A stretch of 64,000 bases of DNA, from NCBI GenBank assembly GCA_003762615.1, contig RIAZ01000017.1, positions 1 through 64,000 of the forward strand. Direction: 5' to 3'. A program made the position numbers and the translations under genes. Position 1 is the stretch's first letter; the number at the start of each line of letters is the position of its first letter. Shown in pieces: positions 1-64,000 of this stretch. Origin of the DNA: Muribaculaceae bacterium Isolate-037 (Harlan) (GTDB lineage: Bacteria > Bacteroidota > Bacteroidia > Bacteroidales > Muribaculaceae). The notes below the pieces were generated by a model that was given only the letters and a program-made list of their open reading frames with translations, did not search any database and had not been told where the DNA came from.

Positions 1-177
1 CACAACCTGATAGCCGTGTGTCGTGGAAATAGTCAAGGCGTTCTCTCCATGAGATCCCATGCCGATTACGCCTCCTAAATCGGCAAAACCTCGATAACCC
101 TTTTGCGTCTGCCAATCATCGGCATAAGCAACGCTTGCCATTACAAGCGAAAGAATAAAAATTAGTGATTTCTTCAT
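1..177 (-). CDS. Outer-membrane-type protein, N-terminal part (cut by window edge)
   Basis: The reading frame starts at an ATG at 175-177 on the minus strand and runs off the left edge, so only about 59 residues are visible. It opens with a clear signal peptide (two lysines, a hydrophobic stretch, ASVAYA cleavage region) followed by GYRGFADLGG and GVIGMGSHGEN. Short Gly/aromatic strands of this kind after a signal peptide are usual for small Bacteroidetes outer-membrane beta-barrels. The barrel assignment is inferred from this start alone; the rest of the gene is outside the window. Confidence 0.6.
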   Translation of the reverse strand, partial: MKKSLIFILSLVMASVAYADDWQTQKGYRGFADLGGVIGMGSHGENALTISTTHGYQVV

Positions 178-234
178 ACCTTTTTTGATTTTGTGGAATC
201 CGATCTTTCGCCGGACCTCTTATGGTTTGTATGA

Positions 235-732
235 TTAGCTGTTTATATTTAATTGGATTTTAAGCCTGTCTATCATTTCAGAAGAGTTTTCACATCCGAG
301 GATATACTTTTTGCCATTTTTAAGTTTGATCAAGAAGCACTCATACCTATCGCCGTAATATGCGAAGTATGTTCCTATCTGTGAATTTGCGTACCATCCC
401 CAGTATCCTGCAAATCCGCCACTACCAAACATTCGGAGCCCGATGCGTATTATTGGAATAGTCGAGGGCGTAATAGCTCTGACGGTTTCAATGTTTGAGA
501 TTAATATTCTCTTGTTACCTATTCGCTTACGTACTGTGATTGAAGTGTCGTCAACTGAAATGCTTATCGGTGCGACTGTCCACATAGCGACGAATACCAG
601 TACTGTTATGGTAGCCCAAACAATAAACTTTCCGAGTATATCTCTTGTGCAAATCAACCCAACGCACAAAACCACGGTTACGAGAATAGTAATGACCCAA
701 ACATACATATCCCACTTTACTTTTTGTTTCAT
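235..732 (-). CDS. Small membrane protein with a PH-like domain
   Basis: A 165-residue protein. Two hydrophobic segments (about residues 9-28 and 35-55) are followed by a beta-rich part beginning ISISVDDTSITVRKR and ending in a helix (SSEMIDRLKIQL). This layout matches bacterial PH-like domain proteins anchored in the inner membrane. The function is unknown. A TTG two codons further upstream could extend the frame, but the ATG at 730-732 is the better start. The gene lies 13 bases downstream of the barrel protein gene on the same strand, so the two are probably co-transcribed. Confidence 0.6.
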   Translation of the reverse strand: MKQKVKWDMYVWVITILVTVVLCVGLICTRDILGKFIVWATITVLVFVAMWTVAPISISVDDTSITVRKRIGNKRILISNIETVRAITPSTIPIIRIGLRMFGSGGFAGYWGWYANSQIGTYFAYYGDRYECFLIKLKNGKKYILGCENSSEMIDRLKIQLNINS

Positions 733-745
733 AAACAATGACTTT

Positions 746-2848
746 TTATTTTAGTATGGCAGAACTGGCTGTGCCAGATCCGGATATTTCATTATTACGT
801 TGCACTTTCTTGCCGTAACTCATAGTATATGTGACGGATACGGTATAACGTGCATGGCGTTGTGTCCCGTAAGTAGTTCGGTCAAAGCTATAATACTCGC
901 TTGTTAATGTTTCCTTATAATCATCCCATGAGGTGTGGAAGAAATTATAGGCAGCGGCATTTATATTCCATGTGCCATTCCCCCAACCAATTTGAATTTG
1001 ATATGTTGATGGAGTGCGACTGATGATCCCGCTATTCCTTTCTTGATATTTGCTTGGAGTCTGATACCAGCCTGTAAAATAGAAATTATTGAGATAGTAT
1101 GTAAGTCTTACGGTGCAAGTCAATTGATTATTACTCCATGCGTAATCACCGGTTGTCTTTCTGATCCAAAACTGTGGACGCAATTTAGCTATAAGTTTCC
1201 CTCCCAAAAATTTCCCGGTTGCGTTGAACCCTATATAGTCTCTAAAATAGTCACCACCGTTGAAATATTGACGGAGCATTGTACCATTCGGACCTGTGGG
1301 AGAATATAGGGTAACACATCTGTTTTTGACATATCCGAAATAAGCATCTGCGGTCAGTTGCCATCGGTTGTTGGGTAGCCAAGTGTATGAAAGGAGGGCA
1401 TTGGTATACTTGTAATCTTTTAATTCCGGTGTCCCTCTATACCACATCAACTCATCTTGTTGGAGTGTGTTCGGACTCTTTTGCGAGGCGTTAGGAAACA
1501 TAGAACCATAATTTGATGTAAAATACATTTGATGCTTGTTATTCGGTGACCAAGTGGCATTGATATTAGTCTGCGGAAAGTTGTTGTCGGCTTTTATCCC
1601 CGATATTCTGTTGGTCTCCCATATCCATGCCAACCCTGCTCCAATATTCCATTTCTCATTGAATATATGCTGGTAATTCTGACCAAGGAAATATATGCCT
1701 ACATCATATTTCTGCTTGGAGGGGGAATTCCCGTAGTAATTGATTATATTCCAATCGTGTTGTACTCCAAAGTTTGTGAAGAATTGGTTGTGCTTATTTG
1801 GATTCCAGTTCAGATGCAGATACACACTCATTTTGTGAACATCCTCCTTGGCGTCATTTACAATTGACAATTCATCATGTACACTATAATTTGAATTGGA
1901 TGTATTGCGACCATAGGTGTAAACCGCATCCACATTAAGAGCCGCACACTTTGAAAGCATAAAAAAATACCATCCGTTGTAATTAAGTGCCCAATCTTTA
2001 GAAGATGAGGTAGTTGAGGATTTTGAAATAGGGAATAGGTCAGATGAATAGGAGATATTATTGCTGAGGTCATTATGGGGAATATTGGTCAGACTGTACG
2101 CTAACTTATTCGAGAACTGAAACCTCTCAGTGTTGTATAATGCACGAAAACTGAAATCATTGCTGTTGTTCCTGTAACGTGACGAACCAGTTTCAGATTT
2201 TCGTATCACAGACATTGGACCTTCTCCATTCAAGTCAAGAAAATTGAAATGTTCAGATGAATTTTGCCCCATGTGAGTGTTAGTCAGATATATTTCATCG
2301 GCAAAAACATCAAACGTCATCCGTTTATATTTTATCTTGGAGTACAATTGTCCCTCAGTTCGGTTGACTCCTATCCATTTGTTTGCGTTAAGTTTGGTGT
2401 ATCCTCCCCATTCATATCTCTGCATTACGAAGTTTATCACGTATTTTGCACCTTGAAAGCGTGAGTCAGTCGGATGAAGGTAGTATTCAACTTTCTTTAC
2501 GTCCTGTGTCCTCATTCCTTGCAAATCTTCGGAGGTTGCCGGGATATAGTCAATGAAGATTGAGATATTTTGTCCGTGCGCGGTCTTCACCGCTTGATTT
2601 ACAGGGTCAACCTCAATTTGAGGAATGGACATTTGTTCAAGTAAAGAAACTGCATTTTGTGCTGCATTCTTTTGTTTCGCCATAGGGATATAAGTTGAAA
2701 CTTCTGCATTGACACGCTGATTGGATGCCTCAACGACTATCTCTTGTAGTTCTTGTGTCTTGACGGTATCCGTCGGTTCCTGTGCTGAGGAAGCTAAGAC
2801 GGAAGTTGCCGTGATGATTAATGATAACGTTGTTTTCATGTTGTTCAT
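746..2848 (-). CDS. Outer-membrane beta-barrel protein with TonB-receptor-like plug
   Basis: A 700-residue secreted protein. After the signal peptide (MKTTLSLIITATSVLASSAQ) comes QELQEIVVEA, a plug-domain start as in TonB-dependent receptors, then a plug (about 35-150) with the pattern ISIFIDYIPA and DVKKVEYY. The remainder is a long aromatic-rich barrel ending SYGKKV and a short Ser/Gly tail with ILK. It resembles the Bacteroidetes 'outer membrane beta-barrel' family (OMP_b-brl_3 type) more than full SusC proteins, lacking a carboxypeptidase-regulatory-like N-terminal domain. The ligand cannot be told from sequence. Two promoters lie upstream, at about 2898-2927 and 3150-3195, the farther one carrying the operator also found before the esterase gene. 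A degraded paralogue of its C-terminus lies at 5181-5276. Confidence 0.75.
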   Translation of the reverse strand: MNNMKTTLSLIITATSVLASSAQEPTDTVKTQELQEIVVEASNQRVNAEVSTYIPMAKQKNAAQNAVSLLEQMSIPQIEVDPVNQAVKTAHGQNISIFIDYIPATSEDLQGMRTQDVKKVEYYLHPTDSRFQGAKYVINFVMQRYEWGGYTKLNANKWIGVNRTEGQLYSKIKYKRMTFDVFADEIYLTNTHMGQNSSEHFNFLDLNGEGPMSVIRKSETGSSRYRNNSNDFSFRALYNTERFQFSNKLAYSLTNIPHNDLSNNISYSSDLFPISKSSTTSSSKDWALNYNGWYFFMLSKCAALNVDAVYTYGRNTSNSNYSVHDELSIVNDAKEDVHKMSVYLHLNWNPNKHNQFFTNFGVQHDWNIINYYGNSPSKQKYDVGIYFLGQNYQHIFNEKWNIGAGLAWIWETNRISGIKADNNFPQTNINATWSPNNKHQMYFTSNYGSMFPNASQKSPNTLQQDELMWYRGTPELKDYKYTNALLSYTWLPNNRWQLTADAYFGYVKNRCVTLYSPTGPNGTMLRQYFNGGDYFRDYIGFNATGKFLGGKLIAKLRPQFWIRKTTGDYAWSNNQLTCTVRLTYYLNNFYFTGWYQTPSKYQERNSGIISRTPSTYQIQIGWGNGTWNINAAAYNFFHTSWDDYKETLTSEYYSFDRTTYGTQRHARYTVSVTYTMSYGKKVQRNNEISGSGTASSAILK

Positions 2849-2897
2849 GACTCTATATGTATTCTGTTTTGGCGGTTTATCGCTGTGTTTTCTGCTG

Positions 2898-2927
2898 CAA
2901 AATTACTGCCGGATACTTTCATCCAAA
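2898..2927 (-). promoter_or_regulatory. Proximal promoter of the barrel protein gene
   Basis: Read on the minus strand this contains TAATTTTG (2898-2905), matching the Bacteroidetes -7 box TAnnTTTG, and TTTG (2924-2927) 18 bases upstream as the -33 box. The start codon is about 50 bases downstream. The rest of the 489-base gap 2849-3337 is AT-rich, holds the distal promoter, and shows no supported gene. Confidence 0.55.
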
Positions 2928-3149
2928 AATAAAAACTTTCATATTGTTACGGCTGTTATAAGTTTTATATTCTTGTTGCACAATGTATTATATGATGGAG
3001 CTGTTTTTATTTTTGTAAAAATAGTGGCAAACTTTCATCAACAGGGGATTCCCTTCGGCTTTTGTGCTAAAAGAACAAAAGCAACAGTCAATATGATAAG
3101 GGATGACAACGATTTTCTCATATAGTATACGATCTTTTGTTTTCTGCTG

Positions 3150-3195
3150 CAAAATTACTGCCTATAATTTTTTTGTGCCATACCCAAAAGTGTAT
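3150..3195 (-). promoter_or_regulatory. Distal promoter of the barrel gene with ATACCC-type operator
   Basis: On the minus strand TAATTTTG (3150-3157) is preceded 27 bases upstream by TTTG. That TTTG lies inside the interrupted palindrome ATACCC-AAAA-GTGTAT at 3180-3195. The same arrangement, with the same 27-base spacing, precedes the esterase gene (6492-6537). The longer than usual box spacing together with the palindrome suggests a regulated, activator-dependent promoter. The regulator is not identified; the LuxR-type and TPR-HTH proteins nearby are candidates. Confidence 0.55.
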
Positions 3196-3337
3196 GATTG
3201 CATTAGCCAACGATTATTTTGGGATTTAAACTTGCTTAGGTATAGGTATGTTGATGTCATCATAATATATGATGACACCTACTTCAAGGATATATATTGT
3301 AAAATATTATGACAATTGTTTGATGAAATTTAAGTCA

Positions 3338-5053
3338 TTATAGACTTTTCAGCAGTTTGCGCACGTAGATGCCGATATTCGTTTCATGTTTGTCTATACC
3401 GAGTTTCTTGCGAATGGCGCTGCTTATGTTTACATGACCCGGTTTCTTCATGTAGTTTCCTACTTCCTTGCCACGGAGTCCTATCGCATATAGGCATACA
3501 TAATTGATCTCATCCTCTGTCAAGCCATGTTCCTCAAAATATTGGATGAATCGGGGATGTGATGCCTGAAATGCCAACCGGTTGGAGTTCATAAACGCCT
3601 CCGTATTTTCGGTAAGTTCCCTTACCCATACATCATACGGCTTTTCGTATTGCTCATTTGATGTGATGTATCCTGCCAATAGAGAGTTAAGCATCTCAAT
3701 TCTAACTTGAATAGCCTTCTGAACTTCTTCAGGTAATTCCACGGAAGTCGCCATCAATTCTTTGAGAGAACGGCTCTCTTCTTCAAGGGTATCGACTCTA
3801 TGAGCAAGATTTTCCGCTTCAAGAGCCAACCTTTCTTGTTCCGTCTTCAATTGGGCATTTTCAGCTTCCTTGGTTCTGGCTATTTGTATGGCCAATGCTT
3901 TCTCTGATTGCTTATTGCGGACCGTGAGCAAAAGAACTCCTACAAGCAAAACCAATATTACCAATCCACCGATACAGCTCCATATAATTCGGGTGTTCCT
4001 TTCGGCTTCTTTTTGGGCTTGAATTTCTATTTTGTTTCGTGCTTGAATGGTTTGAGTCAGATATTCAAATTTCTTCAAATTAATAGAATCATACGCTATG
4101 GAATACTTTTCATAGATAGAAAGCGCGTCCTTGAAATTACCGATACCTTTATAAATGGGGAGCTGAACCGATAGCAATCTTAGCCCATTATATTCAGAAT
4201 TTGACGCTCTTACAATATCCAGTAGTTCTAACGCATACTCATTATTTCCCAATTTATTATATGCAAGAGCCAAATCCATCAATTTGTCTGGATTAAAAGG
4301 TAAGGAATGCTCTTGTTGAGAAAGCATAATTCTAATTTCTTCTTTATCTCCAAATTTTGAAGCATAATGTAGATTCTGCTGCCATAATTTCCCCGCTTCA
4401 ATGGAGTCATTTATGGCAAAGTTGTTGCAGACTGATGACAAGCTATCGGCAAGTGGCTTATCATTCAATATTATTGCTTCATTGTATGCCCTAAGCAAAC
4501 AATCAAACTCCTTATAATTCTGTGATATTCTATTATAAATTCGGGATGCCTCTAAATTTGATTTCAGACCATCCTCTAATGCGTATAGTTGGTCATATAA
4601 ATAGCCTTGCGCAGCATATGCTCTTGCAAGAACATATAAATCAGTAATGGTATTTTCCAAATCAATTGCTTTGGAAAACGAATTAAGTGCATTATCCCTA
4701 TTCCCTTGATTATTGAATATCACCCCTTGATAATAATAGGTTCGGAGTTTTTCATTAGGTGTTCCATGTTCAAGATAGTAGTCAATGGCGGGTTGCAGGA
4801 CATCAAATGTGGTGGTGTCAATGTAGTTCTTATCGAATGCCATAGACTTCAGTAACGCATAGCGAGCTTTCTGTTCCTTGCCCGACAGGGCATTGGCATC
4901 GATATTGTCAAGTATGAGTAGCGAGGAATCCGGACGCGACTCAATTAACGCATCCGCCCGATCCAACTGTCGGTCTATTTCGGAATTGCGTCCGCAACCG
5001 GCAAGCAGCAGACACAATGCAATTATATGGAGAAGATACTTCATTAAGCTCAC
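3338..5053 (-). CDS. Lipoprotein-anchored TPR regulator with transmembrane segment and C-terminal HTH
   Basis: A 571-residue protein of a type common in Bacteroidales. It has a lipobox (LLLAGC, Cys 20), a long TPR region (about 25-340; for example YYYQGVIFNNQGNRDNALNSF), a transmembrane helix near 355-377, a coiled coil (about 380-430) and a C-terminal LuxR-like helix-turn-helix (LTEDEINYVCLYAIGLRGKEV, then a recognition helix around INISSAIRKKLG-like residues). The periplasmic TPR domain presumably senses a signal and the cytoplasmic HTH acts on DNA; that mechanism is inferred. ATG codons exist at 5053 and 5044. A TATCTTTG -7 box lies just upstream at 5076-5083. Its place between two operator-bearing promoters makes it a candidate regulator of the barrel and esterase genes. 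Confidence 0.7.
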   Translation of the reverse strand: MSLMKYLLHIIALCLLLAGCGRNSEIDRQLDRADALIESRPDSSLLILDNIDANALSGKEQKARYALLKSMAFDKNYIDTTTFDVLQPAIDYYLEHGTPNEKLRTYYYQGVIFNNQGNRDNALNSFSKAIDLENTITDLYVLARAYAAQGYLYDQLYALEDGLKSNLEASRIYNRISQNYKEFDCLLRAYNEAIILNDKPLADSLSSVCNNFAINDSIEAGKLWQQNLHYASKFGDKEEIRIMLSQQEHSLPFNPDKLMDLALAYNKLGNNEYALELLDIVRASNSEYNGLRLLSVQLPIYKGIGNFKDALSIYEKYSIAYDSINLKKFEYLTQTIQARNKIEIQAQKEAERNTRIIWSCIGGLVILVLLVGVLLLTVRNKQSEKALAIQIARTKEAENAQLKTEQERLALEAENLAHRVDTLEEESRSLKELMATSVELPEEVQKAIQVRIEMLNSLLAGYITSNEQYEKPYDVWVRELTENTEAFMNSNRLAFQASHPRFIQYFEEHGLTEDEINYVCLYAIGLRGKEVGNYMKKPGHVNISSAIRKKLGIDKHETNIGIYVRKLLKSL

Positions 5054-5133
5054 AAAAGGTCAGTTATTTGGAGTGCAAAGATAGTACTTTTTAGCCACAT
5101 ATTCATTATGTTGGCAAAAATTATGGTAATAAA

Positions 5134-5160
5134 CCGTTCCCGGCATCACGTCGGGAACGG
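5134..5160 (-). terminator. Terminator hairpin downstream of the esterase gene
   Basis: CCGTTCCCG (5134-5142) and CGGGAACGG (5152-5160) form a perfect 9-bp stem with a 9-base loop, followed on the minus strand by TTTATT. It would end transcription coming from the esterase gene and the gene remnant after it. Confidence 0.65.
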
Positions 5161-5180
5161 AATAGGTTTGTATGATTAAA

Positions 5181-5276
5181 TTATTTCAGTATTCCTGATG
5201 AAGATGAATTTCCGCCTTTTGCTACAATATAATGTCACACTGTCTTTCCATATTCGTATGTGTGTGCAGAAAGTAG
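5181..5276 (-). pseudogene. Remnant of a barrel protein C-terminus
   Basis: On the minus strand the frame ending with the stop at 5181-5183 reads ...SAHTYEYGKTV, a TGA stop, then HYIVAKGG and a Ser-rich tail ending GILK. It aligns with the last 30 residues of the intact barrel protein at 746-2848 (SVTYTMSYGKKV ... tail ending AILK). The fragment has an internal stop and no start, so it is the decayed 3' end of a paralogue that once followed the esterase gene. The resemblance covers only about 30 residues but includes the conserved YGK-V pattern and the terminal ILK. Confidence 0.5.
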
Positions 5277-5321
5277 AATACGCATATTGACATCTATGCA
5301 GAATTCTATGTAGGTGGCATT

Positions 5322-6464
5322 TCAATTTGCTACATAATGCTTGGTTGTCTTTTCAGGACTGTAAATTCTGAGATTGCCGATACAAGCATTTGCAGGGATT
5401 ATTTGGCTTTCCCATGAACCTTGCGTGAACTTGAACTCTGCAGGTAAGCGCAAGTTCAAATCGATGGAATAGGTATTGTCTTCATTTTTGTTCATCTTAA
5501 GCCCCATAGGATTCCAATTGATGATGCTCTCTTGATTACCGGTGATATATACATCCCCCTCGGCATACGGAGCATCGAGAGTAATATGGACAGGATATAG
5601 CTTATCGTTATTGAACGTGGTGTTCAGTCGATACATAGAATAAAGAGGAAGCGCATCCATCAGACATTCAACGAAACAAGTCATGTGGGTCAGATGGGGA
5701 TATTCCTTGAAAAATATTCTGACCGATTCGGGGATATGCGCAGATTCCATTTTTGACTTTACCAAGTCCCAACCTTGACGCCACTCTGCTGGCCAGCCCG
5801 TTTCTTCCGATTCATTGGACATGGTGAGAAACAGGAAATGTGGTTTGCCATTGTTGAAGTCATAGTTGATGAAATTGTCAGCAAGCTTAAAGTTATCTTC
5901 TATAAAATTAGGTGAAAGAGCTATATAGTCATCAAACGTATCTTCCGAAGCGAGAGCATTGAGCACAAAAGATGCTCCGAGCGAATGCCCTATGGCAAGT
6001 GTATGACCGGAAGTGCGATAGTGACTGTTGATGTATGTGAATACATCTTCACGAAGGAATTTCTTGAAATTCTCATAGTTACCATAAAGATTTGATTGGT
6101 ATGTCGCATTTGTAGGCACCGGTAGGAAATCGTTGGAGCGTTGATATTCAGGTGTGGTTGGAGAAGTGATACCTACGACTATGAATGGAAAAATATCTGC
6201 GTCCACGTCCATATTCTGACATACTTCCAAAATACCGTATGTCAAGGCAAATTCAGCTCGCCACTGAGCATCGAATACATATACGACATCGTATTCCGAC
6301 TGATTTCTCTCGTTGTAATATGGTGGGGTATAGATAAATATCTCTCTATCGAATGGAAAATCCGGAGAGTGGAATGTCTTGCTTACTACTTGTGCTGTTT
6401 CTTGAGACTGAACAGTCAGAATTGATGCCAAGAAACAAAGTAAAAATTGAATGATTCTTTTCAT
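5322..6464 (-). CDS. Secreted esterase (alpha/beta hydrolase) with CBM20-like tail
   Basis: A 380-residue secreted protein. The signal peptide (MKRIIQFLLCFLASILTVQS) fixes the start at 6464; a longer frame to 6494 would run into the promoter -7 box at 6492. Residues about 30-270 are a putative-esterase (PF00756, esterase D) domain with the nucleophile motif GHSLGA, the early strand YDVVYVFDAQW and a late catalytic-His candidate (EYPHLTHMTC). Residues about 285-380 resemble a starch-binding-like domain (GDVYITGN, then WNPMGLKM, KFTQGSWE). Proteins of this build act on esters or polysaccharide-linked acyl groups in the periplasm or outside; the substrate is not known. It is preceded by the same operator-promoter as the barrel protein gene and was probably followed by a second barrel gene, now lost. 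Confidence 0.75.
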   Translation of the reverse strand: MKRIIQFLLCFLASILTVQSQETAQVVSKTFHSPDFPFDREIFIYTPPYYNERNQSEYDVVYVFDAQWRAEFALTYGILEVCQNMDVDADIFPFIVVGITSPTTPEYQRSNDFLPVPTNATYQSNLYGNYENFKKFLREDVFTYINSHYRTSGHTLAIGHSLGASFVLNALASEDTFDDYIALSPNFIEDNFKLADNFINYDFNNGKPHFLFLTMSNESEETGWPAEWRQGWDLVKSKMESAHIPESVRIFFKEYPHLTHMTCFVECLMDALPLYSMYRLNTTFNNDKLYPVHITLDAPYAEGDVYITGNQESIINWNPMGLKMNKNEDNTYSIDLNLRLPAEFKFTQGSWESQIIPANACIGNLRIYSPEKTTKHYVAN

Positions 6465-6491
6465 TTCTATGGATAGTTTGGTTTTCTGCTG

Positions 6492-6575
6492 CAAAGTTAC
6501 TGTCGGTGAATTATTCTCACCATACCCAAAAGTGTATGATTGTATTAGTGGATGAAAATATACCCTTTTGGGTAT
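6492..6575 (-). promoter_or_regulatory. Esterase promoter with two ATACCC-type operators
   Basis: On the minus strand TAACTTTG (6492-6499) is the -7 box. The palindrome ATACCC-AAAA-GTGTAT lies at 6522-6537 with its TTTG 27 bases above the -7 box, as in the barrel promoter. A second, perfect palindrome ATACCC-TTTT-GGGTAT follows at 6560-6575, centre to centre 38 bases away. Paired operators upstream of -33 fit an activator that binds as two dimers. Confidence 0.6.
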
Positions 6576-6637
6576 GGCGCATGAGATCGGGTCTTTCTAA
6601 TTTCGCATCAGAAAATTTAGAGAAGAGCCACACTCCA

Positions 6638-7393
6638 CTAAATTAACTTGTAATTGGTAGCGGCGGCGATGGCTTCGGAAATGTTGCGGACAGAAAGTTT
6701 CTCAAATATCCGCTGACGGTATTTCTTCACGGTGTCGGGCGAGAGACAGATGCGGTCGGCAATCTCCGCCATTGTATAGCCCTGGATAGAGAGCGTAAGC
6801 ACAGATTTCTCGCCCTCGGTCAATGTCGGCATCTCTTTCTTCTCCCATCGATGCGAAGTAGTGTTGTATGAAAAATATTCGGAAGATCCCGTGCGGTGCA
6901 TCTCGATATTGCCCGGCGTTGTGTGCGGCGAAGCTGACACAACGCACAATGCGAGCCAGATGCGCCCGTCGGAAGTAAGGGCGAGCGAAGTGAGTTTGTG
7001 ATTTATCAGAATGGGGTGTCCGTTGTTCAGGATGTGGAAATCGTAAGATATATACCAGTCCTTACGCTCCTCCCGTGGTATTTTATGGTGGAAGGCAAAC
7101 CCGGCGCGGTTGATATCAAGCAGAAGTGCCTGTTCATCCTCCGGCACATATTTTAGGTAGAAATGATAGCCAAGCCGCATCATTTCATCAGGAGTAAGAC
7201 CGCAGAGAAACATCGGGTTTGGCGACACATAGAGAAAATTCTGCTTGAAATAGTCAATGATATAGACGCTCTGGTAAGTGGAGCGTGAAAACGCCTCTGC
7301 CGAGCGGATATACTCATCCACACGGCCGTAATCAAGCTCATCGGGCAACTTGACCTCATTGTCAGGTATGAAAAAATCGTTGGGCGTATTCAT
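6638..7393 (-). CDS. LuxR-family regulator with PAS-like sensor domain
   Basis: A 251-residue cytoplasmic regulator. The N-terminal half (about 35-165) is PAS-like (QSVYIIDYFKQNFLYVSPNP, then CGLTPDEMM). The C-terminus is a standard LuxR HTH: LTEGEKSVLTLSIQGYTMAE, IADRICLSPDTVKKYRQRIF, EKLSVRNISEAI. No signal peptide or membrane segment is present. A TAATTTTG box (7401-7408) sits 8-15 bases before the start codon, so the transcript has almost no leader. The gene faces the esterase promoter region and its product is a reasonable candidate for the ATACCC operators, though nothing in the sequence proves it. The gap 7394-7601 shows only a short plus-strand frame of doubtful meaning. Confidence 0.75.
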   Translation of the reverse strand: MNTPNDFFIPDNEVKLPDELDYGRVDEYIRSAEAFSRSTYQSVYIIDYFKQNFLYVSPNPMFLCGLTPDEMMRLGYHFYLKYVPEDEQALLLDINRAGFAFHHKIPREERKDWYISYDFHILNNGHPILINHKLTSLALTSDGRIWLALCVVSASPHTTPGNIEMHRTGSSEYFSYNTTSHRWEKKEMPTLTEGEKSVLTLSIQGYTMAEIADRICLSPDTVKKYRQRIFEKLSVRNISEAIAAATNYKLI

Positions 7394-7601
7394 ATCAATG
7401 CAAAATTACTAAAAAATCGCTGTATTAACGAAATCCACACCAATTTTTCTCTTTTTAAGATAAGGATAAAGGGTCTGAGTCATCATTTTGGCATGTCGTA
7501 CAAGACCGATAATCCCAAATACGCAAAATTGAGGACTAGGCTATCAAAGAAATACGCAAGGTTTCTTGGAAAGAATCAGGCGATTGATGTGAAGACCGCC
7601 G

Positions 7602-8198
7602 TCAATATATTTCCAAAATATTAGGATTCTGTAGATTGAAGTAATCTTTGTCCATTATTGCTGAGTTGACGTAGGTGGTATTTCCAATCTGTAGAATGCC
7701 GTTGTTGGCATGAATATGACCGAAAAGATGTAACTTGGGATTTATTCCTGCAACCTTTGTCAATAGTTTTCCCGAACCATAATTGAAATTGTCATCAAAG
7801 TCAAGAATACCATGAGGAGGTGTGTGGGTAATCAGAACATCGGTGTCAGTTGGAATTTTTGTGATATTGATGTCTTGACGGTCTGTCATACAATCATCCA
7901 TAAACATTGGCATGCCATAAAATTTCATACCTTCAATCTCAATGCCGGAATTACATAGATAATGCACATTTCCATCCAGTCCGTCGATGTCTGCACCATA
8001 CAGGCAATCATCATGGTTGCCACAGATGAAAATTTTGTGGTTATATGGCAAATCGCAGAACCAGTTCAAGAAATCAATAGCCTCAGTTTCCGAACCGGTC
8101 ATGCAGAAGTCGCCGGAGTGTACCACGATATCAGCTGTCGGGAGCTGCTTCAGCCTCCGGTGGCAACCATGTGTGTCAGATAAATGTAGTATCTTCAT
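7602..8198 (-). CDS. Metallophosphoesterase
   Basis: A 198-residue calcineurin-like phosphoesterase with the full set of metal motifs in order: LSDTHG (DxH), HSGDF (GD), CGNHDD (GNHD), ITHTPPHG (H) and LFGHIHA (GHxH). The length is normal for the small YfcE/Rv0805-like class. Substrates in this class vary (cyclic nucleotides, phosphodiesters), so specificity is open. It is the last chromosomal gene before the integrated element and begins about 40 bases from the terminator that follows the tRNA-Ser remnant. Confidence 0.85.
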   Translation of the reverse strand: MKILHLSDTHGCHRRLKQLPTADIVVHSGDFCMTGSETEAIDFLNWFCDLPYNHKIFICGNHDDCLYGADIDGLDGNVHYLCNSGIEIEGMKFYGMPMFMDDCMTDRQDINITKIPTDTDVLITHTPPHGILDFDDNFNYGSGKLLTKVAGINPKLHLFGHIHANNGILQIGNTTYVNSAIMDKDYFNLQNPNILEIY

Positions 8199-8240
8199 AA
8201 CAATTGTTTTATGGCATTTTCAGGCAATATCCCTAAAATA

Positions 8241-8274
8241 AAAAATCCTGTAAGAATTTACTTACAGGATTTTT
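8241..8274 (-). terminator. Terminator originally downstream of tRNA-Ser
   Basis: A perfect 14-bp stem (8241-8254 with 8261-8274, core ATCCTGTAAG) ends in T-runs on either strand. Read on the minus strand it lies 12 bases after the tRNA-Ser acceptor-end remnant at 8287-8299, as expected for the tRNA terminator. Confidence 0.7.
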
Positions 8275-8286
8275 CAATGTTTATTG

Positions 8287-8299
8287 GCGGAGAGAGAGG
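8287..8299 (-). other. Left attachment site of the ICE: tRNA-Ser 3' end core
   Basis: GCGGAGAGAGAGG, read on the minus strand, gives the TCTCTCCGC acceptor end typical of tRNA-Ser; the flanking T restores the CCA. To the right, the T-arm (GGTTCATAACC) no longer pairs properly and no tRNA body follows, so the sequence switches there to element DNA. The same 13-mer recurs at 43075-43087. The gap 8199-8658 holds this core, the tRNA terminator, a terminal repeat at 8362 and the TetR promoter, and no other gene. Confidence 0.55.
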
Positions 8300-8361
8300 G
8301 TTATGAACCTACTCCCCAATATCCTTGAAATTCAATTTCTTATCATCATGTCAAAGCCTTA

Positions 8362-8384
8362 GGGGGTACAACTTAGGTTACAAG
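8362..8384 (+). repeat. ICE terminal direct repeat, left copy
   Basis: GGGGGTAC followed by TTAGGTTAC four bases later. The same pair, in the same order and spacing, occurs at 42929-42950 near the right end of the ICE. Direct repeats at both ends fit integrase arm-binding sites. Confidence 0.45.
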
Positions 8385-8590
8385 AATAACGCTTTTCTGT
8401 CACCTTTTGGCTATTCGTTGTCTGCCTAAAACTACGGTTCAAAGATACGGCTTTCTTTTGATATATGCAAATCATTGAAAATAAATCTTCTGCGGTTAGT
8501 GCAAGGTGCAAGCTATATATAAAGATATATACTTGCACCTTGCACTAAAACCTTAGTTTCTTGTGAAAGATACATTTCTTGAAATAATAA

Positions 8591-8652
8591 TTTGTGTATT
8601 TCATATTAACTTCATACTTTTGCATACCATATAGTATGGTATGCAAAAGTAT
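8591..8652 (+). promoter_or_regulatory. TetR promoter with 39-bp palindromic operator
   Basis: TTTG at 8591-8594 and TACTTTTG at 8615-8622 form a Bacteroidetes promoter with exactly 20 bases between the boxes. Bases 8614-8631 and 8635-8652 are perfect 18-bp inverted arms around a TAG spacer (arm core TTTTGCATACCATA). The palindrome covers the -7 box and transcription start, so a bound repressor would block the polymerase. The TetR protein encoded directly downstream is the obvious ligand, giving autorepression. Confidence 0.75.
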
Positions 8653-8658
8653 ATTAAC

Positions 8659-9198
8659 ATGAAGAAAGTAGAAAAAAAACAATGGTTCATTATTGGGCTC
8701 CAAATTATAGAAAATGAGGGAGTTTCAAAAATTACAATAGACAACTTATGTGCTTTGTTGAAAATCACAAAAGGAGCGTTCTATCATCATTTCAAAAATA
8801 TAGATGGATATATAGATGCACTTATGACCTTTTGGGTTAAAGAAAATACACTTACATTCATTGAGAATGCAGAAAAACTTGTCAGTGCAACAGAAAAGTT
8901 GTATTCTTTAGCTCAAATGTCTGCTTCTTCCGAATATAAATGCGAGGGTCGTATTAGGGCGTGGAGCTATACTAACAATATAGTACAGCGATATGTAACA
9001 CAAGTAGATAAATTGAGATTAGATTATTTAATTAAATTAGGTCAAGATTGCGGTTATACATTAGAATATGCACATAAAATAGCAACTATTCAATATGCCT
9101 TACTTATTGGGCTACAGCATATTTGTTCTGAAATTCCTACTTGTGATTTTAAAGAACTTCAAGATATGCTCTTAAAGAAATTTGAAATAAAAAAATAA
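8659..9198 (+). CDS. TetR-family transcriptional repressor
   Basis: A 179-residue protein. The N-terminal HTH is typical of TetR (GVSKITIDNLCALLKITKGA, FYHHFKNIDGYIDAL); the C-terminal ligand domain is all-helical and not assignable to a ligand. The upstream ATG at 8641 lies inside the operator, so the ATG at 8659 (MKKVEKKQW) is chosen. The gene is clearly more AT-rich than the ICE core genes, which suggests it is newer cargo. It is followed 9 bases later by a DUF2867 gene; the pair is probably one operon controlled by the palindrome at 8614-8652. Confidence 0.85.
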   Translation: MKKVEKKQWFIIGLQIIENEGVSKITIDNLCALLKITKGAFYHHFKNIDGYIDALMTFWVKENTLTFIENAEKLVSATEKLYSLAQMSASSEYKCEGRIRAWSYTNNIVQRYVTQVDKLRLDYLIKLGQDCGYTLEYAHKIATIQYALLIGLQHICSEIPTCDFKELQDMLLKKFEIKK

Positions 9199-9207
9199 GA
9201 GTAAATC

Positions 9208-9657
9208 ATGATACTAAGCAATAGTTTAATCACAAAATATCTCCCAGCAGACTACAAAGATTGTTTTTGGGAAAAAATTACAGATAAGCCACATATTTCT
9301 GTGAAAAAACTGTTTGATTCTATGTTCATTCAATACCCTAAATGGGCATTATGGTTATTGAAGTTACGTGATTTTATTGTAAAACCATTAGGTATTAAAG
9401 CAAGTAAATCATTTAAAGAGTTAATCAGAGAAGAAAACAGTCACGAAATTATCTTAGGGACAAAAGATAAGCACTTGACATTTTATGTGTCCATATCTTG
9501 TATTGAAACAAGATGCAACGAACAAATTGCAAGTATAACTACACTCGTGAAATATAATAATATTTTAGGCAAGATGTATTTTGTCGCAATATGGGTATTC
9601 CACAAATTTATAGTCCATAAAATGTTAAAACGAGCTATTAGAAAGTGTGATAAATAG
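9208..9657 (+). CDS. DUF2867-like protein
   Basis: A 149-residue protein of unknown function. The pattern PKWALWLLKLRDFIVKPLG in the first half and VHKMLKRAIRK at the end matches what I recall of DUF2867 proteins. It lacks a signal peptide. It is co-oriented with the TetR gene and likely the regulated target of that repressor. AT-rich like its partner. Confidence 0.55.
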   Translation: MILSNSLITKYLPADYKDCFWEKITDKPHISVKKLFDSMFIQYPKWALWLLKLRDFIVKPLGIKASKSFKELIREENSHEIILGTKDKHLTFYVSISCIETRCNEQIASITTLVKYNNILGKMYFVAIWVFHKFIVHKMLKRAIRKCDK

Positions 9658-9741
9658 ATTTTAGGAAGTATATATTAAAGATAGCTATTTATGGTAACTT
9701 CTTTCATATCTCATTAAGTAACTTTGTTGCCAATAATAGAA

Positions 9742-10875
9742 ATGACAATGGAAACAGATATAGAAACCAAATATTGCCAAACCTGCGGAATACCCTTAGA
9801 TATTGACTACAATAATCTTGGGGTAAATACGAGTGCGGAATATTGCGACTATTGTTTGAAGCATGGTGTCAAGGGTTACGATTTTTCGATGGACTATCTG
9901 ATTTACCTTTGGGGGCTTTTCCCCGAAGAGTATTATAAAGAAGTAGGTATATCCTATACTTCGCAGGAAATCAGAGAGGTAATGTCAAAACGGCTTCCCG
10001 AAATAAAACGGTGGAAACAAAAAATCAATACAGCCCACGTGTTATATGAGCTGATTGTAAGGGTACAAGAATACATTAACCGCCATTTGTTCGAGGAACT
10101 TAGTTTAGATGCCCTATCGCAAACGGCAGGTATTTCCAAATACCATTTCCGGCGTGTTTTCAAGGCTGTATGTGGTGAAAATGTCGGGCTTTACATTCAA
10201 CGGTTAAGATTGGAATATATCGCTTTCAAGTTAATTTCAACCGATATAAGTGTTACAGAATTGTTATGCCACATAAACTACCAAAACAAACATACACTTT
10301 CAAGGGCATTCAAAAGTTATTTTAAGTGTACGATACCGGAATTTCGTAAACTACATTCCAATGCTAACCCCGCAGGAATGTATCCGGTGCAAATTGTTCC
10401 TTGCATTGAGAAAGTTCCGCCTGTTCGTATTGCCTGTTTGAAACTGGAATGGACGGAACATATAAACCATGATTTTACGGTATTATGGAAACAGATTCTA
10501 CGCCTTTCTGAAAATTGCGGTTTACAGTCAAGTGGCTGTAAATTTATAAGCCTTACATTGGATTGTCCGCTAATTTCTTCAGAAGAACAAACCCGTTTCA
10601 TGGTGGGTATAACCGTTACGGAATCATTTAACGTTCCCAATGGCTTTTCTGTTCATGAAATAGAAGCCGGAGAATATGCAGTGTTTCAATTCAAGGGGTT
10701 ATATCACGAGTTGAACAGAGTATATCGTTACATATACCTTGATTGGTTGCCGACAAGTGGATATGCGCTACGGGAGCCTTACACATTTGAAACCTATCTC
10801 AATACTCCCGAAAAGACCCCTGTTTCGGAGTTGAGAACGGATATTTATATTCCTATTGTGCGAAAGAACAAATGA
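9742..10875 (+). CDS. AraC-family regulator with zinc-ribbon-like N-terminus and GyrI-like C-terminus
   Basis: About 377 residues in three parts. The N-terminus has CQTCG and EYCDYCL, four cysteines resembling a putative zinc ribbon. The middle (about 110-205) is an AraC HTH pair (LSLDALSQTAGISKYHFRRV, then AFKSYFKCTIPEFRKL). The C-terminus (about 225-375) is a GyrI-like effector-binding domain (VRIACLKLEW, HEIEAGEYAVFQFKG, YTFETYLN). A TAACTTTG -7 box at 9719-9726 overlaps the longer TTG-started frame, so an ATG at 9742 or 9748 is the likely start. Its last four bases overlap the start of the iron-sulfur protein gene, so the two are translationally coupled. Confidence 0.75.
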   Translation: MTMETDIETKYCQTCGIPLDIDYNNLGVNTSAEYCDYCLKHGVKGYDFSMDYLIYLWGLFPEEYYKEVGISYTSQEIREVMSKRLPEIKRWKQKINTAHVLYELIVRVQEYINRHLFEELSLDALSQTAGISKYHFRRVFKAVCGENVGLYIQRLRLEYIAFKLISTDISVTELLCHINYQNKHTLSRAFKSYFKCTIPEFRKLHSNANPAGMYPVQIVPCIEKVPPVRIACLKLEWTEHINHDFTVLWKQILRLSENCGLQSSGCKFISLTLDCPLISSEEQTRFMVGITVTESFNVPNGFSVHEIEAGEYAVFQFKGLYHELNRVYRYIYLDWLPTSGYALREPYTFETYLNTPEKTPVSELRTDIYIPIVRKNK

Positions 10876-11555
10876 ATGACTTAAATAAGGAAATTGAACA
10901 ACAGCTAAGAAATGAAAATGCCGATTTTGTTCACTTCGTGGATATTTCCATGCTGGATATACGACAAAACCGGGGTTTTCCCTATGCCCTACTGATAGGA
11001 ATTGCCATAAATCCACATTTTATCAAAACTGTACATGATAGTCCCGATTATGTGCATACCCTCAGCGATGAATATGCACAGGCAGAAAAACGGGTGGGAA
11101 TGATTGCAGACAAACTGGCTGGGCGGCTTATCAGCAAAGGTTACAAAGCATTATCACAGTCCGACAATGCCTTGATAACCGAGAATACATTTGACTTCAC
11201 AACAAAAACGTCCGTTTTACCACATAAGACCATTGCCGTACTTAGTGGTACTGGTTATATTGGCAAAAACAACCTGTTCATCACGGCTGAATATGGAGCG
11301 GCACAATGTCTTGGCTCTGTCCTAACAAATGCCCCTTTATCAATAATGGAACACGAAATCAAGTCGTCGCAATGCGGTAATTGTAATATATGCAGGGATG
11401 TATGCCCTCAAAAAGCGTTAAACGGGGTTGTATGGGACATGAATGTTTCAAGGGATGAGATAGTAAATGTTTATGACTGTGTTACGTGCTTGAAATGTTT
11501 GGTTTATTGCCCGAAAACAAAGGCATACATGAAACGACATATCACTATGAAGTAA
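10872..11555 (+). CDS. Epoxyqueuosine reductase-like iron-sulfur protein
   Basis: A 227-residue protein resembling the core of QueG-type corrinoid iron-sulfur enzymes. It has the motif GTGYIGKNNLFIT and two 4Fe-4S motifs: CGNCNICRDVCP (about residues 166-177) and CVTCLKCLVYCP (about 203-214). It is shorter than housekeeping QueG (over 300 residues), so it may be a relative with another substrate. The start overlaps the AraC-type gene by ATGA, and the pair recurs as a unit in Bacteroides conjugative elements to my recollection. Role inside the ICE is not known. Confidence 0.65.
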   Translation: MNDLNKEIEQQLRNENADFVHFVDISMLDIRQNRGFPYALLIGIAINPHFIKTVHDSPDYVHTLSDEYAQAEKRVGMIADKLAGRLISKGYKALSQSDNALITENTFDFTTKTSVLPHKTIAVLSGTGYIGKNNLFITAEYGAAQCLGSVLTNAPLSIMEHEIKSSQCGNCNICRDVCPQKALNGVVWDMNVSRDEIVNVYDCVTCLKCLVYCPKTKAYMKRHITMK

Positions 11556-11556
11556 G

Positions 11557-12402
11557 ATGAAGGGGTATATAGGTAATATATTGCAGGAAATAGACATAGA
11601 GATTGACGAAATCGACCTCTACGGCTATGATATTATCGAAACCTCTCTTTCAATGGTACATAAGCTGCAAACGGTTCTTGATGATTTGAGAACTAAAATA
11701 CAAACCTATATATTTCCAACCAAAGAGGACGAAATCTTATTTTTCAAGACACAGAAACCGGAAATACTCGGTCGGTTGCTATTCTTCTATAAGATATACA
11801 AGATTGAAACACAATGCCCTAATGGTAGCGATGAAGTGATTAGGAATTATATCAATCGGGAACTGGATAATCTGACCTATTTCTTCAATCGCAATTTGGA
11901 CTTTTATCAATACTACCGTTCACACTCCACTGTGTACGATGAATACTACTTTGTACGTGGAAAAGCTGATTTGCGGTTATGTACCGATAGCGCTCAGTTT
12001 GATAAAGACCCTAATTTCTCAACCGGATATGACTATAAAGTGGCAAAGATTATCGCCAATGAAATGCTGCGCATTTATTTGAATAAGCGATTGGTGAAAC
12101 TGGTAACGAATAATCAGATAGAAGATAACCTACAAAGATGCTTCAAATATCCGTTCCGCTTCACAGGCAAAAAGTCATATCTTATCGAACTGGGATATTC
12201 TCTTGTATCTTCGGGCGACATAAACAATGGCAACGTGGAGATAAAAGAAATGATGAATTTCCTTAGTACAATATTCCACATGGATTTAGGGGATTATTAC
12301 GCTTCATATATAGCCATGAAAGAGAGAAAAGACCGGACGGCATATCTTCATCATCTGATAGAGAGCCTTGTTAAGCGGATGAATGAAGATGATATGAAAT
12401 AA
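11557..12402 (+). CDS. rteC: RteC-type regulator of conjugative transfer
   Basis: A 281-residue all-helical protein with the features of RteC (YYRSHSTVYDEYYFVRGKAD, FDKDPNFSTGYDYKVAKIIA). In CTnDOT, RteC activates the excision genes after tetracycline induction through RteA/RteB. Here no tetQ, rteA or rteB is visible, so excision control in this ICE must differ or be partial. It begins one base after the iron-sulfur gene stop and is followed by a strong terminator, so it closes the regulatory operon. Confidence 0.85.
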   Translation: MKGYIGNILQEIDIEIDEIDLYGYDIIETSLSMVHKLQTVLDDLRTKIQTYIFPTKEDEILFFKTQKPEILGRLLFFYKIYKIETQCPNGSDEVIRNYINRELDNLTYFFNRNLDFYQYYRSHSTVYDEYYFVRGKADLRLCTDSAQFDKDPNFSTGYDYKVAKIIANEMLRIYLNKRLVKLVTNNQIEDNLQRCFKYPFRFTGKKSYLIELGYSLVSSGDINNGNVEIKEMMNFLSTIFHMDLGDYYASYIAMKERKDRTAYLHHLIESLVKRMNEDDMK

Positions 12403-12424
12403 ATTCCTGTATTCCAGTATGTAG

Positions 12425-12461
12425 AAGTACCATGTTCTCCCCAACATGGTACTTTCTTTTT
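12425..12461 (+). terminator. Terminator after rteC
   Basis: A perfect 12-bp stem (12425-12436 with 12443-12454, core GTACCATGTT) with loop CTCCCC, followed by a T-rich run to 12461. Confidence 0.85.
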
Positions 12462-12619
12462 ATGGTGAAATCTACTTTGAAAAATGACATTTCGGAGAAC
12501 TTTTACGCCAATATTCCCCTAAAAATAGCTTGAAAAAAAGTAATACCATGATAGATACAACCATGACTTTTAGGTTATTTCTTCTCCCTAACTTTGCAGC
12601 AAATCAATAAGTTAGCAAT

Positions 12620-12979
12620 ATGGAGATTATAACATTTGAGTCAAAAGCCTATAAGGAACTTGATAACAAGATTACCGCCATAGCAGACTACATTTTCAAT
12701 CACTTGGACGAAAACAAGACTGATGAAGATGAAATTTGGGTGGATAGTTACGAAGTCTGCACGTTCCTGAAAATCAGTGACCGTACTTTACAACGCCTAC
12801 GGGCGGCAGGAATGATTTCTTACTCCGACATCAAGGGGCATTACTTTTACAAGATTAAGGAAGTAAAGCGAATGTTGGAAGAACGCCTGATTAAGCGTGA
12901 TAAGGAGTGTATAAATGAACTGATAACCAATCATCAGAAATATGTTAAGGAAAGAAGAAATTCTAAGCAGAACAAATAA
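12620..12979 (+). CDS. Helix-turn-helix protein (excisionase-like)
   Basis: A 119-residue DNA-binding protein with a MerR/excisionase-type winged helix in its second half (YEVCTFLKISDRTLQRLRAA, then DIKGHYFYKIKEVKRML). Proteins of this type in Bacteroides elements act as accessory DNA benders or regulators. A TAACTTTG box lies at 12589-12596, giving a leader of about 17 bases. Its 3' end overlaps the primase/helicase gene by 38 bases, so the two are translationally linked. Confidence 0.75.
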   Translation: MEIITFESKAYKELDNKITAIADYIFNHLDENKTDEDEIWVDSYEVCTFLKISDRTLQRLRAAGMISYSDIKGHYFYKIKEVKRMLEERLIKRDKECINELITNHQKYVKERRNSKQNK

Positions 12980-14927
12980 CGGTCTGCTTGTTTTCAAACA
13001 TTACTTACCCGGGGACTGGCGTATTGGCAGGCACTTTCTTAATCCTCTTTATCAGGATAAGAAAGCATCCTGTAATATCTACTTCGACCGCCATAGCGGT
13101 ATGTATAAAATGAAAGACTTCGGCAACGACAATTATAGCGGTGATTGTTTCTTCTTCGTGGGGCAGTTAAAGGGGCTGGACTGTAATCGGGCGGCTGACT
13201 TCGTGGAGATACTGGAAATCATAGACCGGGATTTGGGCTTGGGGCTGGCTTCCGGCACTCCGGTTTCCATGTCCCCGGCAACCGTCCGCCGGGCAGTGCC
13301 AGACAAAACCGAAGAAACACCCGAAAGGCACGTCAAGCCTTACCAGTTCCGGGAACAGAAGTTTCCGCTTGCCGAACTGGTGTACTGGCAACAGTACGGC
13401 ATCACGCCCGAACTGCTGGAACATTACAAGGTCTGTTCGCTCCGGGAATACAACAGCGAAACGGCAGAGGGCAAACCGTACACCTACACTTCATCGGTAG
13501 CAGAACCCATGTACGGCTACAAAGGCAAACAATATATCAAGCTATACCGCCCGTTCTCCACGCCCCGCTTCCTCTATGGCGGCAGCTTCGGTGAAAACTA
13601 CTGTTTCGGGTTGGAGCAACTGCCCGCCAAAGGTGACACGCTCTTTATCACGGGCGGCGAAAAAGATGTGCTTTCGCTGGTGGCACACGGTTTTAATGCT
13701 ATCTGCTTCAATAGCGAAACGGTGACTATCCCGCCCACGCTGGTTTATCGGCTGACGTTCCGATTCAAACACATCATCCTGCTTTTCGATATGGATAAAA
13801 CGGGCAAGGAAAGTTCACGCAAGCAGGAAAAGCTATTGGAAGAATTTGGCGTGAAACGTCTGTTGCTACCACTTCCGGGAACGAAAGAGGAAAAGGACAT
13901 ATCCGACTACTTCAAAGCCGGGAACACCCGTGAAGATTTCCTGAAACTGTTTATCGAATTTTTAGACAACCTGTATAGCGACACATTGATTATGCTAAAA
14001 TCATGCGAGATAGATTTCAACAACCCGCCTACCAAAGCGCAAGAGATTATTTCAGCGGGTGACGTTCCGTTAGGAACACAAGGCAACCTGTTCGGCATCA
14101 CCGGGGGCGAGGGAACGGGAAAGAGCAATTATGTAGCCGCAATCGTGGCGGGCTGCATCTGTCCGGCTGGTGCAGAAGTAGATACGCTGGGCGTACAGAT
14201 AACCACTAACGGCAGGCACAAGGCGGTCTTGCTCTATGACACCGAACAGTCGGAAGTGCAACTGTTCAAGAATGTAAGCAACCTGCTGGCACGTGCCAAA
14301 CAGCCGGACAAACCCGATGAACTGAAAGCGTTTTGCCTGACGGGGATGTCACGCAAAGAACGCCTGAACGCCATTGTGCAGAGCATGGATAAATTCTACT
14401 ACCAGTATGGCGGCATCCAGTTGGTAGTCATTGACGGCATCGCCGACCTTGTTAAGAGTGCCAATGATGAAGCGGAAAGCGTGGCGGTGATAGATGAACT
14501 TTATCGGTTGGCGGGTATCTATAACACCTGTATTCTTTGTGTGCTGCACTTCGTTCCGAACGGCTTGAAGTTACGGGGACATTTGGGTAGCGAGTTGCAG
14601 CGCAAGGCGGCTACAATCCTTTCGATAGAGAAAGACGAAGAACCTGCCCAGTCAGTGGTAAAATCACTGAAAGTAAGGGATGGAAGCCCGCTGGACGTGC
14701 CGCTGATGCTCTTTGCATGGGATAAGAAAGCCGGGATGCACGTGTACAAGGGTGAGAAGCCCCGTGAGGAAAAAGAGAAGCGCAAGGAAAGGGAACTGGT
14801 GAATGTTGCCCGTGACATTTTCGGGCGACAGACACATATCACTTATATAGACCTTTGTGAACAATTACAGCAGGTCTTGGATGTTAAAGAACGCACTGCA
14901 AAGAGTTATAATCCGCTTTATGCGTGA
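12942..14927 (+). CDS. Primase/helicase (Toprim plus RecA-like ATPase), 3' end frameshifted
   Basis: A 661-residue replication protein. It has an N-terminal CHC2-zinc-finger-like region lacking most cysteines (NIYFDRHSGMYKMKDFGND), a Toprim domain around residues 225-300 (FITGGEKDVLSLVAHG, LLFDMDKTG) and a RecA/DnaB-like ATPase with Walker A GGEGTGKSN near residue 388 and Walker B LVVIDGIADL. It likely supports ICE replication or strand synthesis after transfer. Near 14908-14911 an extra A appears to shift the frame: the other frame continues IRFMREREIIIKDP ... YFMIGLI to a stop at 14986-14988, a normal ending for this type, whereas the annotated frame stops after ten unrelated residues. Confidence 0.75.
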   Translation: MLRKEEILSRTNNGLLVFKHYLPGDWRIGRHFLNPLYQDKKASCNIYFDRHSGMYKMKDFGNDNYSGDCFFFVGQLKGLDCNRAADFVEILEIIDRDLGLGLASGTPVSMSPATVRRAVPDKTEETPERHVKPYQFREQKFPLAELVYWQQYGITPELLEHYKVCSLREYNSETAEGKPYTYTSSVAEPMYGYKGKQYIKLYRPFSTPRFLYGGSFGENYCFGLEQLPAKGDTLFITGGEKDVLSLVAHGFNAICFNSETVTIPPTLVYRLTFRFKHIILLFDMDKTGKESSRKQEKLLEEFGVKRLLLPLPGTKEEKDISDYFKAGNTREDFLKLFIEFLDNLYSDTLIMLKSCEIDFNNPPTKAQEIISAGDVPLGTQGNLFGITGGEGTGKSNYVAAIVAGCICPAGAEVDTLGVQITTNGRHKAVLLYDTEQSEVQLFKNVSNLLARAKQPDKPDELKAFCLTGMSRKERLNAIVQSMDKFYYQYGGIQLVVIDGIADLVKSANDEAESVAVIDELYRLAGIYNTCILCVLHFVPNGLKLRGHLGSELQRKAATILSIEKDEEPAQSVVKSLKVRDGSPLDVPLMLFAWDKKAGMHVYKGEKPREEKEKRKERELVNVARDIFGRQTHITYIDLCEQLQQVLDVKERTAKSYNPLYA

Positions 14928-15000
14928 ACGGGAGATTATCATTAAAGACCCGGTGAACCAAAGCTATTTTATGATAGGTCTTATTTAATCCGGTAGCCTT

Positions 15001-15279
15001 ATGTATATAGATAAAGAAAACTTCGTGGCTTGGATGGAGCGTATCATGGATAGGCTCGATATGCAGGACAAAAAGATAGACCGTCTGTTAAGCGGTCACA
15101 ATTACCTGAACGGCGAAAAACTCCTTGATAATCAGGATTTGTGCTTTATGCTGAAAGTGAGTACCAAAACCTTGCAACGTTACCGGAAGAAAGGAATACT
15201 GCCTTACTTAACATTAGACGGAAAATATTTCTATCGTGCAAGCGACATACACAAGTTAATCCGTGAACGCATGGATTAA
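15001..15279 (+). CDS. Helix-turn-helix protein
   Basis: A 92-residue protein with the same type of winged helix as the gene at 12620 (QDLCFMLKVSTKTLQRYRKK, then DGKYFYRASDIHKLI). It starts 12 bases after the repaired end of the primase/helicase frame, so it belongs to the same transcript. Role probably regulatory or as excision accessory factor; not provable here. Confidence 0.7.
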   Translation: MYIDKENFVAWMERIMDRLDMQDKKIDRLLSGHNYLNGEKLLDNQDLCFMLKVSTKTLQRYRKKGILPYLTLDGKYFYRASDIHKLIRERMD

Positions 15280-15310
15280 GTGATAATCAATATCATATAT
15301 TTTCTTCTTT

Positions 15311-15345
15311 AAATCCTGTCTTGTTATGATAATAAGGCAGGATTT
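15311..15345 (+). terminator. Terminator after the HTH gene
   Basis: AAATCCTGTCTT (15311-15322) pairs with AAGGCAGGATTT (15334-15345), 12 bp with one G-T pair, followed by a T-rich stretch. Confidence 0.75.
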
Positions 15346-15353
15346 CTATTATT

Positions 15354-15596
15354 TGCAAGGTTATTTCGGTGATTTTCGCTACTTTTGCAAAAGTAACATA
15401 AGAGAATAACGGCGATTGAACAGTTTCGGCTGTAATATCGTCATTATATATAACATATTCGTTCGCCGAATATCTCACTACGAAAACTGGCACTTTTCAA
15501 AAGAAACGGGATTTTCAGCGCAATGTCTATGCTATGCTTTGTCATAGCGTGGACTTGCCTGTTTCGTTTCTTTGGGTATGCCAGTACCTCGTAGTG
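15354..15596 (+). promoter_or_regulatory. Promoter and long structured leader before the DHFR-like gene
   Basis: TTTG at 15354-15357 and TACTTTTG at 15380-15387 look like a promoter, the latter being half of a perfect 16-bp palindrome (15380-15395). It is followed by about 280 untranslated bases. These contain a long imperfect hairpin: CACTACGA (15476) with TCGTAGTG (15589), ACTGGCA (15486) with TGCCAGT (15579), and AAAAGAAACGGG (15499) facing a CCTGTTTC...TTTCTTT arm (15558-15573), capped by GCTATG/CATAGC (15531/15543). No gene is seen in 15280-15678. Confidence 0.5.
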
Positions 15597-15678
15597 GAGC
15601 AGTGTAAGTTCACGCTTCTTTTTTGAGGTATCAACGAATAGGTTGAAAAAGATTATCAACTGTTTAATACCTGATAGG

Positions 15679-16197
15679 ATGAAACAAATTAAAGCGCATA
15701 TCGCCGTATCTCTTGACGGACATACAGCCACCTTAGATAAGGAACTGGATTGGTTACCCGATAAAGTAAAAACTATCGTTGGCAAATACTATTTGGATGC
15801 AGATTGCCTGCTTATGGGGGCGAACACCTACAACTACATCTTTGAACACTGGGGCGGGTGGCCGCACAAAAGCAAAAGGTCTTTTGTGGTGTCACACTAT
15901 GATACCAACGTGACGCCGGACTGCGGCGTGGAGTTCCTGACCGAAGAACCGCTGCAAAGGATCTATGAACTGAAACAGGAAACCGACATACTGGTGGTGG
16001 GCGGTGGCAAGCTGCTTACTTCATTGATTAAAGCCGGACTGCTGGATAGCCTGACAATCTACACCGTCCCGGTCATGGCGGGCAAAGGCATCGGCTTTAT
16101 CGGGGAAACATTCGGCTCACATTGGAAACTCTCGGAAAGCAGGGTGCTGGATAACGGGGTGGTCTGTTCAACCTACCTGTTTGGCGGGAGCGTATAA
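15679..16197 (+). CDS. Dihydrofolate reductase-like protein (RibD C-terminal fold)
   Basis: A 172-residue protein of the DHFR/RibD_C superfamily: MKQIKAHIAVSLDGHTA at the start, ADCLLMGANTY for the nucleotide-binding helix, ILVVGGGKLLTSLIKAGLLD near residue 120 and a DSLTIYTVPVMAGKGI strand. Members reduce small heterocyclic substrates with NADPH; many in mobile elements are uncharacterised. A longer frame from 15643 exists, but the ATG at 15679 gives the normal family N-terminus. It is convergent with topB and separated from it by a terminator. Confidence 0.75.
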   Translation: MKQIKAHIAVSLDGHTATLDKELDWLPDKVKTIVGKYYLDADCLLMGANTYNYIFEHWGGWPHKSKRSFVVSHYDTNVTPDCGVEFLTEEPLQRIYELKQETDILVVGGGKLLTSLIKAGLLDSLTIYTVPVMAGKGIGFIGETFGSHWKLSESRVLDNGVVCSTYLFGGSV

Positions 16198-16201
16198 AAA
16201 A

Positions 16202-16225
16202 TGCGCCCGGTTCCCGCCGGGCGCA
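16202..16225 (-). terminator. Terminator of the topB operon
   Basis: TGCGCCCGG (16202-16210) pairs with CCGGGCGCA (16217-16225). On the minus strand the stem is followed by six Ts, so it ends the topB/DUF3945 transcript. Confidence 0.75.
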
Positions 16226-16246
16226 ACCACTAAAATTTCAATTATT
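16225..16246 (+). repeat. Leader motif, inverted partner of the copy at 19713-19734
   Basis: A 22-base motif beginning AACCACTAAAATTTCAA. Its exact reverse complement lies at 19713-19734 directly before the DUF3945 start codon. Close copies stand at 28379-28401 before traE and 35523-35545 before traN. Here it precedes no real gene, only a short frame, so it may be a relic from before the topB module arrived. Confidence 0.6.
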
Positions 16247-16293
16247 ATAAGTTGTAAAACCTATCACAATGAAATTTCAGTGGCAAAGATAGG

Positions 16294-18381
16294 CTATTTC
16301 TTCGGTTTCGCTTTCTTTTCGGGGAATAAAAAACCGACATTGAACTGTTCGTCCAGCACAAGCGAAGCATCGAAAGCCTTGCCGTTCTTGCCCTTGAAGC
16401 CCTTGATTAGCCCGGTCTTGCGTTTTGTCACCAGTTCGACAATCTGCTTGTCGGTCAGTTGCTTGTCGCACTTGTTGCGGAATATGGTAAGCGTGCAGTC
16501 CACGTTGGAACACTTCGCCACTTTCGGGTAGAACAGGATGAGCCCGTTATTGCATTTGGGGCAGGGACAGGTTTCACCAGTAGCGACAGATAGCTGCACC
16601 GATAGCAGTTCTGCGGTGATTTGCGTTGCGTACACCTCGATACCCTTTCGGAACGTGTCGGCATCCATACTGCCCGCTTCTATCTTGGCAAGGGCGGTTT
16701 CCCACATACCCGTCATTTCGACATCGGCAATCTTCTTGTCCTTGACAATCCCATAAACGGCAAGCCCCTTGTCGGTAGGCACAAGGTTCTTCTTCTCACG
16801 CACGATGTACTGGCGGGTGAACAGCGTTTCGATAATCGCCGCACGGGTGGCTGGCGTGCCTATCCCGGCATCTTTCAGACTGGCTTTCAGTTCGGCATCT
16901 TCCAGTTCCTTTCCGGCGTTCTCCATTGCGGCAAGCAGGCTGCTTTCCGTGTGCAGCGGTTTCGGCTTGGTCTGCTTCTCCAACAGTTCCACGTTGGAAA
17001 TCGGCAGGCCTTCGCCCTCTTGGAGCGGCGGCAGACTGGCGTCTTCTTCATCCCCGCCCGTTTCCTGCTCGCCGAACACGGTACGCCAGCCTGCTACTTT
17101 CATCACAGACCCTTTTACCGTGAAGTCAGTATCTCCAGCTGACAATATGGCGATGGTAACGTCTTTCACGCACTTGCCCGAAAAGGCTTCCAGCATACGC
17201 CCGGCTACCAGCTCGTAAACCGCCCGCTCGTCTTTGGAAAGTTCGCCGGGCAGGTTCTCGGTAATGATTAAGGCGTGGTGGTCGGTCACTTTGCTATCGT
17301 TTACGCTGCGGCGGTTCAGTGCTGCACCGTCCAGCCCGGCGGCATACCCGGCAAAGCGGGGGTATTGCCCTAACAGGGCGACACGCTCCGGCATTTCATC
17401 GAAAACGTCCTCCGATATATAGCGGCTTCCGGTTCTCGGGTAGGACATCACTTTCTTTTCATACAGGCTTTGCGCTATGGAAAGCGTCTTGTCAGCCGAA
17501 AAGTTCAGCTTCGTGTTCGCTTCCTTTTGCAGCGTGGTAAGGTCGTACAGAAGCGGCGGTTCTTGGTTGGCTTCTTTCCTCTCAACGGATTTCACGGCAA
17601 GTTGTCCGGCATCCTTAACCCGTTGCAGGGCGGCTATGGCTTCGGGCTGCTGTTCCCACTTGGCGGTCGATTGGGCGGTGAAACTTATTTCCCCGCTGGT
17701 GGTCGCCGCTTTGAGTTGCCAAAATTTGGCGGGTACGAAATGCTTGTTCTCCAAATAGCGGCTGCATATCATCATGAGCGTGGGTGTCTGTACCCTGCCC
17801 AGCGAGAACACGCCCTGCCCGGCGGCTACGCTCAACGCTTGGGTGGCGTTTATCCCTATCAGCCAGTCCGCTTCGCTGCGGGACTTGGCAGAGAGGTAGA
17901 GGTTATCGTAACGCTCTCCCGGCTGCAAGTTATCCAGCCCCTCACGGATTGCCTTGTCGGTAAGGCTGCTTATCCACAGGCGCACAAATGGTTTTCGACA
18001 GTTCAGGTAATGGAAGATGTAGCGGAAGATTAACTCACCCTCACGCCCGGCATCGGTGGCGACAATAATCCGGTCGCACTTGTCGAACACTTCCTTTATC
18101 ACTTTCAACTGTTTCAGAACGCCGGGGTCTGCCTTGTAGCCTTTCTCCGCTTTCACCTGACGGGGGATTAATTGGAAATCGGGCGGCAGTATGGGCAGGC
18201 TCTCCTTGCGGAAGTTCGCCACGCCATAGGCTTCCGGCATGGCAAGCTGGATTAAGTGGCCGAACGCCCATGTCACCATATACCCGTTGCCGGAAAGATA
18301 ACCGTCATTACGCTGGGTCGCACCGATGATGCGGGCGATGTCCTTTGCCACGCTGGGCTTCTCTGCTATCAATGCAATCAT
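16294..18381 (-). CDS. topB: DNA topoisomerase III (type IA)
   Basis: A 695-residue type IA topoisomerase. The Toprim domain starts at residue 1 (MIALIAEKPSVAKDIARIIG) with DRIIVATDAGREGELIF near residue 105. The catalytic tyrosine lies in KKVMSYPRTGSRYIS near residue 310, and the C-terminal zinc-finger-like part has CPKC and CSNVDC. It relaxes or decatenates single-strand-linked DNA. TopB homologues are common in Bacteroidetes ICEs next to DUF3945 genes, probably helping handle transferred DNA. Transcribed with the upstream DUF3945 gene (25-base gap) and ended by the terminator at 16202. Confidence 0.93.
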   Translation of the reverse strand: MIALIAEKPSVAKDIARIIGATQRNDGYLSGNGYMVTWAFGHLIQLAMPEAYGVANFRKESLPILPPDFQLIPRQVKAEKGYKADPGVLKQLKVIKEVFDKCDRIIVATDAGREGELIFRYIFHYLNCRKPFVRLWISSLTDKAIREGLDNLQPGERYDNLYLSAKSRSEADWLIGINATQALSVAAGQGVFSLGRVQTPTLMMICSRYLENKHFVPAKFWQLKAATTSGEISFTAQSTAKWEQQPEAIAALQRVKDAGQLAVKSVERKEANQEPPLLYDLTTLQKEANTKLNFSADKTLSIAQSLYEKKVMSYPRTGSRYISEDVFDEMPERVALLGQYPRFAGYAAGLDGAALNRRSVNDSKVTDHHALIITENLPGELSKDERAVYELVAGRMLEAFSGKCVKDVTIAILSAGDTDFTVKGSVMKVAGWRTVFGEQETGGDEEDASLPPLQEGEGLPISNVELLEKQTKPKPLHTESSLLAAMENAGKELEDAELKASLKDAGIGTPATRAAIIETLFTRQYIVREKKNLVPTDKGLAVYGIVKDKKIADVEMTGMWETALAKIEAGSMDADTFRKGIEVYATQITAELLSVQLSVATGETCPCPKCNNGLILFYPKVAKCSNVDCTLTIFRNKCDKQLTDKQIVELVTKRKTGLIKGFKGKNGKAFDASLVLDEQFNVGFLFPEKKAKPKK

Positions 18382-18406
18382 AATTCTTTACTTTTTAAGG
18401 TGGGTA

Positions 18407-19711
18407 CTACATTTTCATTCCTCTGGACTTCTTGGGTTTGTCCGCTTTCAGGCTCTTGTCCTGCTTCTCTTTCTGCTTGGCGGTGGGCTTGTCCTGACCC
18501 TGTTTCAACGGCTCTTTGCCCTGCTTGGTAGCTTCGTTGGTCTTGCCCTCCGAATTGACCGCTACCTGCGTCCGGCTCTCGGCGGCGGGGGTAACGTCTT
18601 TCGGCTGCACCTTGTCGGGGGATTTGCCCTGTGCGCCGGGCTGCACATGACCGTTGAACTCAACGCCCTTGCCGTCCTTTATCCCGGCTACCTGCTGTTC
18701 TGCGGGCTGCTGCCCCTGCTGCAAGAACTGGACGGCAGCACGGGGCAGGAACTCCAAGCCACGCTCCACCGCACTGACCTGCAAATAGGCACTGCGTTTC
18801 GTGCCGTCCCTGAATTGCAGGTTTTCCATTTTGACCGCTTGCCCGGCTTCAAAGGCGGCTTTCTGCTCCGGGCTGACTTTCACGCCGCAAATGGTGTCGG
18901 GGCATTTCCACTTGTCAGCCCGCATATACTCCAGTTCGTGCGTGTACCTGTCCCGGCTGACGAACACGGGGATTTGCCCGCCGCTTTTCGGGTCTTTGAT
19001 TTCAGCGATGCCGCCCAAGTTGCCAGTGCCTTGCAAGTTACCCTGTTCCTGCTTGGTGAACCCGTGTTCATGGAACGGGCGTTGCAACAGTTTTTCGTCC
19101 TGCTGCACGCCGTGCAGCTTGGGTACTACCGTGCCGTCCTTTGCCTGATAGAAAGAGAGCTTGACATCGGTAGGTTTGAGGTAGAAGCCGCCCACCGTCC
19201 CCGAAACGGTGTAGGTGTTGCGGGACTTGTAGCCACGCATCACCCGGTCGAAGTCTTTCGTGTTTTTCAGGGTATTGGCGGTGATGCCGACTTTTTTCAG
19301 GTTCTCCCAGTCGATTTTTGACGGGTCGAAGCGGTAGCCCTGCTTGAACTCGTGGAAGTCGGGCTTCGGAACTCGTAACATTTCAGCCCGCTTGCCGCCC
19401 TCCGGTGTCGGGTTGCGGTGGTTGTCCTCGATTGCCTTTGCGTCCTGCTCCGCTTCGGAAGCCTTGACGCTGAACAGTTCCAGCCCGGAAGTGTCCTGGA
19501 ACTTGCGGAAGAAATTGGAAATGAAGTTGCTGAACACATCGCTGTTCTTGTCCACCTGCATGAACTCGCCGCCCTGTGTCGGCGGCACAGTCTGCAAATT
19601 GCCCTCCTTGTCGATACCCTTAACGGCACTCACCTTGCCCTGCTGTTTATCCAAGACCAGCAGCACGTCTTTTTCCTGCCCCTCTGCGGGCGGGGTCATT
19701 CTGTTTGCCAT
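18407..19711 (-). CDS. DUF3945 protein
   Basis: A 434-residue protein with DUF3945-type repeats (DFDRVMRGYKSRNTYTVSGT, FVSRDRYTHELEYMRAD, and ICGVKVSPEQKAAFEAGQAV). The C-terminal 120 residues are low-complexity, rich in Gln, Lys and Pro, and end in a basic tail (KADKPKKSRGMKM), as in nucleic-acid-binding partners. Function unknown; the fixed link with topB in Bacteroidetes elements suggests a partner of topoisomerase III. The start follows a copy of the AACCACTAAAATTTCAA leader motif. Confidence 0.8.
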   Translation of the reverse strand: MANRMTPPAEGQEKDVLLVLDKQQGKVSAVKGIDKEGNLQTVPPTQGGEFMQVDKNSDVFSNFISNFFRKFQDTSGLELFSVKASEAEQDAKAIEDNHRNPTPEGGKRAEMLRVPKPDFHEFKQGYRFDPSKIDWENLKKVGITANTLKNTKDFDRVMRGYKSRNTYTVSGTVGGFYLKPTDVKLSFYQAKDGTVVPKLHGVQQDEKLLQRPFHEHGFTKQEQGNLQGTGNLGGIAEIKDPKSGGQIPVFVSRDRYTHELEYMRADKWKCPDTICGVKVSPEQKAAFEAGQAVKMENLQFRDGTKRSAYLQVSAVERGLEFLPRAAVQFLQQGQQPAEQQVAGIKDGKGVEFNGHVQPGAQGKSPDKVQPKDVTPAAESRTQVAVNSEGKTNEATKQGKEPLKQGQDKPTAKQKEKQDKSLKADKPKKSRGMKM

Positions 19712-19792
19712 AAATAATTGAAATTTTAGTGGTTACGGGAATAGTCCCGCCCAAAGGTAGCGACTAAATATGCTATATTTGGACGGGCGGCA

Positions 19793-19832
19793 AGGGCTGT
19801 CCGCATTTGTCCTGCGCTGTCCCGATTTGTCC
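19793..19832 (-). repeat. Four 10-bp GGACA direct repeats (locus 1)
   Basis: Read on the minus strand, four units begin with GGACA at exact 10-base steps (unit ends at 19832, 19822, 19812, 19802); the first three units end AATCG, GCGCA and AATGC. The same series occurs at 26191-26230 and 27836-27875. The 10-base phase places each GGACA on the same face of the helix. Located between the divergent DUF3945 and AbiE genes. Confidence 0.7.
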
Positions 19833-19902
19833 GTGGCAGATGAAAATATCCAACCAACAGTTGGAGAAATAAAAACATCTTCGGCAAAATATTTGTTATG
19901 TT

Positions 19903-19934
19903 TTTGTATGTAATTACATAATATACTATCTTTG
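19903..19934 (+). promoter_or_regulatory. AbiE promoter with internal palindrome
   Basis: TTTG (19903-19906) and TATCTTTG (19927-19934) are spaced exactly 20 bases. Between them lies the perfect palindrome TATGTAATTACATA (19907-19920). AbiEi antitoxins are known to bind inverted repeats in their own promoter, so this is the likely operator. Confidence 0.7.
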
Positions 19935-19958
19935 CAGATAGAAACAAAGTACATAAAT

Positions 19959-20660
19959 ATGGCTTCATTCAGGAAAGAGATACTTGGGCAGATTGAACGG
20001 ATAGATACCGGGCGTATATTCACGTTCCGGGATTTGTCGTTTGAAATGGAAAAGACCGCCAATGTTGCGGTGCTGCTCTCCGAACAGAGCCGCAAAGGGG
20101 TACTGGTACGGGTTGAAAAAGGGGCGTACTACCGCCCCAAGAAATCGGTCTTAGGATTGGGGAAGCTGCCCGTCTATCAGGATGAACAGTTTCGTTATCT
20201 TACCGAAAAACTGAACGGCTATATCACGGGGGCTTACGTCTATAATAAAATGGGGCTGACCGAACAGGTCGCCACAACCATAACGATAGCCACTCCAAAC
20301 CCGGTTCGCCGTTTCCGTTTCAAGAACTTGGATATAGAGTGCGTGAAAGCCTACTGCATGGACTATCCGGATGAAAGCCTTGTCCCGTACTTGCGGCTGC
20401 TCGATGCGATAAAGGACATGAAGCGCATACCCGGAACAACCGGACAGGACATCTACAACCGGGTCAAAAGCCAATATTTCAACGGGTACAGCCTGCCGGA
20501 ACTGGAAAAAATCGTATCTTTGGCAAAAAGTTACCCGCCACGTGTCAGAAAGGTGGTGGCAGACATACTGGGCGACATCAGACAAACCGTATTGCAAACG
20601 GAAATGGCAAAGACCATTCTTCCCACGACACGGTTCAACTTGGATTATAAAACGGCATAG
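19959..20660 (+). CDS. AbiEi-like antitoxin (DUF6088 type)
   Basis: A 233-residue protein with an N-terminal winged helix (ILGQIERIDTGRIFTFRDLS, RKGVLVRVEKGAYYRPKKSV) followed by the AbiEi antitoxin region (LNGYITGAYVYNKMGLTEQV, TITIATPN). In type IV toxin-antitoxin systems AbiEi represses its promoter and counters AbiEii without binding it. The longer frame from 19932 would start inside the -7 box, so the ATG at 19959 is used. The toxin gene starts 9 bases downstream. Confidence 0.8.
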   Translation: MASFRKEILGQIERIDTGRIFTFRDLSFEMEKTANVAVLLSEQSRKGVLVRVEKGAYYRPKKSVLGLGKLPVYQDEQFRYLTEKLNGYITGAYVYNKMGLTEQVATTITIATPNPVRRFRFKNLDIECVKAYCMDYPDESLVPYLRLLDAIKDMKRIPGTTGQDIYNRVKSQYFNGYSLPELEKIVSLAKSYPPRVRKVVADILGDIRQTVLQTEMAKTILPTTRFNLDYKTA

Positions 20661-20669
20661 GACAGAAAT

Positions 20670-21680
20670 ATGAATTTACATTCGGACAAGGAAGCGTTCA
20701 AGGAAATCATCGCACTGGCGGCTGAACATTTCGGCTACGAGCAGTCGCACGTGGAAAAGGATTACTGGGTATCGAAGATACTGCGGGATATTTCCATGTC
20801 CGAATATGCGGATAAGACCTACTTCAAAGGCGGAACTTCACTTTCCAAAGCCTACGGGCTGATAGAACGCTTCTCGGAAGATTTGGACTTGTTCGTGTTC
20901 ACGGGAGATAAAGGTGCGTCCAAGCAGGCGGAAAAGACATTAAACAAGAAACTTTCCAAATACATAGCCGAACTCAACAGTGACATATACAAGGAAGATT
21001 TGTCGGAAACGGGCGGTAATTACCGCAAACTGTATTTTTCTTATGACAATATATTTCAGGGTGTGGGACTGAAAGAACATTTGGAAGTAGAAATAAAGTC
21101 TTGTGACCTACCGGACAAAAAACTAATGTTCTACCCGGCAGACAAGCGGGTTATCAAACCGATTGTGACCGCCTTTCTTGAAAGTATCGGGCAAGAGGAA
21201 CTGATAAGCACCTACGGGCTGGAAAGTTTTGAAACGCAGTGTATCAATCCCCGAAAGACTATCTGCGACAAGGTTTCAAGGCTGGTAAAGCTGTCTTACA
21301 ATGAGGATGCAACCGCACTATTGGCAAAGCATATCCGTGATGTTTACGACTTGTCGGCACTCTACCACAATCAGGAATATAACGATTACCTACATTCGGA
21401 AGATTTCTTGGATGCCATGTACCGGGTGACGATAGAGGACGGGCTAAACAAAAACTCCCGTTCGCACTTGTCGCTGGCTGATGCACCGATATTCAAGGAT
21501 GCCGAAGCGGTCATGGCGTTACCCGAAGTGGCTACGGCGTACATTACCGATTTGAAGAAACTGACCTTTGACAAAAGCAAGATGCCGCCGATAGGCAAGG
21601 CTGTGGAAGCATTGGAGAACCTACACGAAATACTGGTGCGCTTTGAAGCCTACCGAATAAAGCAACAAAACAAAGAATAG
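20670..21680 (+). CDS. AbiEii/AbiGii-type nucleotidyltransferase toxin
   Basis: A 336-residue nucleotidyltransferase. The signature is intact: YFKGGTSLSKAYGLIERFSE with EDLDLFVF (G-G-S and D-x-D) near residues 50-75, and a second conserved block HLEVEIKSCDLPDKK. AbiEii toxins transfer nucleotides to RNA substrates, such as tRNA in studied homologues, and cause abortive infection. The pair with the upstream antitoxin forms a type IV system carried as ICE cargo, protecting the host from phage and favouring ICE retention. Confidence 0.88.
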   Translation: MNLHSDKEAFKEIIALAAEHFGYEQSHVEKDYWVSKILRDISMSEYADKTYFKGGTSLSKAYGLIERFSEDLDLFVFTGDKGASKQAEKTLNKKLSKYIAELNSDIYKEDLSETGGNYRKLYFSYDNIFQGVGLKEHLEVEIKSCDLPDKKLMFYPADKRVIKPIVTAFLESIGQEELISTYGLESFETQCINPRKTICDKVSRLVKLSYNEDATALLAKHIRDVYDLSALYHNQEYNDYLHSEDFLDAMYRVTIEDGLNKNSRSHLSLADAPIFKDAEAVMALPEVATAYITDLKKLTFDKSKMPPIGKAVEALENLHEILVRFEAYRIKQQNKE

Positions 21681-21710
21681 CTGTTAATTAAAAATAGAAG
21701 AAGCAATTAT

Positions 21711-22199
21711 ATGATTTTCAGAGAAATAAGAGAACGGTTAACTGGTATAAGTTGCCCCATTTTTGGTGTATCTTGGAATCCGTCTGAAACAGAACGTACA
21801 AAAGCAATTAAAATTATACGTTTTTTAGAAGACAGAAGAGTATTATATAATCCTTATGAACAAGAATGTCCTGACCATTGTATTCATTCAATAATTGAAA
21901 TCAGACATTTTCTAACAGATAAGATACAAGATATATCATCAGAAACCAATCTTTATAATTACTTAAAAGCAATGCGTATTGCATGTAGGAAGTTCTTAAA
22001 TCAATATACTAACGAGAATAATAAGGTGCATTTTTATTTGCACAATTATGATTGTATAAGTAGCTGGAAATTTAATTCTACATTAGGCGAATTAAGAGGT
22101 ACATTTGGTATAATGTTGGCGCAAATGGCTGTGGCTTATGGGATAGATATTGAAGATGAATTATCCTCAATATTGCCTGAAAAAGATAGCGAGGAATAA
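21711..22199 (+). CDS. DUF6650-like protein
   Basis: A 162-residue protein, AT-rich compared with its neighbours. The start FREIRERLTGISCPIFGVSW with WNPSE resembles what I remember of DUF6650 proteins, which are often found with defence or element cargo genes; function unknown. No signal peptide or membrane segment. It lies 30 bases after the AbiEii gene in the same direction and ends just before the convergent mobC gene, so it may be a third gene of the defence cargo. Confidence 0.5.
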   Translation: MIFREIRERLTGISCPIFGVSWNPSETERTKAIKIIRFLEDRRVLYNPYEQECPDHCIHSIIEIRHFLTDKIQDISSETNLYNYLKAMRIACRKFLNQYTNENNKVHFYLHNYDCISSWKFNSTLGELRGTFGIMLAQMAVAYGIDIEDELSSILPEKDSEE

Positions 22200-22212
22200 T
22201 GTTCCTCGCCGT

Positions 22213-24222
22213 TTATTCTTCCTTTTTTATCAAGTGGCATAACTCCGGGTCGTTCTTAATCCGTGTTATCTCGTCCTCGACAATCTGCCGGACTTCCTGA
22301 CGGATGCGGTCATAATTGGCTTGTATCTCCTCCTGCATCCGGTCATTGCCGTCCTTGTCGGTGAAGTCGATAATCTGCGGCAACTTCACGTAACGGGCGG
22401 TTTCCCGCTTTACCTTTTCATTATCCACCACGATTTCACAGTGGAAAATCTTCTGCTCTATCCGTTCATCGAAGTTGTCCGCCACAGCCCCCACGAACAT
22501 ACCTTGCGTGAGGTTGGATATTTTGCTGGCGGGTATCAGGCTGTCCATTTGGGTACTTATCGAGGTGGACTTCTCCCGCTGGTTGATTGTCATGCTCTGC
22601 CGTTTCTGCAACACCTTTCCGAAACGCTCCGACAGTATTTTTGCCGTTTCACCGACTACCTGACCGCTAAACACGTTGCCCACAGTATTTTGTATCACAC
22701 GGCTTTCCTTGTCCCCATAGTCACGGGTAAGCTGGCTGTAATCCTGAAAGCCCAGCAGAACCGCAACCTTGTTGCTTCGGGCGGTCGCAATCAAATTATC
22801 AAGCCCACGAAAATATATAGTCGGTAATTCATCTATTATCACCGAACTTTTAAGCTGACCTTTCTTGTTTATCAGCTTCACTATTCTACTGTTATATAAT
22901 CCCAGTGCCGCCGAATAGATGTTCTGACGGTCGGGATTGTTGCCGACAACCAAGATTTTAGGCTCTTTCGGGTTGTTGATGTCCAGCGAGAAATCATCAC
23001 CTGTCATTACCCAGTAAAGAGCGGGTGAAATCATCCTTGAAAGCGGGATTTTCGCACTTGCTATTTGACCCTGCAACTGCTATTGAGCGTCTGATTCCCA
23101 AGCATCTACGAACGGCGAAAGGTAGTTTTCCAGTTCGGGATAACTGCGCAAAATAGTGAATACATCGGCGTATTTCTTGTTCAACAGTTCAATGGCATGG
23201 GGGAACGTGCAATACTTACCGCCTTGATAGATACGGAGATACCAAATTATAGCCGCCAAAAGAATAATCGGGATTTCCACGAAGAAATCGCCCTGCTTGC
23301 TTATCCAACTTCGATTGAGGTTAAGCATTATCGTGTAGCTGGCTTCGTAGGCATCCGCAATGTCCGACATGAAGCTGGCGTTTATCGGGTTGCATCGGTG
23401 GCTCTTGCGTGGGTCGTCAAAATTGATAATGTAGAATTTAGGCTTTACCTTATACCCGTCCAAGTGGTTAAGCAAATGATTATAAGCGATTTCCGATAAA
23501 TCGGGAAACTTGTAATCATAACAGTAAAGCGCAAAACCTTTCTCGATTTGCTGTTTTATGTAGCTGTTTACCACTGCATACGACTTGCCGCTACCCGGTG
23601 TACCCAACACAAGGCTGGCACGGAACGGGTTCACGACATTTATCCAACCGTTATTCCATTTCTTCTTATAGTAGAACCGGGTAGGCAGATTTACCGAATA
23701 CTCGTTCTCGATAAGCCTTGTTTCCTGCTGGAAACTTTCGTTCTCTGTATTAAAGACATCATCCATTAGGTTGTTCTTCAACAGCCGGGACATCCATGTA
23801 CCCGCCATGAGCATACAGATATAGCCCGCCGACAGCGTGGCGATATAAAACACAGTGTCCGCCGTGTGTGGCAGCGGAAGTTCCAGCAGCCACCAGTTCA
23901 GAAAAAACAACACGACACCTGCCGCAAGGCTGCAATGTATCTTCGCCCACGTTATCTTTTCCTCTTTCACGCCCTTAGTGCCGATACACGACAGGGCGAG
24001 GAACAGCACCGAAAATAGTTTTGTCCAAAGAACGGACGAGAACAGCCCGGTGGTGCACTGAAAGTTCCACAGTATCTTGTCTATCACTTCAAAGGTCACT
24101 CCCCACTCTTTCAGGGTGGAGTAACAGAACCAGTACACGTTTATTCCCACGAATAGAATACTGACAGCCCGCATAAAGTCCATGACCCTTGCAAGCCCTC
24201 TCAAATCATCTTCCTGTTGCAT
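22213..24222 (-). pseudogene. mobC: Conjugative coupling protein (VirD4/TraG type) split by an in-frame amber codon
   Basis: Both halves read in one frame. The 5' half (380 residues) has several membrane segments (about 15-140) and Walker A LGTPGSGKSYAVVNS near residue 210. The 3' half has Walker B-like IIDELPTIYFRGLDNLIATA and a long C-terminal ATPase part. They are separated by one TAG at 23080-23082, right after WESDAQ and before QLQGQIASAKIPL. Relatives as I recall them carry Glu here (EQL.GQIASAK), so one GAG-to-TAG change explains it. An intact product (about 669 residues) would bring the relaxase-DNA complex to the transfer channel. It is third in the minus-strand mob operon. Confidence 0.8.
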
Positions 24223-24242
24223 GATTGTAATGTTTTTTTAAG

Positions 24243-25511
24243 TTAGTCGATGCGCCTTGTGCGCTTCTTTTTCTTCTTTCTCTTTTGGCGGGCGGTGTCC
24301 TGCGGATCGTCACCGCCTGATGCACCGCCGCCCAGCAATCCACCGAACGCACCCAACACGGAAGCCACACCCGGAACGATGTCGGATTTCGGCATGAACC
24401 CCGGTTGTTCCTGATGCGTGGGCTGGTCTTGCTGCGGTGCTGACACTTCGGGCTGGTGCATCTTTCCGGTTTCGCCCGAAAAACGTTCGTTGAACACGTT
24501 CGCCGAATACTCCTTGCCCAAGCGTGAACCGTTCAGCACCACCCGGCTGTCATGGTCGATGAACGTAACGCCATAGATGCGCCCGCTGTCATTCTGACGG
24601 AATACCACGTCAATGCCCTGCTTCTTTAGCTGTTGTTCCAGTTCCTTGCGGCTGCGGGTGGTCTGCATGGCAGTGGCTACAATCTTCCGGGTGCGCTCTT
24701 TCAGTTTCCCGTTCCTGATTGCTTCGCCCGATTTCTCCATTCTGCGCTGCACCGCTTCATAACCCACCGACTTGCCGATGCGGGAAGCCTTTACCGGGTT
24801 GCCCGCCTTTTCGCCCTTGTCGTTCATGGCGGAATAGACAATGCCCTGATAGGGCTTGCCGTTCACTTCACCCTTGACTTCCTCGGCGCACACGTTGTAA
24901 GCGGCAAGCAAAGCCTTGTACTCCCCGAACGACTGGAAGCGGTAGCCATAGCAAGCCGCTTTCACGGTATTGCCGATTTGGTGCTTCACGTCCCCGGCGG
25001 CATAGTCCACCTTTTTAAGTTCCGGGCGTTCGGCACGTTCCTTTCGCTCTGCCGGGTGCAGCCCGTATTTCTTTTCCAGTTCACGGGTGATTTGCTTGCT
25101 GCGCCGATGCTCGAACTTGTCATTCAGCGGCTTGCCGTTCTCGTCCACCCGCAACCCCACGATGTGGATGTGGTGGCGGTCGATGTCGGTATGCTTGTAC
25201 ACCAAATAGGGCTGGTCGCCATAGCCCAACTTCCGCATATACTCTTTGGCAATGTCGGAAAGCTGCAGGTCGGTCAGCACGTCTTCCGGGTGCGGGTTTA
25301 TGGAAATATGAAGTATCGGCTTCTTGGTGGATAGCTGGACGGGCATCTGCATTTCAAAGCTGCGCATACACTCGCCGATAGAGAAATTCCCGTCCTCGCT
25401 CAACAGCATCCGGTTGGAGAAAAGCACCTTTGCTTCCCCGCTGTCCACCTTGTTTTGGTTGTACGCCAGTGCGCCGAACATATTGCCGCCCGTGCTTATT
25501 TTGGCAACCAT
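24243..25511 (-). CDS. mobB: Relaxase/mobilisation nuclease
   Basis: A 422-residue relaxase of the MobP-like class (PF03432). The N-terminus (MVAKISTGGNMFGALAYNQN) is typical, and the metal-binding histidine motif HTDIDRHHIHIVGLRVD is intact near residues 125-141. The C-terminus is a Gln/Pro linker and a very basic tail (RQKRKKKKKRTRRID). It nicks oriT and pilots the strand. A TTG at 25523 would add four residues; ATG at 25511 is preferred. It overlaps the upstream accessory gene by 16 bases. In the CTnDOT naming this is MobB. Confidence 0.85.
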   Translation of the reverse strand: MVAKISTGGNMFGALAYNQNKVDSGEAKVLFSNRMLLSEDGNFSIGECMRSFEMQMPVQLSTKKPILHISINPHPEDVLTDLQLSDIAKEYMRKLGYGDQPYLVYKHTDIDRHHIHIVGLRVDENGKPLNDKFEHRRSKQITRELEKKYGLHPAERKERAERPELKKVDYAAGDVKHQIGNTVKAACYGYRFQSFGEYKALLAAYNVCAEEVKGEVNGKPYQGIVYSAMNDKGEKAGNPVKASRIGKSVGYEAVQRRMEKSGEAIRNGKLKERTRKIVATAMQTTRSRKELEQQLKKQGIDVVFRQNDSGRIYGVTFIDHDSRVVLNGSRLGKEYSANVFNERFSGETGKMHQPEVSAPQQDQPTHQEQPGFMPKSDIVPGVASVLGAFGGLLGGGASGGDDPQDTARQKRKKKKKRTRRID

Positions 25512-25918
25512 AGTTCCTTGCACTCGTTTGTCAGGTCGATAACCTGACGGTTCAACACAGCCAGTTCGGTGGTCGCTTTCTCCAGTTTATAGAGAAAAGC
25601 CAGTGCCTTTTTCTCCGAAAAGTTACTATTCAGAGCCTTTACCACTTGGTTGTAATTGACCGCTACCGCTCTGAATTGGGCATAAAATTCGGTCAGCCGG
25701 GCGCAATATTCTACTGCCGATTTGTCCACTTTCACCACCCGGAACGGCTCGCCGAACAACCGTGCGGCGATGAACCGGGACTTGCTCGTAACGCCCGACT
25801 GCTCCCACTGCGAGAGGAAGCGGGCATTCTCCCGGTCGTTCAGGTAAAGGACATGGCGGTGCTTCGCCGGGTCTGCGAGGGCGGGGCGACCGCCCTTGTT
25901 AGGTTTTCTTGTTTCCAT
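25496..25918 (-). CDS. mobA: Relaxosome accessory protein (MobC-family, PF05713-like)
   Basis: A 140-residue DNA-binding accessory protein: basic start (RKPNKGGRPALADPAKHRHV), a ribbon-helix-helix-like part (LNDRENARFLSQWEQSGVTS) and a helical C-terminus (NYNQVVKALNSNFSEKKALA). It helps the relaxase open oriT. First gene of the minus-strand mob operon, divergent from the tra operon, with the candidate oriT directly upstream. In the CTnDOT naming it corresponds to MobA. Confidence 0.75.
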   Translation of the reverse strand: METRKPNKGGRPALADPAKHRHVLYLNDRENARFLSQWEQSGVTSKSRFIAARLFGEPFRVVKVDKSAVEYCARLTEFYAQFRAVAVNYNQVVKALNSNFSEKKALAFLYKLEKATTELAVLNRQVIDLTNECKELWLPK

Positions 25919-25960
25919 GCTTCTTTGGATTAAAAAATTACGACTTCGGAGTGATATTTA

Positions 25961-26132
25961 CCCCCGCAAGGGGCAAAGCGTTTTCAGGCACGGAAAACGG
26001 TTTTGTAGCATACAAAACACACCTTGCTATTTTCTGACGAAAATCGAAATCCGTCACGGACGGATTGGGGTTAGCGTGAAGCGGTAAGCCCTGCCGTTCA
26101 CCAGCCCTGTTTTACACCTGCGCCCCTTGCGG
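25961..26132 (+). other. Candidate origin of transfer
   Basis: CCGCAAGGGGC (25964-25974) and its exact inverse GCCCCTTGCGG (26122-26132) bracket a segment with a tight inverted repeat AATCCGT-CACGG-ACGGATT (26048-26066), followed by GGGGTTAG. Position between divergent mob and tra operons and the nested inverted repeats fit an oriT. The exact nic site cannot be read from sequence alone. The whole gap 25919-26479 carries no gene. Confidence 0.5.
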
Positions 26133-26190
26133 TTCGTTACTCCGCTGCAAAGTAACGGTGATTTATAATGCTGTAAAATAGGTGGTTGGT

Positions 26191-26230
26191 GGACAAAACG
26201 GGACAGCGCAGGACAAATCGGGACAAGGTT
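26191..26230 (+). repeat. Four 10-bp GGACA direct repeats (locus 2)
   Basis: Units start at 26191, 26201, 26211 and 26221, each GGACA plus five bases (AAACG, GCGCA, AATCG, AGGTT). The two middle units match those at 19793-19832 and 27836-27875. Located between the oriT candidate and traA. Confidence 0.75.
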
Positions 26231-26263
26231 TTCAGGGGACGTTTTTTCTCCCTTTTTTTGCAT

Positions 26264-26454
26264 CGGATTTCAAGATTGAAAGCAAGATTGAAAGAAATAT
26301 TCCAATCAGGAAAGAATGATTGAAAGCAGGATTTCAAGAAAACATGATTGCAGGATTTCAATATTTCAAGAAAGAATGAAAGCAGGAAAACAAGATTGAA
26401 ATAAAACAATCTTTCAATATTTCAAGATTGCAATATGGAATGAATGATTGAAAG
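26264..26454 (+). repeat. Degenerate GATTGAAAG / TTTCAA repeat cluster
   Basis: GATTGAAAG occurs at 26274, 26286, 26318 and 26446, with near copies at 26346, 26376 and 26394, and inverse TTTCAAT/TTTCAAG elements between them. Spacing is irregular. It lies directly upstream of the ParA-like traA gene, so partition-site-like or operator function is plausible. Confidence 0.6.
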
Positions 26455-26479
26455 CAATAAATAAATCTATCAACCAATA

Positions 26480-27262
26480 ATGAACGAAAGCAATATGGAA
26501 AACGAGAAAACACCCCTTTATGTCGCCTTTTCCACCCAAAAGGGCGGGGTCGGCAAAACCACCTTTACCGTGCTGGCGGCGAGTTACCTCTACTACCTCA
26601 AAGGCTACGATGTGGCGGTGGTCGATTGCGACTACCCCCAACACTCCATTGCCGGGATGCGAAAGCGGGATGCCGAGCAGGTCGGGGCGGATGAAGATTA
26701 CAAGCGCATGGCGTATGAACAGTTCACCCGGCTGGGGAAGAAAGCCTACCCGGTGCTGTGCAGTTCGCCCGAAAAGGCGATTGCAACGGCTGACGAATAT
26801 ATAGCCGCCGGACACGTGCCGGATATTGTCTTTTTCGACCTGCCCGGCACGGTGAACAGCGAGGGCGTGATAAACTCCCTTGCGGGCATGGACTACATTT
26901 TCACCCCCATTTCAGCCGACAAGGTGGTGCTGGAAAGCAGCCTGTCGTTCGCAATGGCTATCCAAAAGCTATTGGTGAAGAATGAAGCCTGCCGACTTGC
27001 CGGGCTGTACCTCTTTTGGAACATGGTGGACGGGCGGGAGAAAACAGACCTCTACGCCGCCTACGACAAGACGATTAAGGAACTGGAACTGCCACTGATG
27101 AAAACCTTTATCCCCGATACCAAACGCTACAAAAAGGAACTGGTAGCGGATAAAAAGGCGGTGTTCCGCTCCACGCTCTTTCCCGCCAGCCGCCCGCTGG
27201 TAAGGGGAAGCAACTTGGAAGAACTGATAACCGAAATAACGTACTACATCAAATTACAATGA
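26480..27262 (+). CDS. traA: ParA-like ATPase TraA
   Basis: A 260-residue Walker-type ATPase: deviant Walker A FSTQKGGVGKTTFTV at residue 18, VVDCDYPQHS (Walker A'), DIVFFDLPGTVN (Walker B). First gene of the tra operon in CTnDOT-like elements. Its role may be DNA or complex positioning, or regulation. The repeat cluster at 26264-26454 directly upstream recalls the site-plus-ATPase layout of partition systems. traB follows after one base. Confidence 0.85.
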   Translation: MNESNMENEKTPLYVAFSTQKGGVGKTTFTVLAASYLYYLKGYDVAVVDCDYPQHSIAGMRKRDAEQVGADEDYKRMAYEQFTRLGKKAYPVLCSSPEKAIATADEYIAAGHVPDIVFFDLPGTVNSEGVINSLAGMDYIFTPISADKVVLESSLSFAMAIQKLLVKNEACRLAGLYLFWNMVDGREKTDLYAAYDKTIKELELPLMKTFIPDTKRYKKELVADKKAVFRSTLFPASRPLVRGSNLEELITEITYYIKLQ

Positions 27263-27263
27263 T

Positions 27264-27665
27264 ATGGCAAAGCAAAGCGGCGGGATGCCGAAGATAGACG
27301 AGGATTTCATGAAAGAACTTATCTCGCAAGGTGTCCCCAGTAAACAAGATAATAATAAGACGAATGATGTCCCGCAAGAAATACAAACAGAAACGGTGCA
27401 AGTAGAGAAACCGACACCCCGCAAGCGCAAGGGCGGTTCGGGCGACTACCGGGAAACCTACTTTCAGAAAGTGGAACTGGCAGACCGACAGCCCTTGTAC
27501 GTGAGCCGTACCACGCACGAGAAGCTGATGCGTATCGTGACGGTGATAGGCGGGCGAAAGGTAACGGTAAGCAGCTATGTGGAAAACATTCTGCTGCGCC
27601 ACTTCGAGCAATACCAAGACGAGATAAACACCCTGTACGAAAGTAATTTTCAAAAGCCTGTCTGA
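27264..27665 (+). CDS. traB: DUF3408 protein TraB
   Basis: A 133-residue protein. The N-terminal half is charged and disordered; the C-terminal half (YFQKVELADRQPLYVSRTTH, VIGGRKVTVSSYVENILLRH) is the DUF3408 ribbon-helix-helix-like domain. ParB-like or regulator role next to the ParA-type TraA is inferred. It ends two bases before traD. Confidence 0.8.
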   Translation: MAKQSGGMPKIDEDFMKELISQGVPSKQDNNKTNDVPQEIQTETVQVEKPTPRKRKGGSGDYRETYFQKVELADRQPLYVSRTTHEKLMRIVTVIGGRKVTVSSYVENILLRHFEQYQDEINTLYESNFQKPV

Positions 27666-27667
27666 CT

Positions 27668-28297
27668 ATGGTAATCTATTGCATACTTACCGGGCTTTTG
27701 GTGTACTATATCGCCTTATGGCTGTGGTATCGCTACACGGACAGTCGGACATCACCGGGCAGAACGGATGATGCGTCGCTTCCACGAAACGAAGTTTCAG
27801 GCTACACGCTGATAGGTGAAAGCCGATACAAGGGTGGACTAATCGGGACAGCGCAGGACAAATCGGGACACCTCCCGCAAGCGGCTGAAAATGATACTAT
27901 TTTTGCGCCGCAGGCTGACGGACTGCCGGAAGAAACGCCCGGTTACGAGAATGACGAACCCGACTACGAGGACGAGGAAATAGCCGGGTACATGGACGGT
28001 GACGATGATACCGGGCGGGCTACGGGCGTGAGCTTTGACGAACTGGGCGAAGCGGTACGCACGGCGAACGCCGACAACCCCACCGAAGCGGAACAGCGGC
28101 AAGCCGCCGGGACGCTGGCAAGCATTGAGGGGACGAACCTCTACGATGCGGTGGTGGAGAACATCAACGGCGGGCTGGCAAAGGTGGCGGAACTGCTGGG
28201 ACGCAACGAAGCGGAACTGGCTACGGCTGCCGTCCCTGCCGAAGCTGGCGGTACAAGCAAGGAACATGAAGCGTTCGACATGAACGATTTCCTATAA
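27668..28297 (+). CDS. traD: Transfer protein TraD
   Basis: A 209-residue protein with one N-terminal membrane segment (MVIYCILTGLLVYYIALWLW) and a long acidic, Ala-rich cytoplasmic or periplasmic tail (EDEEIAGYMDGDDDTGR; EAEQRQAAGTLASIEGTN). Function unknown; the position after traA/traB matches TraD of CTnDOT-like elements. The GGACA repeat locus 27836-27875 lies inside this coding sequence, in the linker after the membrane segment, which is unusual for a regulatory site. Confidence 0.65.
   Translation: MVIYCILTGLLVYYIALWLWYRYTDSRTSPGRTDDASLPRNEVSGYTLIGESRYKGGLIGTAQDKSGHLPQAAENDTIFAPQADGLPEETPGYENDEPDYEDEEIAGYMDGDDDTGRATGVSFDELGEAVRTANADNPTEAEQRQAAGTLASIEGTNLYDAVVENINGGLAKVAELLGRNEAELATAAVPAEAGGTSKEHEAFDMNDFL
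27836..27875 (+). repeat. Four 10-bp GGACA direct repeats (locus 3, inside traD)
   Basis: Units start at 27836 (GGACT), 27846, 27856 and 27866. The middle units (GGACAGCGCA, GGACAAATCG) are identical to those of locus 2. Confidence 0.7.
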
Positions 28298-28378
28298 TAT
28301 AATAATGTGTAACAATATGAAGCAACGTGACTACGGTTGATTGGCAACCCAAGAACCAACAGACGGCATCCGTGCCGC

Positions 28379-28442
28379 AACCACTAAAATTTCAAATTAT
28401 TCACCAGCCGGGAAAGGCGGACTTCCCACCCGCCGCCCGGCA
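28379..28442 (+). promoter_or_regulatory. Leader motif and hairpin before traE
   Basis: A copy of the AACCACTAAAATTTCAA motif (28379-28401) is followed by a GC-rich hairpin (arms GCCGGG...GGCGG and CCGCC...CCCGGC, about 28405-28442), then the traE start. It splits the tra operon into traABD and traE onward, so it may set a second expression level. Confidence 0.45.
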
Positions 28443-28458
28443 TTAAAAACAAATCACA

Positions 28459-28755
28459 ATGAGAAAGAGAATCTTTTTGTCGGCGGCTATACTTGCCGCT
28501 GCGGTAAGTGCCTACGCACAGGGCAACGGGCAGGCGGGCATCACCGAAGCCACGAACCTAATCACTGGGTATTTCGACCCCGGAACAAAACTGGTGTACG
28601 CAATCGGGGCGGTCTGCGGCTTGATTGGAGGGGTAAAAGTATATAACAAATTTTCGAGCGGCGACCCCGACACCTCAAAGACTGCCGCCAGTTGGTTCGG
28701 GGCGTGCATCTTCCTGATTGTCGCCGCCACTATCCTGCGGTCGTTCTTCCTCTAA
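28459..28755 (+). CDS. traE: DUF4134 protein TraE (VirB2-like)
   Basis: A 98-residue protein: signal peptide (RKRIFLSAAILAAAVSAYAQ), a helix, and two membrane segments (LVYAIGAVCGLIGGVKVY; GACIFLIVAATILRSFFL). This is the layout of the VirB2/TrbC pilin-like subunit in Bacteroidetes transfer systems. Followed 10 bases later by traF. Confidence 0.85.
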   Translation: MRKRIFLSAAILAAAVSAYAQGNGQAGITEATNLITGYFDPGTKLVYAIGAVCGLIGGVKVYNKFSSGDPDTSKTAASWFGACIFLIVAATILRSFFL

Positions 28756-28765
28756 ACCAGCGGCT

Positions 28766-29101
28766 ATGTCTGAATATCCGGTAAACAGGGGTATCGGGAA
28801 GCCGGTGGAGTTCAAGGGGCTGAAAAGCCAGTACCTCTTTATCTTTTGCGGCGGCTTGCTCGCCGTCTTCGTGGTGTTCATCGTGCTGTTCATGGCAGGC
28901 GTGAACCAGTGGCTATGTATCGGTTTCATCGTGTCGGCTTCGCTGCTGCTCGTGTGGCAGACGTTCCGGCTCAACGCACGGTACGGCACGCACGGGCTGA
29001 TGAAAGCTGCCGCACGCAAAAGACACCCACGCTTCATTATCAGCCGAAAGGCGATACCCCGGCTGTTCAACTACAAAAGAAGAAAGGAAGAAAGAACATG
29101 A
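28766..29101 (+). CDS. traF: DUF4133 protein TraF (VirB3-like)
   Basis: A 111-residue inner-membrane protein with PVNRGIGKPVEFKGLKSQYL before two membrane segments and a basic tail (KRRKEER). The ATG at 28766 is chosen because a longer frame overlaps the end of traE. Its stop overlaps the traG start by ATGA, so the two are translationally coupled, as for VirB3 and VirB4. Confidence 0.85.
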   Translation: MSEYPVNRGIGKPVEFKGLKSQYLFIFCGGLLAVFVVFIVLFMAGVNQWLCIGFIVSASLLLVWQTFRLNARYGTHGLMKAAARKRHPRFIISRKAIPRLFNYKRRKEERT

Positions 29102-31611
29102 GGAATACATTAAAGGCTACCACGCTGGAAAGGAAATTCCCACTTTTGGCGGTGGAGAACGGCTGCATCATTTCAAAAGATGCAGACATAACGGTGGCTT
29201 TCAGGGTGGAACTGCCCGAACTGTTCACCGTCACCAGTGCCGAGTACGAAGCCATACATTCGGCGTGGTACAAGGCAATCAAGGTGTTGCCTGACTACTC
29301 CATAGTACACAAGCAGGACTTCTTCATCAAGGAGAACTACCAGCCCGACACGGAAAGGGACGAGCTTAGTTTCCTGTCCCGGAGTTTTGAACGGCATTTC
29401 AATGAACGCCCGTTCTTGAACCATTACTGCTACCTGTTCCTGACGAAAACGACAAGGGAGAGAAGCCGCCGACAGAGCGACTTCTCCACCCTCTGCCGGG
29501 GCAGGATTGTTCCGCAGGAAATAGCCGACAAGGAAGCGGCGGCAAAGTTCATCGAAGCGGTCGGGCAGTTCGAGCGCATCATGAACGACAGCGGGTTTGT
29601 CACGCTTACCCGGCTGGCGGCATCGGAAATCACCGGGCAGGACGGAAAGGCGGGCATCATCGAGAAATACTTCTCGCTCTCGCAAACCGACACTACTTGC
29701 CTGAAAGACATCGGGCTGTATCCGGAAGAAATGCGTGTTGGGGACGACATACTGTGCCTGCACACGCTTTCGGACGTGGAAGATTTGCCCGGAAAGGTCG
29801 GGACGGACTGCCGATTTGAGAAGCTGTCCACTGACAGAAGCGATTGCAGGTTAAGTTTTGCCGCCCCGGTGGGCGTGCTGTTGTCGTGTAACCACGTCTA
29901 TAACCAGTTCATCTTCATAGACGACCACGCCGAAAACCTGAAGAACTTCGAGCAGACCGCCCGGAATATGCAATCGCTCTCCCGTTACTCCCGTGCCAAC
30001 CAAGTGAACAAGGAGTGGATAGACGAGTACCTGAACGAAGCGCATAGCAGGGGGCTTATCTCGGTGCGTTGCCACTGCAACGTCATGGCATGGAGTGACG
30101 ACCGGGAAGAACTCAAACGCATACGCAACGATGTGGGAAGCCAGCTTGCACTAATGGAGTGCAAGCCACGCCACAACACGGTCGATACGCCCACGCTCTT
30201 TTGGGCGGGCATACCCGGCAACGAAGCCGACTTCCCCGCAGAGGAAAGTTTCTACACGTTCTTGGGGCAGGCTCTCTGCCTGTTCGTGGAAGAAACGAAC
30301 TACAAGAGTTCGCTTTCCCCGTTCGGCATCAAAATGGTGGACAGGGTAAGCGGTCGCCCGCTGCACATCGACATATCGGATTTGCCCATGAAGAAAGGCA
30401 TCACTACCAACAGAAACAAGTTCATACTTGGGCCGAGTGGTAGCGGGAAGTCTTTCTTCACCAACCACATGGTGCGCCAGTATTACGAGCAGGGTGCGCA
30501 CGTGCTGCTGGTCGATACGGGTAACAGCTACTTGGGGCTGTCCCAGCTTATCCACAACCGCACGCACGGCGAGGACGGGATTTATTTCACCTACACCAAC
30601 GAAAACCCGATAGCGTTCAACCCGTTCTATGTCGAGGACGGGGTATTTGACATCGAGAAGAAAGAGAGCATCAAGACGCTTATTCTTACTTTATGGAAGC
30701 GGGACGATGAAGCCCCCAAGCGGTCGGAAGAAGTGGCGTTGTCCAATGCGGTAAGTGCCTATATCGAACGTATCACGGGCGACAGGTCGGTAACGCCCTG
30801 TTTCAACACGTTCTACGAGTTTGTCCGGGATGATTACCGCCAACAGCTTGAACAGAAGAACGTCAGGGAAAAGGATTTTGACATTGACAATTTCCTGAAC
30901 GTGCTTGAACCATACTATCGTGGCGGTGAATACGACTACCTGCTGAACTCTGACAAGGAGCTGGATTTGCTGCATAAACGCTTCATTGTCTTTGAATTGG
31001 ATAATATCAAAGACCACAAGATTTTATTCCCGATAACGACTATCATCATCATGGAAGCCTTTATAAACAAGATGCGCAAGTTAAAGGGAATAAGGAAGTT
31101 AATACTAATTGAAGAAGCGTGGAAAGCGATTGCATCGGCGAATATGGCGGACTACATAAAATATTTGTACAAAACCGTCCGAAAGTATTTCGGGGAAGCG
31201 ATTGTGGTAACGCAGGAAGTGGAAGATATTATTTCCTCGCCCATAGTGAAAGAGAGTATCATCAATAACTCGGACTGCAAAATCCTGTTAGACCAGCGAA
31301 AATATCTCAACAAGTTTGACAGTATACAAAACCTGCTCGGACTGACCGACAAGGAGCGTTCGCAGATATTGTCTATCAACATGGCGAACCACCCCGGACG
31401 GAAGTACAAGGAAGTTTTCTTCTCGCTGGGCGGCACGCAGTCGGCGGTATATGCCACGGAAGTTTCGTTGGAAGAATATTACACGTTCACGACAGAGGAA
31501 AGCGAAAAAATGGAACTGTTCGCCCTCGCCGAGAAGCTGGGCGGCAACCTTGAACTGGCTATCAAGCGGCTTGCGGAAAGCAAACGCAATCCCCAATCAT
31601 CAACAACTTAA
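29098..31611 (+). CDS. traG: Conjugation ATPase TraG (VirB4-like)
   Basis: An 837-residue ATPase. Walker A FILGPSGSGKSFFTNHMV lies near residue 444, Walker B KLILIEEAWKAI near residue 670, and the C-terminal block has TQEVEDIISSPIVKESIINN and DCKILLDQRK as in VirB4/TraC ATPases. It energises assembly of the transfer channel at the inner membrane. The start at 29098 (MRNTLKATTLERKF) overlaps the traF stop; the longer open frame upstream is a shadow. No defects seen. Confidence 0.93.
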   Translation: MRNTLKATTLERKFPLLAVENGCIISKDADITVAFRVELPELFTVTSAEYEAIHSAWYKAIKVLPDYSIVHKQDFFIKENYQPDTERDELSFLSRSFERHFNERPFLNHYCYLFLTKTTRERSRRQSDFSTLCRGRIVPQEIADKEAAAKFIEAVGQFERIMNDSGFVTLTRLAASEITGQDGKAGIIEKYFSLSQTDTTCLKDIGLYPEEMRVGDDILCLHTLSDVEDLPGKVGTDCRFEKLSTDRSDCRLSFAAPVGVLLSCNHVYNQFIFIDDHAENLKNFEQTARNMQSLSRYSRANQVNKEWIDEYLNEAHSRGLISVRCHCNVMAWSDDREELKRIRNDVGSQLALMECKPRHNTVDTPTLFWAGIPGNEADFPAEESFYTFLGQALCLFVEETNYKSSLSPFGIKMVDRVSGRPLHIDISDLPMKKGITTNRNKFILGPSGSGKSFFTNHMVRQYYEQGAHVLLVDTGNSYLGLSQLIHNRTHGEDGIYFTYTNENPIAFNPFYVEDGVFDIEKKESIKTLILTLWKRDDEAPKRSEEVALSNAVSAYIERITGDRSVTPCFNTFYEFVRDDYRQQLEQKNVREKDFDIDNFLNVLEPYYRGGEYDYLLNSDKELDLLHKRFIVFELDNIKDHKILFPITTIIIMEAFINKMRKLKGIRKLILIEEAWKAIASANMADYIKYLYKTVRKYFGEAIVVTQEVEDIISSPIVKESIINNSDCKILLDQRKYLNKFDSIQNLLGLTDKERSQILSINMANHPGRKYKEVFFSLGGTQSAVYATEVSLEEYYTFTTEESEKMELFALAEKLGGNLELAIKRLAESKRNPQSSTT

Positions 31612-31622
31612 AAATCAAGAAC

Positions 31623-32249
31623 ATGAAGAAAACAATTCTCCTTATGGCGGTATGCCTTTGCTTTATCGGCAAGGCATCCGCACAATGGGTGGTGTCAGAC
31701 CCCGGCAACTTGGCACAGGGTATCATCAACACCACCAAGCAGATAGTGCAGACTTCCACCACTGCCAAGAACACGCTGGACGGCTTCATGGAAGCACAGA
31801 AGATTTTCCAGCAGGGTAAAAAATATTACGATGCGCTCAAAGCGGTGCATGACGTGGTTAAGGGCGGTGTCAAGGTGAAGAAGTCCATTGAACTGGTGGC
31901 GGAAATCTCCGAAATCTACGTGCGCAACTTCCAAAACATGCTGGCAGACCCGAATTTCACGCCTGACGAACTTTCCGCAATATCGTTCGGCTATGCCAAA
32001 CTGATGTCGGAAAGCTCGGACGTGTTGCAGGACTTGAAAAATGTAGTGAACATCACGGGTATGTCGCTGACGGATGCAGAACGGTTGGCTATTATTGATA
32101 ATGCCTACCGAAGCCTATTGAATTACCGCAACCTCGTGAACTACTACACCCGCAAGAACATATCCGTGTCCTACCTGCGGGCAAAGAAGAAGAACGACAC
32201 CGACCGGGTGCTGGCTCTCTACGGCTCGGCGGATGAACGCTACTGGTAA
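31623..32249 (+). CDS. traI: DUF4141 protein TraI
   Basis: A 208-residue secreted protein: signal peptide (KKTILLMAVCLCFIGKASAQ), then a helical body (IINTTKQIVQTSTTAKNTLD; VKKSIELVAEISEIYVRNFQ). DUF4141 proteins in Bacteroidetes transfer operons may play a VirB5-like role. No TraH gene is seen between traG and traI. Confidence 0.85.
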   Translation: MKKTILLMAVCLCFIGKASAQWVVSDPGNLAQGIINTTKQIVQTSTTAKNTLDGFMEAQKIFQQGKKYYDALKAVHDVVKGGVKVKKSIELVAEISEIYVRNFQNMLADPNFTPDELSAISFGYAKLMSESSDVLQDLKNVVNITGMSLTDAERLAIIDNAYRSLLNYRNLVNYYTRKNISVSYLRAKKKNDTDRVLALYGSADERYW

Positions 32250-32262
32250 CATATAAATCGGT

Positions 32263-33264
32263 ATGCCTATGTTATTAGCAGCAGTGGATTTTGACAACCT
32301 GCACCAAGTGTTGCGGGTGCTTTACGATGAAATGATGCCCTTGTGCAGCAACATGACGGGGGTAGCGAAAGGGATAGCCGGGCTGGGTGCGCTGTTCTAT
32401 GTAGCCGCCAAAGTATGGCAGTCGCTCGCACGTGCCGAACCCATAGACGTGTACCCGCTCCTGCGTCCCTTTGCGCTGGGGCTGTGTATCATGTTTTTTC
32501 CCACGTTCGTGCTGGGGACTATCAACACGGTGCTGTCGCCAGTGGTGAAAGGGTGCAACCAGCTTATGGAAACGCAGACTTTCGACATGAACGAGTACCG
32601 GGCGCAGAAAGACCGACTGGAATATGAAGCCCTGATGCGAAGCCCCGAAACGGCTTACCTCGCATCGGACGAGGAATTTGATAGACAACTGGAAGAACTG
32701 GGCTGGTCGCCCTCCGACATGGTGACTATGACGGGTATGTACATGGACAGGGCGGCTTACAATATCAAGAAGTCCGTCCGGGACTGGTTCAGGGAGTTGC
32801 TGGAAATGCTCTTTCAGGCGGCGGGGCTGATTATAGACACGCTGCGCACGTTCTTCCTGATTGTGCTTTCGATACTGGGTCCGCTGGCGTTTGCGATTTC
32901 CGTCTATGACGGTTTCCAAAGCACGCTGACCCAGTGGATTTCACGCTATATCTCCATTTACCTGTGGTTGCCCGTGTCCGACCTGTTCAGCAGCGTGCTG
33001 GCACGCATACAAACGCTGATGCTCCAAAAGGACATTCAGGAACTTTCAGACCCGAATTTCATTCCTGACGGGAGCAGCACCGTGTATGTAATCTTTATGA
33101 TTATAGGTATCGTGGGCTACTTCACCATTCCCACGGTGGCAAGCTGGATTGTGTCGGCTGGCGGCACGTCTGCCTATAACCGCAACGTGGCACGGGCGGG
33201 GTCAATCGCCGGGGCTGCGGTCGGTGCGGCAAGCGGGAAAGTAACCGGGAAACTACTCAAATAA
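32263..33264 (+). CDS. traJ: Transfer protein TraJ (VirB6-like)
   Basis: A 333-residue polytopic inner-membrane protein with membrane segments near residues 30-55, 75-95, 190-215, 235-260 and 270-300, plus a central soluble part (ELGWSPSDMVTMTGMYMDRA). It matches TraJ of CTnDOT-like systems and by position and topology is the VirB6-like channel component. The last 30 residues are Gly/Ala-rich. Confidence 0.85.
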   Translation: MPMLLAAVDFDNLHQVLRVLYDEMMPLCSNMTGVAKGIAGLGALFYVAAKVWQSLARAEPIDVYPLLRPFALGLCIMFFPTFVLGTINTVLSPVVKGCNQLMETQTFDMNEYRAQKDRLEYEALMRSPETAYLASDEEFDRQLEELGWSPSDMVTMTGMYMDRAAYNIKKSVRDWFRELLEMLFQAAGLIIDTLRTFFLIVLSILGPLAFAISVYDGFQSTLTQWISRYISIYLWLPVSDLFSSVLARIQTLMLQKDIQELSDPNFIPDGSSTVYVIFMIIGIVGYFTIPTVASWIVSAGGTSAYNRNVARAGSIAGAAVGAASGKVTGKLLK

Positions 33265-33284
33265 CCAACATCAAAATTTAATAT

Positions 33285-33908
33285 ATGGAATTTAAATCAT
33301 TAACGAACATCGAAACGAGTTTCCGACAAATCCGGCTCTTTGCGCTGGTATTCATCTGCCTGTGCGCACTGGTGACGGGTTTTGCCGTGTGGAACTCGTA
33401 CAGCTTCGCCGAAAAGCAGCGACAGAAGATATACGTCCTCGACAACGGCAAAAGCCTGATGCTGGCACTCTCGCAGGACATGGCACAGAACAGACCCGTG
33501 GAAGCCAAATCGCACGTGCGGCGTTTCCACGAACTGTTTTTCACCTTATCACCCGACAAGGGGGCTATCGAAAGCAACATCAAACGCTCGCTGTTCCTCG
33601 CCGACAAGACCGCTTTCAACTATTACAAGGACTTGGCGGAAAAGGGCTACTACAACCGGGTGATTTCCGGAAACGTCACGCAGACGGTGGAGATTGACAG
33701 CGTGAAGTGCGACTTCGACCAGTACCCCTACAAGGTGAACACGTATGCCCGCCAGTTGATTGTCCGGGAAAGCAGCCTGACGGTGCGAAGCCTTGTGACC
33801 TCGTGCCGGTTGCTCAACGCAACCCGGAGCGACAACAACCCGCACGGCTTCATCATCGAAGCGTTCACCATTACCGAGAACAAGGATTTACAGACCATTA
33901 AGAGATAA
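33285..33908 (+). CDS. traK: Transfer protein TraK (VirB8-like)
   Basis: A 207-residue protein: short cytoplasmic start (MEFKSLTNIETSFRQIRLFA), one membrane helix (about 17-37), and a periplasmic domain with RPVEAKSHVRRFHELFFTLS and YDVN-like strands. The topology is that of VirB8-type proteins; the TraK match is strong. traL follows after four bases. Confidence 0.87.
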   Translation: MEFKSLTNIETSFRQIRLFALVFICLCALVTGFAVWNSYSFAEKQRQKIYVLDNGKSLMLALSQDMAQNRPVEAKSHVRRFHELFFTLSPDKGAIESNIKRSLFLADKTAFNYYKDLAEKGYYNRVISGNVTQTVEIDSVKCDFDQYPYKVNTYARQLIVRESSLTVRSLVTSCRLLNATRSDNNPHGFIIEAFTITENKDLQTIKR

Positions 33909-33912
33909 CCTT

Positions 33913-34209
33913 ATGGAGAGAAAACGAAACTACATCGAAAAGGTGCAGGACTGGGCGGACGACTGCCTGCGCCGAATGTGCGGACGGATTACGCCGGGCA
34001 AAAGGCTGGCGGTTATCCTCGTGATGTTCCTATTTTTCGGTGGCTTGTCTATCTACATCACCGTTTCATCAATCTACAATATCGGGAAACGGGACGGCAG
34101 GCGGCTGCAAATAGAACATATCAGACAACTGCCATTGCAAGGCAATGACACAATCAACAGTATCAACCCCTTAAACAGACCGGAATATGGAAGAAGTACA
34201 GAAGAATGA
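33913..34209 (+). CDS. traL: DUF3989 protein TraL
   Basis: A 98-residue small membrane protein: a basic N-terminal helix (YIEKVQDWADDCLRRMCGRI), one membrane segment (RLAVILVMFLFFGGLSIYIT) and a short tail. DUF3989/TraL proteins sit between TraK and TraM. The 3' end overlaps traM by 23 bases. Confidence 0.85.
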   Translation: MERKRNYIEKVQDWADDCLRRMCGRITPGKRLAVILVMFLFFGGLSIYITVSSIYNIGKRDGRRLQIEHIRQLPLQGNDTINSINPLNRPEYGRSTEE

Positions 34210-35512
34210 GAACGGCACGACCGTACCGCAGACGGACGGGAAGCCGAAAAAGGAAGATAACCCCAAACGGGAACTTACCCCGCAGCAGGTGCAGCAGCGC
34301 AGGAAAATGATAGTCTTCCCGCTGATGTTCCTTGCCTTTGCCGGGTGTATGTACCTGATATTCGCCCCCTCCGGCAAAGAGGACGTGAACATGGAAAGCG
34401 TGGGCGGCTTCAACGCTGACATCCCCCTGCCCGCAGAGGACGGGATTATAGCCGACAAGCAAAAGGCTTACGAACAGGCGATGCTGAACCGCAAACAGCA
34501 GGACAAGATACAATCCTTGCAGGACTTCGGTTTCACGGGGGACGATGAAACGGAAGAACCGCAAGCGGAAATCGACCTGATGCCGGAAGAAGAACCGAAA
34601 TCCCAAAGGGGCGGCGGTGCTTCTTATTCGGCAAACGCCTACCGGGACATCAACCGCCAGTTAAGCACGTTCTACGAAACCCCGGCGGTGGACGAGGAAA
34701 AAGAGGACTTGAAGCGGCAGGTGGCGGAACTGACCGACAGACTGCAACAGCAGCAGAACGCCACGCCTACGGCTGACGACCAAATGGCACTCTTGGAAAA
34801 GTCCTACGAGCTGGCGGCAAAGTACATGAATGACGGCGGGCAGAACGGGCAAACGGCACAAGTGCCTGTTGCCGGGACTGTCACCCAAAAGCCGCAAGCC
34901 CAGCCCGTGCAGGCAATCCGGGAAACGACCGTATCGGGATTGCAGCAGCCCATGAGCGATGCCGACTTCATCCGGGCTTACAGCCAGCCACGAAACTACG
35001 GCTTCAACACGGCGGTAGGAACAGGCTACGCTATGGGAAAGAACACGGTAGCCGCCTGCATACACCAAGACCAAACCCTGATGGACGGGCAGGCGGTGAA
35101 ACTACGGCTGCTCGAACCCGTGCAAGCCGGGAACATAGTCGTGCCGAAGAATACCCTTGTGGCGGGGACGGCAAAGGTGCAGGGCGAACGGCTCGACATA
35201 CTGGTGTCCTCAATTGAGTACGCTGGCAACATCATCCCGGTGGAACTCGCCGTGTTCGACACGGACGGGCAAAAGGGGCTTTCCGTACCGTCTTCTATGG
35301 AGCAGGAAGCGTTCAACGAAGCTATGGCGAATATCGGCAGCGGGTTGGGTACAAGCATTTCCTTTGCACGGAGTGCCGGGCAGCAGGTGGCTATGGACGT
35401 GACAAGGGGCTTGCTGCAAGGAACGTCCGGCTATCTTGCGAAAAAGTTCAGGACTGTAAAAATAAAGCTGAAAGCAGGCTATAAAGTCATGCTTTACGCC
35501 AAACAACAATAA
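34187..35512 (+). CDS. traM: Transfer protein TraM (VirB10-like)
   Basis: A 441-residue protein: cytoplasmic start, a membrane segment (about 40-62, MIVFPLMFLAFAGCMYLIFA), a long Gln/Pro-rich periplasmic linker, and a C-terminal beta-rich domain (FNTAVGTGYAMGKNTVAACI; VKLRLLEPVQAGNIVVPKNT) as in VirB10/TrbI. It bridges inner and outer membrane parts of the channel. Confidence 0.88.
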   Translation: MEEVQKNENGTTVPQTDGKPKKEDNPKRELTPQQVQQRRKMIVFPLMFLAFAGCMYLIFAPSGKEDVNMESVGGFNADIPLPAEDGIIADKQKAYEQAMLNRKQQDKIQSLQDFGFTGDDETEEPQAEIDLMPEEEPKSQRGGGASYSANAYRDINRQLSTFYETPAVDEEKEDLKRQVAELTDRLQQQQNATPTADDQMALLEKSYELAAKYMNDGGQNGQTAQVPVAGTVTQKPQAQPVQAIRETTVSGLQQPMSDADFIRAYSQPRNYGFNTAVGTGYAMGKNTVAACIHQDQTLMDGQAVKLRLLEPVQAGNIVVPKNTLVAGTAKVQGERLDILVSSIEYAGNIIPVELAVFDTDGQKGLSVPSSMEQEAFNEAMANIGSGLGTSISFARSAGQQVAMDVTRGLLQGTSGYLAKKFRTVKIKLKAGYKVMLYAKQQ

Positions 35513-35545
35513 CCATTTTATCAACCGTTAAAATTTCAATTAGTA

Positions 35546-36481
35546 ATGAAACAGATTTTTGTAATGTTCGCCCTCTTGCTGGGCGTGTGTGCGGCAAACG
35601 CACAAACCACTGACACCGTGAAGTATGCGGCTGGCAACGACTTGTACCGGGGTATTACCCGGAAACTCCCGTACCGCCAAATGGTCACGCCCTACGGCGT
35701 GGAAGTGACCTTTGCCAAGACGGTGCATATCATCTTCCCCGCCGCCGTCCGCTACGTGGATTTGGGAAGCAACCACATCATAGCGGGCAAGGCGGACGGT
35801 GCGGAGAACGTTATCCGGGTGAAAGCCACGACAGAGGGCTTTCCGGGCGAAACGAACTTCTCCGTTATCTGCGAGGACGGGAGTTTCTTTTCATTCAACG
35901 CCAAGTACGCCCGTGAACCGGAAATGCTCAATATCGAAATGAAAGACTTCTTGGAGAACGAGGACACCAGCGACTTTTCGCATACCCGCATGAACATCTA
36001 TTTCCGGGAATTAGGTAATGAAAGCCCGCTGCTGGTGAAGCTGATAATGCGGAGCATCTACAAGAACAATGACCGGAAAGTGCGCCACTTGGGTAGCAAG
36101 CGTTTCGGCATACAGTTCTTAATCAAGGGGATTTATACCTATAACGGGATGCTCTACGTGCATACGCAGACGAAGAACAGTTCCAACGTGCCTTTCGATA
36201 CCGATTTCATCAAGTTTAAGATAGTCGATAAGAAAGTGCCTAAGCGCACAGCTATTCAGGAAACGGTACTGGATGCAGTACGCAGCTACAACGAGGTGAT
36301 AGAGATTGCCGGGAAATCAACCGTGTGCACGGTGTACGCCCTGCCGAAGTTCACCATTCCTGACGATAAGCTGCTACTGGTGGAACTCTACGAGAAGAAC
36401 GGCGGACGGCATCAGGTTATCCGGGTGGAAAACGCCGACATCGTGAACGCAGAAGTGATTAACGAACTCAAAATCAAATAG
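35546..36481 (+). CDS. traN: DUF4138 protein TraN (VirB9-like)
   Basis: A 311-residue secreted protein: signal peptide (KQIFVMFALLLGVCAANAQ), then the DUF4138 domain (ITRKLPYRQMVTPYGVEVTF; HIIFPAAVRYVDLGSNHIIA). It is the VirB9-like outer-membrane-complex component. A copy of the leader motif (35523-35545, AACCGTTAAAATTTCAA) precedes the start codon directly. Confidence 0.9.
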   Translation: MKQIFVMFALLLGVCAANAQTTDTVKYAAGNDLYRGITRKLPYRQMVTPYGVEVTFAKTVHIIFPAAVRYVDLGSNHIIAGKADGAENVIRVKATTEGFPGETNFSVICEDGSFFSFNAKYAREPEMLNIEMKDFLENEDTSDFSHTRMNIYFRELGNESPLLVKLIMRSIYKNNDRKVRHLGSKRFGIQFLIKGIYTYNGMLYVHTQTKNSSNVPFDTDFIKFKIVDKKVPKRTAIQETVLDAVRSYNEVIEIAGKSTVCTVYALPKFTIPDDKLLLVELYEKNGGRHQVIRVENADIVNAEVINELKIK

Positions 36482-36483
36482 GG

Positions 36484-37065
36484 ATGAAACGGTTTCTATT
36501 TATCGGAATACTCTTTGTGCTGTGCCTGCATTTCAACCATGCACACGCACAAAGATACCTGCCGGGCATGAAAGGCTTGCAGGTGACGGCGGGCATGGCG
36601 GACGGGGTGCATTGGAACGCTGGCAGTGATTTCGCCTACCACATCGGGGCGGCGTACAGCGTTTACACCAAGAACGCCAACCGCTGGGTGATTGGCGGGG
36701 AGTACCTGCACAAGAAGTATGACTACAAGGATATGCAGATACCCGTAGAACAGTTCACCGCAGAGGGCGGCTATTACCTGAAATTCCTTTCGGACAGGCG
36801 AAAGACCTTTTTTCTCTCGCTGGGACTGTCGGCACTCGCCGGATATGAAACAAGCAACCGAAGCCAAAAACTCTTGCCGGACGGCTCTACCTTGCTGGAT
36901 AAGGACTGTTTTGTGTACGGCGGGGCTTTAACGCTGGAACTGGAAGCCTACCTGACCGACCGGGTGGCTCTGCTACTGAACGCAAGGGAACGGGCGTTGT
37001 TCGGCTCGGACATAGGCAAGTTCCACACGCAGGTATCTGTGGGACTGAAATTCATTATCAATTAG
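36484..37065 (+). CDS. traO: Transfer protein TraO
   Basis: A 193-residue secreted protein, probably an outer-membrane barrel: signal peptide (KRFLFIGILFVLCLHFNHAHA), then alternating strands (HWNAGSDFAYHIGAAYSVYT; NRWVIGGEYLHKKYDYKD) ending VSVGLKFIIN with a terminal aromatic/aliphatic pattern. Matches TraO of CTnDOT-like elements. Confidence 0.85.
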   Translation: MKRFLFIGILFVLCLHFNHAHAQRYLPGMKGLQVTAGMADGVHWNAGSDFAYHIGAAYSVYTKNANRWVIGGEYLHKKYDYKDMQIPVEQFTAEGGYYLKFLSDRRKTFFLSLGLSALAGYETSNRSQKLLPDGSTLLDKDCFVYGGALTLELEAYLTDRVALLLNARERALFGSDIGKFHTQVSVGLKFIIN

Positions 37066-37068
37066 CCT

Positions 37069-37959
37069 ATGGTACTGCTTGAATTATTTTCAGGTATCGG
37101 CGGTTTCAGCAAAGGGCTGGAAGCCGCCGGATATACTTTCGACAAGGTATATTTTTCAGAGATAGACAAACACGCAATCGCTAACTTCAAATACAATTTT
37201 CCTTATGCGGAACACATCGGAACGGTTACAAACATCGGGGAAGTCGGCATCGAACGTCCCCACATTGTCACTTTCGGAAGCCCTTGCCAAAATTTTAGCG
37301 CAATCGGGGACGGAAAGGGACTGCAAGGGAGAGAAAGCCACCTTGTCAGATATGCAGTCGAAGCCGTTAGGCGTTTCAGACCTGACGTTTTTATCTGGGA
37401 GAATGTTAAGGGGATATTCTTCGCAAGACATCGCCCGGATTTTTGGGGCATTGTCAAAGCGTTTGCCGACATTGGCGGTTATAGACTTGAATGGCAACTG
37501 TGTAATACGGCATGGTTTCTACCCCAAAACCGGGAGCGGATGTACCTTGTCGGACGTGTTGCAGACAGATGTACCGCAGACCTATTTCCTCTCCCTACGC
37601 CGGGCGGAGTGCATGGTAAGGTCGGGGGTAATGAACCCGCTGCTCGTCCAAGTGGTACGATAACAAGGAACTACGGCAGGCAACCTAACATCGGGAACTA
37701 TGTGCTGTGCCTGAAATCGGGTGAAGCGTACAACGGAACGCCTACTCCCGAACAACTGAAGCACGTGCGGATGCTGACCGAAGTAGAGTGCGAAAGGCTG
37801 CAAGGCTTTCCCGACAACTATACCCGATACGGGATATATGACGGAGAGAAAAAAGAGATAGCGAAGATACACCGTTATGCCTTACTCGGAAATGCGGTCA
37901 GTGTTCCTGTTGTCAGGGAAGTTGCCGCCCGGATTAGGCAAACGACTACTTTATTTTGA
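37069..37959 (+). CDS. DNA C5-cytosine methyltransferase
   Basis: A complete 296-residue C5 methyltransferase. Motif I LELFSGIGGFSKGLEAAG, motif IV FGSPCQNFSAIG with the catalytic cysteine near residue 80, motif VI IWENVKG, motif VIII PQNRERMYLVG, motif IX ECERLQGFPDNYT and motif X LLGNAVSVPVV are all present. It sits between traO and traQ, where CTnDOT has traP, and starts 3 bases after the traO stop. No restriction partner gene is adjacent, so it is probably solitary and protects ICE DNA in new hosts; target sequence unknown. Confidence 0.92.
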   Translation: MVLLELFSGIGGFSKGLEAAGYTFDKVYFSEIDKHAIANFKYNFPYAEHIGTVTNIGEVGIERPHIVTFGSPCQNFSAIGDGKGLQGRESHLVRYAVEAVRRFRPDVFIWENVKGIFFARHRPDFWGIVKAFADIGGYRLEWQLCNTAWFLPQNRERMYLVGRVADRCTADLFPLPTPGGVHGKVGGNEPAARPSGTITRNYGRQPNIGNYVLCLKSGEAYNGTPTPEQLKHVRMLTEVECERLQGFPDNYTRYGIYDGEKKEIAKIHRYALLGNAVSVPVVREVAARIRQTTTLF

Positions 37960-37981
37960 TAACCCTTATATAATAATGTAT

Positions 37982-38443
37982 ATGAAGAATGTAATGTATA
38001 AAATCATCATGGGCTGCTACATCGTGGCCGCCCTCGTGCTTGTCACCGCCTGTAATGACAACTTGGATATTCAGCAGGCATACCCGTTCAGCATCGAAAC
38101 GCTGCCAGTACCCAAAAGGCTGAAAGTCGGGGAAACCGCCGAAATACGCTGCCGACTGGTGCGTGGCGGCTATTACCAGCCGACTACCTATCAGATACGG
38201 TACTTCCAGCCGGACGGCAAAGGGAAGCTGGAAATGGATAACGGCACGATGTTCCTGCCCAATGACCTGTACCCGCTGGAGAAAGAAATGTTCCGGCTAT
38301 ACTACACCTCGGCATCGACAGACCAGCAGACGATTGACATTTATGTAATTGATAGCTTTGGACAGGTGCGGCAACTTTCGTTATCGTTCAATAATGACAA
38401 CGGCAAGGAAGAAACAGAAACAATAACGACCCCTAAACAATAA
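37982..38443 (+). CDS. traQ: DUF3872 lipoprotein TraQ
   Basis: A 153-residue lipoprotein with lipobox LVTAC in the first 24 residues and a beta-sandwich-like body (LKVGETAEIRCRLVRGGYYQ; TYQIRYFQPDGKGKLEMDNG). It matches DUF3872/TraQ. A longer frame from 37877 overlaps the methyltransferase gene, so the ATG at 37982 is used. Last recognised gene of the tra operon. Confidence 0.85.
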   Translation: MKNVMYKIIMGCYIVAALVLVTACNDNLDIQQAYPFSIETLPVPKRLKVGETAEIRCRLVRGGYYQPTTYQIRYFQPDGKGKLEMDNGTMFLPNDLYPLEKEMFRLYYTSASTDQQTIDIYVIDSFGQVRQLSLSFNNDNGKEETETITTPKQ

Positions 38444-38449
38444 AATGAC

Positions 38450-38770
38450 ATGGTAAAAATAGAATTGGATATAAAAGGTATCTCGTGGTACATAGAAACC
38501 ACGTTGGAAACAGATACAGTTCCGGCAGTAGGTGACATTATCATTGTGGATAAGGACTGCATTTCCGCACGTGACAGGGCTGAATTGTGGAAAACGCCGT
38601 CCAATCAGGTTTTCAAATGGGCGGACGAAGAAGATGATGCGCCTGTAATGGAATGGTTCGACTGCGACACGGAAATGCTTGTCTATAAACGAACATGGAA
38701 ATACGACATCGAGGAAGAAGAAACCGTGTGCATACTTGGTGTAAAATTCTTCCAACATGAAGATTTATAA
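38450..38770 (+). CDS. Hypothetical acidic protein at the end of the tra operon
   Basis: A 106-residue acidic protein (VKIELDIKGISWYIETTLET; KWADEEDDAPVMEWFDCDTE) with no signal peptide or membrane segment and no family I recognise. It begins 6 bases after traQ and ends before a terminator at 38865, so it is the last gene of the operon. Confidence 0.6.
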   Translation: MVKIELDIKGISWYIETTLETDTVPAVGDIIIVDKDCISARDRAELWKTPSNQVFKWADEEDDAPVMEWFDCDTEMLVYKRTWKYDIEEEETVCILGVKFFQHEDL

Positions 38771-38864
38771 GCTTTATTTCCTTATCGGTTGCATATATAC
38801 GTGAAAAGCAACGACAGACAGGGGACACCAAATAGGGAATGATACGCAAGGCGTATGTTATGGC

Positions 38865-38899
38865 AGTCCACCCGCTGACAGTTCGGCGGGTGGACTTTT
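38865..38899 (+). terminator. Terminator of the tra operon
   Basis: AGTCCACCCGC (38865-38875) pairs with GCGGGTGGACT (38886-38896), 11 bp, followed by TTTT. Confidence 0.85.
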
Positions 38900-38963
38900 C
38901 ATGTTAGGGAACAGGGCGGGTTTCTTTGCCACTTTATTTCCCGGCACTCACGAAAGAAAGTGG

Positions 38964-38982
38964 CGGCGGCAAACAGCCGCCG
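38964..38982 (-). terminator. Terminator of the minus-strand ardA operon
   Basis: CGGCGGC (38964-38970) and GCCGCCG (38976-38982) form a GC-rich stem just downstream of the minus-strand gene ending at 38990. Confidence 0.6.
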
Positions 38983-38989
38983 TTCTCTA

Positions 38990-39472
38990 TCAACTGGTTT
39001 TAAGGCTCTTTATGGACGTGTATTTCTCTAACCACACCTTTACCTGTTCCATGTTGTATTCGCCCGTAATGATTGCCGTATGGTCGTCTATGGCTACAAA
39101 CCGGACACTCTCGTAGCTGTTTACCCAGCCTTGCAGCGAACAGACGCCCCACGTTGCAACATCCTCAAAAACACTGCGGTCTATTTGGCTGATTGGCTCG
39201 CCGAAAACTACCGTCATTATCTGAAAGTCCGGCTTATCTACCAGCAGTTGCAAATGGTGCAACGTGCCGAACTCGTCAATTTTGCGCCCCCACGCCCACA
39301 CATCATTATACAAATCATCGCCCCACCGGTGCGGATGGTCGAAACGGACTTTTACCTCTATGGTGTGTTCGTTTTCTTCTGTGTCCTCGATAACGCCCGT
39401 TACCATTAAGCCCGTAAAAATACACTCGCAACGCCTGCCGATAAGCTCCTTGTTTACTTCTGTCGTTTTCAT
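38990..39472 (-). CDS. Hypothetical protein of the ardA cluster
   Basis: A 160-residue cytoplasmic protein (KELIGRRCECIFTGLMVTGV; HPHRWGDDLYNDVWAWGRKI). I do not recognise a family. Co-oriented with the DUF3873 and ardA genes upstream and closely spaced with DUF3873 (11 bases), so probably one operon of ICE maintenance genes. Confidence 0.6.
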   Translation of the reverse strand: MKTTEVNKELIGRRCECIFTGLMVTGVIEDTEENEHTIEVKVRFDHPHRWGDDLYNDVWAWGRKIDEFGTLHHLQLLVDKPDFQIMTVVFGEPISQIDRSVFEDVATWGVCSLQGWVNSYESVRFVAIDDHTAIITGEYNMEQVKVWLEKYTSIKSLKTS

Positions 39473-39483
39473 GTCCCTAAAAT

Positions 39484-39705
39484 TTACTTATTTATTACTC
39501 CGTTCTTTTTCGCTATCCACCCGTCACGCCTGCGGCGGCACTCGTCCAGCGTTTTGGCTACTGTGCTGAAAAGTTCGCCGTCCGTGTGGCGGTAGTCATA
39601 TTGAAAATAAATCTGTCCCCTGAAAGCCCCTAAACAGCATTTCACGAACTTTTCTTCTCCCAGTGTTTGGGTAATGCTTACCCCGTTTTTGTTAAGTGAC
39701 TGCAT
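39484..39705 (-). CDS. DUF3873 protein
   Basis: A 73-residue DUF3873 protein: FRGQIYFQYDYRHTDGELFS, TVAKTLDECRRRRDGWIAKK. A relative is encoded in the prophage at 46299-46523 with the same core (YDYRTPDGELFATVASSLIE). Function unknown; common in Bacteroidetes mobile elements. Confidence 0.85.
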   Translation of the reverse strand: MQSLNKNGVSITQTLGEEKFVKCCLGAFRGQIYFQYDYRHTDGELFSTVAKTLDECRRRRDGWIAKKNGVINK

Positions 39706-39785
39706 GATGTCTTATTTTTTATGGTTATAAACTTGGTTGTTTTAAGCGGGCAGGGCTTTGACACCCCGCCCGGATTAGTATTTGG

Positions 39786-40319
39786 TTATGCCGCACGGAA
39801 CACAAAGCCGTCATCAAACCAGTAATCGCACATGAACAGGTCACGGGCAAACTTTTCATAATCGAAATAGGTCTTCGCAAAATCCGGCAGTTCGTAACAT
39901 TCCTCGATAATTTCGTAGGCGAAATCTTCTTCATCGTTATATTGACCTTGATACTCGTCTTGAAAGTCCCGTACAAGGTCGTCCGCATCTTCCTCGCCCA
40001 AATCATGGCTTTTATAGTTGCACCACACGAAAAAGGCTTCCTGCTCGGTGTCGTCCAAATCCTCTACCGCATCACGCAGGGAAAAGAAGTTTTCAGAAAT
40101 CCAGCTTTCGCCGATTAAGCCCTCCGGCACGTTCTCCCAGTCCTGAAACATATATTCCGCATCTTCCTCGTCCTTGTGAAGTTCCCGGCAGGCTTCGTAA
40201 AATTCTTCCTTGTCCGAGTAGTCCGACAGGTCGAGCCATGCGCCGGACAATGAACCGTTGTTATACTTGCCGTAAGTGCCTACATAAACTTTTGCTTCCG
40301 ATAATACCTTTGCTTCCAT
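39786..40319 (-). CDS. ardA: ArdA-type antirestriction protein
   Basis: A 177-residue highly acidic protein (AKVYVGTYGKYNNGSLSGAW near the N-terminus, SDKEEFYEACRELHKDEEDA, DLGEEDADDLVRDFQDEY). This is the ArdA pattern: a DNA-mimic that blocks type I restriction enzymes in the recipient. Together with the solitary cytosine methyltransferase at 37069 it gives the ICE two ways to escape restriction. Confidence 0.9.
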   Translation of the reverse strand: MEAKVLSEAKVYVGTYGKYNNGSLSGAWLDLSDYSDKEEFYEACRELHKDEEDAEYMFQDWENVPEGLIGESWISENFFSLRDAVEDLDDTEQEAFFVWCNYKSHDLGEEDADDLVRDFQDEYQGQYNDEEDFAYEIIEECYELPDFAKTYFDYEKFARDLFMCDYWFDDGFVFRAA

Positions 40320-40951
40320 ATTGCTGTAATTTTTAAGTTTTTGATTTTATGCGGATTCGAGAGGTGAGGGAGTTGAAGTTTCACTGAACTTTTTTCCTGT
40401 TTCCCGTAAATCCGACTTTTTTTTTATGCGTCTTCCGGTCGGGTCGGTCGTTTTCGTTTCACATAGGCTTAAAAGGGTAGTGTTTAGAGTTTGCAGGGTT
40501 TTGGGCAAAAAATACCTCGCAAGGCAGGGAAGATTTTTTCGCCAAACCGGAACGGCTCGACCTTGCAAAATCGTGAAGAACACGTAACTACCTTTGCCTA
40601 TTGAAATGATTAAAACGACTGTCCCGGCTGGGGGACTGCGTGAGAGGAAGATTTACATTTAGGGAAACAGGGGAAAAGTGCCTGTTCTCTTTCGTCTTTT
40701 AGGGAACACTCCATGCGGGCTGAAAGGCAAGGGTGTTGTGAGCTTGCTTGCAATACGCTTGTGCGGGTTTCCAACGGCTCTTTTCACGAAATACAGTCAG
40801 CCATGCCACGCACGGCTGGCGTTTCGGGAAATGTGCCAGTTGGAAAAGGATATAAAAAATGCGGGTAGTCGGTGGACTGCCCGCAAGGTGGAAGAATGTA
40901 CAATACTGGGATATAGTTTGTTAGGCGGAATTTCGTTGCCGAAATCGTTAC
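40320..40951 (-). other. Non-coding region with a long hairpin and a terminator
   Basis: This 632-base gap carries no convincing gene. It holds a long imperfect hairpin at 40768-40846: TTTCCAAC/GTTGGAAA outer, TTTTCACGAAA against TTTCGGGAAA in the middle, CAGCC/GGCTG inner. A second hairpin, GCGGGTAGTC (40861-40870) with GACTGCCCGC (40875-40884), is followed by a T-run on the minus strand and is the terminator of the ORF6N gene. The long hairpin could be a single-strand priming site or a regulatory RNA. Confidence 0.55.
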
Positions 40952-41482
40952 CTATTCGTTTTTGTCACGGTTATAGGTAACGAAACCTACCGGACGGCGT
41001 TCTTTCTGTTGTTTCGACTGGCTCAAAAGCTGGGTAAGGGCTTGGTACAGTTCGTTGAACTGCGCATCGGTGCTTACCTCCAGTTCCTCGATGCGCTTTA
41101 ACAGTTCCTCGTAACCGATTGCCATTTGGCGCATGAGGACAAAAGCCCGCATGATTGAAATGTTTACTTCTATGGCTACTTTGGAGCGGAGAACCGAAGA
41201 AAGCATGGCTACGCCCTGTTCGGTGAAAGCCATAGGCATAGCAACGCCGAAGTTGTAAGCTGGGGGTATCACATTTTGTGACACCCCTATGGATAACAGC
41301 AAGTTAGCTTCCTCTTGGGTGAGAACAAACATAAAATCACTTGGAAAACGCTCGATATTGCGCTTGACCGCCTGCTTCAAGGCTCGTGTTTCCACTTGGT
41401 AGAGTTCTGCCAAATGATAATCGAGCATCACCCGGCAACCTCTGACTTCAAAAATCTTGTTTTGGATAATCTGTAAATCCAT
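40952..41482 (-). CDS. ORF6N-domain protein
   Basis: A 176-residue protein. The N-terminal ORF6N domain (IIQNKIFEVRGCRVMLDYHL, YQVETRALKQAVKRNIERFP, FMFVLTQEE) is a DNA-binding fold found in phage and mobile-element regulators. The C-terminus is a coiled coil. Often found near integrases in Bacteroides elements, perhaps controlling excision. Lies 84 bases downstream of the integrase on the same strand. Confidence 0.87.
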   Translation of the reverse strand: MDLQIIQNKIFEVRGCRVMLDYHLAELYQVETRALKQAVKRNIERFPSDFMFVLTQEEANLLLSIGVSQNVIPPAYNFGVAMPMAFTEQGVAMLSSVLRSKVAIEVNISIMRAFVLMRQMAIGYEELLKRIEELEVSTDAQFNELYQALTQLLSQSKQQKERRPVGFVTYNRDKNE

Positions 41483-41566
41483 AATCGTATATTTTAGGGA
41501 ATTAAGTAATGTTGGAATAATAGTGAGGACTGGTCACAAATTGTGACCAGTTCCCAATAATCAAGA

Positions 41567-42802
41567 TTACATGGCGACTTCCTTGTAAATTTTCTCGATG
41601 CCGACAAACTTCTTGTCAAGCCCCTGCATATCGCTGCCTATCTTGCTGTTAGTGATGCGGGCGTAAATTTGTGTCGTTTCGATATTGGTGTGTCCCAGCA
41701 TCTTGGAAACCGTTTCAATGGGTACGCCCTTTGATAGTGTGGTAGTCGTTGCGAACGTGTGCCGGGCAAGGTGGAATGTCAGGTTCTTTTTAATTCCGCA
41801 TACATCGGCAATCTCTTTCAAGTAGGCATTTAGCTTCTGATTGCTGATTATGGGAAGTATCTTGCCATTCGGTAACTTGCCCTTGTACTTCTTCAAAATC
41901 ATCTTGGGAATATCCAACAGGGGAACATTAACGTCCGTATTCGTCTTTTGCCGCTTTGTCATTATCCAAAGGTTGCCGTCAAAGGATTTGCGGATATTAT
42001 CTTGCGTAAGCCCGGCTACATCTATATAGGCAAGCCCGGTGAAGCAGGCAAAGATGAACAAGTCCCTGACGTGTTCCAGCCGTTCGGAAACCATTTTCTT
42101 TTTAAGGATGATTGTTATCTCGTCCTCTGTCAGATAACCTCTGTCCACTTTTTCCAGCCGGATTTTATAATTGGCGAACGGGTCGTTCACCAGTATGCCA
42201 TTGTTGCGGGCAATGATGATAATGCGCTTGAAGAACTGCATGAACTTGGCGGTGGTGTTGTAACCGCACTTGCAAGCGGTACGCAAGTATAACTCAAAAT
42301 CGGTAATGAACATCGGGGTAATCTCCTTAATGGATATGTCCGATACGTTGTACTTGCTTTGAATGAACTCGGCAAGGTGGCGGCGGGTGACTTCATACTT
42401 ACGGTAGGTCGCTATCGTCTTGGATATGCCGACCAACTGCTTTACATCGTCATTGTGCTTTTGGAACAGGGTAAGGATTGTTTCGTGGCTCTCACTATGA
42501 CCTAAAAACTCGTTCTTCACTTTCTCAGCGGTCACGTAGTTGTCACGCCGCTGCATTTCGTGATAAATGGTATTCAGTGATGCGTTTATATCATCCAGCA
42601 TACGGTTTATGCGGCTGGCTTCCGAAGTACGTCCAGTAGCCTTGCCCATTTTGCCGTCCCAAATAGAGGGCAGCACGTCCAGCTTGGTGTTAAAACGGCT
42701 CGCCACGCCGTCCACTGTGATACGGGCGAAAAGGGGGTACGCACCGTTGGCTTTCTGCTTGTCTTTCTTTGCGTAAAAGCAAATGTTGAATGTCGATTTC
42801 AT
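41567..42802 (-). CDS. int: Tyrosine recombinase (integrase) of the ICE
   Basis: A 411-residue integrase: N-terminal arm-binding domain (FNICFYAKKDKQKANGAYPL, FARITVDGVASRF), SAM-like core-binding domain (about 105-210) and catalytic domain with Arg in TGLAYIDVAGL region, HLARHTFATT (H-x-x-R), LGHTNIETTQIYA (His and the nucleophile Tyr). The arginine position carries AYIDV where TGLRYSD is usual, so Arg I may be absent or shifted; this deserves an alignment. It stands at the right end of the ICE about 270 bases from the attachment core. Confidence 0.88.
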   Translation of the reverse strand: MKSTFNICFYAKKDKQKANGAYPLFARITVDGVASRFNTKLDVLPSIWDGKMGKATGRTSEASRINRMLDDINASLNTIYHEMQRRDNYVTAEKVKNEFLGHSESHETILTLFQKHNDDVKQLVGISKTIATYRKYEVTRRHLAEFIQSKYNVSDISIKEITPMFITDFELYLRTACKCGYNTTAKFMQFFKRIIIIARNNGILVNDPFANYKIRLEKVDRGYLTEDEITIILKKKMVSERLEHVRDLFIFACFTGLAYIDVAGLTQDNIRKSFDGNLWIMTKRQKTNTDVNVPLLDIPKMILKKYKGKLPNGKILPIISNQKLNAYLKEIADVCGIKKNLTFHLARHTFATTTTLSKGVPIETVSKMLGHTNIETTQIYARITNSKIGSDMQGLDKKFVGIEKIYKEVAM

Positions 42803-42928
42803 AACTCACTTTTTAAGTTGCAAAACTATTGTAATTCTCTAAAAATGAGTTCTATGCAGGCAAGCCAAATAGCGACAGGACTTCGCCAATTTCGGACAAT
42901 CTGTACCCCCTTTCCGTTTTTGTTTGTC

Positions 42929-42950
42929 GGGGGTACGAGTTAGGTTACGA
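42929..42950 (+). repeat. ICE terminal direct repeat, right copy
   Basis: GGGGGTAC and TTAGGTTAC in the same spacing as at 8362-8384. A GTACCCCC at 42903-42910 is its inverse, forming a small hairpin. The gap 42803-43226 otherwise holds the terminator at 43008, the attachment core at 43075 and a GGGTAC/GTACCC hairpin near 43207, and no gene. Confidence 0.45.
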
Positions 42951-43007
42951 ACTTTGTCTTTTAGGGGCGAAAAGATGTACTTTAAGGCAGACACAAGGGA
43001 ATAAAAA

Positions 43008-43039
43008 AAGTCCCACAAATCATTGAATTTGTGGGACTT
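43008..43039 (-). terminator. Hairpin terminator next to the right attachment core
   Basis: A perfect 13-bp stem (43008-43020 with 43027-43039, core AAGTCCCACAAAT). On the minus strand it ends in a run of Ts. It has the same position relative to the GCGGAGAGAGAGG core as the hairpin at 8241-8274. Confidence 0.7.
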
Positions 43040-43074
43040 GTCTGCTTACTGTCCGGTATTGTCCGGTTAGTTCA

Positions 43075-43087
43075 GCGGAGAGAGAGG
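43075..43087 (-). other. Attachment core between ICE and prophage (tRNA-Ser 3' end copy)
   Basis: GCGGAGAGAGAGG, identical to the left core at 8287-8299. The flanks do not form a tRNA. One integrase gene lies on each side (41567-42802 and 43227-44564), so this is best read as the ICE right end and prophage left end sharing one junction. Confidence 0.5.
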
Positions 43088-43226
43088 CTGATATACCTAT
43101 ATTTTCAATTATTTGCAACCATAACCAAACATACACACTAACAGCGGTTGGCGTGGCTACGGTTGTTTCATTGGGTAGGAGCATAATCAAACATTAACCA
43201 CAAATTCGGGTACTTTTTCGGGTACC

Positions 43227-44564
43227 CTATTTTTCGCCTTCGTCCGTAGTGGAACGATTAGAACCGAAAGAATTAAACCGTTCCATATTTTCAACCTTAG
43301 CATCATTGACAATTTTAATATAAGGCTTCATAGCCTTAAAGTCGCTGTGCCCTGTCCATTCCATAATAACCGGGGCCGGAATACCGAGCCGCAAAGCGTT
43401 CACAATAAAAGTACGCCGCCCTGCGTGGGTAGTAAGAACGGAATACTTTGGCACAACAACCTCGGAGCGTTCACTGCCGACATAGGAAACAATATTAACG
43501 GGTTCGTCAATTCCGGCAACTTCCGCCGCTTCGTGAAGGTTTTCGTTCATTTTTACGTTGCTTATAACGGGCAACGCTTTATCATTTGGAAGCCCTACGC
43601 CTTCGTATTTGTCAAGAAGGGCGAGGGCATATTTATTAAGTTCGATATGTAGCCGCGCCGTCGTTTTCTTTGTTACGATAGACATAAAGGGCGGCGTTTG
43701 TTCCCGGTGGATATCGGAACGCCGGAGTTTGGCAACGTCGGAATAGCGAAGCCCCGTAAAACAGCAGAAGCAAAACACATCACGGACAGCCGGAAGGGAA
43801 GGTTTATTAGCCGGAAATTCAAAGTTTAGGAAGTGTATAAGTTCGTCCCATTCCAAATAAATAACTTCTTTGCAGTCCAACCCCTTAAAACGGGGGCGGT
43901 ATTGCAAATGAGCAAGCCCCGTATAATAGCCATTGGCAGCAGCCCAACGCAAGAACCAACGAAGGAAGCCTACGTTTTTGGCTACGGTTGTGTTTAATTG
44001 CCTAACCTTCGTTTGCAGATGAGCCACAAAGCCCGCGAAGGTTGCTTTATCAAAGCCTTCTAAGGTTAGTTTCTTATTATAGTTCTTTAAGTGTGCTTTT
44101 AGACTACTGAATTTTGTATAGGTTGATTTAGTCCAATTATTCGTAACCCCCATTTCCCCGGTAAATAGGTCATAGACGGCGAAGAACCCTAACGGCTTTT
44201 CTTCCGGCTTCTTTTCTTCGGGCTTCGCACGTCCGGCGGCCAAGTCGAAGGCTTCCTTAAATTCGGCGACCGAAGGCGGGCGTTTATTGTCAAGTTCAAA
44301 CCGGGTAAGGACTTCTTCAATAGTGGAAGCCACAGCCATAACGCCGCGATTGATAGCTCCGGCTGTTTCGCCGTGGCTATTCTTATTTCCGAGCCGAACG
44401 CAACTATTAGCGTCGTCCCATTTTGCCGGGGCGATAACATAGCCAGAGCGGATATCGCACCGAAGACCGGCCCACGATACCCGGAGCCTTATGCCGACTT
44501 CTTCCGTAGCCTTCCCTTTATTGTTCGGCTTTATGTGTAGCCCTACCTTAATTTTGAACTTCAT
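43227..44564 (-). CDS. int: Tyrosine recombinase (integrase) of the prophage
   Basis: A 445-residue integrase of Bacteroidetes phage type: N-terminal arm-type domain, SAM-like domain (about 135-235, FFAVYDLFTGEMGVTNNWTK) and catalytic domain with TGLRYSDVAKL (Arg), THAGRRTFIVNA (H-x-x-R), TGHSDFKAMKPYIKI (His and Tyr). All catalytic residues are seen. The first gene of the prophage, on the minus strand, as usual for lysogeny modules. Its start overlaps the next gene by 17 bases. Confidence 0.92.
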   Translation of the reverse strand: MKFKIKVGLHIKPNNKGKATEEVGIRLRVSWAGLRCDIRSGYVIAPAKWDDANSCVRLGNKNSHGETAGAINRGVMAVASTIEEVLTRFELDNKRPPSVAEFKEAFDLAAGRAKPEEKKPEEKPLGFFAVYDLFTGEMGVTNNWTKSTYTKFSSLKAHLKNYNKKLTLEGFDKATFAGFVAHLQTKVRQLNTTVAKNVGFLRWFLRWAAANGYYTGLAHLQYRPRFKGLDCKEVIYLEWDELIHFLNFEFPANKPSLPAVRDVFCFCCFTGLRYSDVAKLRRSDIHREQTPPFMSIVTKKTTARLHIELNKYALALLDKYEGVGLPNDKALPVISNVKMNENLHEAAEVAGIDEPVNIVSYVGSERSEVVVPKYSVLTTHAGRRTFIVNALRLGIPAPVIMEWTGHSDFKAMKPYIKIVNDAKVENMERFNSFGSNRSTTDEGEK

Positions 44565-44862
44565 AAGTAAGCATTTTTCCGCGCCCGGTAAGTAGCCACT
44601 TCGCCGAAACGGGGTAACAGGCTGTAATATAGTGGGCGGCTTCCAATTCTATGCCCTTATAGCGGGGCTTGTAGTCCGGCTTCGGGGTAACGCCATAGCC
44701 TAACCGAAGTTCCCGATACTTCGGCGCACTAAGCCCGTATTCATTGCAGAACGCCTCAAGCGACGCAACCTTATTTAATTCTACAAGACGTTCCAACGCC
44801 AAGAAGAAACGGCGGCTTATTTCTTCTTTAATGGGCCAGGAAGTATTAACTACGCGGGGCAT
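44548..44862 (-). CDS. Phage HTH-like regulator
   Basis: A 104-residue protein with a helix-turn-helix-like middle (LEAFCNEYGLSAPKYRELRL) and the C-terminal pattern YPVSAKWLLTGRGKMLT, which is typical of Bacteroidetes phage repressors. It overlaps the integrase gene by 17 bases and the upstream 59-codon gene by 13, so the three are translationally linked. May control the integrase or lysogeny; not proven. Confidence 0.65.
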   Translation of the reverse strand: MPRVVNTSWPIKEEISRRFFLALERLVELNKVASLEAFCNEYGLSAPKYRELRLGYGVTPKPDYKPRYKGIELEAAHYITACYPVSAKWLLTGRGKMLTYEVQN

Positions 44863-45029
44863 AGTCCGGCGGCTTTGGCGTTGTCAACAATAGCGAAGTA
44901 GTCCGCTTCCGATATAACAATAGTTTCCCGACCGTCCAAGTACGCAGTTTCCAAAGCGTCGAAGACGTGGCGAGGGATAAACGGGTAGTAAGCCCGGTTA
45001 GAATAATAGGTATTTATAGCGATTTCCAT
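44850..45029 (-). CDS. Short hypothetical protein in the lysogeny operon
   Basis: A 59-codon frame from ATG at 45027-45029: MEIAINTYYSNRAYYPFI, RHVFDALETAYLDGRETIVI, SEADYFAIVDNAKAAGL. The residue mix is protein-like, and its stop overlaps the start of the next gene by 13 bases, which argues for a real gene. No family recognised. Confidence 0.6.
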   Translation of the reverse strand: MEIAINTYYSNRAYYPFIPRHVFDALETAYLDGRETIVISEADYFAIVDNAKAAGLCPA

Positions 45030-45254
45030 ATAGCTGAGTTATTTTTTCCGAATTTTGCGTTTACGGCACTTTAAGCCCCAAATGGTAGGAATTACCACCC
45101 CGAAAAAAACGGCGCGAAAAAGGGGCGTTTCTGTGCGTTCTACGGCGTATCACTTTACTACGGTGCTTATACCGCTACTTACCTGTATTTCTCGGCTTTA
45201 TATATAATAAGGTATAGCCAAAATTTCAGTATAAAGGAACGGTACGCCCAAGGA

Positions 45255-45662
45255 CTACCCGACAGCGGCAGAGGTTGCAGTGTCGCCCCGGTGGACATCC
45301 GCTTTTTTAGTAAGTTCGGTTAGCCGTTCGATAGTCCGCTGTTGACTTTCTATTATAGAGAGAAGGCGGGCTTTTTCTTCGCGGGCATCTTCCAAAAGTT
45401 TAAGCAGAATTTCGGAAGGTGCCGCTTCGTGGGCTTCCGGCTTTTCTTCGGGTAGAAGCATTTCGCCCTCGCCCATCATAAGCCACAGCGGATTAAGGCG
45501 GGGAAATTGTATGGTAATTTGTTGCAGAGTGTCCGGCATTATAGACTTGCGAATACTTTGTATATAGGCAGACCCCACACCGACCCGCCTACAAAATTCT
45601 CGTTCGCTGATACCTACAAACTTTATAAAGTCTTTAAGTCGCTCTTTTACTGTTCCTTCCAT
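45255..45662 (-). CDS. CI-like phage repressor
   Basis: A 135-residue XRE-type regulator: HTH (LKDFIKFVGISEREFCRRVG, VGSAYIQSIRKS), the LNPLWLMMGEGEML motif usual after such HTHs, then a coiled coil (about 80-122) for oligomerisation. It lacks a peptidase domain, so induction is not by RecA-stimulated self-cleavage. Divergent from the early genes across the operator region at 45710-45761, making it the likely lysogeny repressor. The gap 45030-45254 shows nothing beyond AT-rich sequence. Confidence 0.75.
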   Translation of the reverse strand: MEGTVKERLKDFIKFVGISEREFCRRVGVGSAYIQSIRKSIMPDTLQQITIQFPRLNPLWLMMGEGEMLLPEEKPEAHEAAPSEILLKLLEDAREEKARLLSIIESQQRTIERLTELTKKADVHRGDTATSAAVG

Positions 45663-45709
45663 TGCTTTGAATGGGTTAAATGTTAAAAATTCCTAAAAAC
45701 ACGTCCTTT

Positions 45710-45761
45710 GTATGGCAAACACTTGCATCGTGTATGGCAAAGTATTAACTTTGCATCGTGT
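45710..45761 (+). promoter_or_regulatory. Lysogeny switch: early promoter with paired operator repeats
   Basis: GTATGGCAAA occurs at 45710-45719 and 45732-45741, and TTGCATCGTGT at 45723-45733 and 45751-45761. TAACTTTG (45746-45753) is a -7 box for the plus strand; a second TAACTTTG on the minus strand just downstream (about 45773-45782) can serve the repressor gene. Direct repeats overlapping divergent promoters fit repressor operators. Confidence 0.6.
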
Positions 45762-45834
45762 TAGTAATTCAGTTGCAAAGTTAGCGAAAATTACGGCACG
45801 AAGCAATAACAAAAATTACTTAAATTTCAGTTAT

Positions 45835-46059
45835 ATGGACTTCACGACAACCCAAATTAACAGCAACTTCCGAATTAAAGTTAGCGGAGTAAACGGCGAA
45901 GGGAAGCGATTAAATACCCTCGTCGGAGTAAGCGGGCTTCTTCGTCTTATTGGCGAAAAATTAGCCAATAACCTACTAACCCGCGCCTTTAAGTGTATGC
46001 TTGATAAGTGCGTATGCAAACTTCGTCGCGGGCTTAAAATTACATTCTACTACAAATAA
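45835..46059 (+). CDS. Hypothetical early phage protein
   Basis: A 74-residue basic protein (TTQINSNFRIKVSGVNGEGK; LARAF-like helix, then CKLRRGLKITFYYK). The longer frame from 45712 would begin upstream of the early -7 box, so the ATG at 45835 is used. First gene of the early operon; position suggests a regulator or host-takeover protein, but no family is recognised. Confidence 0.6.
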   Translation: MDFTTTQINSNFRIKVSGVNGEGKRLNTLVGVSGLLRLIGEKLANNLLTRAFKCMLDKCVCKLRRGLKITFYYK

Positions 46060-46071
46060 GCATACAAGTAT

Positions 46072-46302
46072 ATGGCAAATAAAACTATTAAGGCTAAGGC
46101 AGTCGTAAAAGTGCTTACCGACTTCGGCTATTGGTGCCTGGCAGAGATACGCGGACTTAAAGAAGGCACAATATTAGAAGGCCGGTTTAACCCCAAAAAC
46201 AAAGCCTTTGATTTTTCCTACAACGGGCAAGACGCAATGCTGTGGATAGGACAAAACGGTGAACTAATAGAAGACGAAACAACTAACCCCATACAACAAT
46301 GA
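46072..46302 (+). CDS. Hypothetical early phage protein
   Basis: A 76-residue protein (TIKAKAVVKVLTDFGYWCLA; DAMLWIGQNGELIEDE). Small beta-rich body without signal or membrane segment. It overlaps the DUF3873 gene by 4 bases (ATGA). Function unknown. Confidence 0.6.
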   Translation: MANKTIKAKAVVKVLTDFGYWCLAEIRGLKEGTILEGRFNPKNKAFDFSYNGQDAMLWIGQNGELIEDETTNPIQQ

Positions 46303-46523
46303 GCATGAACGACAACCGGGGCTGTAGTGTTTGCCCCGCCGGAAGCGAGAACTACGAAGTATTCACTACCCGCCTACGTGGAAAGCGAGTTAAGCGCGTC
46401 CAATACGACTACCGCACCCCGGACGGGGAACTATTCGCTACCGTGGCTTCGTCCTTGATTGAGTGCCGCCACCGCCGCGATGAGTGGTTAGAGAAGCGAC
46501 AGGCAAACAAGGGTAAGGGTTAA
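46299..46523 (+). CDS. DUF3873 protein of the prophage
   Basis: A 74-residue DUF3873 protein sharing YDYRTPDGELFATVASSLIE and RHRRDEWLEKR with the ICE-encoded 39484-39705 protein. Two cysteines (CSVC) at the start are not in the ICE copy. Function unknown. Confidence 0.85.
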   Translation: MSMNDNRGCSVCPAGSENYEVFTTRLRGKRVKRVQYDYRTPDGELFATVASSLIECRHRRDEWLEKRQANKGKG

Positions 46524-46536
46524 TTTTCCCGATAGC

Positions 46537-46553
46537 CGTATCAAGTTAATACG
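46537..46553 (+). promoter_or_regulatory. 17-nt palindromic site, copy 1
   Basis: CGTAT-CAAGTTA-ATACG. The same site with one base changed stands at 56785-56801 before another phage operon. Located in the non-coding stretch 46524-46721. Confidence 0.55.
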
Positions 46554-46640
46554 AAGCAACCACAACTATATAGCAAGCCAACGGAGAAAGAATCCCTTTC
46601 GTGAAGGCTATAAACCGTTGACAACCGGGAACAGGCCGGA

Positions 46641-46691
46641 GCGCGGACGCAGCAAAAGCGGGCGTAGGAAGTTCGAGCCTTCCACCGCGCA
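46641..46691 (+). ncRNA. 51-nt tRNA-like fold
   Basis: GCGCGGA (46641-46647) pairs with ACCGCGC (46684-46690) over six bases, and GGAAG-TTCGAGC-CTTCC (46667-46683) is a perfect T-arm with the TTCGA loop, directly followed by the acceptor strand and A. Between them only 19 bases remain, with one small possible stem, so D- and anticodon arms are missing or fused. It could be a decayed tRNA or a compact tRNA mimic. A second hairpin (CAACGG near 46577 with CCGTTG near 46615) stands upstream. Confidence 0.4.
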
Positions 46692-46721
46692 CTAAATTCT
46701 AACCGCTTAATAATTCAAAAT

Positions 46722-46964
46722 ATGACATTGACAGCGACAAAAGCAGCCTTCCGAGGCTTCCGAAACGGACTTAAACAAGTAAAGATGGGCGACTACGAAG
46801 CCTGTATAGCCGACCTTTGGGCGGCATTGGGAATCAATAACCGCAATTCCTTCTATTGCTACCGCGACGGCAAGCAGGAGCCAAAAGCAAGCCAAGCTGT
46901 AGCAGTTACGGAAGTATTCGCCAAGTATGGAGTAACCGAAAATATTTGGGGGATATGCGACTAA
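46722..46964 (+). CDS. Hypothetical phage protein
   Basis: An 80-residue helical protein (AFRGFRNGLKQVKMGDYEAC; LWAALGINNRNSFYCYRDGK). The pattern resembles small phage DNA-binding proteins with a single HTH (SQAVAVTEVFAKYGVTENIW). Ends overlapping the LuxR-type gene by 10 bases. Function unknown. Confidence 0.6.
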   Translation: MTLTATKAAFRGFRNGLKQVKMGDYEACIADLWAALGINNRNSFYCYRDGKQEPKASQAVAVTEVFAKYGVTENIWGICD

Positions 46965-47362
46965 AAGCAGAGCTTACCCGACGGGAAGGCGAGGTAGCCG
47001 AGTTGTTGGCGTGGGGAGCGAGTAAGAAAGAAGTAGCCGAAAGGCTCTTTATTTCAGCCCGAACCGTAGAGAACACCGCCCGCAACATATACGCCAAGAT
47101 AGGCATCCAAAAGGCTACGGAACTTTGCGTTTGGTGGTTTTGCACAAAGTGCGGCGTTCCCGTGAGCTTAGACCCGCTTAAACGCGCCTTCATAGCGACA
47201 GCCCTGCTGTTGGTTATGGGCTTCCACGAATACAACGGCAATAACGACGACAACTATTTGTTACGCGGGGCCAGACCAACAACGGCACGGACAGCAAGAA
47301 CGCTGCGCCGGGCAAAGGACGAGAACGAAAATATTAACCCCTTCAACAACTTGATAGCATGA
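46955..47362 (+). CDS. Phage LuxR-type HTH protein with a membrane segment
   Basis: A 135-residue protein. The N-terminus is a LuxR HTH (LTRREGEVAELLAWGASKKE, VAERLFISARTVENTARNIY, AKIGIQKATEL), followed by a hydrophobic stretch (AFIATALLLVMGF, about residues 76-90) and a charged tail. The frame opens further upstream, but ATG at 46955, overlapping the previous stop, gives the HTH at the N-terminus. A membrane-tethered LuxR-type regulator in a phage is unusual. Confidence 0.65.
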   Translation: MRLKAELTRREGEVAELLAWGASKKEVAERLFISARTVENTARNIYAKIGIQKATELCVWWFCTKCGVPVSLDPLKRAFIATALLLVMGFHEYNGNNDDNYLLRGARPTTARTARTLRRAKDENENINPFNNLIA

Positions 47363-47610
47363 CAAGCGAGGAACTAAAAACAAAGATATTCGGCAAGACC
47401 GAAACCGGGGAACGGTACACGTTCCGGCAGTGGCTAATTTTCGTATGGTTCGCCCTGTCGCTATTCCTTCTTTGCGCAGCCGCCGACGACGCAAGTATAA
47501 CCGTATTATTGGTTCTATTCGCCAACTTCGCCGCTTCCGCCCATTACATTAACAAACTTCCGCTTCCCGAAGACCCGGAAAAATACTTATACGACGATGA
47601 AGAAGATTAA
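47359..47610 (+). CDS. Small phage membrane protein
   Basis: An 83-residue protein with two adjacent membrane segments (WLIFVWFALSLFLLCAAADD; TVLLVLFANFAASAHYI) and an acidic tail. Overlaps its neighbours by 4 and 14 bases. Function unknown. Confidence 0.6.
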   Translation: MTSEELKTKIFGKTETGERYTFRQWLIFVWFALSLFLLCAAADDASITVLLVLFANFAASAHYINKLPLPEDPEKYLYDDEED

Positions 47611-47890
47611 CCCCGACACCCGAATAATAGACCTTACCGTAGGCCAACTTTTGGATGTAGTCGAAGACCGAGTAAGGGCGGTTTTGGCGAACAAACCAAC
47701 AAAACAGGAAGGAGAACGCCGCTACGTCTACGGCCTTAAAGGATTGGCGAAACTATTAGGGTGCAGCAAGACGACCGCAAGCCGTATCAAGACTTCCGGG
47801 AAGATTGACAAAGCAATAACCCAAATAGGCGCACTTCTGATTATTGACGCGGATAAAGCCTTAGAGTTAGCCGGAAACAAAGAAAAGTAA
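47597..47890 (+). CDS. DUF3853 protein
   Basis: A 97-residue protein with LTVGQLLDVVEDRVRAVL and an HTH of excisionase type (YGLKGLAKLLGCSKTTASRI, KTSGKIDKAITQIG). DUF3853 proteins are common in Bacteroidetes phages and elements and probably bind DNA. Last gene before the recombination module. Confidence 0.85.
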   Translation: MKKINPDTRIIDLTVGQLLDVVEDRVRAVLANKPTKQEGERRYVYGLKGLAKLLGCSKTTASRIKTSGKIDKAITQIGALLIIDADKALELAGNKEK

Positions 47891-47914
47891 CAACACTAAA
47901 TAATTAACAGCTAT

Positions 47915-50020
47915 ATGAGCAGACAAGTAACACTAAAACGCCTTACCCTTGTAAACTTTAAGGGTTTGCGAAACGTAGCCGTAGAGTTCGGCGACGGCGT
48001 TACGACCATAAGCGGACGTAACGGAACCGGGAAGACCACAATAGCGGACTCCTTCGCGTGGCTTCTTTGGGGCAAAGACAGCGAAGGAAACTCCGACTCC
48101 AAATTTGGAATAAAGACCAACGACGCGGAAGGTAACTTTATTCCCGACCTTGAACACGAAGTAACCGGGCTTTTCGACGTGGTAGACACCGAAACCGGGG
48201 AAGCGTCAAGCGTGGAACTTCGCCGCGTCTACGTCGAGGAGTGGAAGACCCCCAAAGGCAGCACCGAGCGCACCCTGTCCGGGCACCATACCGACTACTT
48301 CTTTAACGGCGTACCCTTGAAGAAGGCGGAATACGACGCAAAGGTAGCCGCAATAATACCCGAAGACCTCTTTAAGGTCATTACGGATCCGTATTACTTC
48401 CTTACGCTTCATTGGAAGGCACAACGCGAATACTTGCTTACGATGGCGGGCAAGATTAACGACACGGACGTAGCAGCCACCCGCGAAGAATTTGCCGCCC
48501 TTCTGCACCGGGTAACAGGCAAGACGATGGAAGAATACAAAAAGGAAATTTCGGTACGTCGTGGCAGAATTGAAGCGCAGTTAGATAAGATACCGACCCG
48601 CAAAGACGAAGCCACCCGAAACACCCCGGTAGCCCCGGACTACGCCGCCCTTGAAAGCGAGAAGGCGCAGATACAGGAAGACCTCGCCAACATTGACGCG
48701 GCGGCAGCTTCCGAAGCAGAAGCCAACCGCGTAGCCTACGAACAGGCGGCAAAGATACAGGCGGAAATCAACACTAAGCGCGACGCACAGGCGAAGGCAT
48801 TACAGGACGCGAAGGAAGCAGCCCGCGCAGCAGCTTACGAAACCAACCGCGTAGCCGACGAAGCCGCCCGCGACCTCGCCCAAATACAGCGCGACGAGGA
48901 AAGCGAAAACAAATATTACTGCCGGGAGAAGTCAGTAATTACGGCTTCCATAGCCACTGCCAAACGCCGTAAAGAGGACTACGAAGCCCAAGTAGCCGAC
49001 CTTCGCAAGCGTTGGGAAGCCGTGAATAACGAACAATTCCAAGAACAGCAAGCCCCGACCGCAGGCCCGCTTATTTGCCCGGTATTCGGTCATCAGTGCG
49101 CCGACCCCGGAGCAGCCAACCGCCATCAGTGCGACGCAGCCGCCGCCGTCGAATCCTTCCGCAAGAACCAAGAAACCGCCCGCGCCGCCTTCATTGCCAA
49201 CCAAACCGCCCGACTTGACAAGATGGACGCGGAAGGCCAGGAACTAAACAGGCTTATAGCGGCACAGGACGCGGAAATAAAACGCCTTGAAGCGGAAGCC
49301 GTCGCCCTTGATACCAAGCACAACGCCGCCGTACAGGACTACGCCACAAAGAAGGCGACCTATAACAACACCATAGCCGCCAACCCCCGCGTAAGCACCG
49401 ACCCGCAAATAGACCCGCAGACGCTCCCGACGTGGGTAGCACTTCAAAAGGAGATAGACCAACTTAACGCCCGCCGTGCAGCCGTGACAGCTCCGACAAC
49501 ACAGGACACCGCCGCAGAGCGTCAGCAGAGCCGGGCGACCCTTCGCGCCCGCCTTTCCGAGATAGACCAAAAACTCGGACTTCGCGCCACCATTAAAGCC
49601 GCCGAAGCCCGTATAGTGGAACTTGATAAGGAAGCCGCTACGTTGGCACAGGAAAAGGCAGCACTTCAAACCGAAGAAGCCCTAATAGACGACTTCGTAA
49701 GATGTCGTATGGAAGAAGTAGAACGCCGTGTAAACGGATTGTTCGACGGCGTGGAGTTCCGAATGTATAAGACGCTTGTAAACGGCGAGAAAGAGCCGGA
49801 CTGCGTGGCCTACATTGGCGGGGTACGATACCAAGACAAGAACCACGCCGGGCAGATTAACGCCGGATTAGCCGTGATTAACGCCCTTTGTGCCTTCCAC
49901 GGAGTAACCGCCCCTATAATCGTCGATTACGCCGAGAGTGTAAACGACTTCATCCCCGTAAAAAGCCAATTAGTCCGGCTTGTAGTCACTACGGGGGAGT
50001 TCCAAGTAACAAACAACTAA
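47915..50020 (+). CDS. SMC/SbcC-like ATPase of the phage recombination module
   Basis: A 701-residue ATPase: Walker A ISGRNGTGKTTIADSFAWLL near residue 36, a long central coiled coil (about 215-560) with a CPVFGHQCADPGAANRHQC zinc-hook-like stretch near 395, and a C-terminal nucleotide-binding half including IIVDYAESVNDF (Walker B region). The design is that of SbcC/Rad50-like proteins, seen beside RecT genes in Bacteroidetes phages. It probably works with the downstream MBL-fold nuclease and annealing protein in DNA end processing. Confidence 0.8.
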   Translation: MSRQVTLKRLTLVNFKGLRNVAVEFGDGVTTISGRNGTGKTTIADSFAWLLWGKDSEGNSDSKFGIKTNDAEGNFIPDLEHEVTGLFDVVDTETGEASSVELRRVYVEEWKTPKGSTERTLSGHHTDYFFNGVPLKKAEYDAKVAAIIPEDLFKVITDPYYFLTLHWKAQREYLLTMAGKINDTDVAATREEFAALLHRVTGKTMEEYKKEISVRRGRIEAQLDKIPTRKDEATRNTPVAPDYAALESEKAQIQEDLANIDAAAASEAEANRVAYEQAAKIQAEINTKRDAQAKALQDAKEAARAAAYETNRVADEAARDLAQIQRDEESENKYYCREKSVITASIATAKRRKEDYEAQVADLRKRWEAVNNEQFQEQQAPTAGPLICPVFGHQCADPGAANRHQCDAAAAVESFRKNQETARAAFIANQTARLDKMDAEGQELNRLIAAQDAEIKRLEAEAVALDTKHNAAVQDYATKKATYNNTIAANPRVSTDPQIDPQTLPTWVALQKEIDQLNARRAAVTAPTTQDTAAERQQSRATLRARLSEIDQKLGLRATIKAAEARIVELDKEAATLAQEKAALQTEEALIDDFVRCRMEEVERRVNGLFDGVEFRMYKTLVNGEKEPDCVAYIGGVRYQDKNHAGQINAGLAVINALCAFHGVTAPIIVDYAESVNDFIPVKSQLVRLVVTTGEFQVTNN

Positions 50021-50034
50021 AAAATATTCCGACT

Positions 50035-50937
50035 ATGTGCAAGACCCCGGAACTTCCGGCTACCATAGTAGCCGCAAAAGAAAAATTTGAAGTTGCATTA
50101 CGCGACGCTTCGGCGATAGACATCGTAAACAACTTCGGCGCAGCCTTCAACGCCGCGAAAGTAATAACCCTTCTCCGCGAAGCCCTTACCGAAGAAGTGA
50201 TGGAAAAGGTATTTATGCCTTTGATGAACACAAAAGTAGGCTTTCGCACCGACCGCGACGGCAAGCCCGACAAGAACGGACGAGTAAAGCCGCCCTACGA
50301 AGTGGCTACCGTCCGCGAAGCGATAATAGATGCCGCAATAATTGGGCTTCTTCCTACCGGGAACCAGTTCAACATCATCAGCGGCACGATGTACCCCACG
50401 AAAGAAGGCTATACCGCCCTTCTAAAAAAGATTGGAGCGAAATACATTATCGACGTTCAACAGGACACAAGCCAAAACCCTGCCTACGCCGTATTCCCGT
50501 GCAAAGTAACGTATTCCTTTAACGGCGATAAAAATAGCCTTACGGTTCAAGCCACCGTCCGCCGCGACCAATACAGCAGCAACGACCAACTACGCGGAAA
50601 AGCGGAACGCCGCGCCAAGAAAGCCCTATACGAATACCTTACGGGAACAGACTACGGCGACGCGGACGAAACGAGCAGCCGCCCCAACATGGTAGTAGAT
50701 ACCGTGGCTGTCGAGATAAAGGAGCAGGTCAACACCGGCCCCGCTATTGGCTTCGACGACGCGGAAACGGTAATGGCCGAAGAAGTCCACGCCCCGGCAC
50801 AGGCAGAACCCGCGCCGCAGACATACGCCGCCCCGGTTCAGACACAAGCAGCTCCGGCACCCCAACCACAGGCACAGCCCCAGGCCGACCCACAACCGGC
50901 CCCGGCTTATAATACACCAAGAAAGCCCAATTTCTAA
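50035..50937 (+). CDS. RecT-like single-strand annealing protein
   Basis: A 300-residue protein. The central part (VREAIIDAAIIGLLPTGNQF, MYPTKEGYTALLKKIGAKYI) resembles RecT/Redbeta-type annealing proteins; the C-terminus is a Pro/Ala/Gln-rich tail (about 245-300). The upstream frame overlaps the ATPase gene; ATG at 50035 is used. The stop overlaps the start of the MBL-fold gene by one base. Assignment rests on the motif and on its neighbours, so medium confidence. Confidence 0.6.
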   Translation: MCKTPELPATIVAAKEKFEVALRDASAIDIVNNFGAAFNAAKVITLLREALTEEVMEKVFMPLMNTKVGFRTDRDGKPDKNGRVKPPYEVATVREAIIDAAIIGLLPTGNQFNIISGTMYPTKEGYTALLKKIGAKYIIDVQQDTSQNPAYAVFPCKVTYSFNGDKNSLTVQATVRRDQYSSNDQLRGKAERRAKKALYEYLTGTDYGDADETSSRPNMVVDTVAVEIKEQVNTGPAIGFDDAETVMAEEVHAPAQAEPAPQTYAAPVQTQAAPAPQPQAQPQADPQPAPAYNTPRKPNF

Positions 50938-51689
50938 TGGTACTTCGTGTTTTAGGTTCAAGCAGCAGCGGCAACGCCTACATTTTGGAGAATGTGGGCG
51001 AAGCCCTGCTCATTGAAGCCGGGGTAAACTTCAAGAAGGTAGTAGCCGCGTTGGAAGGCAATATTTCCAAAGTGGTAGGCTGTCTTATAACCCACGAACA
51101 CGGCGACCACGCCGGACGGATTAACGAAGTATTGAACGCCGTTATTCCCGTCTACGCTACCCAAGGCACAATAGACAACGCCAAGGTAAAAAGCGAGTGG
51201 AAGCCGCGCACGTTGGAGCGAGAAGGCAACGGCTACAAGGTTCAGCAGATAGGAGGCTTTAAGGTTATACCGTTCGCCACGAAGCACGACTGCGCCGAAC
51301 CCGTGGGCTTCTACATTTGGCACCCGGAAACGGGCGGCATTTTGTTCGCTACCGATACCTACTACCTACCTAACACCTTCAAAGGCTTAAACAACGTCCT
51401 TATAGAATGCAACTACGACCCGGAAATATTAGACCGCAACGTAGAGGAAGGCCGACTAATTCCGACCCTTCGGGAAAGAGTGAGGGAAAGCCACCTAAGT
51501 ATAGACACCTGTATAGACGCACTTAAAGCCAACGACCTGAAGGCGGTAAATAACATCGTCCTAATACACCTTTCGGCGGGTAACGGCGACCCCGTAGCCT
51601 TCAAAGATAGAGTTTACAGGGCGACCGGGAAGCGGGTACACATAGCAGCCCCCGGACTTAGTATTAACTTCAATAAAACGCCCTTCTAA
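50937..51689 (+). CDS. MBL-fold nuclease/hydrolase
   Basis: A 250-residue metallo-beta-lactamase-fold protein: VLGSSSSGNAYILENVGEAL, the metal motif THEHGDHAG (HxHxDH), and LIECNYD further on. YycJ-like MBL proteins next to RecT in phages probably act as the exonuclease that makes single-stranded DNA for annealing. All metal ligands are seen. Confidence 0.82.
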   Translation: MVLRVLGSSSSGNAYILENVGEALLIEAGVNFKKVVAALEGNISKVVGCLITHEHGDHAGRINEVLNAVIPVYATQGTIDNAKVKSEWKPRTLEREGNGYKVQQIGGFKVIPFATKHDCAEPVGFYIWHPETGGILFATDTYYLPNTFKGLNNVLIECNYDPEILDRNVEEGRLIPTLRERVRESHLSIDTCIDALKANDLKAVNNIVLIHLSAGNGDPVAFKDRVYRATGKRVHIAAPGLSINFNKTPF

Positions 51690-51691
51690 CT

Positions 51692-51895
51692 ATGATTAAA
51701 GGCTTTAATTCCGAAACCGCGCCCTTAACCGAGTACGAAGAAAACGTATTACTTCCGCTCGTCCTTCGTGGGTTGAAAACCAAGATAGGAAAGGAAAACG
51801 CAGTAACAAACCGTACAATCGTGCAGCGGCTTAACATAGCCGGATATACGGTAACAGAACCCCGGATAAGGAAACTATTAACCATATCCGAATGA
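51692..51895 (+). CDS. Small hypothetical phage protein
   Basis: A 67-residue protein (TEYEENVLLPLVLRGLKTKI; TNRTIVQRLNIAGYTVTEPR) with a winged-helix-like pattern. Starts 2 bases after the MBL gene and overlaps the next by 4. Possible DNA-binding protein. Confidence 0.6.
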   Translation: MIKGFNSETAPLTEYEENVLLPLVLRGLKTKIGKENAVTNRTIVQRLNIAGYTVTEPRIRKLLTISE

Positions 51896-52095
51896 CCGAC
51901 CTACTACCGGGCCTTATAGCCACGTCCGGCGGCTACTTCTTAGCGACTTCGGAAGCGGAGTTATTGGACTACGAACAAAGCCTTATAGGACGCGAGGACG
52001 CTATAAAACAAGTTCGGTTAGCCATAGCCCGGCAACGGCGGATCCTTTACAACGACGCTAACCGACCCGAAGAAAACAAACCCGAAATATTTTAA
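51892..52095 (+). CDS. Small hypothetical phage protein
   Basis: A 67-residue helical protein (ATSEAELLDYEQSLIGREDA; KQVRLAIARQRRILYND). No family recognised. ATGA overlap with the gene upstream points to one transcript; together the two may be one split function, since the upstream protein looks like a winged helix and this one like a helical adaptor. Confidence 0.55.
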   Translation: MTDLLPGLIATSGGYFLATSEAELLDYEQSLIGREDAIKQVRLAIARQRRILYNDANRPEENKPEIF

Positions 52096-52119
52096 TAACC
52101 CATTAACAAACAACCCCAA

Positions 52120-52689
52120 ATGAAGAAAATAGCACTTTTCCGAAAGTACGGCGAATCCGCCGAGTTCGTAGCCCGCTTCGACAGCGTAGAAGAAGCAAGC
52201 GACCAAGTGAAGGACATCATCAACGAAGACGAAGACGCTAACGTATTCGACTTCTACACCGAGGAACAGGAGTACACCGACATCCGCGAACGCGTGAAGA
52301 CATACGCCGACGCTTGCGAAGTCTTAGGCATAGCCGAAATGGACGAAAAGGCTTTTAAGGCCTGCGGCTTCCGTCCCGACGAGATAGCTCGCCGTAAGTT
52401 GGAAACCATAACCGAAGCCCTTAACGAAGGTTGGCGGCCGGATTGGAACAATACCAACGAATACAAGTATTTCCCCTGGTTCCGTATTCTTCCCGGCAAG
52501 GGTAAGGACGCAGAGGGTAAACCCGTCGGCGCGACTGCCGGGCTTGCGAACGCGTCTACGGACATCGCGGCTACGCATACGAGTGCGTACCTCGGCTCCC
52601 GGCTTTGCTTCCACGACAGCGACATCGCCGCCTACGCGGGCGACACGTTCCGCGACCTTTACGCCCAAATCTTAGTAGAAAAATTCTAA
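52120..52689 (+). CDS. Hypothetical phage protein
   Basis: A 189-residue protein: N-terminal helical half (EEASDQVKDIINEDEDANVF), central pattern EALNEGWRPDWNNTNEYKYF, and PWFRI. This middle pattern is one I recall from Bacteroidetes phages, without a known function. No signal or membrane segment. Between the recombination module and the HU gene. Confidence 0.65.
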   Translation: MKKIALFRKYGESAEFVARFDSVEEASDQVKDIINEDEDANVFDFYTEEQEYTDIRERVKTYADACEVLGIAEMDEKAFKACGFRPDEIARRKLETITEALNEGWRPDWNNTNEYKYFPWFRILPGKGKDAEGKPVGATAGLANASTDIAATHTSAYLGSRLCFHDSDIAAYAGDTFRDLYAQILVEKF

Positions 52690-52702
52690 CCCCATACCCG
52701 AA

Positions 52703-52993
52703 ATGACAAAGAAAGAATTAGCCGCCAAAGTTGCGGCAGCTTGCAGCGGAACGGAAGCCCACGGCACACCCGCCGCCGTGGTGGAAGAAGTAATTACAGC
52801 CACCCTCGGCGTAATTAAGGACGTGGTTTATTGTGGCGGAGAAGTAACCCTCCGGGGCTTCGGCACCTTCGGACACAAGAACCGAAAAGCCAAGACCGCC
52901 CGAAATATCAGCACAGGCGAACCCGTCCACGTCCCGGCGCGGAAAGTGGTAAGTTTCAAACCCGCCGCAGACTTCAACGTAGCACAGGACTAA
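52703..52993 (+). CDS. HU-family DNA-binding protein
   Basis: A 96-residue HU/IHF-like protein: TKKELAAKVAAACSGTEAHG, VTLRGFGTFGHKNRKAKTAR, NISTGEPVHVPARKVVSFKP. The beta-arm region (GFGTF...R...R) is intact, so it should bend DNA. In the phage it may help the origin, recombination or packaging. Confidence 0.93.
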   Translation: MTKKELAAKVAAACSGTEAHGTPAAVVEEVITATLGVIKDVVYCGGEVTLRGFGTFGHKNRKAKTARNISTGEPVHVPARKVVSFKPAADFNVAQD

Positions 52994-52996
52994 GTT

Positions 52997-53863
52997 ATGG
53001 AAGCACAGGAAAGAACCGAAACCCGGAAGGACGAAATACGCTACCGCACCGACGACCAACGCCGGATGGTTGGCAAGTTCCTCGCTTCCCGCGTCGTCAA
53101 GACGTGGAAGGAAGATTTTGCCGACCAAGATACCGGGGAAATAATAACGGTGGAGCGTAACGACATCCTTTTTGAGAAGGGCAAGTACATAGACGAAGAC
53201 ACCGCGATAAGTATCGCCTTCCACATTCAATGCGGCGATATTGCCGACGTGGAAGTAAGTAACCAACGCCGATTAGCCCAACCCTCAAAGGACTACGTTT
53301 TACGCCCCTACAAGGCTACCGCCGTGGTAGGAAATAAGCGTAAGAGTTTCATCTTACAGGCGCAGAGCGCGACCGCCGCTATTGAAGTAGTTACGGACTA
53401 CATAGAACTTAACTTTACTTCCGCCTTTTCGGTGGATAGCGTCAAGTTAATGCCCGGCTGCATAATTCTAAACGACCGCTTCCGCCGCGCCGTTGAGGAA
53501 GTGGAAGGCGGCAACGAAGCCGGAGAAGAAACCCCGGACGGAGAGGAAGCCCGCGAAGATACGAAGTATTACCGCATAGAAGCCGACATAACCGCAGTTC
53601 CGACCGAAGGCGACGAAGAAGAACCGCGCCCAAGTAGTTACGACTTCATTGTTAAGACACGCGACATCGACACCGCGAAGGCAGTAATTACAGCATGGAT
53701 TAACACCACTATGAAGAAGCGGGCGGAAGAAGAAGGACGGGAAGCCCGAACCTTTGAAATTTCGCTTACTTCGGCTTCGCCCTTCAACTTGAACGCGATT
53801 ATTCCTTACGCCTTCTGCGTCGCCTATAAGGAGGTGGAGAAGATAACAACAACGACCGACTAA
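52997..53863 (+). CDS. Hypothetical phage protein with two similar halves
   Basis: A 288-residue acidic protein. Two segments look alike: KSFILQAQSATAAIEVVTDY (about 115-135) and YDFIVKTRDIDTAKAVITAW (about 215-235), each a strand-turn-helix. This suggests a duplicated small domain. Function unknown. Ends shortly before a hairpin terminator at 53870. Confidence 0.6.
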   Translation: MEAQERTETRKDEIRYRTDDQRRMVGKFLASRVVKTWKEDFADQDTGEIITVERNDILFEKGKYIDEDTAISIAFHIQCGDIADVEVSNQRRLAQPSKDYVLRPYKATAVVGNKRKSFILQAQSATAAIEVVTDYIELNFTSAFSVDSVKLMPGCIILNDRFRRAVEEVEGGNEAGEETPDGEEAREDTKYYRIEADITAVPTEGDEEEPRPSSYDFIVKTRDIDTAKAVITAWINTTMKKRAEEEGREARTFEISLTSASPFNLNAIIPYAFCVAYKEVEKITTTTD

Positions 53864-53869
53864 TAAACC

Positions 53870-53903
53870 GGGGCGCGTTAGCCATACCCGGAGAACGCGC
53901 CCC
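53870..53903 (+). terminator. Hairpin terminator after the early phage operon
   Basis: GGGGCGCGTT (53870-53879) pairs with AACGCGCCCC (53894-53903), a 10-bp stem, followed by ATTAAAA. The T-run is poor, so it may be a partial terminator or RNA-stabilising stem. Confidence 0.55.
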
Positions 53904-53918
53904 ATTAAAACAACCACT

Positions 53919-54704
53919 ATGAGCCAAGACAGCATAATTATATACCGTGACATACGCGACACGTTGCTCACTTTGCCCCCGGAACTTTGTAAAGAAGTAA
54001 TGCGGTTGCTATTCGCCTACGCCTTCGACGACCAAGAACCCGACGAAGACGCTGACCCGATAGCGAAAGGGTTCTTTTTGGCGTTTAAGTCCCGGTTTGA
54101 TATGAATGCGGCAAGATTGGAACGTAACCAAGCAAACGGAAGGAAAGGCGGGGCTCCAAAAGGAAACCAAAACGCACGAAAAAAAACAACCGAAAACGGA
54201 AAAGAAACAACCCAAAACAACCCAAAACAACCCAAAACAACCGAAGCCGAAGGAATAACAACCGAAGAAGTTTCAACCGTCGAAGAAAACAACCCAAAAC
54301 AAAGCATATCTATATCTATATTAACTTCTACTAACGTAGAAGATAAAGAAAAAATAGAAAAAGAAAAAACAACCGAAAAAAAGAAAAAAGAAAAAATAGC
54401 CTTCGCGTCGAGCGTACAACTGACACAGGAAGAATATAACGCCTTTGTCGAGCAATACGGAGAAGACACAACCCGCGAATTAATCCAAATTCTTAACGAC
54501 TACAAAGAAGCCAACGGGAAACGCTATAAAAGCGATGCCGCCGCCATTCGTTCATGGGTAGTCGATAGATATTTACAAAAACAAAAACCAAGCAGTTATG
54601 GACAACCAACAATCTCAAGACCCCAAACAGGAACGCGCCCAGTTTCTACAACGGTGGAAAATGCACCTGAGCAAACTCCGCGACGCTTCAAAGGGACGCT
54701 TTAA
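53919..54704 (+). CDS. DUF6291-type replication initiator
   Basis: A 261-residue protein: N-terminal DUF6291-like domain (SIIIYRDIRDTLLTLPPELC; EVMRLLFAYAFDDQEPDEDA, ARLERNQANGRKGGAPKGNQ), a low-complexity middle (about 90-165) and a C-terminal helical domain (EEYNAFVEQYGEDTTRELIQ, YKSDAAAIRSWVVDRYLQKQ). This build is typical for phage initiators placed before a DnaC-like loader. The low-complexity middle is encoded by DNA repeats and AT-rich DNA that look like an origin (54204-54400). Its last 107 bases overlap the loader gene. Confidence 0.7.
   Translation: MSQDSIIIYRDIRDTLLTLPPELCKEVMRLLFAYAFDDQEPDEDADPIAKGFFLAFKSRFDMNAARLERNQANGRKGGAPKGNQNARKKTTENGKETTQNNPKQPKTTEAEGITTEEVSTVEENNPKQSISISILTSTNVEDKEKIEKEKTTEKKKKEKIAFASSVQLTQEEYNAFVEQYGEDTTRELIQILNDYKEANGKRYKSDAAAIRSWVVDRYLQKQKPSSYGQPTISRPQTGTRPVSTTVENAPEQTPRRFKGTL
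54204..54400 (+). other. Candidate phage replication origin inside the initiator gene
   Basis: Three perfect 10-bp tandem units CCCAAAACAA (54211-54240), flanked by further CAACC elements (54188, 54259, 54288, 54367), are followed by a very AT-rich stretch (about 54303-54400). Iterons plus an AT-rich unwinding region inside the initiator gene is the arrangement of the lambda origin within gene O. Confidence 0.5.
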
Positions 54705-55308
54705 GGTGGATAGGTATATAGACCTAATACCCGAAATGCTTACCGATTGTTATCGCTTCCAAGTGGAGCGGCGCGGGCATACCTTCAACGAGGACACAGC
54801 CACCGCCGAACACATACGAAAGGCCGCAGAGTGGCTCGTCGGCAAAAGCGAAAAGCCCGGTTTGTTCCTTTTTGGGAAACCGGGGAACGGAAAAACGACC
54901 TTAGCGGACGCGATAAAGCAGCTAATAGACACGCTTTATTATTCCAACTATTCCAACGAAAGGAAGCAAGTACGAAAAATTCCCGCATCCCGATTGGTGG
55001 ATTTAGCAAGGGATGAAAGGAACGAACTATTAGCAGACCTTAAAGGGACCGAACTGCTATTTATCGACGACGTAGGAACGGAAGCTACAAGCGTAAAGGT
55101 TTGGGGTAACGAAGTAAGCCCAATGGTAGAACTTCTTTACCAACGCTACGACCGCCAACTCTTTACCGTGATAACGTCAAATCTTGAAAGTGAAGACGAC
55201 ATAGTAAACAGGTACGGCGACCGCATAAATGACCGCTTCGCCGAAATGTTTGATTATTTACCATTTGACAACCAAAGTTATAGGCATAGGCTAACGCCGT
55301 TAAAGTAG
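54598..55308 (+). CDS. DnaC-like helicase loader ATPase
   Basis: A 236-residue AAA+ ATPase: Walker A LFGKPGNGKTTLADAIK near residue 92, Walker B LLFIDDVGTEA near residue 152, sensor I TSNLESED and the arginine-finger region YGDRINDRFAEMF. It loads the replicative helicase at the phage origin. The gene overlaps the initiator by 107 bases. Confidence 0.88.
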   Translation: MDNQQSQDPKQERAQFLQRWKMHLSKLRDASKGRFKVDRYIDLIPEMLTDCYRFQVERRGHTFNEDTATAEHIRKAAEWLVGKSEKPGLFLFGKPGNGKTTLADAIKQLIDTLYYSNYSNERKQVRKIPASRLVDLARDERNELLADLKGTELLFIDDVGTEATSVKVWGNEVSPMVELLYQRYDRQLFTVITSNLESEDDIVNRYGDRINDRFAEMFDYLPFDNQSYRHRLTPLK

Positions 55309-55415
55309 GCCAGAGCCACGGAAACGCCCCAATTTTCGCGCTACGCCCTTCGGGTGGGTAGTTGAAGGGCTGACGACAATAAAACGCCATAGAAGCAAAA
55401 TAAGCCCCAAATCGC

Positions 55416-56024
55416 ATGAAGCAAACTAAAATTTACATAAGCGGCCAAATTTCGGGATTAACCCCGGAAGAATACACCGCGAATTTTACCGCAGCCGCCA
55501 CGCGCCTAACGGCACAGGGCTACGCCGTGATTAACCCCCTTAACAACGGCGTGGATCCGTCCGAACCGTGGAGAGAGCAAATGAAAGCGGATATTCGCTT
55601 ATTGCTTGACTGCGACGCGATTTATATGCTTGCAAATTGGGAGTTAAGCAACGGGGCGACATTAGAACGGGAGATAGCCAAAGGTTTAGGTTTAACGGTG
55701 GAATACGAACGTAGACCGTTGCACCGGGATATTAAACGCGCCATACTTGTAGCGATGGCTGTTCCCTTCAAGTACATAGTAAACGACAGCCGGGGGCGTT
55801 GGTACGTCTACGCCCGAATGATATACGCCCACCATTGCAAGAAGCGCGGCGTTTCGACACAGGACATCGCCGAGGAAACGAAACACGACACTTCGACAAT
55901 TCACTACTACCTCCGTCGATACGATAACGAATACAAGTATAACCGAGAGTTCCGCGCCGCCGCTGAAAAAGTGGCTACGCTATTGAGTAATAAATTAACT
56001 ACGCCTTTGGACGTATCAATATAA
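55416..56024 (+). CDS. DUF4406 domain fused to DnaA-C-terminal-like domain
   Basis: A 202-residue two-domain protein. Residues 1-95 are DUF4406 (KIYISGQISGLTPEEYTANF; DAIYMLANWELSNGATLERE), a nucleoside-deoxyribosyltransferase-like fold. Residues about 110-195 resemble DnaA domain IV (YVYARMIYAHHCKKRGVSTQ, DIAEETKHDTSTIHYYLRRY), with HDTSTIHYY in place of the DnaA DHSTV recognition motif. DUF4406 alone is common in phages; the fused DNA-binding tail is notable. The 107-base gap before it has only a GCCCTTC/GAAGGGC hairpin. Confidence 0.7.
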   Translation: MKQTKIYISGQISGLTPEEYTANFTAAATRLTAQGYAVINPLNNGVDPSEPWREQMKADIRLLLDCDAIYMLANWELSNGATLEREIAKGLGLTVEYERRPLHRDIKRAILVAMAVPFKYIVNDSRGRWYVYARMIYAHHCKKRGVSTQDIAEETKHDTSTIHYYLRRYDNEYKYNREFRAAAEKVATLLSNKLTTPLDVSI

Positions 56025-56030
56025 GACGAA

Positions 56031-56744
56031 ATGAGCAACAACGGAATAAACGTACTTTCCCTTTTTGACGGGATGAGCTGCGGGCAAATAGCGTTAAGGG
56101 AAGCCGGGATTAAGGTAAACAAATACTTTGCTTCCGAAATTGACAAATTCGCCATACAGCAGACACAGCACAATTTCCCGGACACGGTGCAGCTCGGCAG
56201 TGTTACAGGAGTACGCGCCGCCGCCCTTCGGGAAAAGGAGAAGGCAGAACCACAGCCCGAAAGAAAGTACGGCTTCGACGAGTTTATAGGCGAGTGCTAC
56301 GAACCCGTCCGCCTCGCCGGAACGAAGAAGCCCCGCTTTACCTACGACGAATTGGTAGCGAGAGCCAACGCCACCAAGGAGAAGACGAAGCCCCGGCACA
56401 TAGAAAGCCACATACAAAGGAACTGCTTCTATTGGTTTGGGCTACAATACCCGCACCTTCGCCCGGTATTCTTTGCAGTTCCTAACGGCGGCGGACGCAA
56501 TAAACGGGAAGCCGGGATATTGAAGGCGGAAGGCGTTACCGCCGGAGTTGCAGACGCTATCCTCTTGAAGCCTTCGGGCGGCTACGCTTCCCTTTGCGTG
56601 GAGTTCAAGACCGAGGAAGGCACACAACGACGGACGCAGAAGGAATGGCAGAAAGCCGCCGAAGCCAACGGCAACAAGTACGTTATAGTCCGCAGCTTCG
56701 ACGACTTCAAACGCGAAATAACGGAGTATTTGGGCGCAGTATAG
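56031..56744 (+). CDS. Chimera: C5-methyltransferase N-terminus fused to VRR-NUC nuclease
   Basis: A 237-residue protein. Residues 4-60 are the start of a C5-cytosine methyltransferase (VLSLFDGMSCGQIALREAG, motif I; YFASEIDKFAI, motif II), but the catalytic PCQ motif and everything after it are missing. After a linker (about 62-125) comes a full VRR-NUC domain (ESHIQRNCFYWFGLQYPH, PVFFAVPNGGGRNKREAG, GVADAILLKPSGG, LCVEFKTEEG, TQKEWQKAAEANG). The nuclease half should be active; the methyltransferase half cannot methylate but keeps the SAM-binding motif. Confidence 0.8.
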   Translation: MSNNGINVLSLFDGMSCGQIALREAGIKVNKYFASEIDKFAIQQTQHNFPDTVQLGSVTGVRAAALREKEKAEPQPERKYGFDEFIGECYEPVRLAGTKKPRFTYDELVARANATKEKTKPRHIESHIQRNCFYWFGLQYPHLRPVFFAVPNGGGRNKREAGILKAEGVTAGVADAILLKPSGGYASLCVEFKTEEGTQRRTQKEWQKAAEANGNKYVIVRSFDDFKREITEYLGAV

Positions 56745-56775
56745 CCGCCTACTTGAAGTTTTAGCGAAGTGTTTT

Positions 56776-56819
56776 AGGGTTTGTCGTATCAATTTAATAC
56801 GGCAAACCCTTTAACTTTG
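56776..56819 (+). promoter_or_regulatory. Late-operon control site: 35-nt palindrome with the 17-nt core (copy 2)
   Basis: AGGGTTTG (56776) and CAAACCCT (56803-56810) enclose the 17-nt core CGTAT-CAATTTA-ATACG (56785-56801), giving a 14-bp stem with one wobble pair. TAACTTTG (56812-56819) is a -7 box immediately downstream, and TTTG at 56780-56783 a possible -33 box. The site is therefore either an operator over the promoter or a terminator for the genes before it. Confidence 0.55.
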
Positions 56820-56841
56820 CGGCATAATAAACCGCCCGCGT

Positions 56842-57147
56842 ATGACACCCAAACAAGCAATAGAAAAAGCCGCCGCCTTCATTAAGCGGATAGCCTACGA
56901 CAAGAAACTCCATTACGCCGCCGGGCTTCTTATTGCCGGAGTTCTTACCAACTTTATACCCGTGCTTTTCGCCGTGGGTATAGCCATATTGGTAGGAGTG
57001 GCAAAGGAAGTTTACGACCGCGTAACCAAGAAAGGAACGCCGGAACTTGCCGACTTCCTATGGACGACCGCCGGGGCTTTAACGTGGCTTCTTCTTTACT
57101 TCGTGGTTGAAGGCATTGTTTGGGTGTGGATAACGTGGCTAACATAG
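56842..57147 (+). CDS. Phage membrane protein, holin-like
   Basis: A 101-residue protein with a helical start, two or three membrane segments (HYAAGLLIAGVLTNFIPVLF; AVGIAILVGVAKEVYDRV; ADFLWTTAGALTWLLLYFV) and the KEVYD/D-T-G pattern of small YfiM/DUF2279-like membrane proteins. Position at the head of a new transcription unit suggests a lysis or DNA-entry membrane role; holin is only one option. Confidence 0.55.
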   Translation: MTPKQAIEKAAAFIKRIAYDKKLHYAAGLLIAGVLTNFIPVLFAVGIAILVGVAKEVYDRVTKKGTPELADFLWTTAGALTWLLLYFVVEGIVWVWITWLT

Positions 57148-57199
57148 GCTTCTACGAAATTCCATATAGCTGAAAGCAACGGCGACACTGCCGAAGCGG

Positions 57200-57230
57200 A
57201 AGGGCGCGGCGACCGAAACCGCGCCCTTTT
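57200..57230 (+). terminator. Hairpin terminator after the membrane protein gene
   Basis: AAGGGCGCGG (57200-57209) pairs with CCGCGCCCTT (57219-57228), followed by TT. Ten perfect base pairs. Confidence 0.7.
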
Positions 57231-57249
57231 CCATAAACCGACACAGGAA

Positions 57250-58002
57250 ATGAGCAGACGAAAAAAGACCCAGGCCGACGAAGACGGCTTTAACTTCGAC
57301 ATAGGGGATATAGGTAACTTCGACCTTCCCGACGTAGATACTTCCCTCTTTGACGTTCTAAGCGACGACGAAGGGGAAGAAACACGCTACATAAAGCCGA
57401 AGGTTTACACCCGTAAACCGGACTTCGTTATGTACGACAACGCCGTAAAATTGGCGCGTGATATAGAGATGACCGAGGGGAGCCGCTACGACGTGATAGT
57501 TAACGGCTCGTTCATTTTCGGCGACTTCTTAGAAGCCTTCATAGTGAGGAATAACGCCAAGTGTAAGAAGTTGACAATTTCCACGCTGTCGATGAACCAA
57601 AACAACATAGACAGCCTACACAACCTTATAACCCACGGCTATATAGACGAATTGAACCTAATAATAAGCGCGTACTTCTACAACATGGAGATACGGGCTT
57701 TAATACCCTACATTTAACGCCATTTGGATATAGACAACCGTCTACAATTAGCCGTGGCGAACGTCCACACCAAAACGGCGCAGTTTGAAACATTAGGCGG
57801 GAAGAAGATAATAGCCCACGGCTCGGCGAACCTACGCAGTTCCGGCAGTATTGAGCAATTCACGATAGAGGAAAGCCCGGAACTTTACGACTTCTACGAC
57901 GAATTTTTTAGCCGGATATTGGAACGCTACCAAACCATACGGAAGCCCGTATGGGGTAAAGACGCATGGGCGGACTTGATACGGAAAAAGTTTAACGATT
58001 AA
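57250..58002 (+). pseudogene. PLD-like phage protein split by an in-frame stop
   Basis: Residues 1-155 (MSRRKKTQADEDGFNFDI start; DVIVNGSFIFGDFLEAFIVR; LIISAYFYNMEIRALIPYI) end in TAA at 57715-57717. The same frame goes straight on with RHLDIDNRLQLAVANVHTKT, QFETLGGKKIIAHGSANLRS, SGSIEQFTIEE to 58002. The second part has the HxK motif (HTKT) of phospholipase-D-like proteins followed by GSANLRSSG. One nonsense change explains the split; the intact protein would have about 250 residues. A TTG at 57724 could restart the second half. Confidence 0.65.
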
Positions 58003-58014
58003 CACCCCACGAAA

Positions 58015-58158
58015 ATGGCAGAAGATAACGGAAGCACAGGAAGCGGCGGCAACGGTTCCGCTATTCAGAGTTCTACGGTAGCGAGTATGCGCGGCGCGTC
58101 TATGGCGTATTGGGCTGACCCCTTCGGCGGCGGATACAGCGGCCCAGCACCCTTCTAA
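58015..58158 (+). CDS. 47-residue Gly/Ser-rich phage protein
   Basis: ATG at 58015 to TAA at 58156-58158: MAEDNGSTGSGGNGSAIQSS, then STVASMRGASMAYWADPFGG and GYSGPAPF. It is flanked by close neighbours on the same strand and uses the frame without gaps, so it is probably real. Disordered; function unknown. Confidence 0.5.
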   Translation: MAEDNGSTGSGGNGSAIQSSTVASMRGASMAYWADPFGGGYSGPAPF

Positions 58159-58177
58159 CCCTTAACCCCCGGAAACT

Positions 58178-59596
58178 ATGGCAAAGAAGAAAATACAGGA
58201 AGGAGCAGCTACCCCCGCCAAGGCCCTCGCGCCATTGGTGCAAAGCGTCGTATTGAAGTTGTCGGATTTGGAACTGAACAAAGGGCAAATTCCCGGAGTT
58301 CCGAAGAACCCGCGAATGATGAAGGACGACGTAAAATTTAGGAAGTTGAAAGCGTCGATAGAGGACGACCCCGAAATGTTGGCACTTCGGGAAGTGCTTA
58401 TTTACCAATACGACGGGCATAACGTCATTATAGGCGGAAATATGCGTTACCGCGCCCTTAAAGAATTGGGCTACACGGAAACAATAGCGAAAATAATACC
58501 GCCGGAAACAACGCCGGAGAAACTACGCGCCATTGTCATAAAGGATAACGTAGCCTTCGGCGATTGGGATTATAACGACTTAGCCAACGAATGGGAGTTA
58601 GACGACCTCGACCGTTGGGCCGTGGAACTTCCCGACATTGACACAGGGCAAGCCGAAGAAGAAGCGGAGGAAGACGACTTTAACGTAGGCGAGAACTTAC
58701 CGAGCAAGCCGAAGGCGAAATACGGGAATGTCTACCGATTGGGAAACCACCGCCTAATCTGTGGCGACAGCACGAAGCCGGAAGTATTGGATATCCTGAT
58801 AGGCGAAGGCAAAGTAGACCTATTCTTAACCGACCCGCCCTATAACGTGGACTATTCAAGCAAGAACGAAGCCCTAAACGCCGCCGACAAAGGGAACCGG
58901 GTACAAAAGGACATAGCCAACGACAAGATGGGCGACGAAGCCTTTTTAGAGTTCCTTAAAGCCGCCTTCGACAACGCCAACCGCTACCTCAAGAAGGGCG
59001 GCGCGTTCTACATTTGGCACGCCGGAACGGAAGGGCTTAACTTCAAATTGGCGGTTAAGTCCGTGGGTTGGGAGTTGAAGCAGATACTTATATGGGTTAA
59101 AAACAACATGGTATTAGGGCGACAGGACTACCAATGGAAGCACGAACCCTGCCTATACGGTTGGAAGCCCGGCGCGTCGCACTTCTTCGTAAACCGCCGC
59201 GACCTATTGACCGTAACCGAGGACGAAGCCCCGGACATAGATGCAATGACGAAGGACGAGTTAAAAGCCCTTCTTCGTTCGCTATTGGGCGAAGCCACCC
59301 CGACCACGACAATACACGAGGATAAGCCGCTACGTTCAGCCGACCACCCCACGATGAAGCCTATAAAACTTATGGGACGCGCCATTAAGAACAGCACACG
59401 CCCCGGCGAAGTAGTGTTAGACCTATTCGGCGGAAGCGGAAGCACCCTTATGGCGGCCGAGCAGTTGGCCCGCTCCTGTTATACCGTGGAATTAGACCCC
59501 GCCTATATAGACGTGATAATAAAGCGGTGGGAAGAATACACGGGCGACAAAGCGGAACTATTAGGCAACTTCGCCCCGGACGAGGAAGCCGAATAA
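58178..59596 (+). CDS. ParB-like domain plus DNA methyltransferase (N6-adenine/N4-cytosine)
   Basis: A 472-residue protein. Residues 15-165 are ParB/Srx-like (VLKLSDLELNKGQIPGVPKN; VIIGGNMRYRALKELGYTET). The methyltransferase follows, with DPPYNVDYSSK (motif IV, near residue 220) before DLFGGSGSTLMAAEQLARS (motif I, near 418), the beta-class order. Phage ParB-methyltransferase fusions protect phage DNA or mark packaging sites. Target unknown. Confidence 0.92.
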   Translation: MAKKKIQEGAATPAKALAPLVQSVVLKLSDLELNKGQIPGVPKNPRMMKDDVKFRKLKASIEDDPEMLALREVLIYQYDGHNVIIGGNMRYRALKELGYTETIAKIIPPETTPEKLRAIVIKDNVAFGDWDYNDLANEWELDDLDRWAVELPDIDTGQAEEEAEEDDFNVGENLPSKPKAKYGNVYRLGNHRLICGDSTKPEVLDILIGEGKVDLFLTDPPYNVDYSSKNEALNAADKGNRVQKDIANDKMGDEAFLEFLKAAFDNANRYLKKGGAFYIWHAGTEGLNFKLAVKSVGWELKQILIWVKNNMVLGRQDYQWKHEPCLYGWKPGASHFFVNRRDLLTVTEDEAPDIDAMTKDELKALLRSLLGEATPTTTIHEDKPLRSADHPTMKPIKLMGRAIKNSTRPGEVVLDLFGGSGSTLMAAEQLARSCYTVELDPAYIDVIIKRWEEYTGDKAELLGNFAPDEEAE

Positions 59597-59628
59597 GGAA
59601 CAGCGACAAAACGACAAAAAACAGCGAT

Positions 59629-60072
59629 ATGCCAAACCCCGAAAACATAACCCCGCATCAGTTCAAACCCGGACAGAGTGGCAACCCCAAAGGCCGCCCC
59701 AAAAGCCGCGTACCCGAACAGCTTGTAAAGATATTCGGGAGCAAGGCGAAGGCGAAGAAGTTTTACAGCCTTTCCGCCGTGGAGATTAACGAATGGGAAG
59801 CCGCTATACTTTCCTTTACCTTCGCCGACCTTCAACTACTTGTAAAGTGGGAGGAAGCCCCGATATACCCCAAAGGATTAGCGCGGGCCATACTTAGCGA
59901 CATGAAGAACGGCAAGACCACGACGTTAGACAAGCTGCGCGAAAGGCAGTACGGCAAGCCCACACAGCGAATGGAACTTACAGGAAAGGACGGCGGCGAC
60001 TTGATACCGGCCCGGACGCTTACGAAGGAAGAAGCCGCCGAACTATTCAAAACCCTAAACGAAAAATACTAA
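59629..60072 (+). CDS. Small terminase-like protein (DUF5681)
   Basis: A 147-residue protein beginning with the DUF5681 motif HQFKPGQSGNPKGRPKSR and a helical body (LSFTFADLQLLVKWEEAP; TTTLDKLRERQYGKPTQRM). DUF5681 genes are placed directly before large terminase genes and may serve as small terminase. The upstream frame from 59527 overlaps the methyltransferase gene; ATG at 59629 is used. Its last base overlaps the terminase start. Confidence 0.72.
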   Translation: MPNPENITPHQFKPGQSGNPKGRPKSRVPEQLVKIFGSKAKAKKFYSLSAVEINEWEAAILSFTFADLQLLVKWEEAPIYPKGLARAILSDMKNGKTTTLDKLRERQYGKPTQRMELTGKDGGDLIPARTLTKEEAAELFKTLNEKY

Positions 60073-61532
60073 TGTCCTTCTGCCGCGACATAGACGTAAT
60101 AAAGACGTGGATCCGCCAAGGAACGCTAAACTTTACACGCTTCTTTTTCAAAGAAAAGTATAAGCGTAAGTTCGTCGTAGGCAAACATCACGAAAGGATA
60201 GCCGAAGCCTTAGACAAGGTATTAAAGGGCGAGATAACCCGGCTTATAATAAACATCGCACCACGCTACGGCAAGACCGAATTAGCGGTTAAGAACTTCA
60301 TCGCGGAAGGCTTCGCCATTAACCCGAAGGCGAAGTTTATACACCTCAGTTATTCGGACGACTTAGCCCGCGACAACAGCCGTGGAGTACAGGAAATTCT
60401 GCGCGAACCGAGTTATAGGCGATTGTTCCCGGACGCTATGCCGACGAGCGTAAACACCCGCAAATGGTTTACAAAAGCCGGGGGCGGACTTTACGCCGTT
60501 TCATCAGCCGGACAGGTAACAGGCTTCGGCGCGGGTTTGGTGGATAAGGACGAAGACGAGGAATTAGGCGACGAGGTAGCCGCCATTACTTCCGAAGGGG
60601 ACGAGTTCGGCGGCGCGATAGTCATCGACGACCCTATTAAGCCGGACGACGCACGAAGCGAACAAATACGCGAGAAGGTAAACCAAAAGTTTGAAACCAC
60701 CATACGAAACCGCGTTAACAGCCGAAAAACGCCGATAATTATAATTATGCAGCGTTTGGACGAAGACGACCTTTGCGGCTACTTGCAGAGGTTGGAGCCG
60801 GACGAATGGGTAGTATTGAGCCTTCCCGTTATTGAGATTGACGACGACGGCAAGGAGCGGCCGCTGTGGGAGTTCAAACACACGTTAGCCGAACTTCACG
60901 AATTGGAAGAAAAAAGCGGGTGGGTATTTGAAACGCAGTATATGCAGAACCCCCGACCGATAACGGGGCTTATGTACGAACGCGAGTTTAAGACCTACGA
61001 AGTATTGCCCGTAACCAAGAAGCACAAAGTAAAAGCCTACGTCGATACCGCCGACACGGGCGAAGACTTCCTTTGCTGTATTGTCTACGTCGAAACGGAA
61101 ATAGGCAACTTCATTTTAGACGTGTACTATACCCAGGCCGCAATGGAAACGACCGAGCCGGAAACGGCGCGTATCCTTACGAAGTGGGAAGTAGAGGAAG
61201 CAATAATAGAGAGTAACAACGGCGGGCGCGGCTTCGCCCGGAAGGTAGAAGAAAACTGCCGGATATTGGGAAACCGCCGCACCGTTGTACGCTGGTTCCA
61301 CCAAGGCGAAAACAAGGATATACGAATATTCAGCCACTCAAACGAGGTGCAGAACCTTACGCACTTCCCGAAGGAGTGGGCGCACTTATGGCCGAAGTTT
61401 CACAAGGCTATAACCCAATACAAGAAGCAGGGAACAAACACCCACGACGACGCGCCGGACGCTCTAACGGGAACGGTGGAGAAACGCCCCGACGGGAAGC
61501 AAAGTATTTCAAGATTAAAACAAATTTTCTAA
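60072..61532 (+). CDS. Large terminase subunit
   Basis: A 486-residue packaging motor: ATPase with Walker A IAPRYGKTELAVKNF near residue 63 and Walker B GAIVIDDPI near 180, then the nuclease domain with DTADTGED (about 332), ESNNGGRGFARKVEE (about 380) and HDDAPDALTG (about 463), the last being the C-terminal acidic motif. All are intact. It cuts and packs phage DNA into proheads. Confidence 0.93.
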   Translation: MSFCRDIDVIKTWIRQGTLNFTRFFFKEKYKRKFVVGKHHERIAEALDKVLKGEITRLIINIAPRYGKTELAVKNFIAEGFAINPKAKFIHLSYSDDLARDNSRGVQEILREPSYRRLFPDAMPTSVNTRKWFTKAGGGLYAVSSAGQVTGFGAGLVDKDEDEELGDEVAAITSEGDEFGGAIVIDDPIKPDDARSEQIREKVNQKFETTIRNRVNSRKTPIIIIMQRLDEDDLCGYLQRLEPDEWVVLSLPVIEIDDDGKERPLWEFKHTLAELHELEEKSGWVFETQYMQNPRPITGLMYEREFKTYEVLPVTKKHKVKAYVDTADTGEDFLCCIVYVETEIGNFILDVYYTQAAMETTEPETARILTKWEVEEAIIESNNGGRGFARKVEENCRILGNRRTVVRWFHQGENKDIRIFSHSNEVQNLTHFPKEWAHLWPKFHKAITQYKKQGTNTHDDAPDALTGTVEKRPDGKQSISRLKQIF

Positions 61533-61554
61533 CCCCCATAAACCCCAATAGACT

Positions 61555-63042
61555 ATGCCACCTATTGACGAACTACTAAAAGCGGGCGACTACCCCGCAG
61601 CTATAAACGAGTTGAGAAACGGGCGAATTACGACCCTTCCCAATTCGGAGCAGTACGCCGCGCAGTACGACCCTGCAAAGCACGACATCAACGACCCGCG
61701 CAAACGCCCGGACAAACTTGTAGTAATTGACAAGGATAGCGAGGAATACGGCCAAGTCAAGAACATCAACGTAAACGCCGAACTTACCACGGAACAGGGG
61801 TTTAGAATTGAACCCGTAGCCCGCATAGCGTTAGCCCTTCAAAAGTTGATAGTGAAACGCGCCGTAGCGTTTACCTTTGGCAACCCGGTAGCCTACGACG
61901 CAGACCCGAAAAACGCCGAAGAAAAGGCCGTATTAGCCGCCCTTAAACGTGTATTCCACGAAGTCAAGGAGAAGACACTGAACCGCCGCGTAGCCCGTGG
62001 ACTTTTCAGCACTACCGAAGTAGCCGAATATTGGTACCCGGTAGAAGCCGAGGAAGAACACGACCTTTACGGCTTCCCCACAAAAACGAAGTTCCGCGTA
62101 GCCCTGTTTAGTCCGGCCTTCGGGGATAAACTTTACCCATACTTCGACGACAACCGCGACCTAATAGCCTTTTCCCGTGAGTTCACGAAGAAGGCCGACG
62201 ACCTGACTACGCGCACCTACTTTGAAACCTACACGAAGGACGCGCACTATATATGGACGGCGGAAGGCCCGACCGGGACGGAAGCAAAGAACTGGGAGTT
62301 AGTCGAGGGCTACCCCAAGCAGCTAACCATCGGCAAAATCCCCATAGTGTACGGAAGCCAACCCGCCGTAGAGTGGGAAGACGTGCAGAGCCTTATCGAC
62401 CGTTTGGAAAAGTTACTTTCCAACTTCGCCGATACCAACGACTACCACGCAAGCCCGAAAATTTTTGTAAAGGGTAAGATTTTAGGCTTTGCCCGAAAGG
62501 GAGAAGCCGGGGCAATTATAGAAGCCGAGGACGGCGCGGAAGCGTCCTACCTATCATGGGCGCAAGCCCCGGAAAGCGTGAAGTTAGAAATAGACACGCT
62601 TCTCCGAATGATATATACCATTACCCAAACGCCCGACATTTCCTTTGACAGCGTGAAGGGAATAGGCGCGGTTAGTGGTATAGCCCTTCAACTTCTATTT
62701 ATGGACGCACACTTAAAGGTACAGGACAAAATGGAAGTATTCGACGACTATTTAACCCGACGTGCAAACATCGTGTTAGCCTACCTCGGCGCGGCCAACG
62801 TCAAGAGCAAAGCCGCCGCCCGTCGTCTTATTGTTTCGCCCCGGATAACGCCGTACATTATTGAGGACGAAACCGCGAAAGTAAACCTTCTCCAAGGAGC
62901 CAACGGCGGCAAGGCGGTAGCAAGCCAAAAAACAACCGTTCGCCGTTTGGGTTGGGCCGAAGACCCGGAAGCGGAATTAGCCGAGATACAACAGGAAGAA
63001 GACCGCGCCAATACATGGACGGAAGGCGAACCGACCCTTTAA
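61555..63042 (+). CDS. Phage portal protein (SPP1 gp6-like)
   Basis: A 495-residue protein with the portal pattern: VARIALALQKLIVKRAVAFT near residue 90, TEVAEYWYPVE, YPKQLTIGKIPIVYGSQ, LIDRLEKLLSNFADTNDYHA and VSGIALQLLFMDAHLKVQDK. It forms the ring through which DNA enters the head. Follows terminase by 22 bases. Confidence 0.9.
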   Translation: MPPIDELLKAGDYPAAINELRNGRITTLPNSEQYAAQYDPAKHDINDPRKRPDKLVVIDKDSEEYGQVKNINVNAELTTEQGFRIEPVARIALALQKLIVKRAVAFTFGNPVAYDADPKNAEEKAVLAALKRVFHEVKEKTLNRRVARGLFSTTEVAEYWYPVEAEEEHDLYGFPTKTKFRVALFSPAFGDKLYPYFDDNRDLIAFSREFTKKADDLTTRTYFETYTKDAHYIWTAEGPTGTEAKNWELVEGYPKQLTIGKIPIVYGSQPAVEWEDVQSLIDRLEKLLSNFADTNDYHASPKIFVKGKILGFARKGEAGAIIEAEDGAEASYLSWAQAPESVKLEIDTLLRMIYTITQTPDISFDSVKGIGAVSGIALQLLFMDAHLKVQDKMEVFDDYLTRRANIVLAYLGAANVKSKAAARRLIVSPRITPYIIEDETAKVNLLQGANGGKAVASQKTTVRRLGWAEDPEAELAEIQQEEDRANTWTEGEPTL

Positions 63043-63208
63043 TCCCACGAAACCGCCCAAAATTCCGTAATACGCTCTATTTATGGAGAATACGAACCGA
63101 AAGAAGCCATTTTAAGCCGCGTGTAAGCCGCGTTTCCTTCCGAATGGATAAAGTACCCACCTCGGAAGTGAAACGCGCTTAAACGCGAAATTCCGAAAAA
63201 ATAACTTT

Positions 63209-64000
63209 ATGCCCGATTATACCGAAAACCGCCTTATAGTCCGACTTCGGGGCTTCGATGCCCGGCACTACGCCAAGACGCGGCAGTACGCCCGCCAAGT
63301 GGAACGGCTCTATAACACCGCTTGCGACGAGATAGCCCGCGCCGCCGGACGTATAACCATACCCGAAGACGGCGTTTTTAGTTTCGACGACTTCCCGGCT
63401 ACACGTCGCCAAGCCGAAGGCATACTTTCCCGACTTACGAAGAAGGTAGAAGCCGTTATAACTACCGGGACGCGGACGGAGTGGCAAGCGGCCTGCGACA
63501 AAAGCGACGCTTTTTTAGGTTCCATACTTCGCACGTCCCGGCTAACCCCGGAAGAAGCGGAGAAGTACCAAGCCCGGAACCTCGAAGCCTTACAAGCCTT
63601 CCAACAGCGTAAAGCCGGAGGTTTGGGGCTTAGTCAGCGCGTATGGAAGTACACGGAAGAATTTAAGACGGCGTTAGAATTGGGTATAGACGTAGCCGTA
63701 GGAGAAGGACGCAGCGCACAGCAGCTCTCCCGCGACCTTCGCCAATACTTACAACAGCCGGACAAACTATTTAGGCGCGTCCGAGATAAGGGCGGAAACC
63801 TTCGGCTTAGTAAGGCGGCGAAGATGTACCACCCCGGCCAAGGCGTTTACAGGAGTGCAGCCAAGAACGCCGAGCGTTTGGCCCGGACGGAAGTAAATAT
63901 GGCATATAGGGAAGCCGAATACTTACGATGGCAACAATTAGATTTCGTCGTAGGCTTCCGCGTGATGTTGAGCAACAACCACACCACGAAGGACAGCAAA
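63209..64000 (+). CDS. Minor head / morphogenesis protein (partial)
   Basis: From ATG at 63209 the frame stays open to the right edge, so at least 264 residues. It is helical with the Mu gpF / SPP1 gp7 motif LARTEVNMAYREAEYLRWQ near residue 230, the usual place after a portal. The C-terminus lies outside the window. The gap 63043-63208 has only short GC-rich inverted repeats around AAGCCGCGTG and AAACGCGC. Confidence 0.75.
   Translation, partial: MPDYTENRLIVRLRGFDARHYAKTRQYARQVERLYNTACDEIARAAGRITIPEDGVFSFDDFPATRRQAEGILSRLTKKVEAVITTGTRTEWQAACDKSDAFLGSILRTSRLTPEEAEKYQARNLEALQAFQQRKAGGLGLSQRVWKYTEEFKTALELGIDVAVGEGRSAQQLSRDLRQYLQQPDKLFRRVRDKGGNLRLSKAAKMYHPGQGVYRSAAKNAERLARTEVNMAYREAEYLRWQQLDFVVGFRVMLSNNHTTKDSK

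Follow-up and report, generated by a model that had tools for sequence, protein, structure and literature searches.

In a stretch of DNA from Muribaculaceae bacterium Isolate-037 (Harlan), short GGACA repeats recur in phased series at separate places, raising the question of what binds such series and what it would do there. The window analysed is the whole stretch of 64,000 nt (assembly GCA_003762615.1, contig RIAZ01000017.1, positions 1 to 64,000). A preliminary description had reported three loci, each with four GGACA units spaced at exactly 10 bases, and the three series were confirmed in the sequence at 19793-19832, 26191-26230 and 27836-27875. The 10-base spacing is exact at these three loci and becomes 10 or 11 bp in relatives; four GGACA units are found at two of them, whereas the series at 27836-27875 starts with GGACT and relatives keep GMCA (G-[A/C]-C-A), in four copies.

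The element and its phased repeats

The repeats belong to an element classified as a CTnDOT-like ICE from the presence of RteC, TraQ, the relaxase, MobC_2, TraG-D_C and YWFCY, with DUF4134, TraG P-loop, TraJ, TraM and DUF4138 as further transfer genes. CTnDOT is of the same element type, and RteC, topoisomerase, relaxase and TraE-TraQ type genes are all present in the window element. The genes relevant here are the following:

11557..12402, plus strand: RteC (PF09357, E=1.7e-76)
12620..12979, plus strand: HTH_17 protein (Xis1-like), candidate activator; its upstream region has TAACTTTG but no array
15001..15279, plus strand: HTH_17 protein (Xis2-like), candidate activator
16294..18381, minus strand: topoisomerase (PF01131), presumably type III by comparison with CTnDOT Exc
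18407..19711, minus strand: DUF4099/DUF3945 protein
24243..25523, minus strand: relaxase (PF03432)
25496..25918, minus strand: MobC_2, first gene of the mob operon (PF19514, E=1.4e-55)
26480..27262, plus strand: TraA, ParA-like ATPase (CbiA and related Pfam matches)
27264..27665, plus strand: TraB (DUF3408, PF11888), candidate binder with a possible ribbon-helix-helix C-terminal domain (model and fold comparison)
27668..28297, plus strand: TraD position, holding site 2 (no Pfam family)
41567..42802, minus strand: tyrosine recombinase, the integrase (PF00589)

The two HTH_17 genes lie beside RteC, a gene order repeated in L352 and L346, and their products are probably excisionases. Within the window, the gene for the coupling protein is split. 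A search for direct repeats that would mark the ICE ends gave only a 14-base match, taken as chance.

The pair GGACA-N5-GGACA occurs nine times in the window against 0.09 expected, and the largest count in 100 dinucleotide shuffles was one. Eight of the nine pairs fall inside the three loci, the ninth being a lone pair at 43050-43064 (minus strand). Across the assembly as a whole (4,900,582 bases in 102 contigs, 97.9% complete), a series of three exact GGACA-N5 units is found at these three loci and nowhere else, so that the random presence in the host chromosome envisaged beforehand did not appear; the reversed control of the three-unit pattern gave no match in the same assembly. A fixed GGACA core proved too narrow, as many divergent loci were regained at the site upstream of traA with GMCA units at 10 or 11 bp. 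Scanned with this rule, the window yields four clusters scoring at least 15/16 (mean 0.11 and maximum 1 in 100 shuffles; none in the reversed window). The three loci are therefore not the full set, as a fourth array of the same kind, at 42863-42898, precedes the integrase.

We also searched 30 representative loci at period 10 for any 5-base core with at least three different letters, using 25 block shuffles. For TraA identities of 63% or more (17 loci), scores reached 31-40 out of 40 against shuffle maxima of 29-32, the weakest being L082 (31 vs 30 shuffled) and L079 (33 vs 32). In the 13 loci with TraA at about 60% or less, period-10 5-base cores did not rise above the shuffled range.

Promoter geometry and recurrence in related elements

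Each of the four arrays is accompanied by a match, exact or near, to the -7 box of Bacteroides promoters (consensus TAnnTTTG, sigma-ABfr promoter, as given in an excerpt of PMC7366714):

26191..26230, plus strand: site 1 array, GGACA four times (10,10,10), in the mob-tra intergenic region
26148..26155, minus strand: mob promoter -7 box TTACTTTG, offset 35 from site 1, towards MobC_2 and the relaxase
27836..27875, plus strand: site 2 array, GGACT/GGACA/GGACA/GGACA, inside traD
27898..27905, plus strand: traD-internal -7 box TATTTTTG, offset 27, towards traE and the T4SS genes
19793..19832, minus strand: site 3 array, GGACA four times, upstream of the DUF4099/DUF3945 gene and topoisomerase III
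19752..19759, minus strand: DUF4099-topB promoter -7 box TACCTTTG, offset 38 from site 3
42863..42898, plus strand: site 4 array (additional), AGCCA/CGACA/CGCCA/GGACA (10,11,10), mixed core, upstream of the integrase
42821..42828, minus strand: integrase-directed -7 box TAGTTTTG, offset 34 from site 4

Three of these boxes are exact TAnnTTTG and the fourth is TTACTTTG, the mob-promoter box being exact in other clades. Between array and -7 box, no -33 TTTG was found at any of the four sites. Across 1.74 Mb (window and related loci), downstream box offsets peak at 27 (48 times) and 38 (30), and upstream offsets at 35 (66); most other frequent offsets (17, 28 and 37; 24 and 25) are one-unit-shifted reads of the same arrays.

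The array that the preliminary description placed inside traD does lie there, and it is better described as part of an intragenic promoter read towards traE. Among 62 distinct traD genes (identical TraD merged, 62 of 69 kept), 59 encode the Phe of the box by TTT, while the other Phe codons of traD are divided into 231 TTT and 168 TTC. Moreover, the codon supplying the first T of the box ends in T in 62/62, encoding T, S, H, V, D, G or N.

A count in related ICEs had been set beforehand as a test, and the series is present there. The conservation set comprised the window and 80 related loci, whose relatedness means that the counts are not independent; two loci were not assessable for site 1, ten for site 2 and 40 for site 3. 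Array and box occur together at site 1 in 71 of 79 assessable loci, at site 2 in 52/71 (49/49 where TraA is at least 63% identical) and at site 3 in 33/41, with the array only in three more. The same geometry was found in none of the shuffled regions (0/790, 0/710 and 0/410, respectively). Among the most divergent loci (TraA 57-61%), site 1 persists in 22/27, site 2 in only 3/22 and site 3 in 0/4.

Beyond these sites, array and box precede 11 of 30 Int homologues, the offset of 34 or 35 being kept down to 53% Int identity; the other 19 Int loci have no such array. Of 30 IME-type xis loci, four have the arrangement before xis and 26 lack it. In mobilizable elements (L220-L222 and L237), the array stands directly before a pair of HTH_17 xis genes, and the box offset is 28. 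A scan of viral contigs with the IME Xis retrieved one relative, with an array and a box at 29 elsewhere in the locus (1957, minus strand); no array scored directly upstream of its xis.

A common transcription factor fits these observations: the arrays keep a fixed distance to the -7 box, persist in divergent elements and are placed before mob, topoisomerase, tra and int genes. Our favoured explanation, built on sequence comparison, is that the arrays are probably operators of an element-wide transcription regulon in CTnDOT-like ICEs. The earlier proposal of a protein aligned along one helical face, with one regulator for several loci, is supported by the -7 distances, the conservation and the gene placement. 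Nevertheless, no -7 box towards traA was found among the 31 loci listed, though the array lies upstream of traA, and the regulon model thus leaves the start of the tra operon unexplained.

Candidate binding proteins and competing roles

Within the regulon explanation, we give roughly even chances to the binder being an HTH_17 excisionase-type protein (12620-12979 and/or 15001-15279) expressed under RteC. This candidate is favoured because mobilizable elements keep the array directly before the HTH_17 xis pair. Among 12 aligned HTH_17 proteins of ICEs and IMEs, S53, T56, Q58 and R61 in the helix-turn-helix are common to all; the recognition-helix motif is shared by much of that family, which makes this constancy weak evidence. 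Xis2d of CTnDOT reportedly binds a dyad and not direct repeats, which counts against the HTH_17 reading, and Xis2c, Xis2d and Exc of CTnDOT are said to regulate mob.

The strongest competitor, which we consider rather unlikely, is that TraB (DUF3408, ribbon-helix-helix) binds the arrays and forms a ParABS-type system with the ParA-like TraA, the sites being centromere-like as well as regulatory. TraB adjoins two arrays and may also have a DNA-binding fold. The delta/omega (ParAB) system of pSM19035 combines a ParA with a ribbon-helix-helix partner; here the ParA-like TraA adjoins DUF3408, a candidate partner. As described in an excerpt of PMC9499535, its parS consists of tandem repeats at several promoters, overlapping them, and at least four repeats are needed. 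In contrast, the pSM19035 repeats are 7-bp and contiguous, whereas the window element has 4-bp cores spaced by 10/11 bp and no set distance from array to traA promoter; indeed, the fixed distance is to the mob promoter. In an alignment with identical TraB sequences merged and L033 left out (masked stretch), the expected DNA-contact strand differs by clade (RQPLYVSR, KTVYIRK, RQMTTITR, RQGVYID), whereas the GMCA core is constant, and the monomer model shows no strand at that segment. When TraB was searched against PDB sequences, a single match was returned (E=0.28). Drift of the core, tried as a sign of coevolution with TraB, was rejected, as GGACA and GCCA units coexist in one element at the int site and the core is therefore one degenerate motif.

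The distribution of the arrays also argues against TraB. Where the 1.5 kb flanks of a TraA locus hold no array, a DUF3408 gene is nonetheless present within 1.5 kb (eight of eight loci), while the array-bearing IME stretches have no TraB-like gene, the sole match (L250:10631-11029) lying outside the IME. Arrays before Int occur in G122, G205, G270 and G088 without a DUF3408, TraA or TraG match, although these may be remnants or incomplete. G122 was rejected as a clean TraB-free test, as its RteC/HTH_17/DUF4099 fragment and its contig ends point to an ICE that is incomplete or has been broken up; in this genome, one of three Int loci only shows an array at 15/16 or more. An HTH_17 activator under RteC is likelier than TraB as the array binder.

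That the binder is a host-encoded Bacteroidales regulator, or belongs to a protein family common to host and elements, appears improbable. Phased GGACA arrays do exist outside ICEs, near DUF6266-like genes (L009, L015, L023) and in L163 and L164. G257, which lacks DUF3408, has arrays before DUF6266-like genes with a box at 36 in the site-1 orientation, one base off the ICE value, and the architecture may thus extend beyond these elements; the boxes in G211 are at 19, 29 and 39. These offsets led us to rate a host regulator slightly higher, and the regulon explanation slightly lower, than before. On the other side, exact three-unit GGACA arrays within the window's own assembly are confined to the ICE, and none of the arrays scanned in the ten other genomes with GGACA matches (G008, G012, G069, G124, G186, G211, G221, G257, G270 and G332; G000, G258, G059, G166 and G105 being excepted) has a box at exactly 27, 28, 34, 35, 37 or 38. 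The arrays of G008, G012 and G270 consist largely of simple tandem repeats, and the single three-unit GGACA matches in G332, G069 and G124 equal what the reversed control gives.

Still less probable is a mob-side array forming part of oriT or the relaxosome, as an accessory or coupling-protein site, with the others as decoys or secondary sites. Site 1 does lie between mob and tra, upstream of MobC_2 and the relaxase, but three of the four sites are not beside mob, and the promoter geometry is common to all four. Of the roles first proposed, master regulator finds support as an idea, whereas relaxosome or partition factor as a primary role does not: the conserved trait is the distance to the mob promoter, no box at a fixed distance was found towards traA and no nick site was located. 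Finally, an origin of the arrays by chance, or as a by-product of repeated TraD peptides, is negligible, and nothing was found in its favour: chance is refuted by the shuffle controls at the thresholds given, the units within traD, recurring every 10 bp and not in multiples of 3, fall in different frames, and site 1 is intergenic.

The proposed regulon and its counterparts

In the regulon model, the position of the four arrays suggests activation rather than repression. The four GMCA units would lie on one helical face, about 40-85 bp upstream of the expected transcription start, at promoters without a -33 TTTG box, where a small DNA-binding protein would line up on the array and recruit RNA polymerase. 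The promoters served would be those of mob, of DUF4099-topoisomerase, of int and the intragenic one leading from traD into traE (T4SS); induction would run from RteC to Xis and then to mob, tra, topoisomerase and int together. Phage excisionases such as 186 Apl and L5 Xis offer a parallel: they are small, have helically phased direct repeats as binding sites and can influence promoters. The arrays here stand at promoters.

Excisionases of CTnDOT act as transcription factors, as stated in an excerpt of PMC9956884. A literature search did not find the four-unit operator, its fixed distance to the promoter, the promoter within traD, the site before int or the IME copies. A single activator for transfer promoters is known from AcaCD of IncC plasmids and SGI1 (SetCD of SXT), although AcaCD is an FlhDC-family protein with a site different from the GMCA array. 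According to excerpts of PMC4605294, the SGI1 island uses the activator of its helper, and its xis promoter is activator-dependent, with a contact area of about 40 bp located 31 bp upstream of the start; in the same excerpts SGI1 int is constitutive, in contrast to the array before int in the window element.

More tentatively, and possible rather than probable, this operator grammar (four GMCA units at 10/11 bp, with a set distance to the -7 box) may be common to ICEs and mobilizable elements across Bacteroidales. The excisionase-type activator of an ICE would then also trigger excision of a resident IME, a Bacteroidota counterpart of AcaCD/SGI1 built from unrelated parts, and the conserved promoter buried in traD would make the secretion system inducible apart from traA-traB. 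Among gut Bacteroidales, genes such as those for resistance are spread by CTnDOT-like ICEs and by the IMEs that these mobilize. A readable operator would make the induction regulon of such an element predictable from its sequence, with its key promoters identified, and would make the switching of IMEs by a helper ICE testable.

Phased repeat arrays in the CTnDOT-like element

The three GGACA series reported in the preliminary description lie exactly where it placed them, and their non-random character is confirmed by the 9 GGACA-N5-GGACA pairs of the window, against 0.09 expected. In the whole 4.9 Mb assembly, in which the window represents bases 1-64000 of contig C11, the three-unit form is found exclusively at these sites. 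The relatives of the assembly place it probably in the Bacteroidales. The ICE of the window is CTnDOT-like. The features discussed here are the following:

11557-12402, RteC
12620-12979 and 15001-15279, two HTH_17 proteins
19793-19832 (minus), site 3, upstream of the DUF4099/DUF3945 gene and topB
26191-26230 (plus), site 1, mob-tra intergenic region
27836-27875 (plus), site 2, inside traD
42863-42898, fourth array, upstream of the integrase gene

The ICE further encodes a topoisomerase, DUF4099/DUF3945, an AbiE pair, a mob operon, TraA and TraB (a DUF3408 protein), TraE-TraQ type genes, ArdA, ORF6N and an integrase. The coupling-protein gene (22213-24222, minus) consists of two ORFs in the window (22213-23076 and 23080-24222) and of one ORF of ~670 aa in the comparison genomes G166 and G230. 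A second integrase (43227-44564) lies just past that of the ICE, and from there on the window (43227-64000) appears to belong to another element, mobile or phage-like.

An array was defined as four GMCA units (M = A or C) spaced by 10 or 11 bp and scored out of 16; the fourth array was recovered by this rule. The window holds 4 clusters scoring at least 15/16, whereas 100 shuffles gave 0.11 on average and never more than 1. Across the 380 units of 95 distinct arrays from sites 1-3, the consensus bases were counted 362 (G), 368 (A or C), 379 (C) and 355 (A) times, values biased upward because these arrays had been selected for reaching 14/16 and for having a promoter box. The spacing is 10,10,10 in 81 of these arrays and includes at least one 11 in the other 14.

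The series is present in related ICEs: among the matches listed, close relatives carry arrays at all three places. A three-unit match occurs in 15 of 393 genomes of the order, located in the same ICE backbone in G000, G258, G059 and G166, and in a mobilizable element (IME) in G105. We also scanned genome contigs by TraA alignment, keeping the best 80 of 252 loci (TraA identity 57-100%). Among the matches listed, relatives with 79% TraA identity have arrays upstream of traA and in traD, despite a TraD identity of only 33-37%; their site 3 array is present with mixed cores. At more distant loci the unit is GGACA, AGACA or AGCCA, and the positions are unchanged. G000 harbors a second TraA-DUF3408 module (C4, 111038-112522) with two tandem DUF3408 genes, and no GMCA array with a box was detected within 1.5 kb of it at the tested threshold. 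In G230, an extra 16/16 array (L350, 2410-2460) with its box 42 bp away precedes the coupling-protein gene, which suggests additional operators in other ICE families.

Promoter geometry at sites 1-3

The Bacteroides -7 consensus is TAnnTTTG (excerpt of PMC7366714). The distance between array and TAnnTTTG is fixed in most clades, and over 1.74 Mb (the window and related loci) the offset distribution is sharply peaked. The site 1 box is TTACTTTG in the clade of the window and an exact TAnnTTTG in other clades; at site 3 some loci have TAnnTTTA. The counts tabulated below rely on offsets picked after the data were seen.

Arrays (at least 14/16) with a box at the set offset in bp; shuffle control under the same rules, ten per region
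Site, box direction; offset; counting rule; assessable loci with array and box; loci not assessable; shuffles
1, towards mob; 35; T[A/T]nnTTTG at 34-35; 71/79; 2; 0/790
2, towards traE; 27 (37 or 25 in some families); TAnnTTTG at 27 or 37; 52/71; 10; 0/710
3, towards DUF4099-topB; 38; TAnnTTT[G/A] at 38; 33/41; 40; 0/410

Three further loci present the site 3 array without that box. Site 2 follows TraA identity, with 49/49 assessable loci at 63% or more and only 3/22 at 57-61%; in this latter range, site 1 was found in 22/27 loci and site 3 in 0/4.

The site 2 box lies within coding sequence, and its column in traD was fixed by protein alignment, independently of the box. In 59 of the 62 distinct traD genes its Phe codon reads TTT (other Phe codons: 231 TTT, 168 TTC). 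The codon that contributes the box's first T has T as its last base in 62/62, encoding seven different residues. These related genes are not independent samples. The traD array is not a peptide repeat, because its 10-bp units sit in different reading frames.

Arrays at integrase and excisionase genes

The box of the fourth array is TAGTTTTG (42821-42828, minus), 34 bp away. Int matches reaching at least E 1e-100 were found in 47 of 295 genomes searched. Among 30 fetched Int loci, 11 (Int identity 53-100%) have an array of at least 14/16 with a box at 34 or 35; of the 19 without, one is at 55% Int identity and all 18 others at 50% or below. This int-side array (42821-42898 with its box) may be close to the attachment site of the element, and a lone GGACA pair (43050-43064) lies ~150 bp further out; a direct-repeat search did not find the ICE ends.

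In the G105 IME, the array immediately precedes an HTH_17 xis pair, and TATATTTG follows the array at 28 bp. Homologues of that Xis were compared at 30 loci: four (L220-L222 and L237) have this arrangement, one other has an array ~400 bp upstream in opposite orientation with a box at 35, and in the remaining 25 no array has a box at these distances.

Candidate binder and proposed regulation

The arrays start 27-38 bp upstream of the -7 box, and TTTG is found between array and box in 0/4 window promoters, which is consistent with promoters needing an activator along one helix face. Such an activator would be aligned on one helical face at array-bearing promoters, resembling AcaCD at SGI1 xis, whose contact area of ~40 bp lies 31 bp ahead of the start (excerpt of PMC4605294). 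Among the open-licence papers listed on DUF3408, CTnDOT Xis2d/oriT/mob and Bacteroides ICE ParA/activators, titles and abstract openings did not reveal such an operator; the operator findings may be partly known already.

We give an HTH_17 protein roughly an even chance of being the binder. This excisionase-type candidate adjoins RteC, IME arrays are placed at xis, and the helix-turn-helix residues are conserved among 12 aligned proteins. In addition, CTnDOT excisionases are described as transcription factors (excerpt of PMC9956884). Upstream of the window's own xis, TAACTTTG is present and no array was found; the array regulon would thus be downstream of Xis.

A ParABS-type role of TraA/TraB remains a rival, and could coexist with an activator role; four repeats are a known threshold in pSM19035 ParABS (excerpt of PMC9499535).

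A related or host protein may also use the same promoter design beyond these elements. In G257, arrays near DUF6266-like genes have their box at 36, a single base away from the ICE distance. G211 has successive arrays whose boxes lie at 19, 29 and 39, and neither genome has a DUF3408 match. Also in G211, L163 (17139-17690) holds a run of several phased GGACA/TGACA arrays; TAnnTTTG follows each of them at 19 or 29 bp, and no ICE gene was recognised in the vicinity. Phased GGACA arrays at L009, L015 and L023 are close to genes that we take to resemble DUF6266. In G186, a five-unit phased GGACA array (L164, 9718-9790) has surroundings that appear phage-like and no -7 box at ICE distances.

TraB is a less likely binder than an HTH_17 protein, and the remaining probability lies elsewhere. 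Its C-terminal domain (residues 61-130) is confidently modeled (block pLDDT 86-97), and the best structural matches, of low Z, are presumably ribbon-helix-helix proteins. Against TraB, the expected contact strand is variable whereas the array core is constant. Arrays accompany 14/24 TraA loci, with a weak array in 2 more. Eight TraA loci lack an array in the flanking 1.5 kb, and 8/8 of these still have a DUF3408 gene within 1.5 kb. Moreover, four genomes with int arrays have no match to DUF3408, TraA or TraG. No TraB-like gene lies in the IME stretches, and the single match in the fetched DNA (L250, 10631-11029) is outside the IME; all four genomes with the xis arrangement have DUF3408 genes elsewhere.

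With an activator acting at the arrays, possibly of the HTH_17 type, induction would be a joint switch for the genes of mob, topoisomerase, secretion and int.
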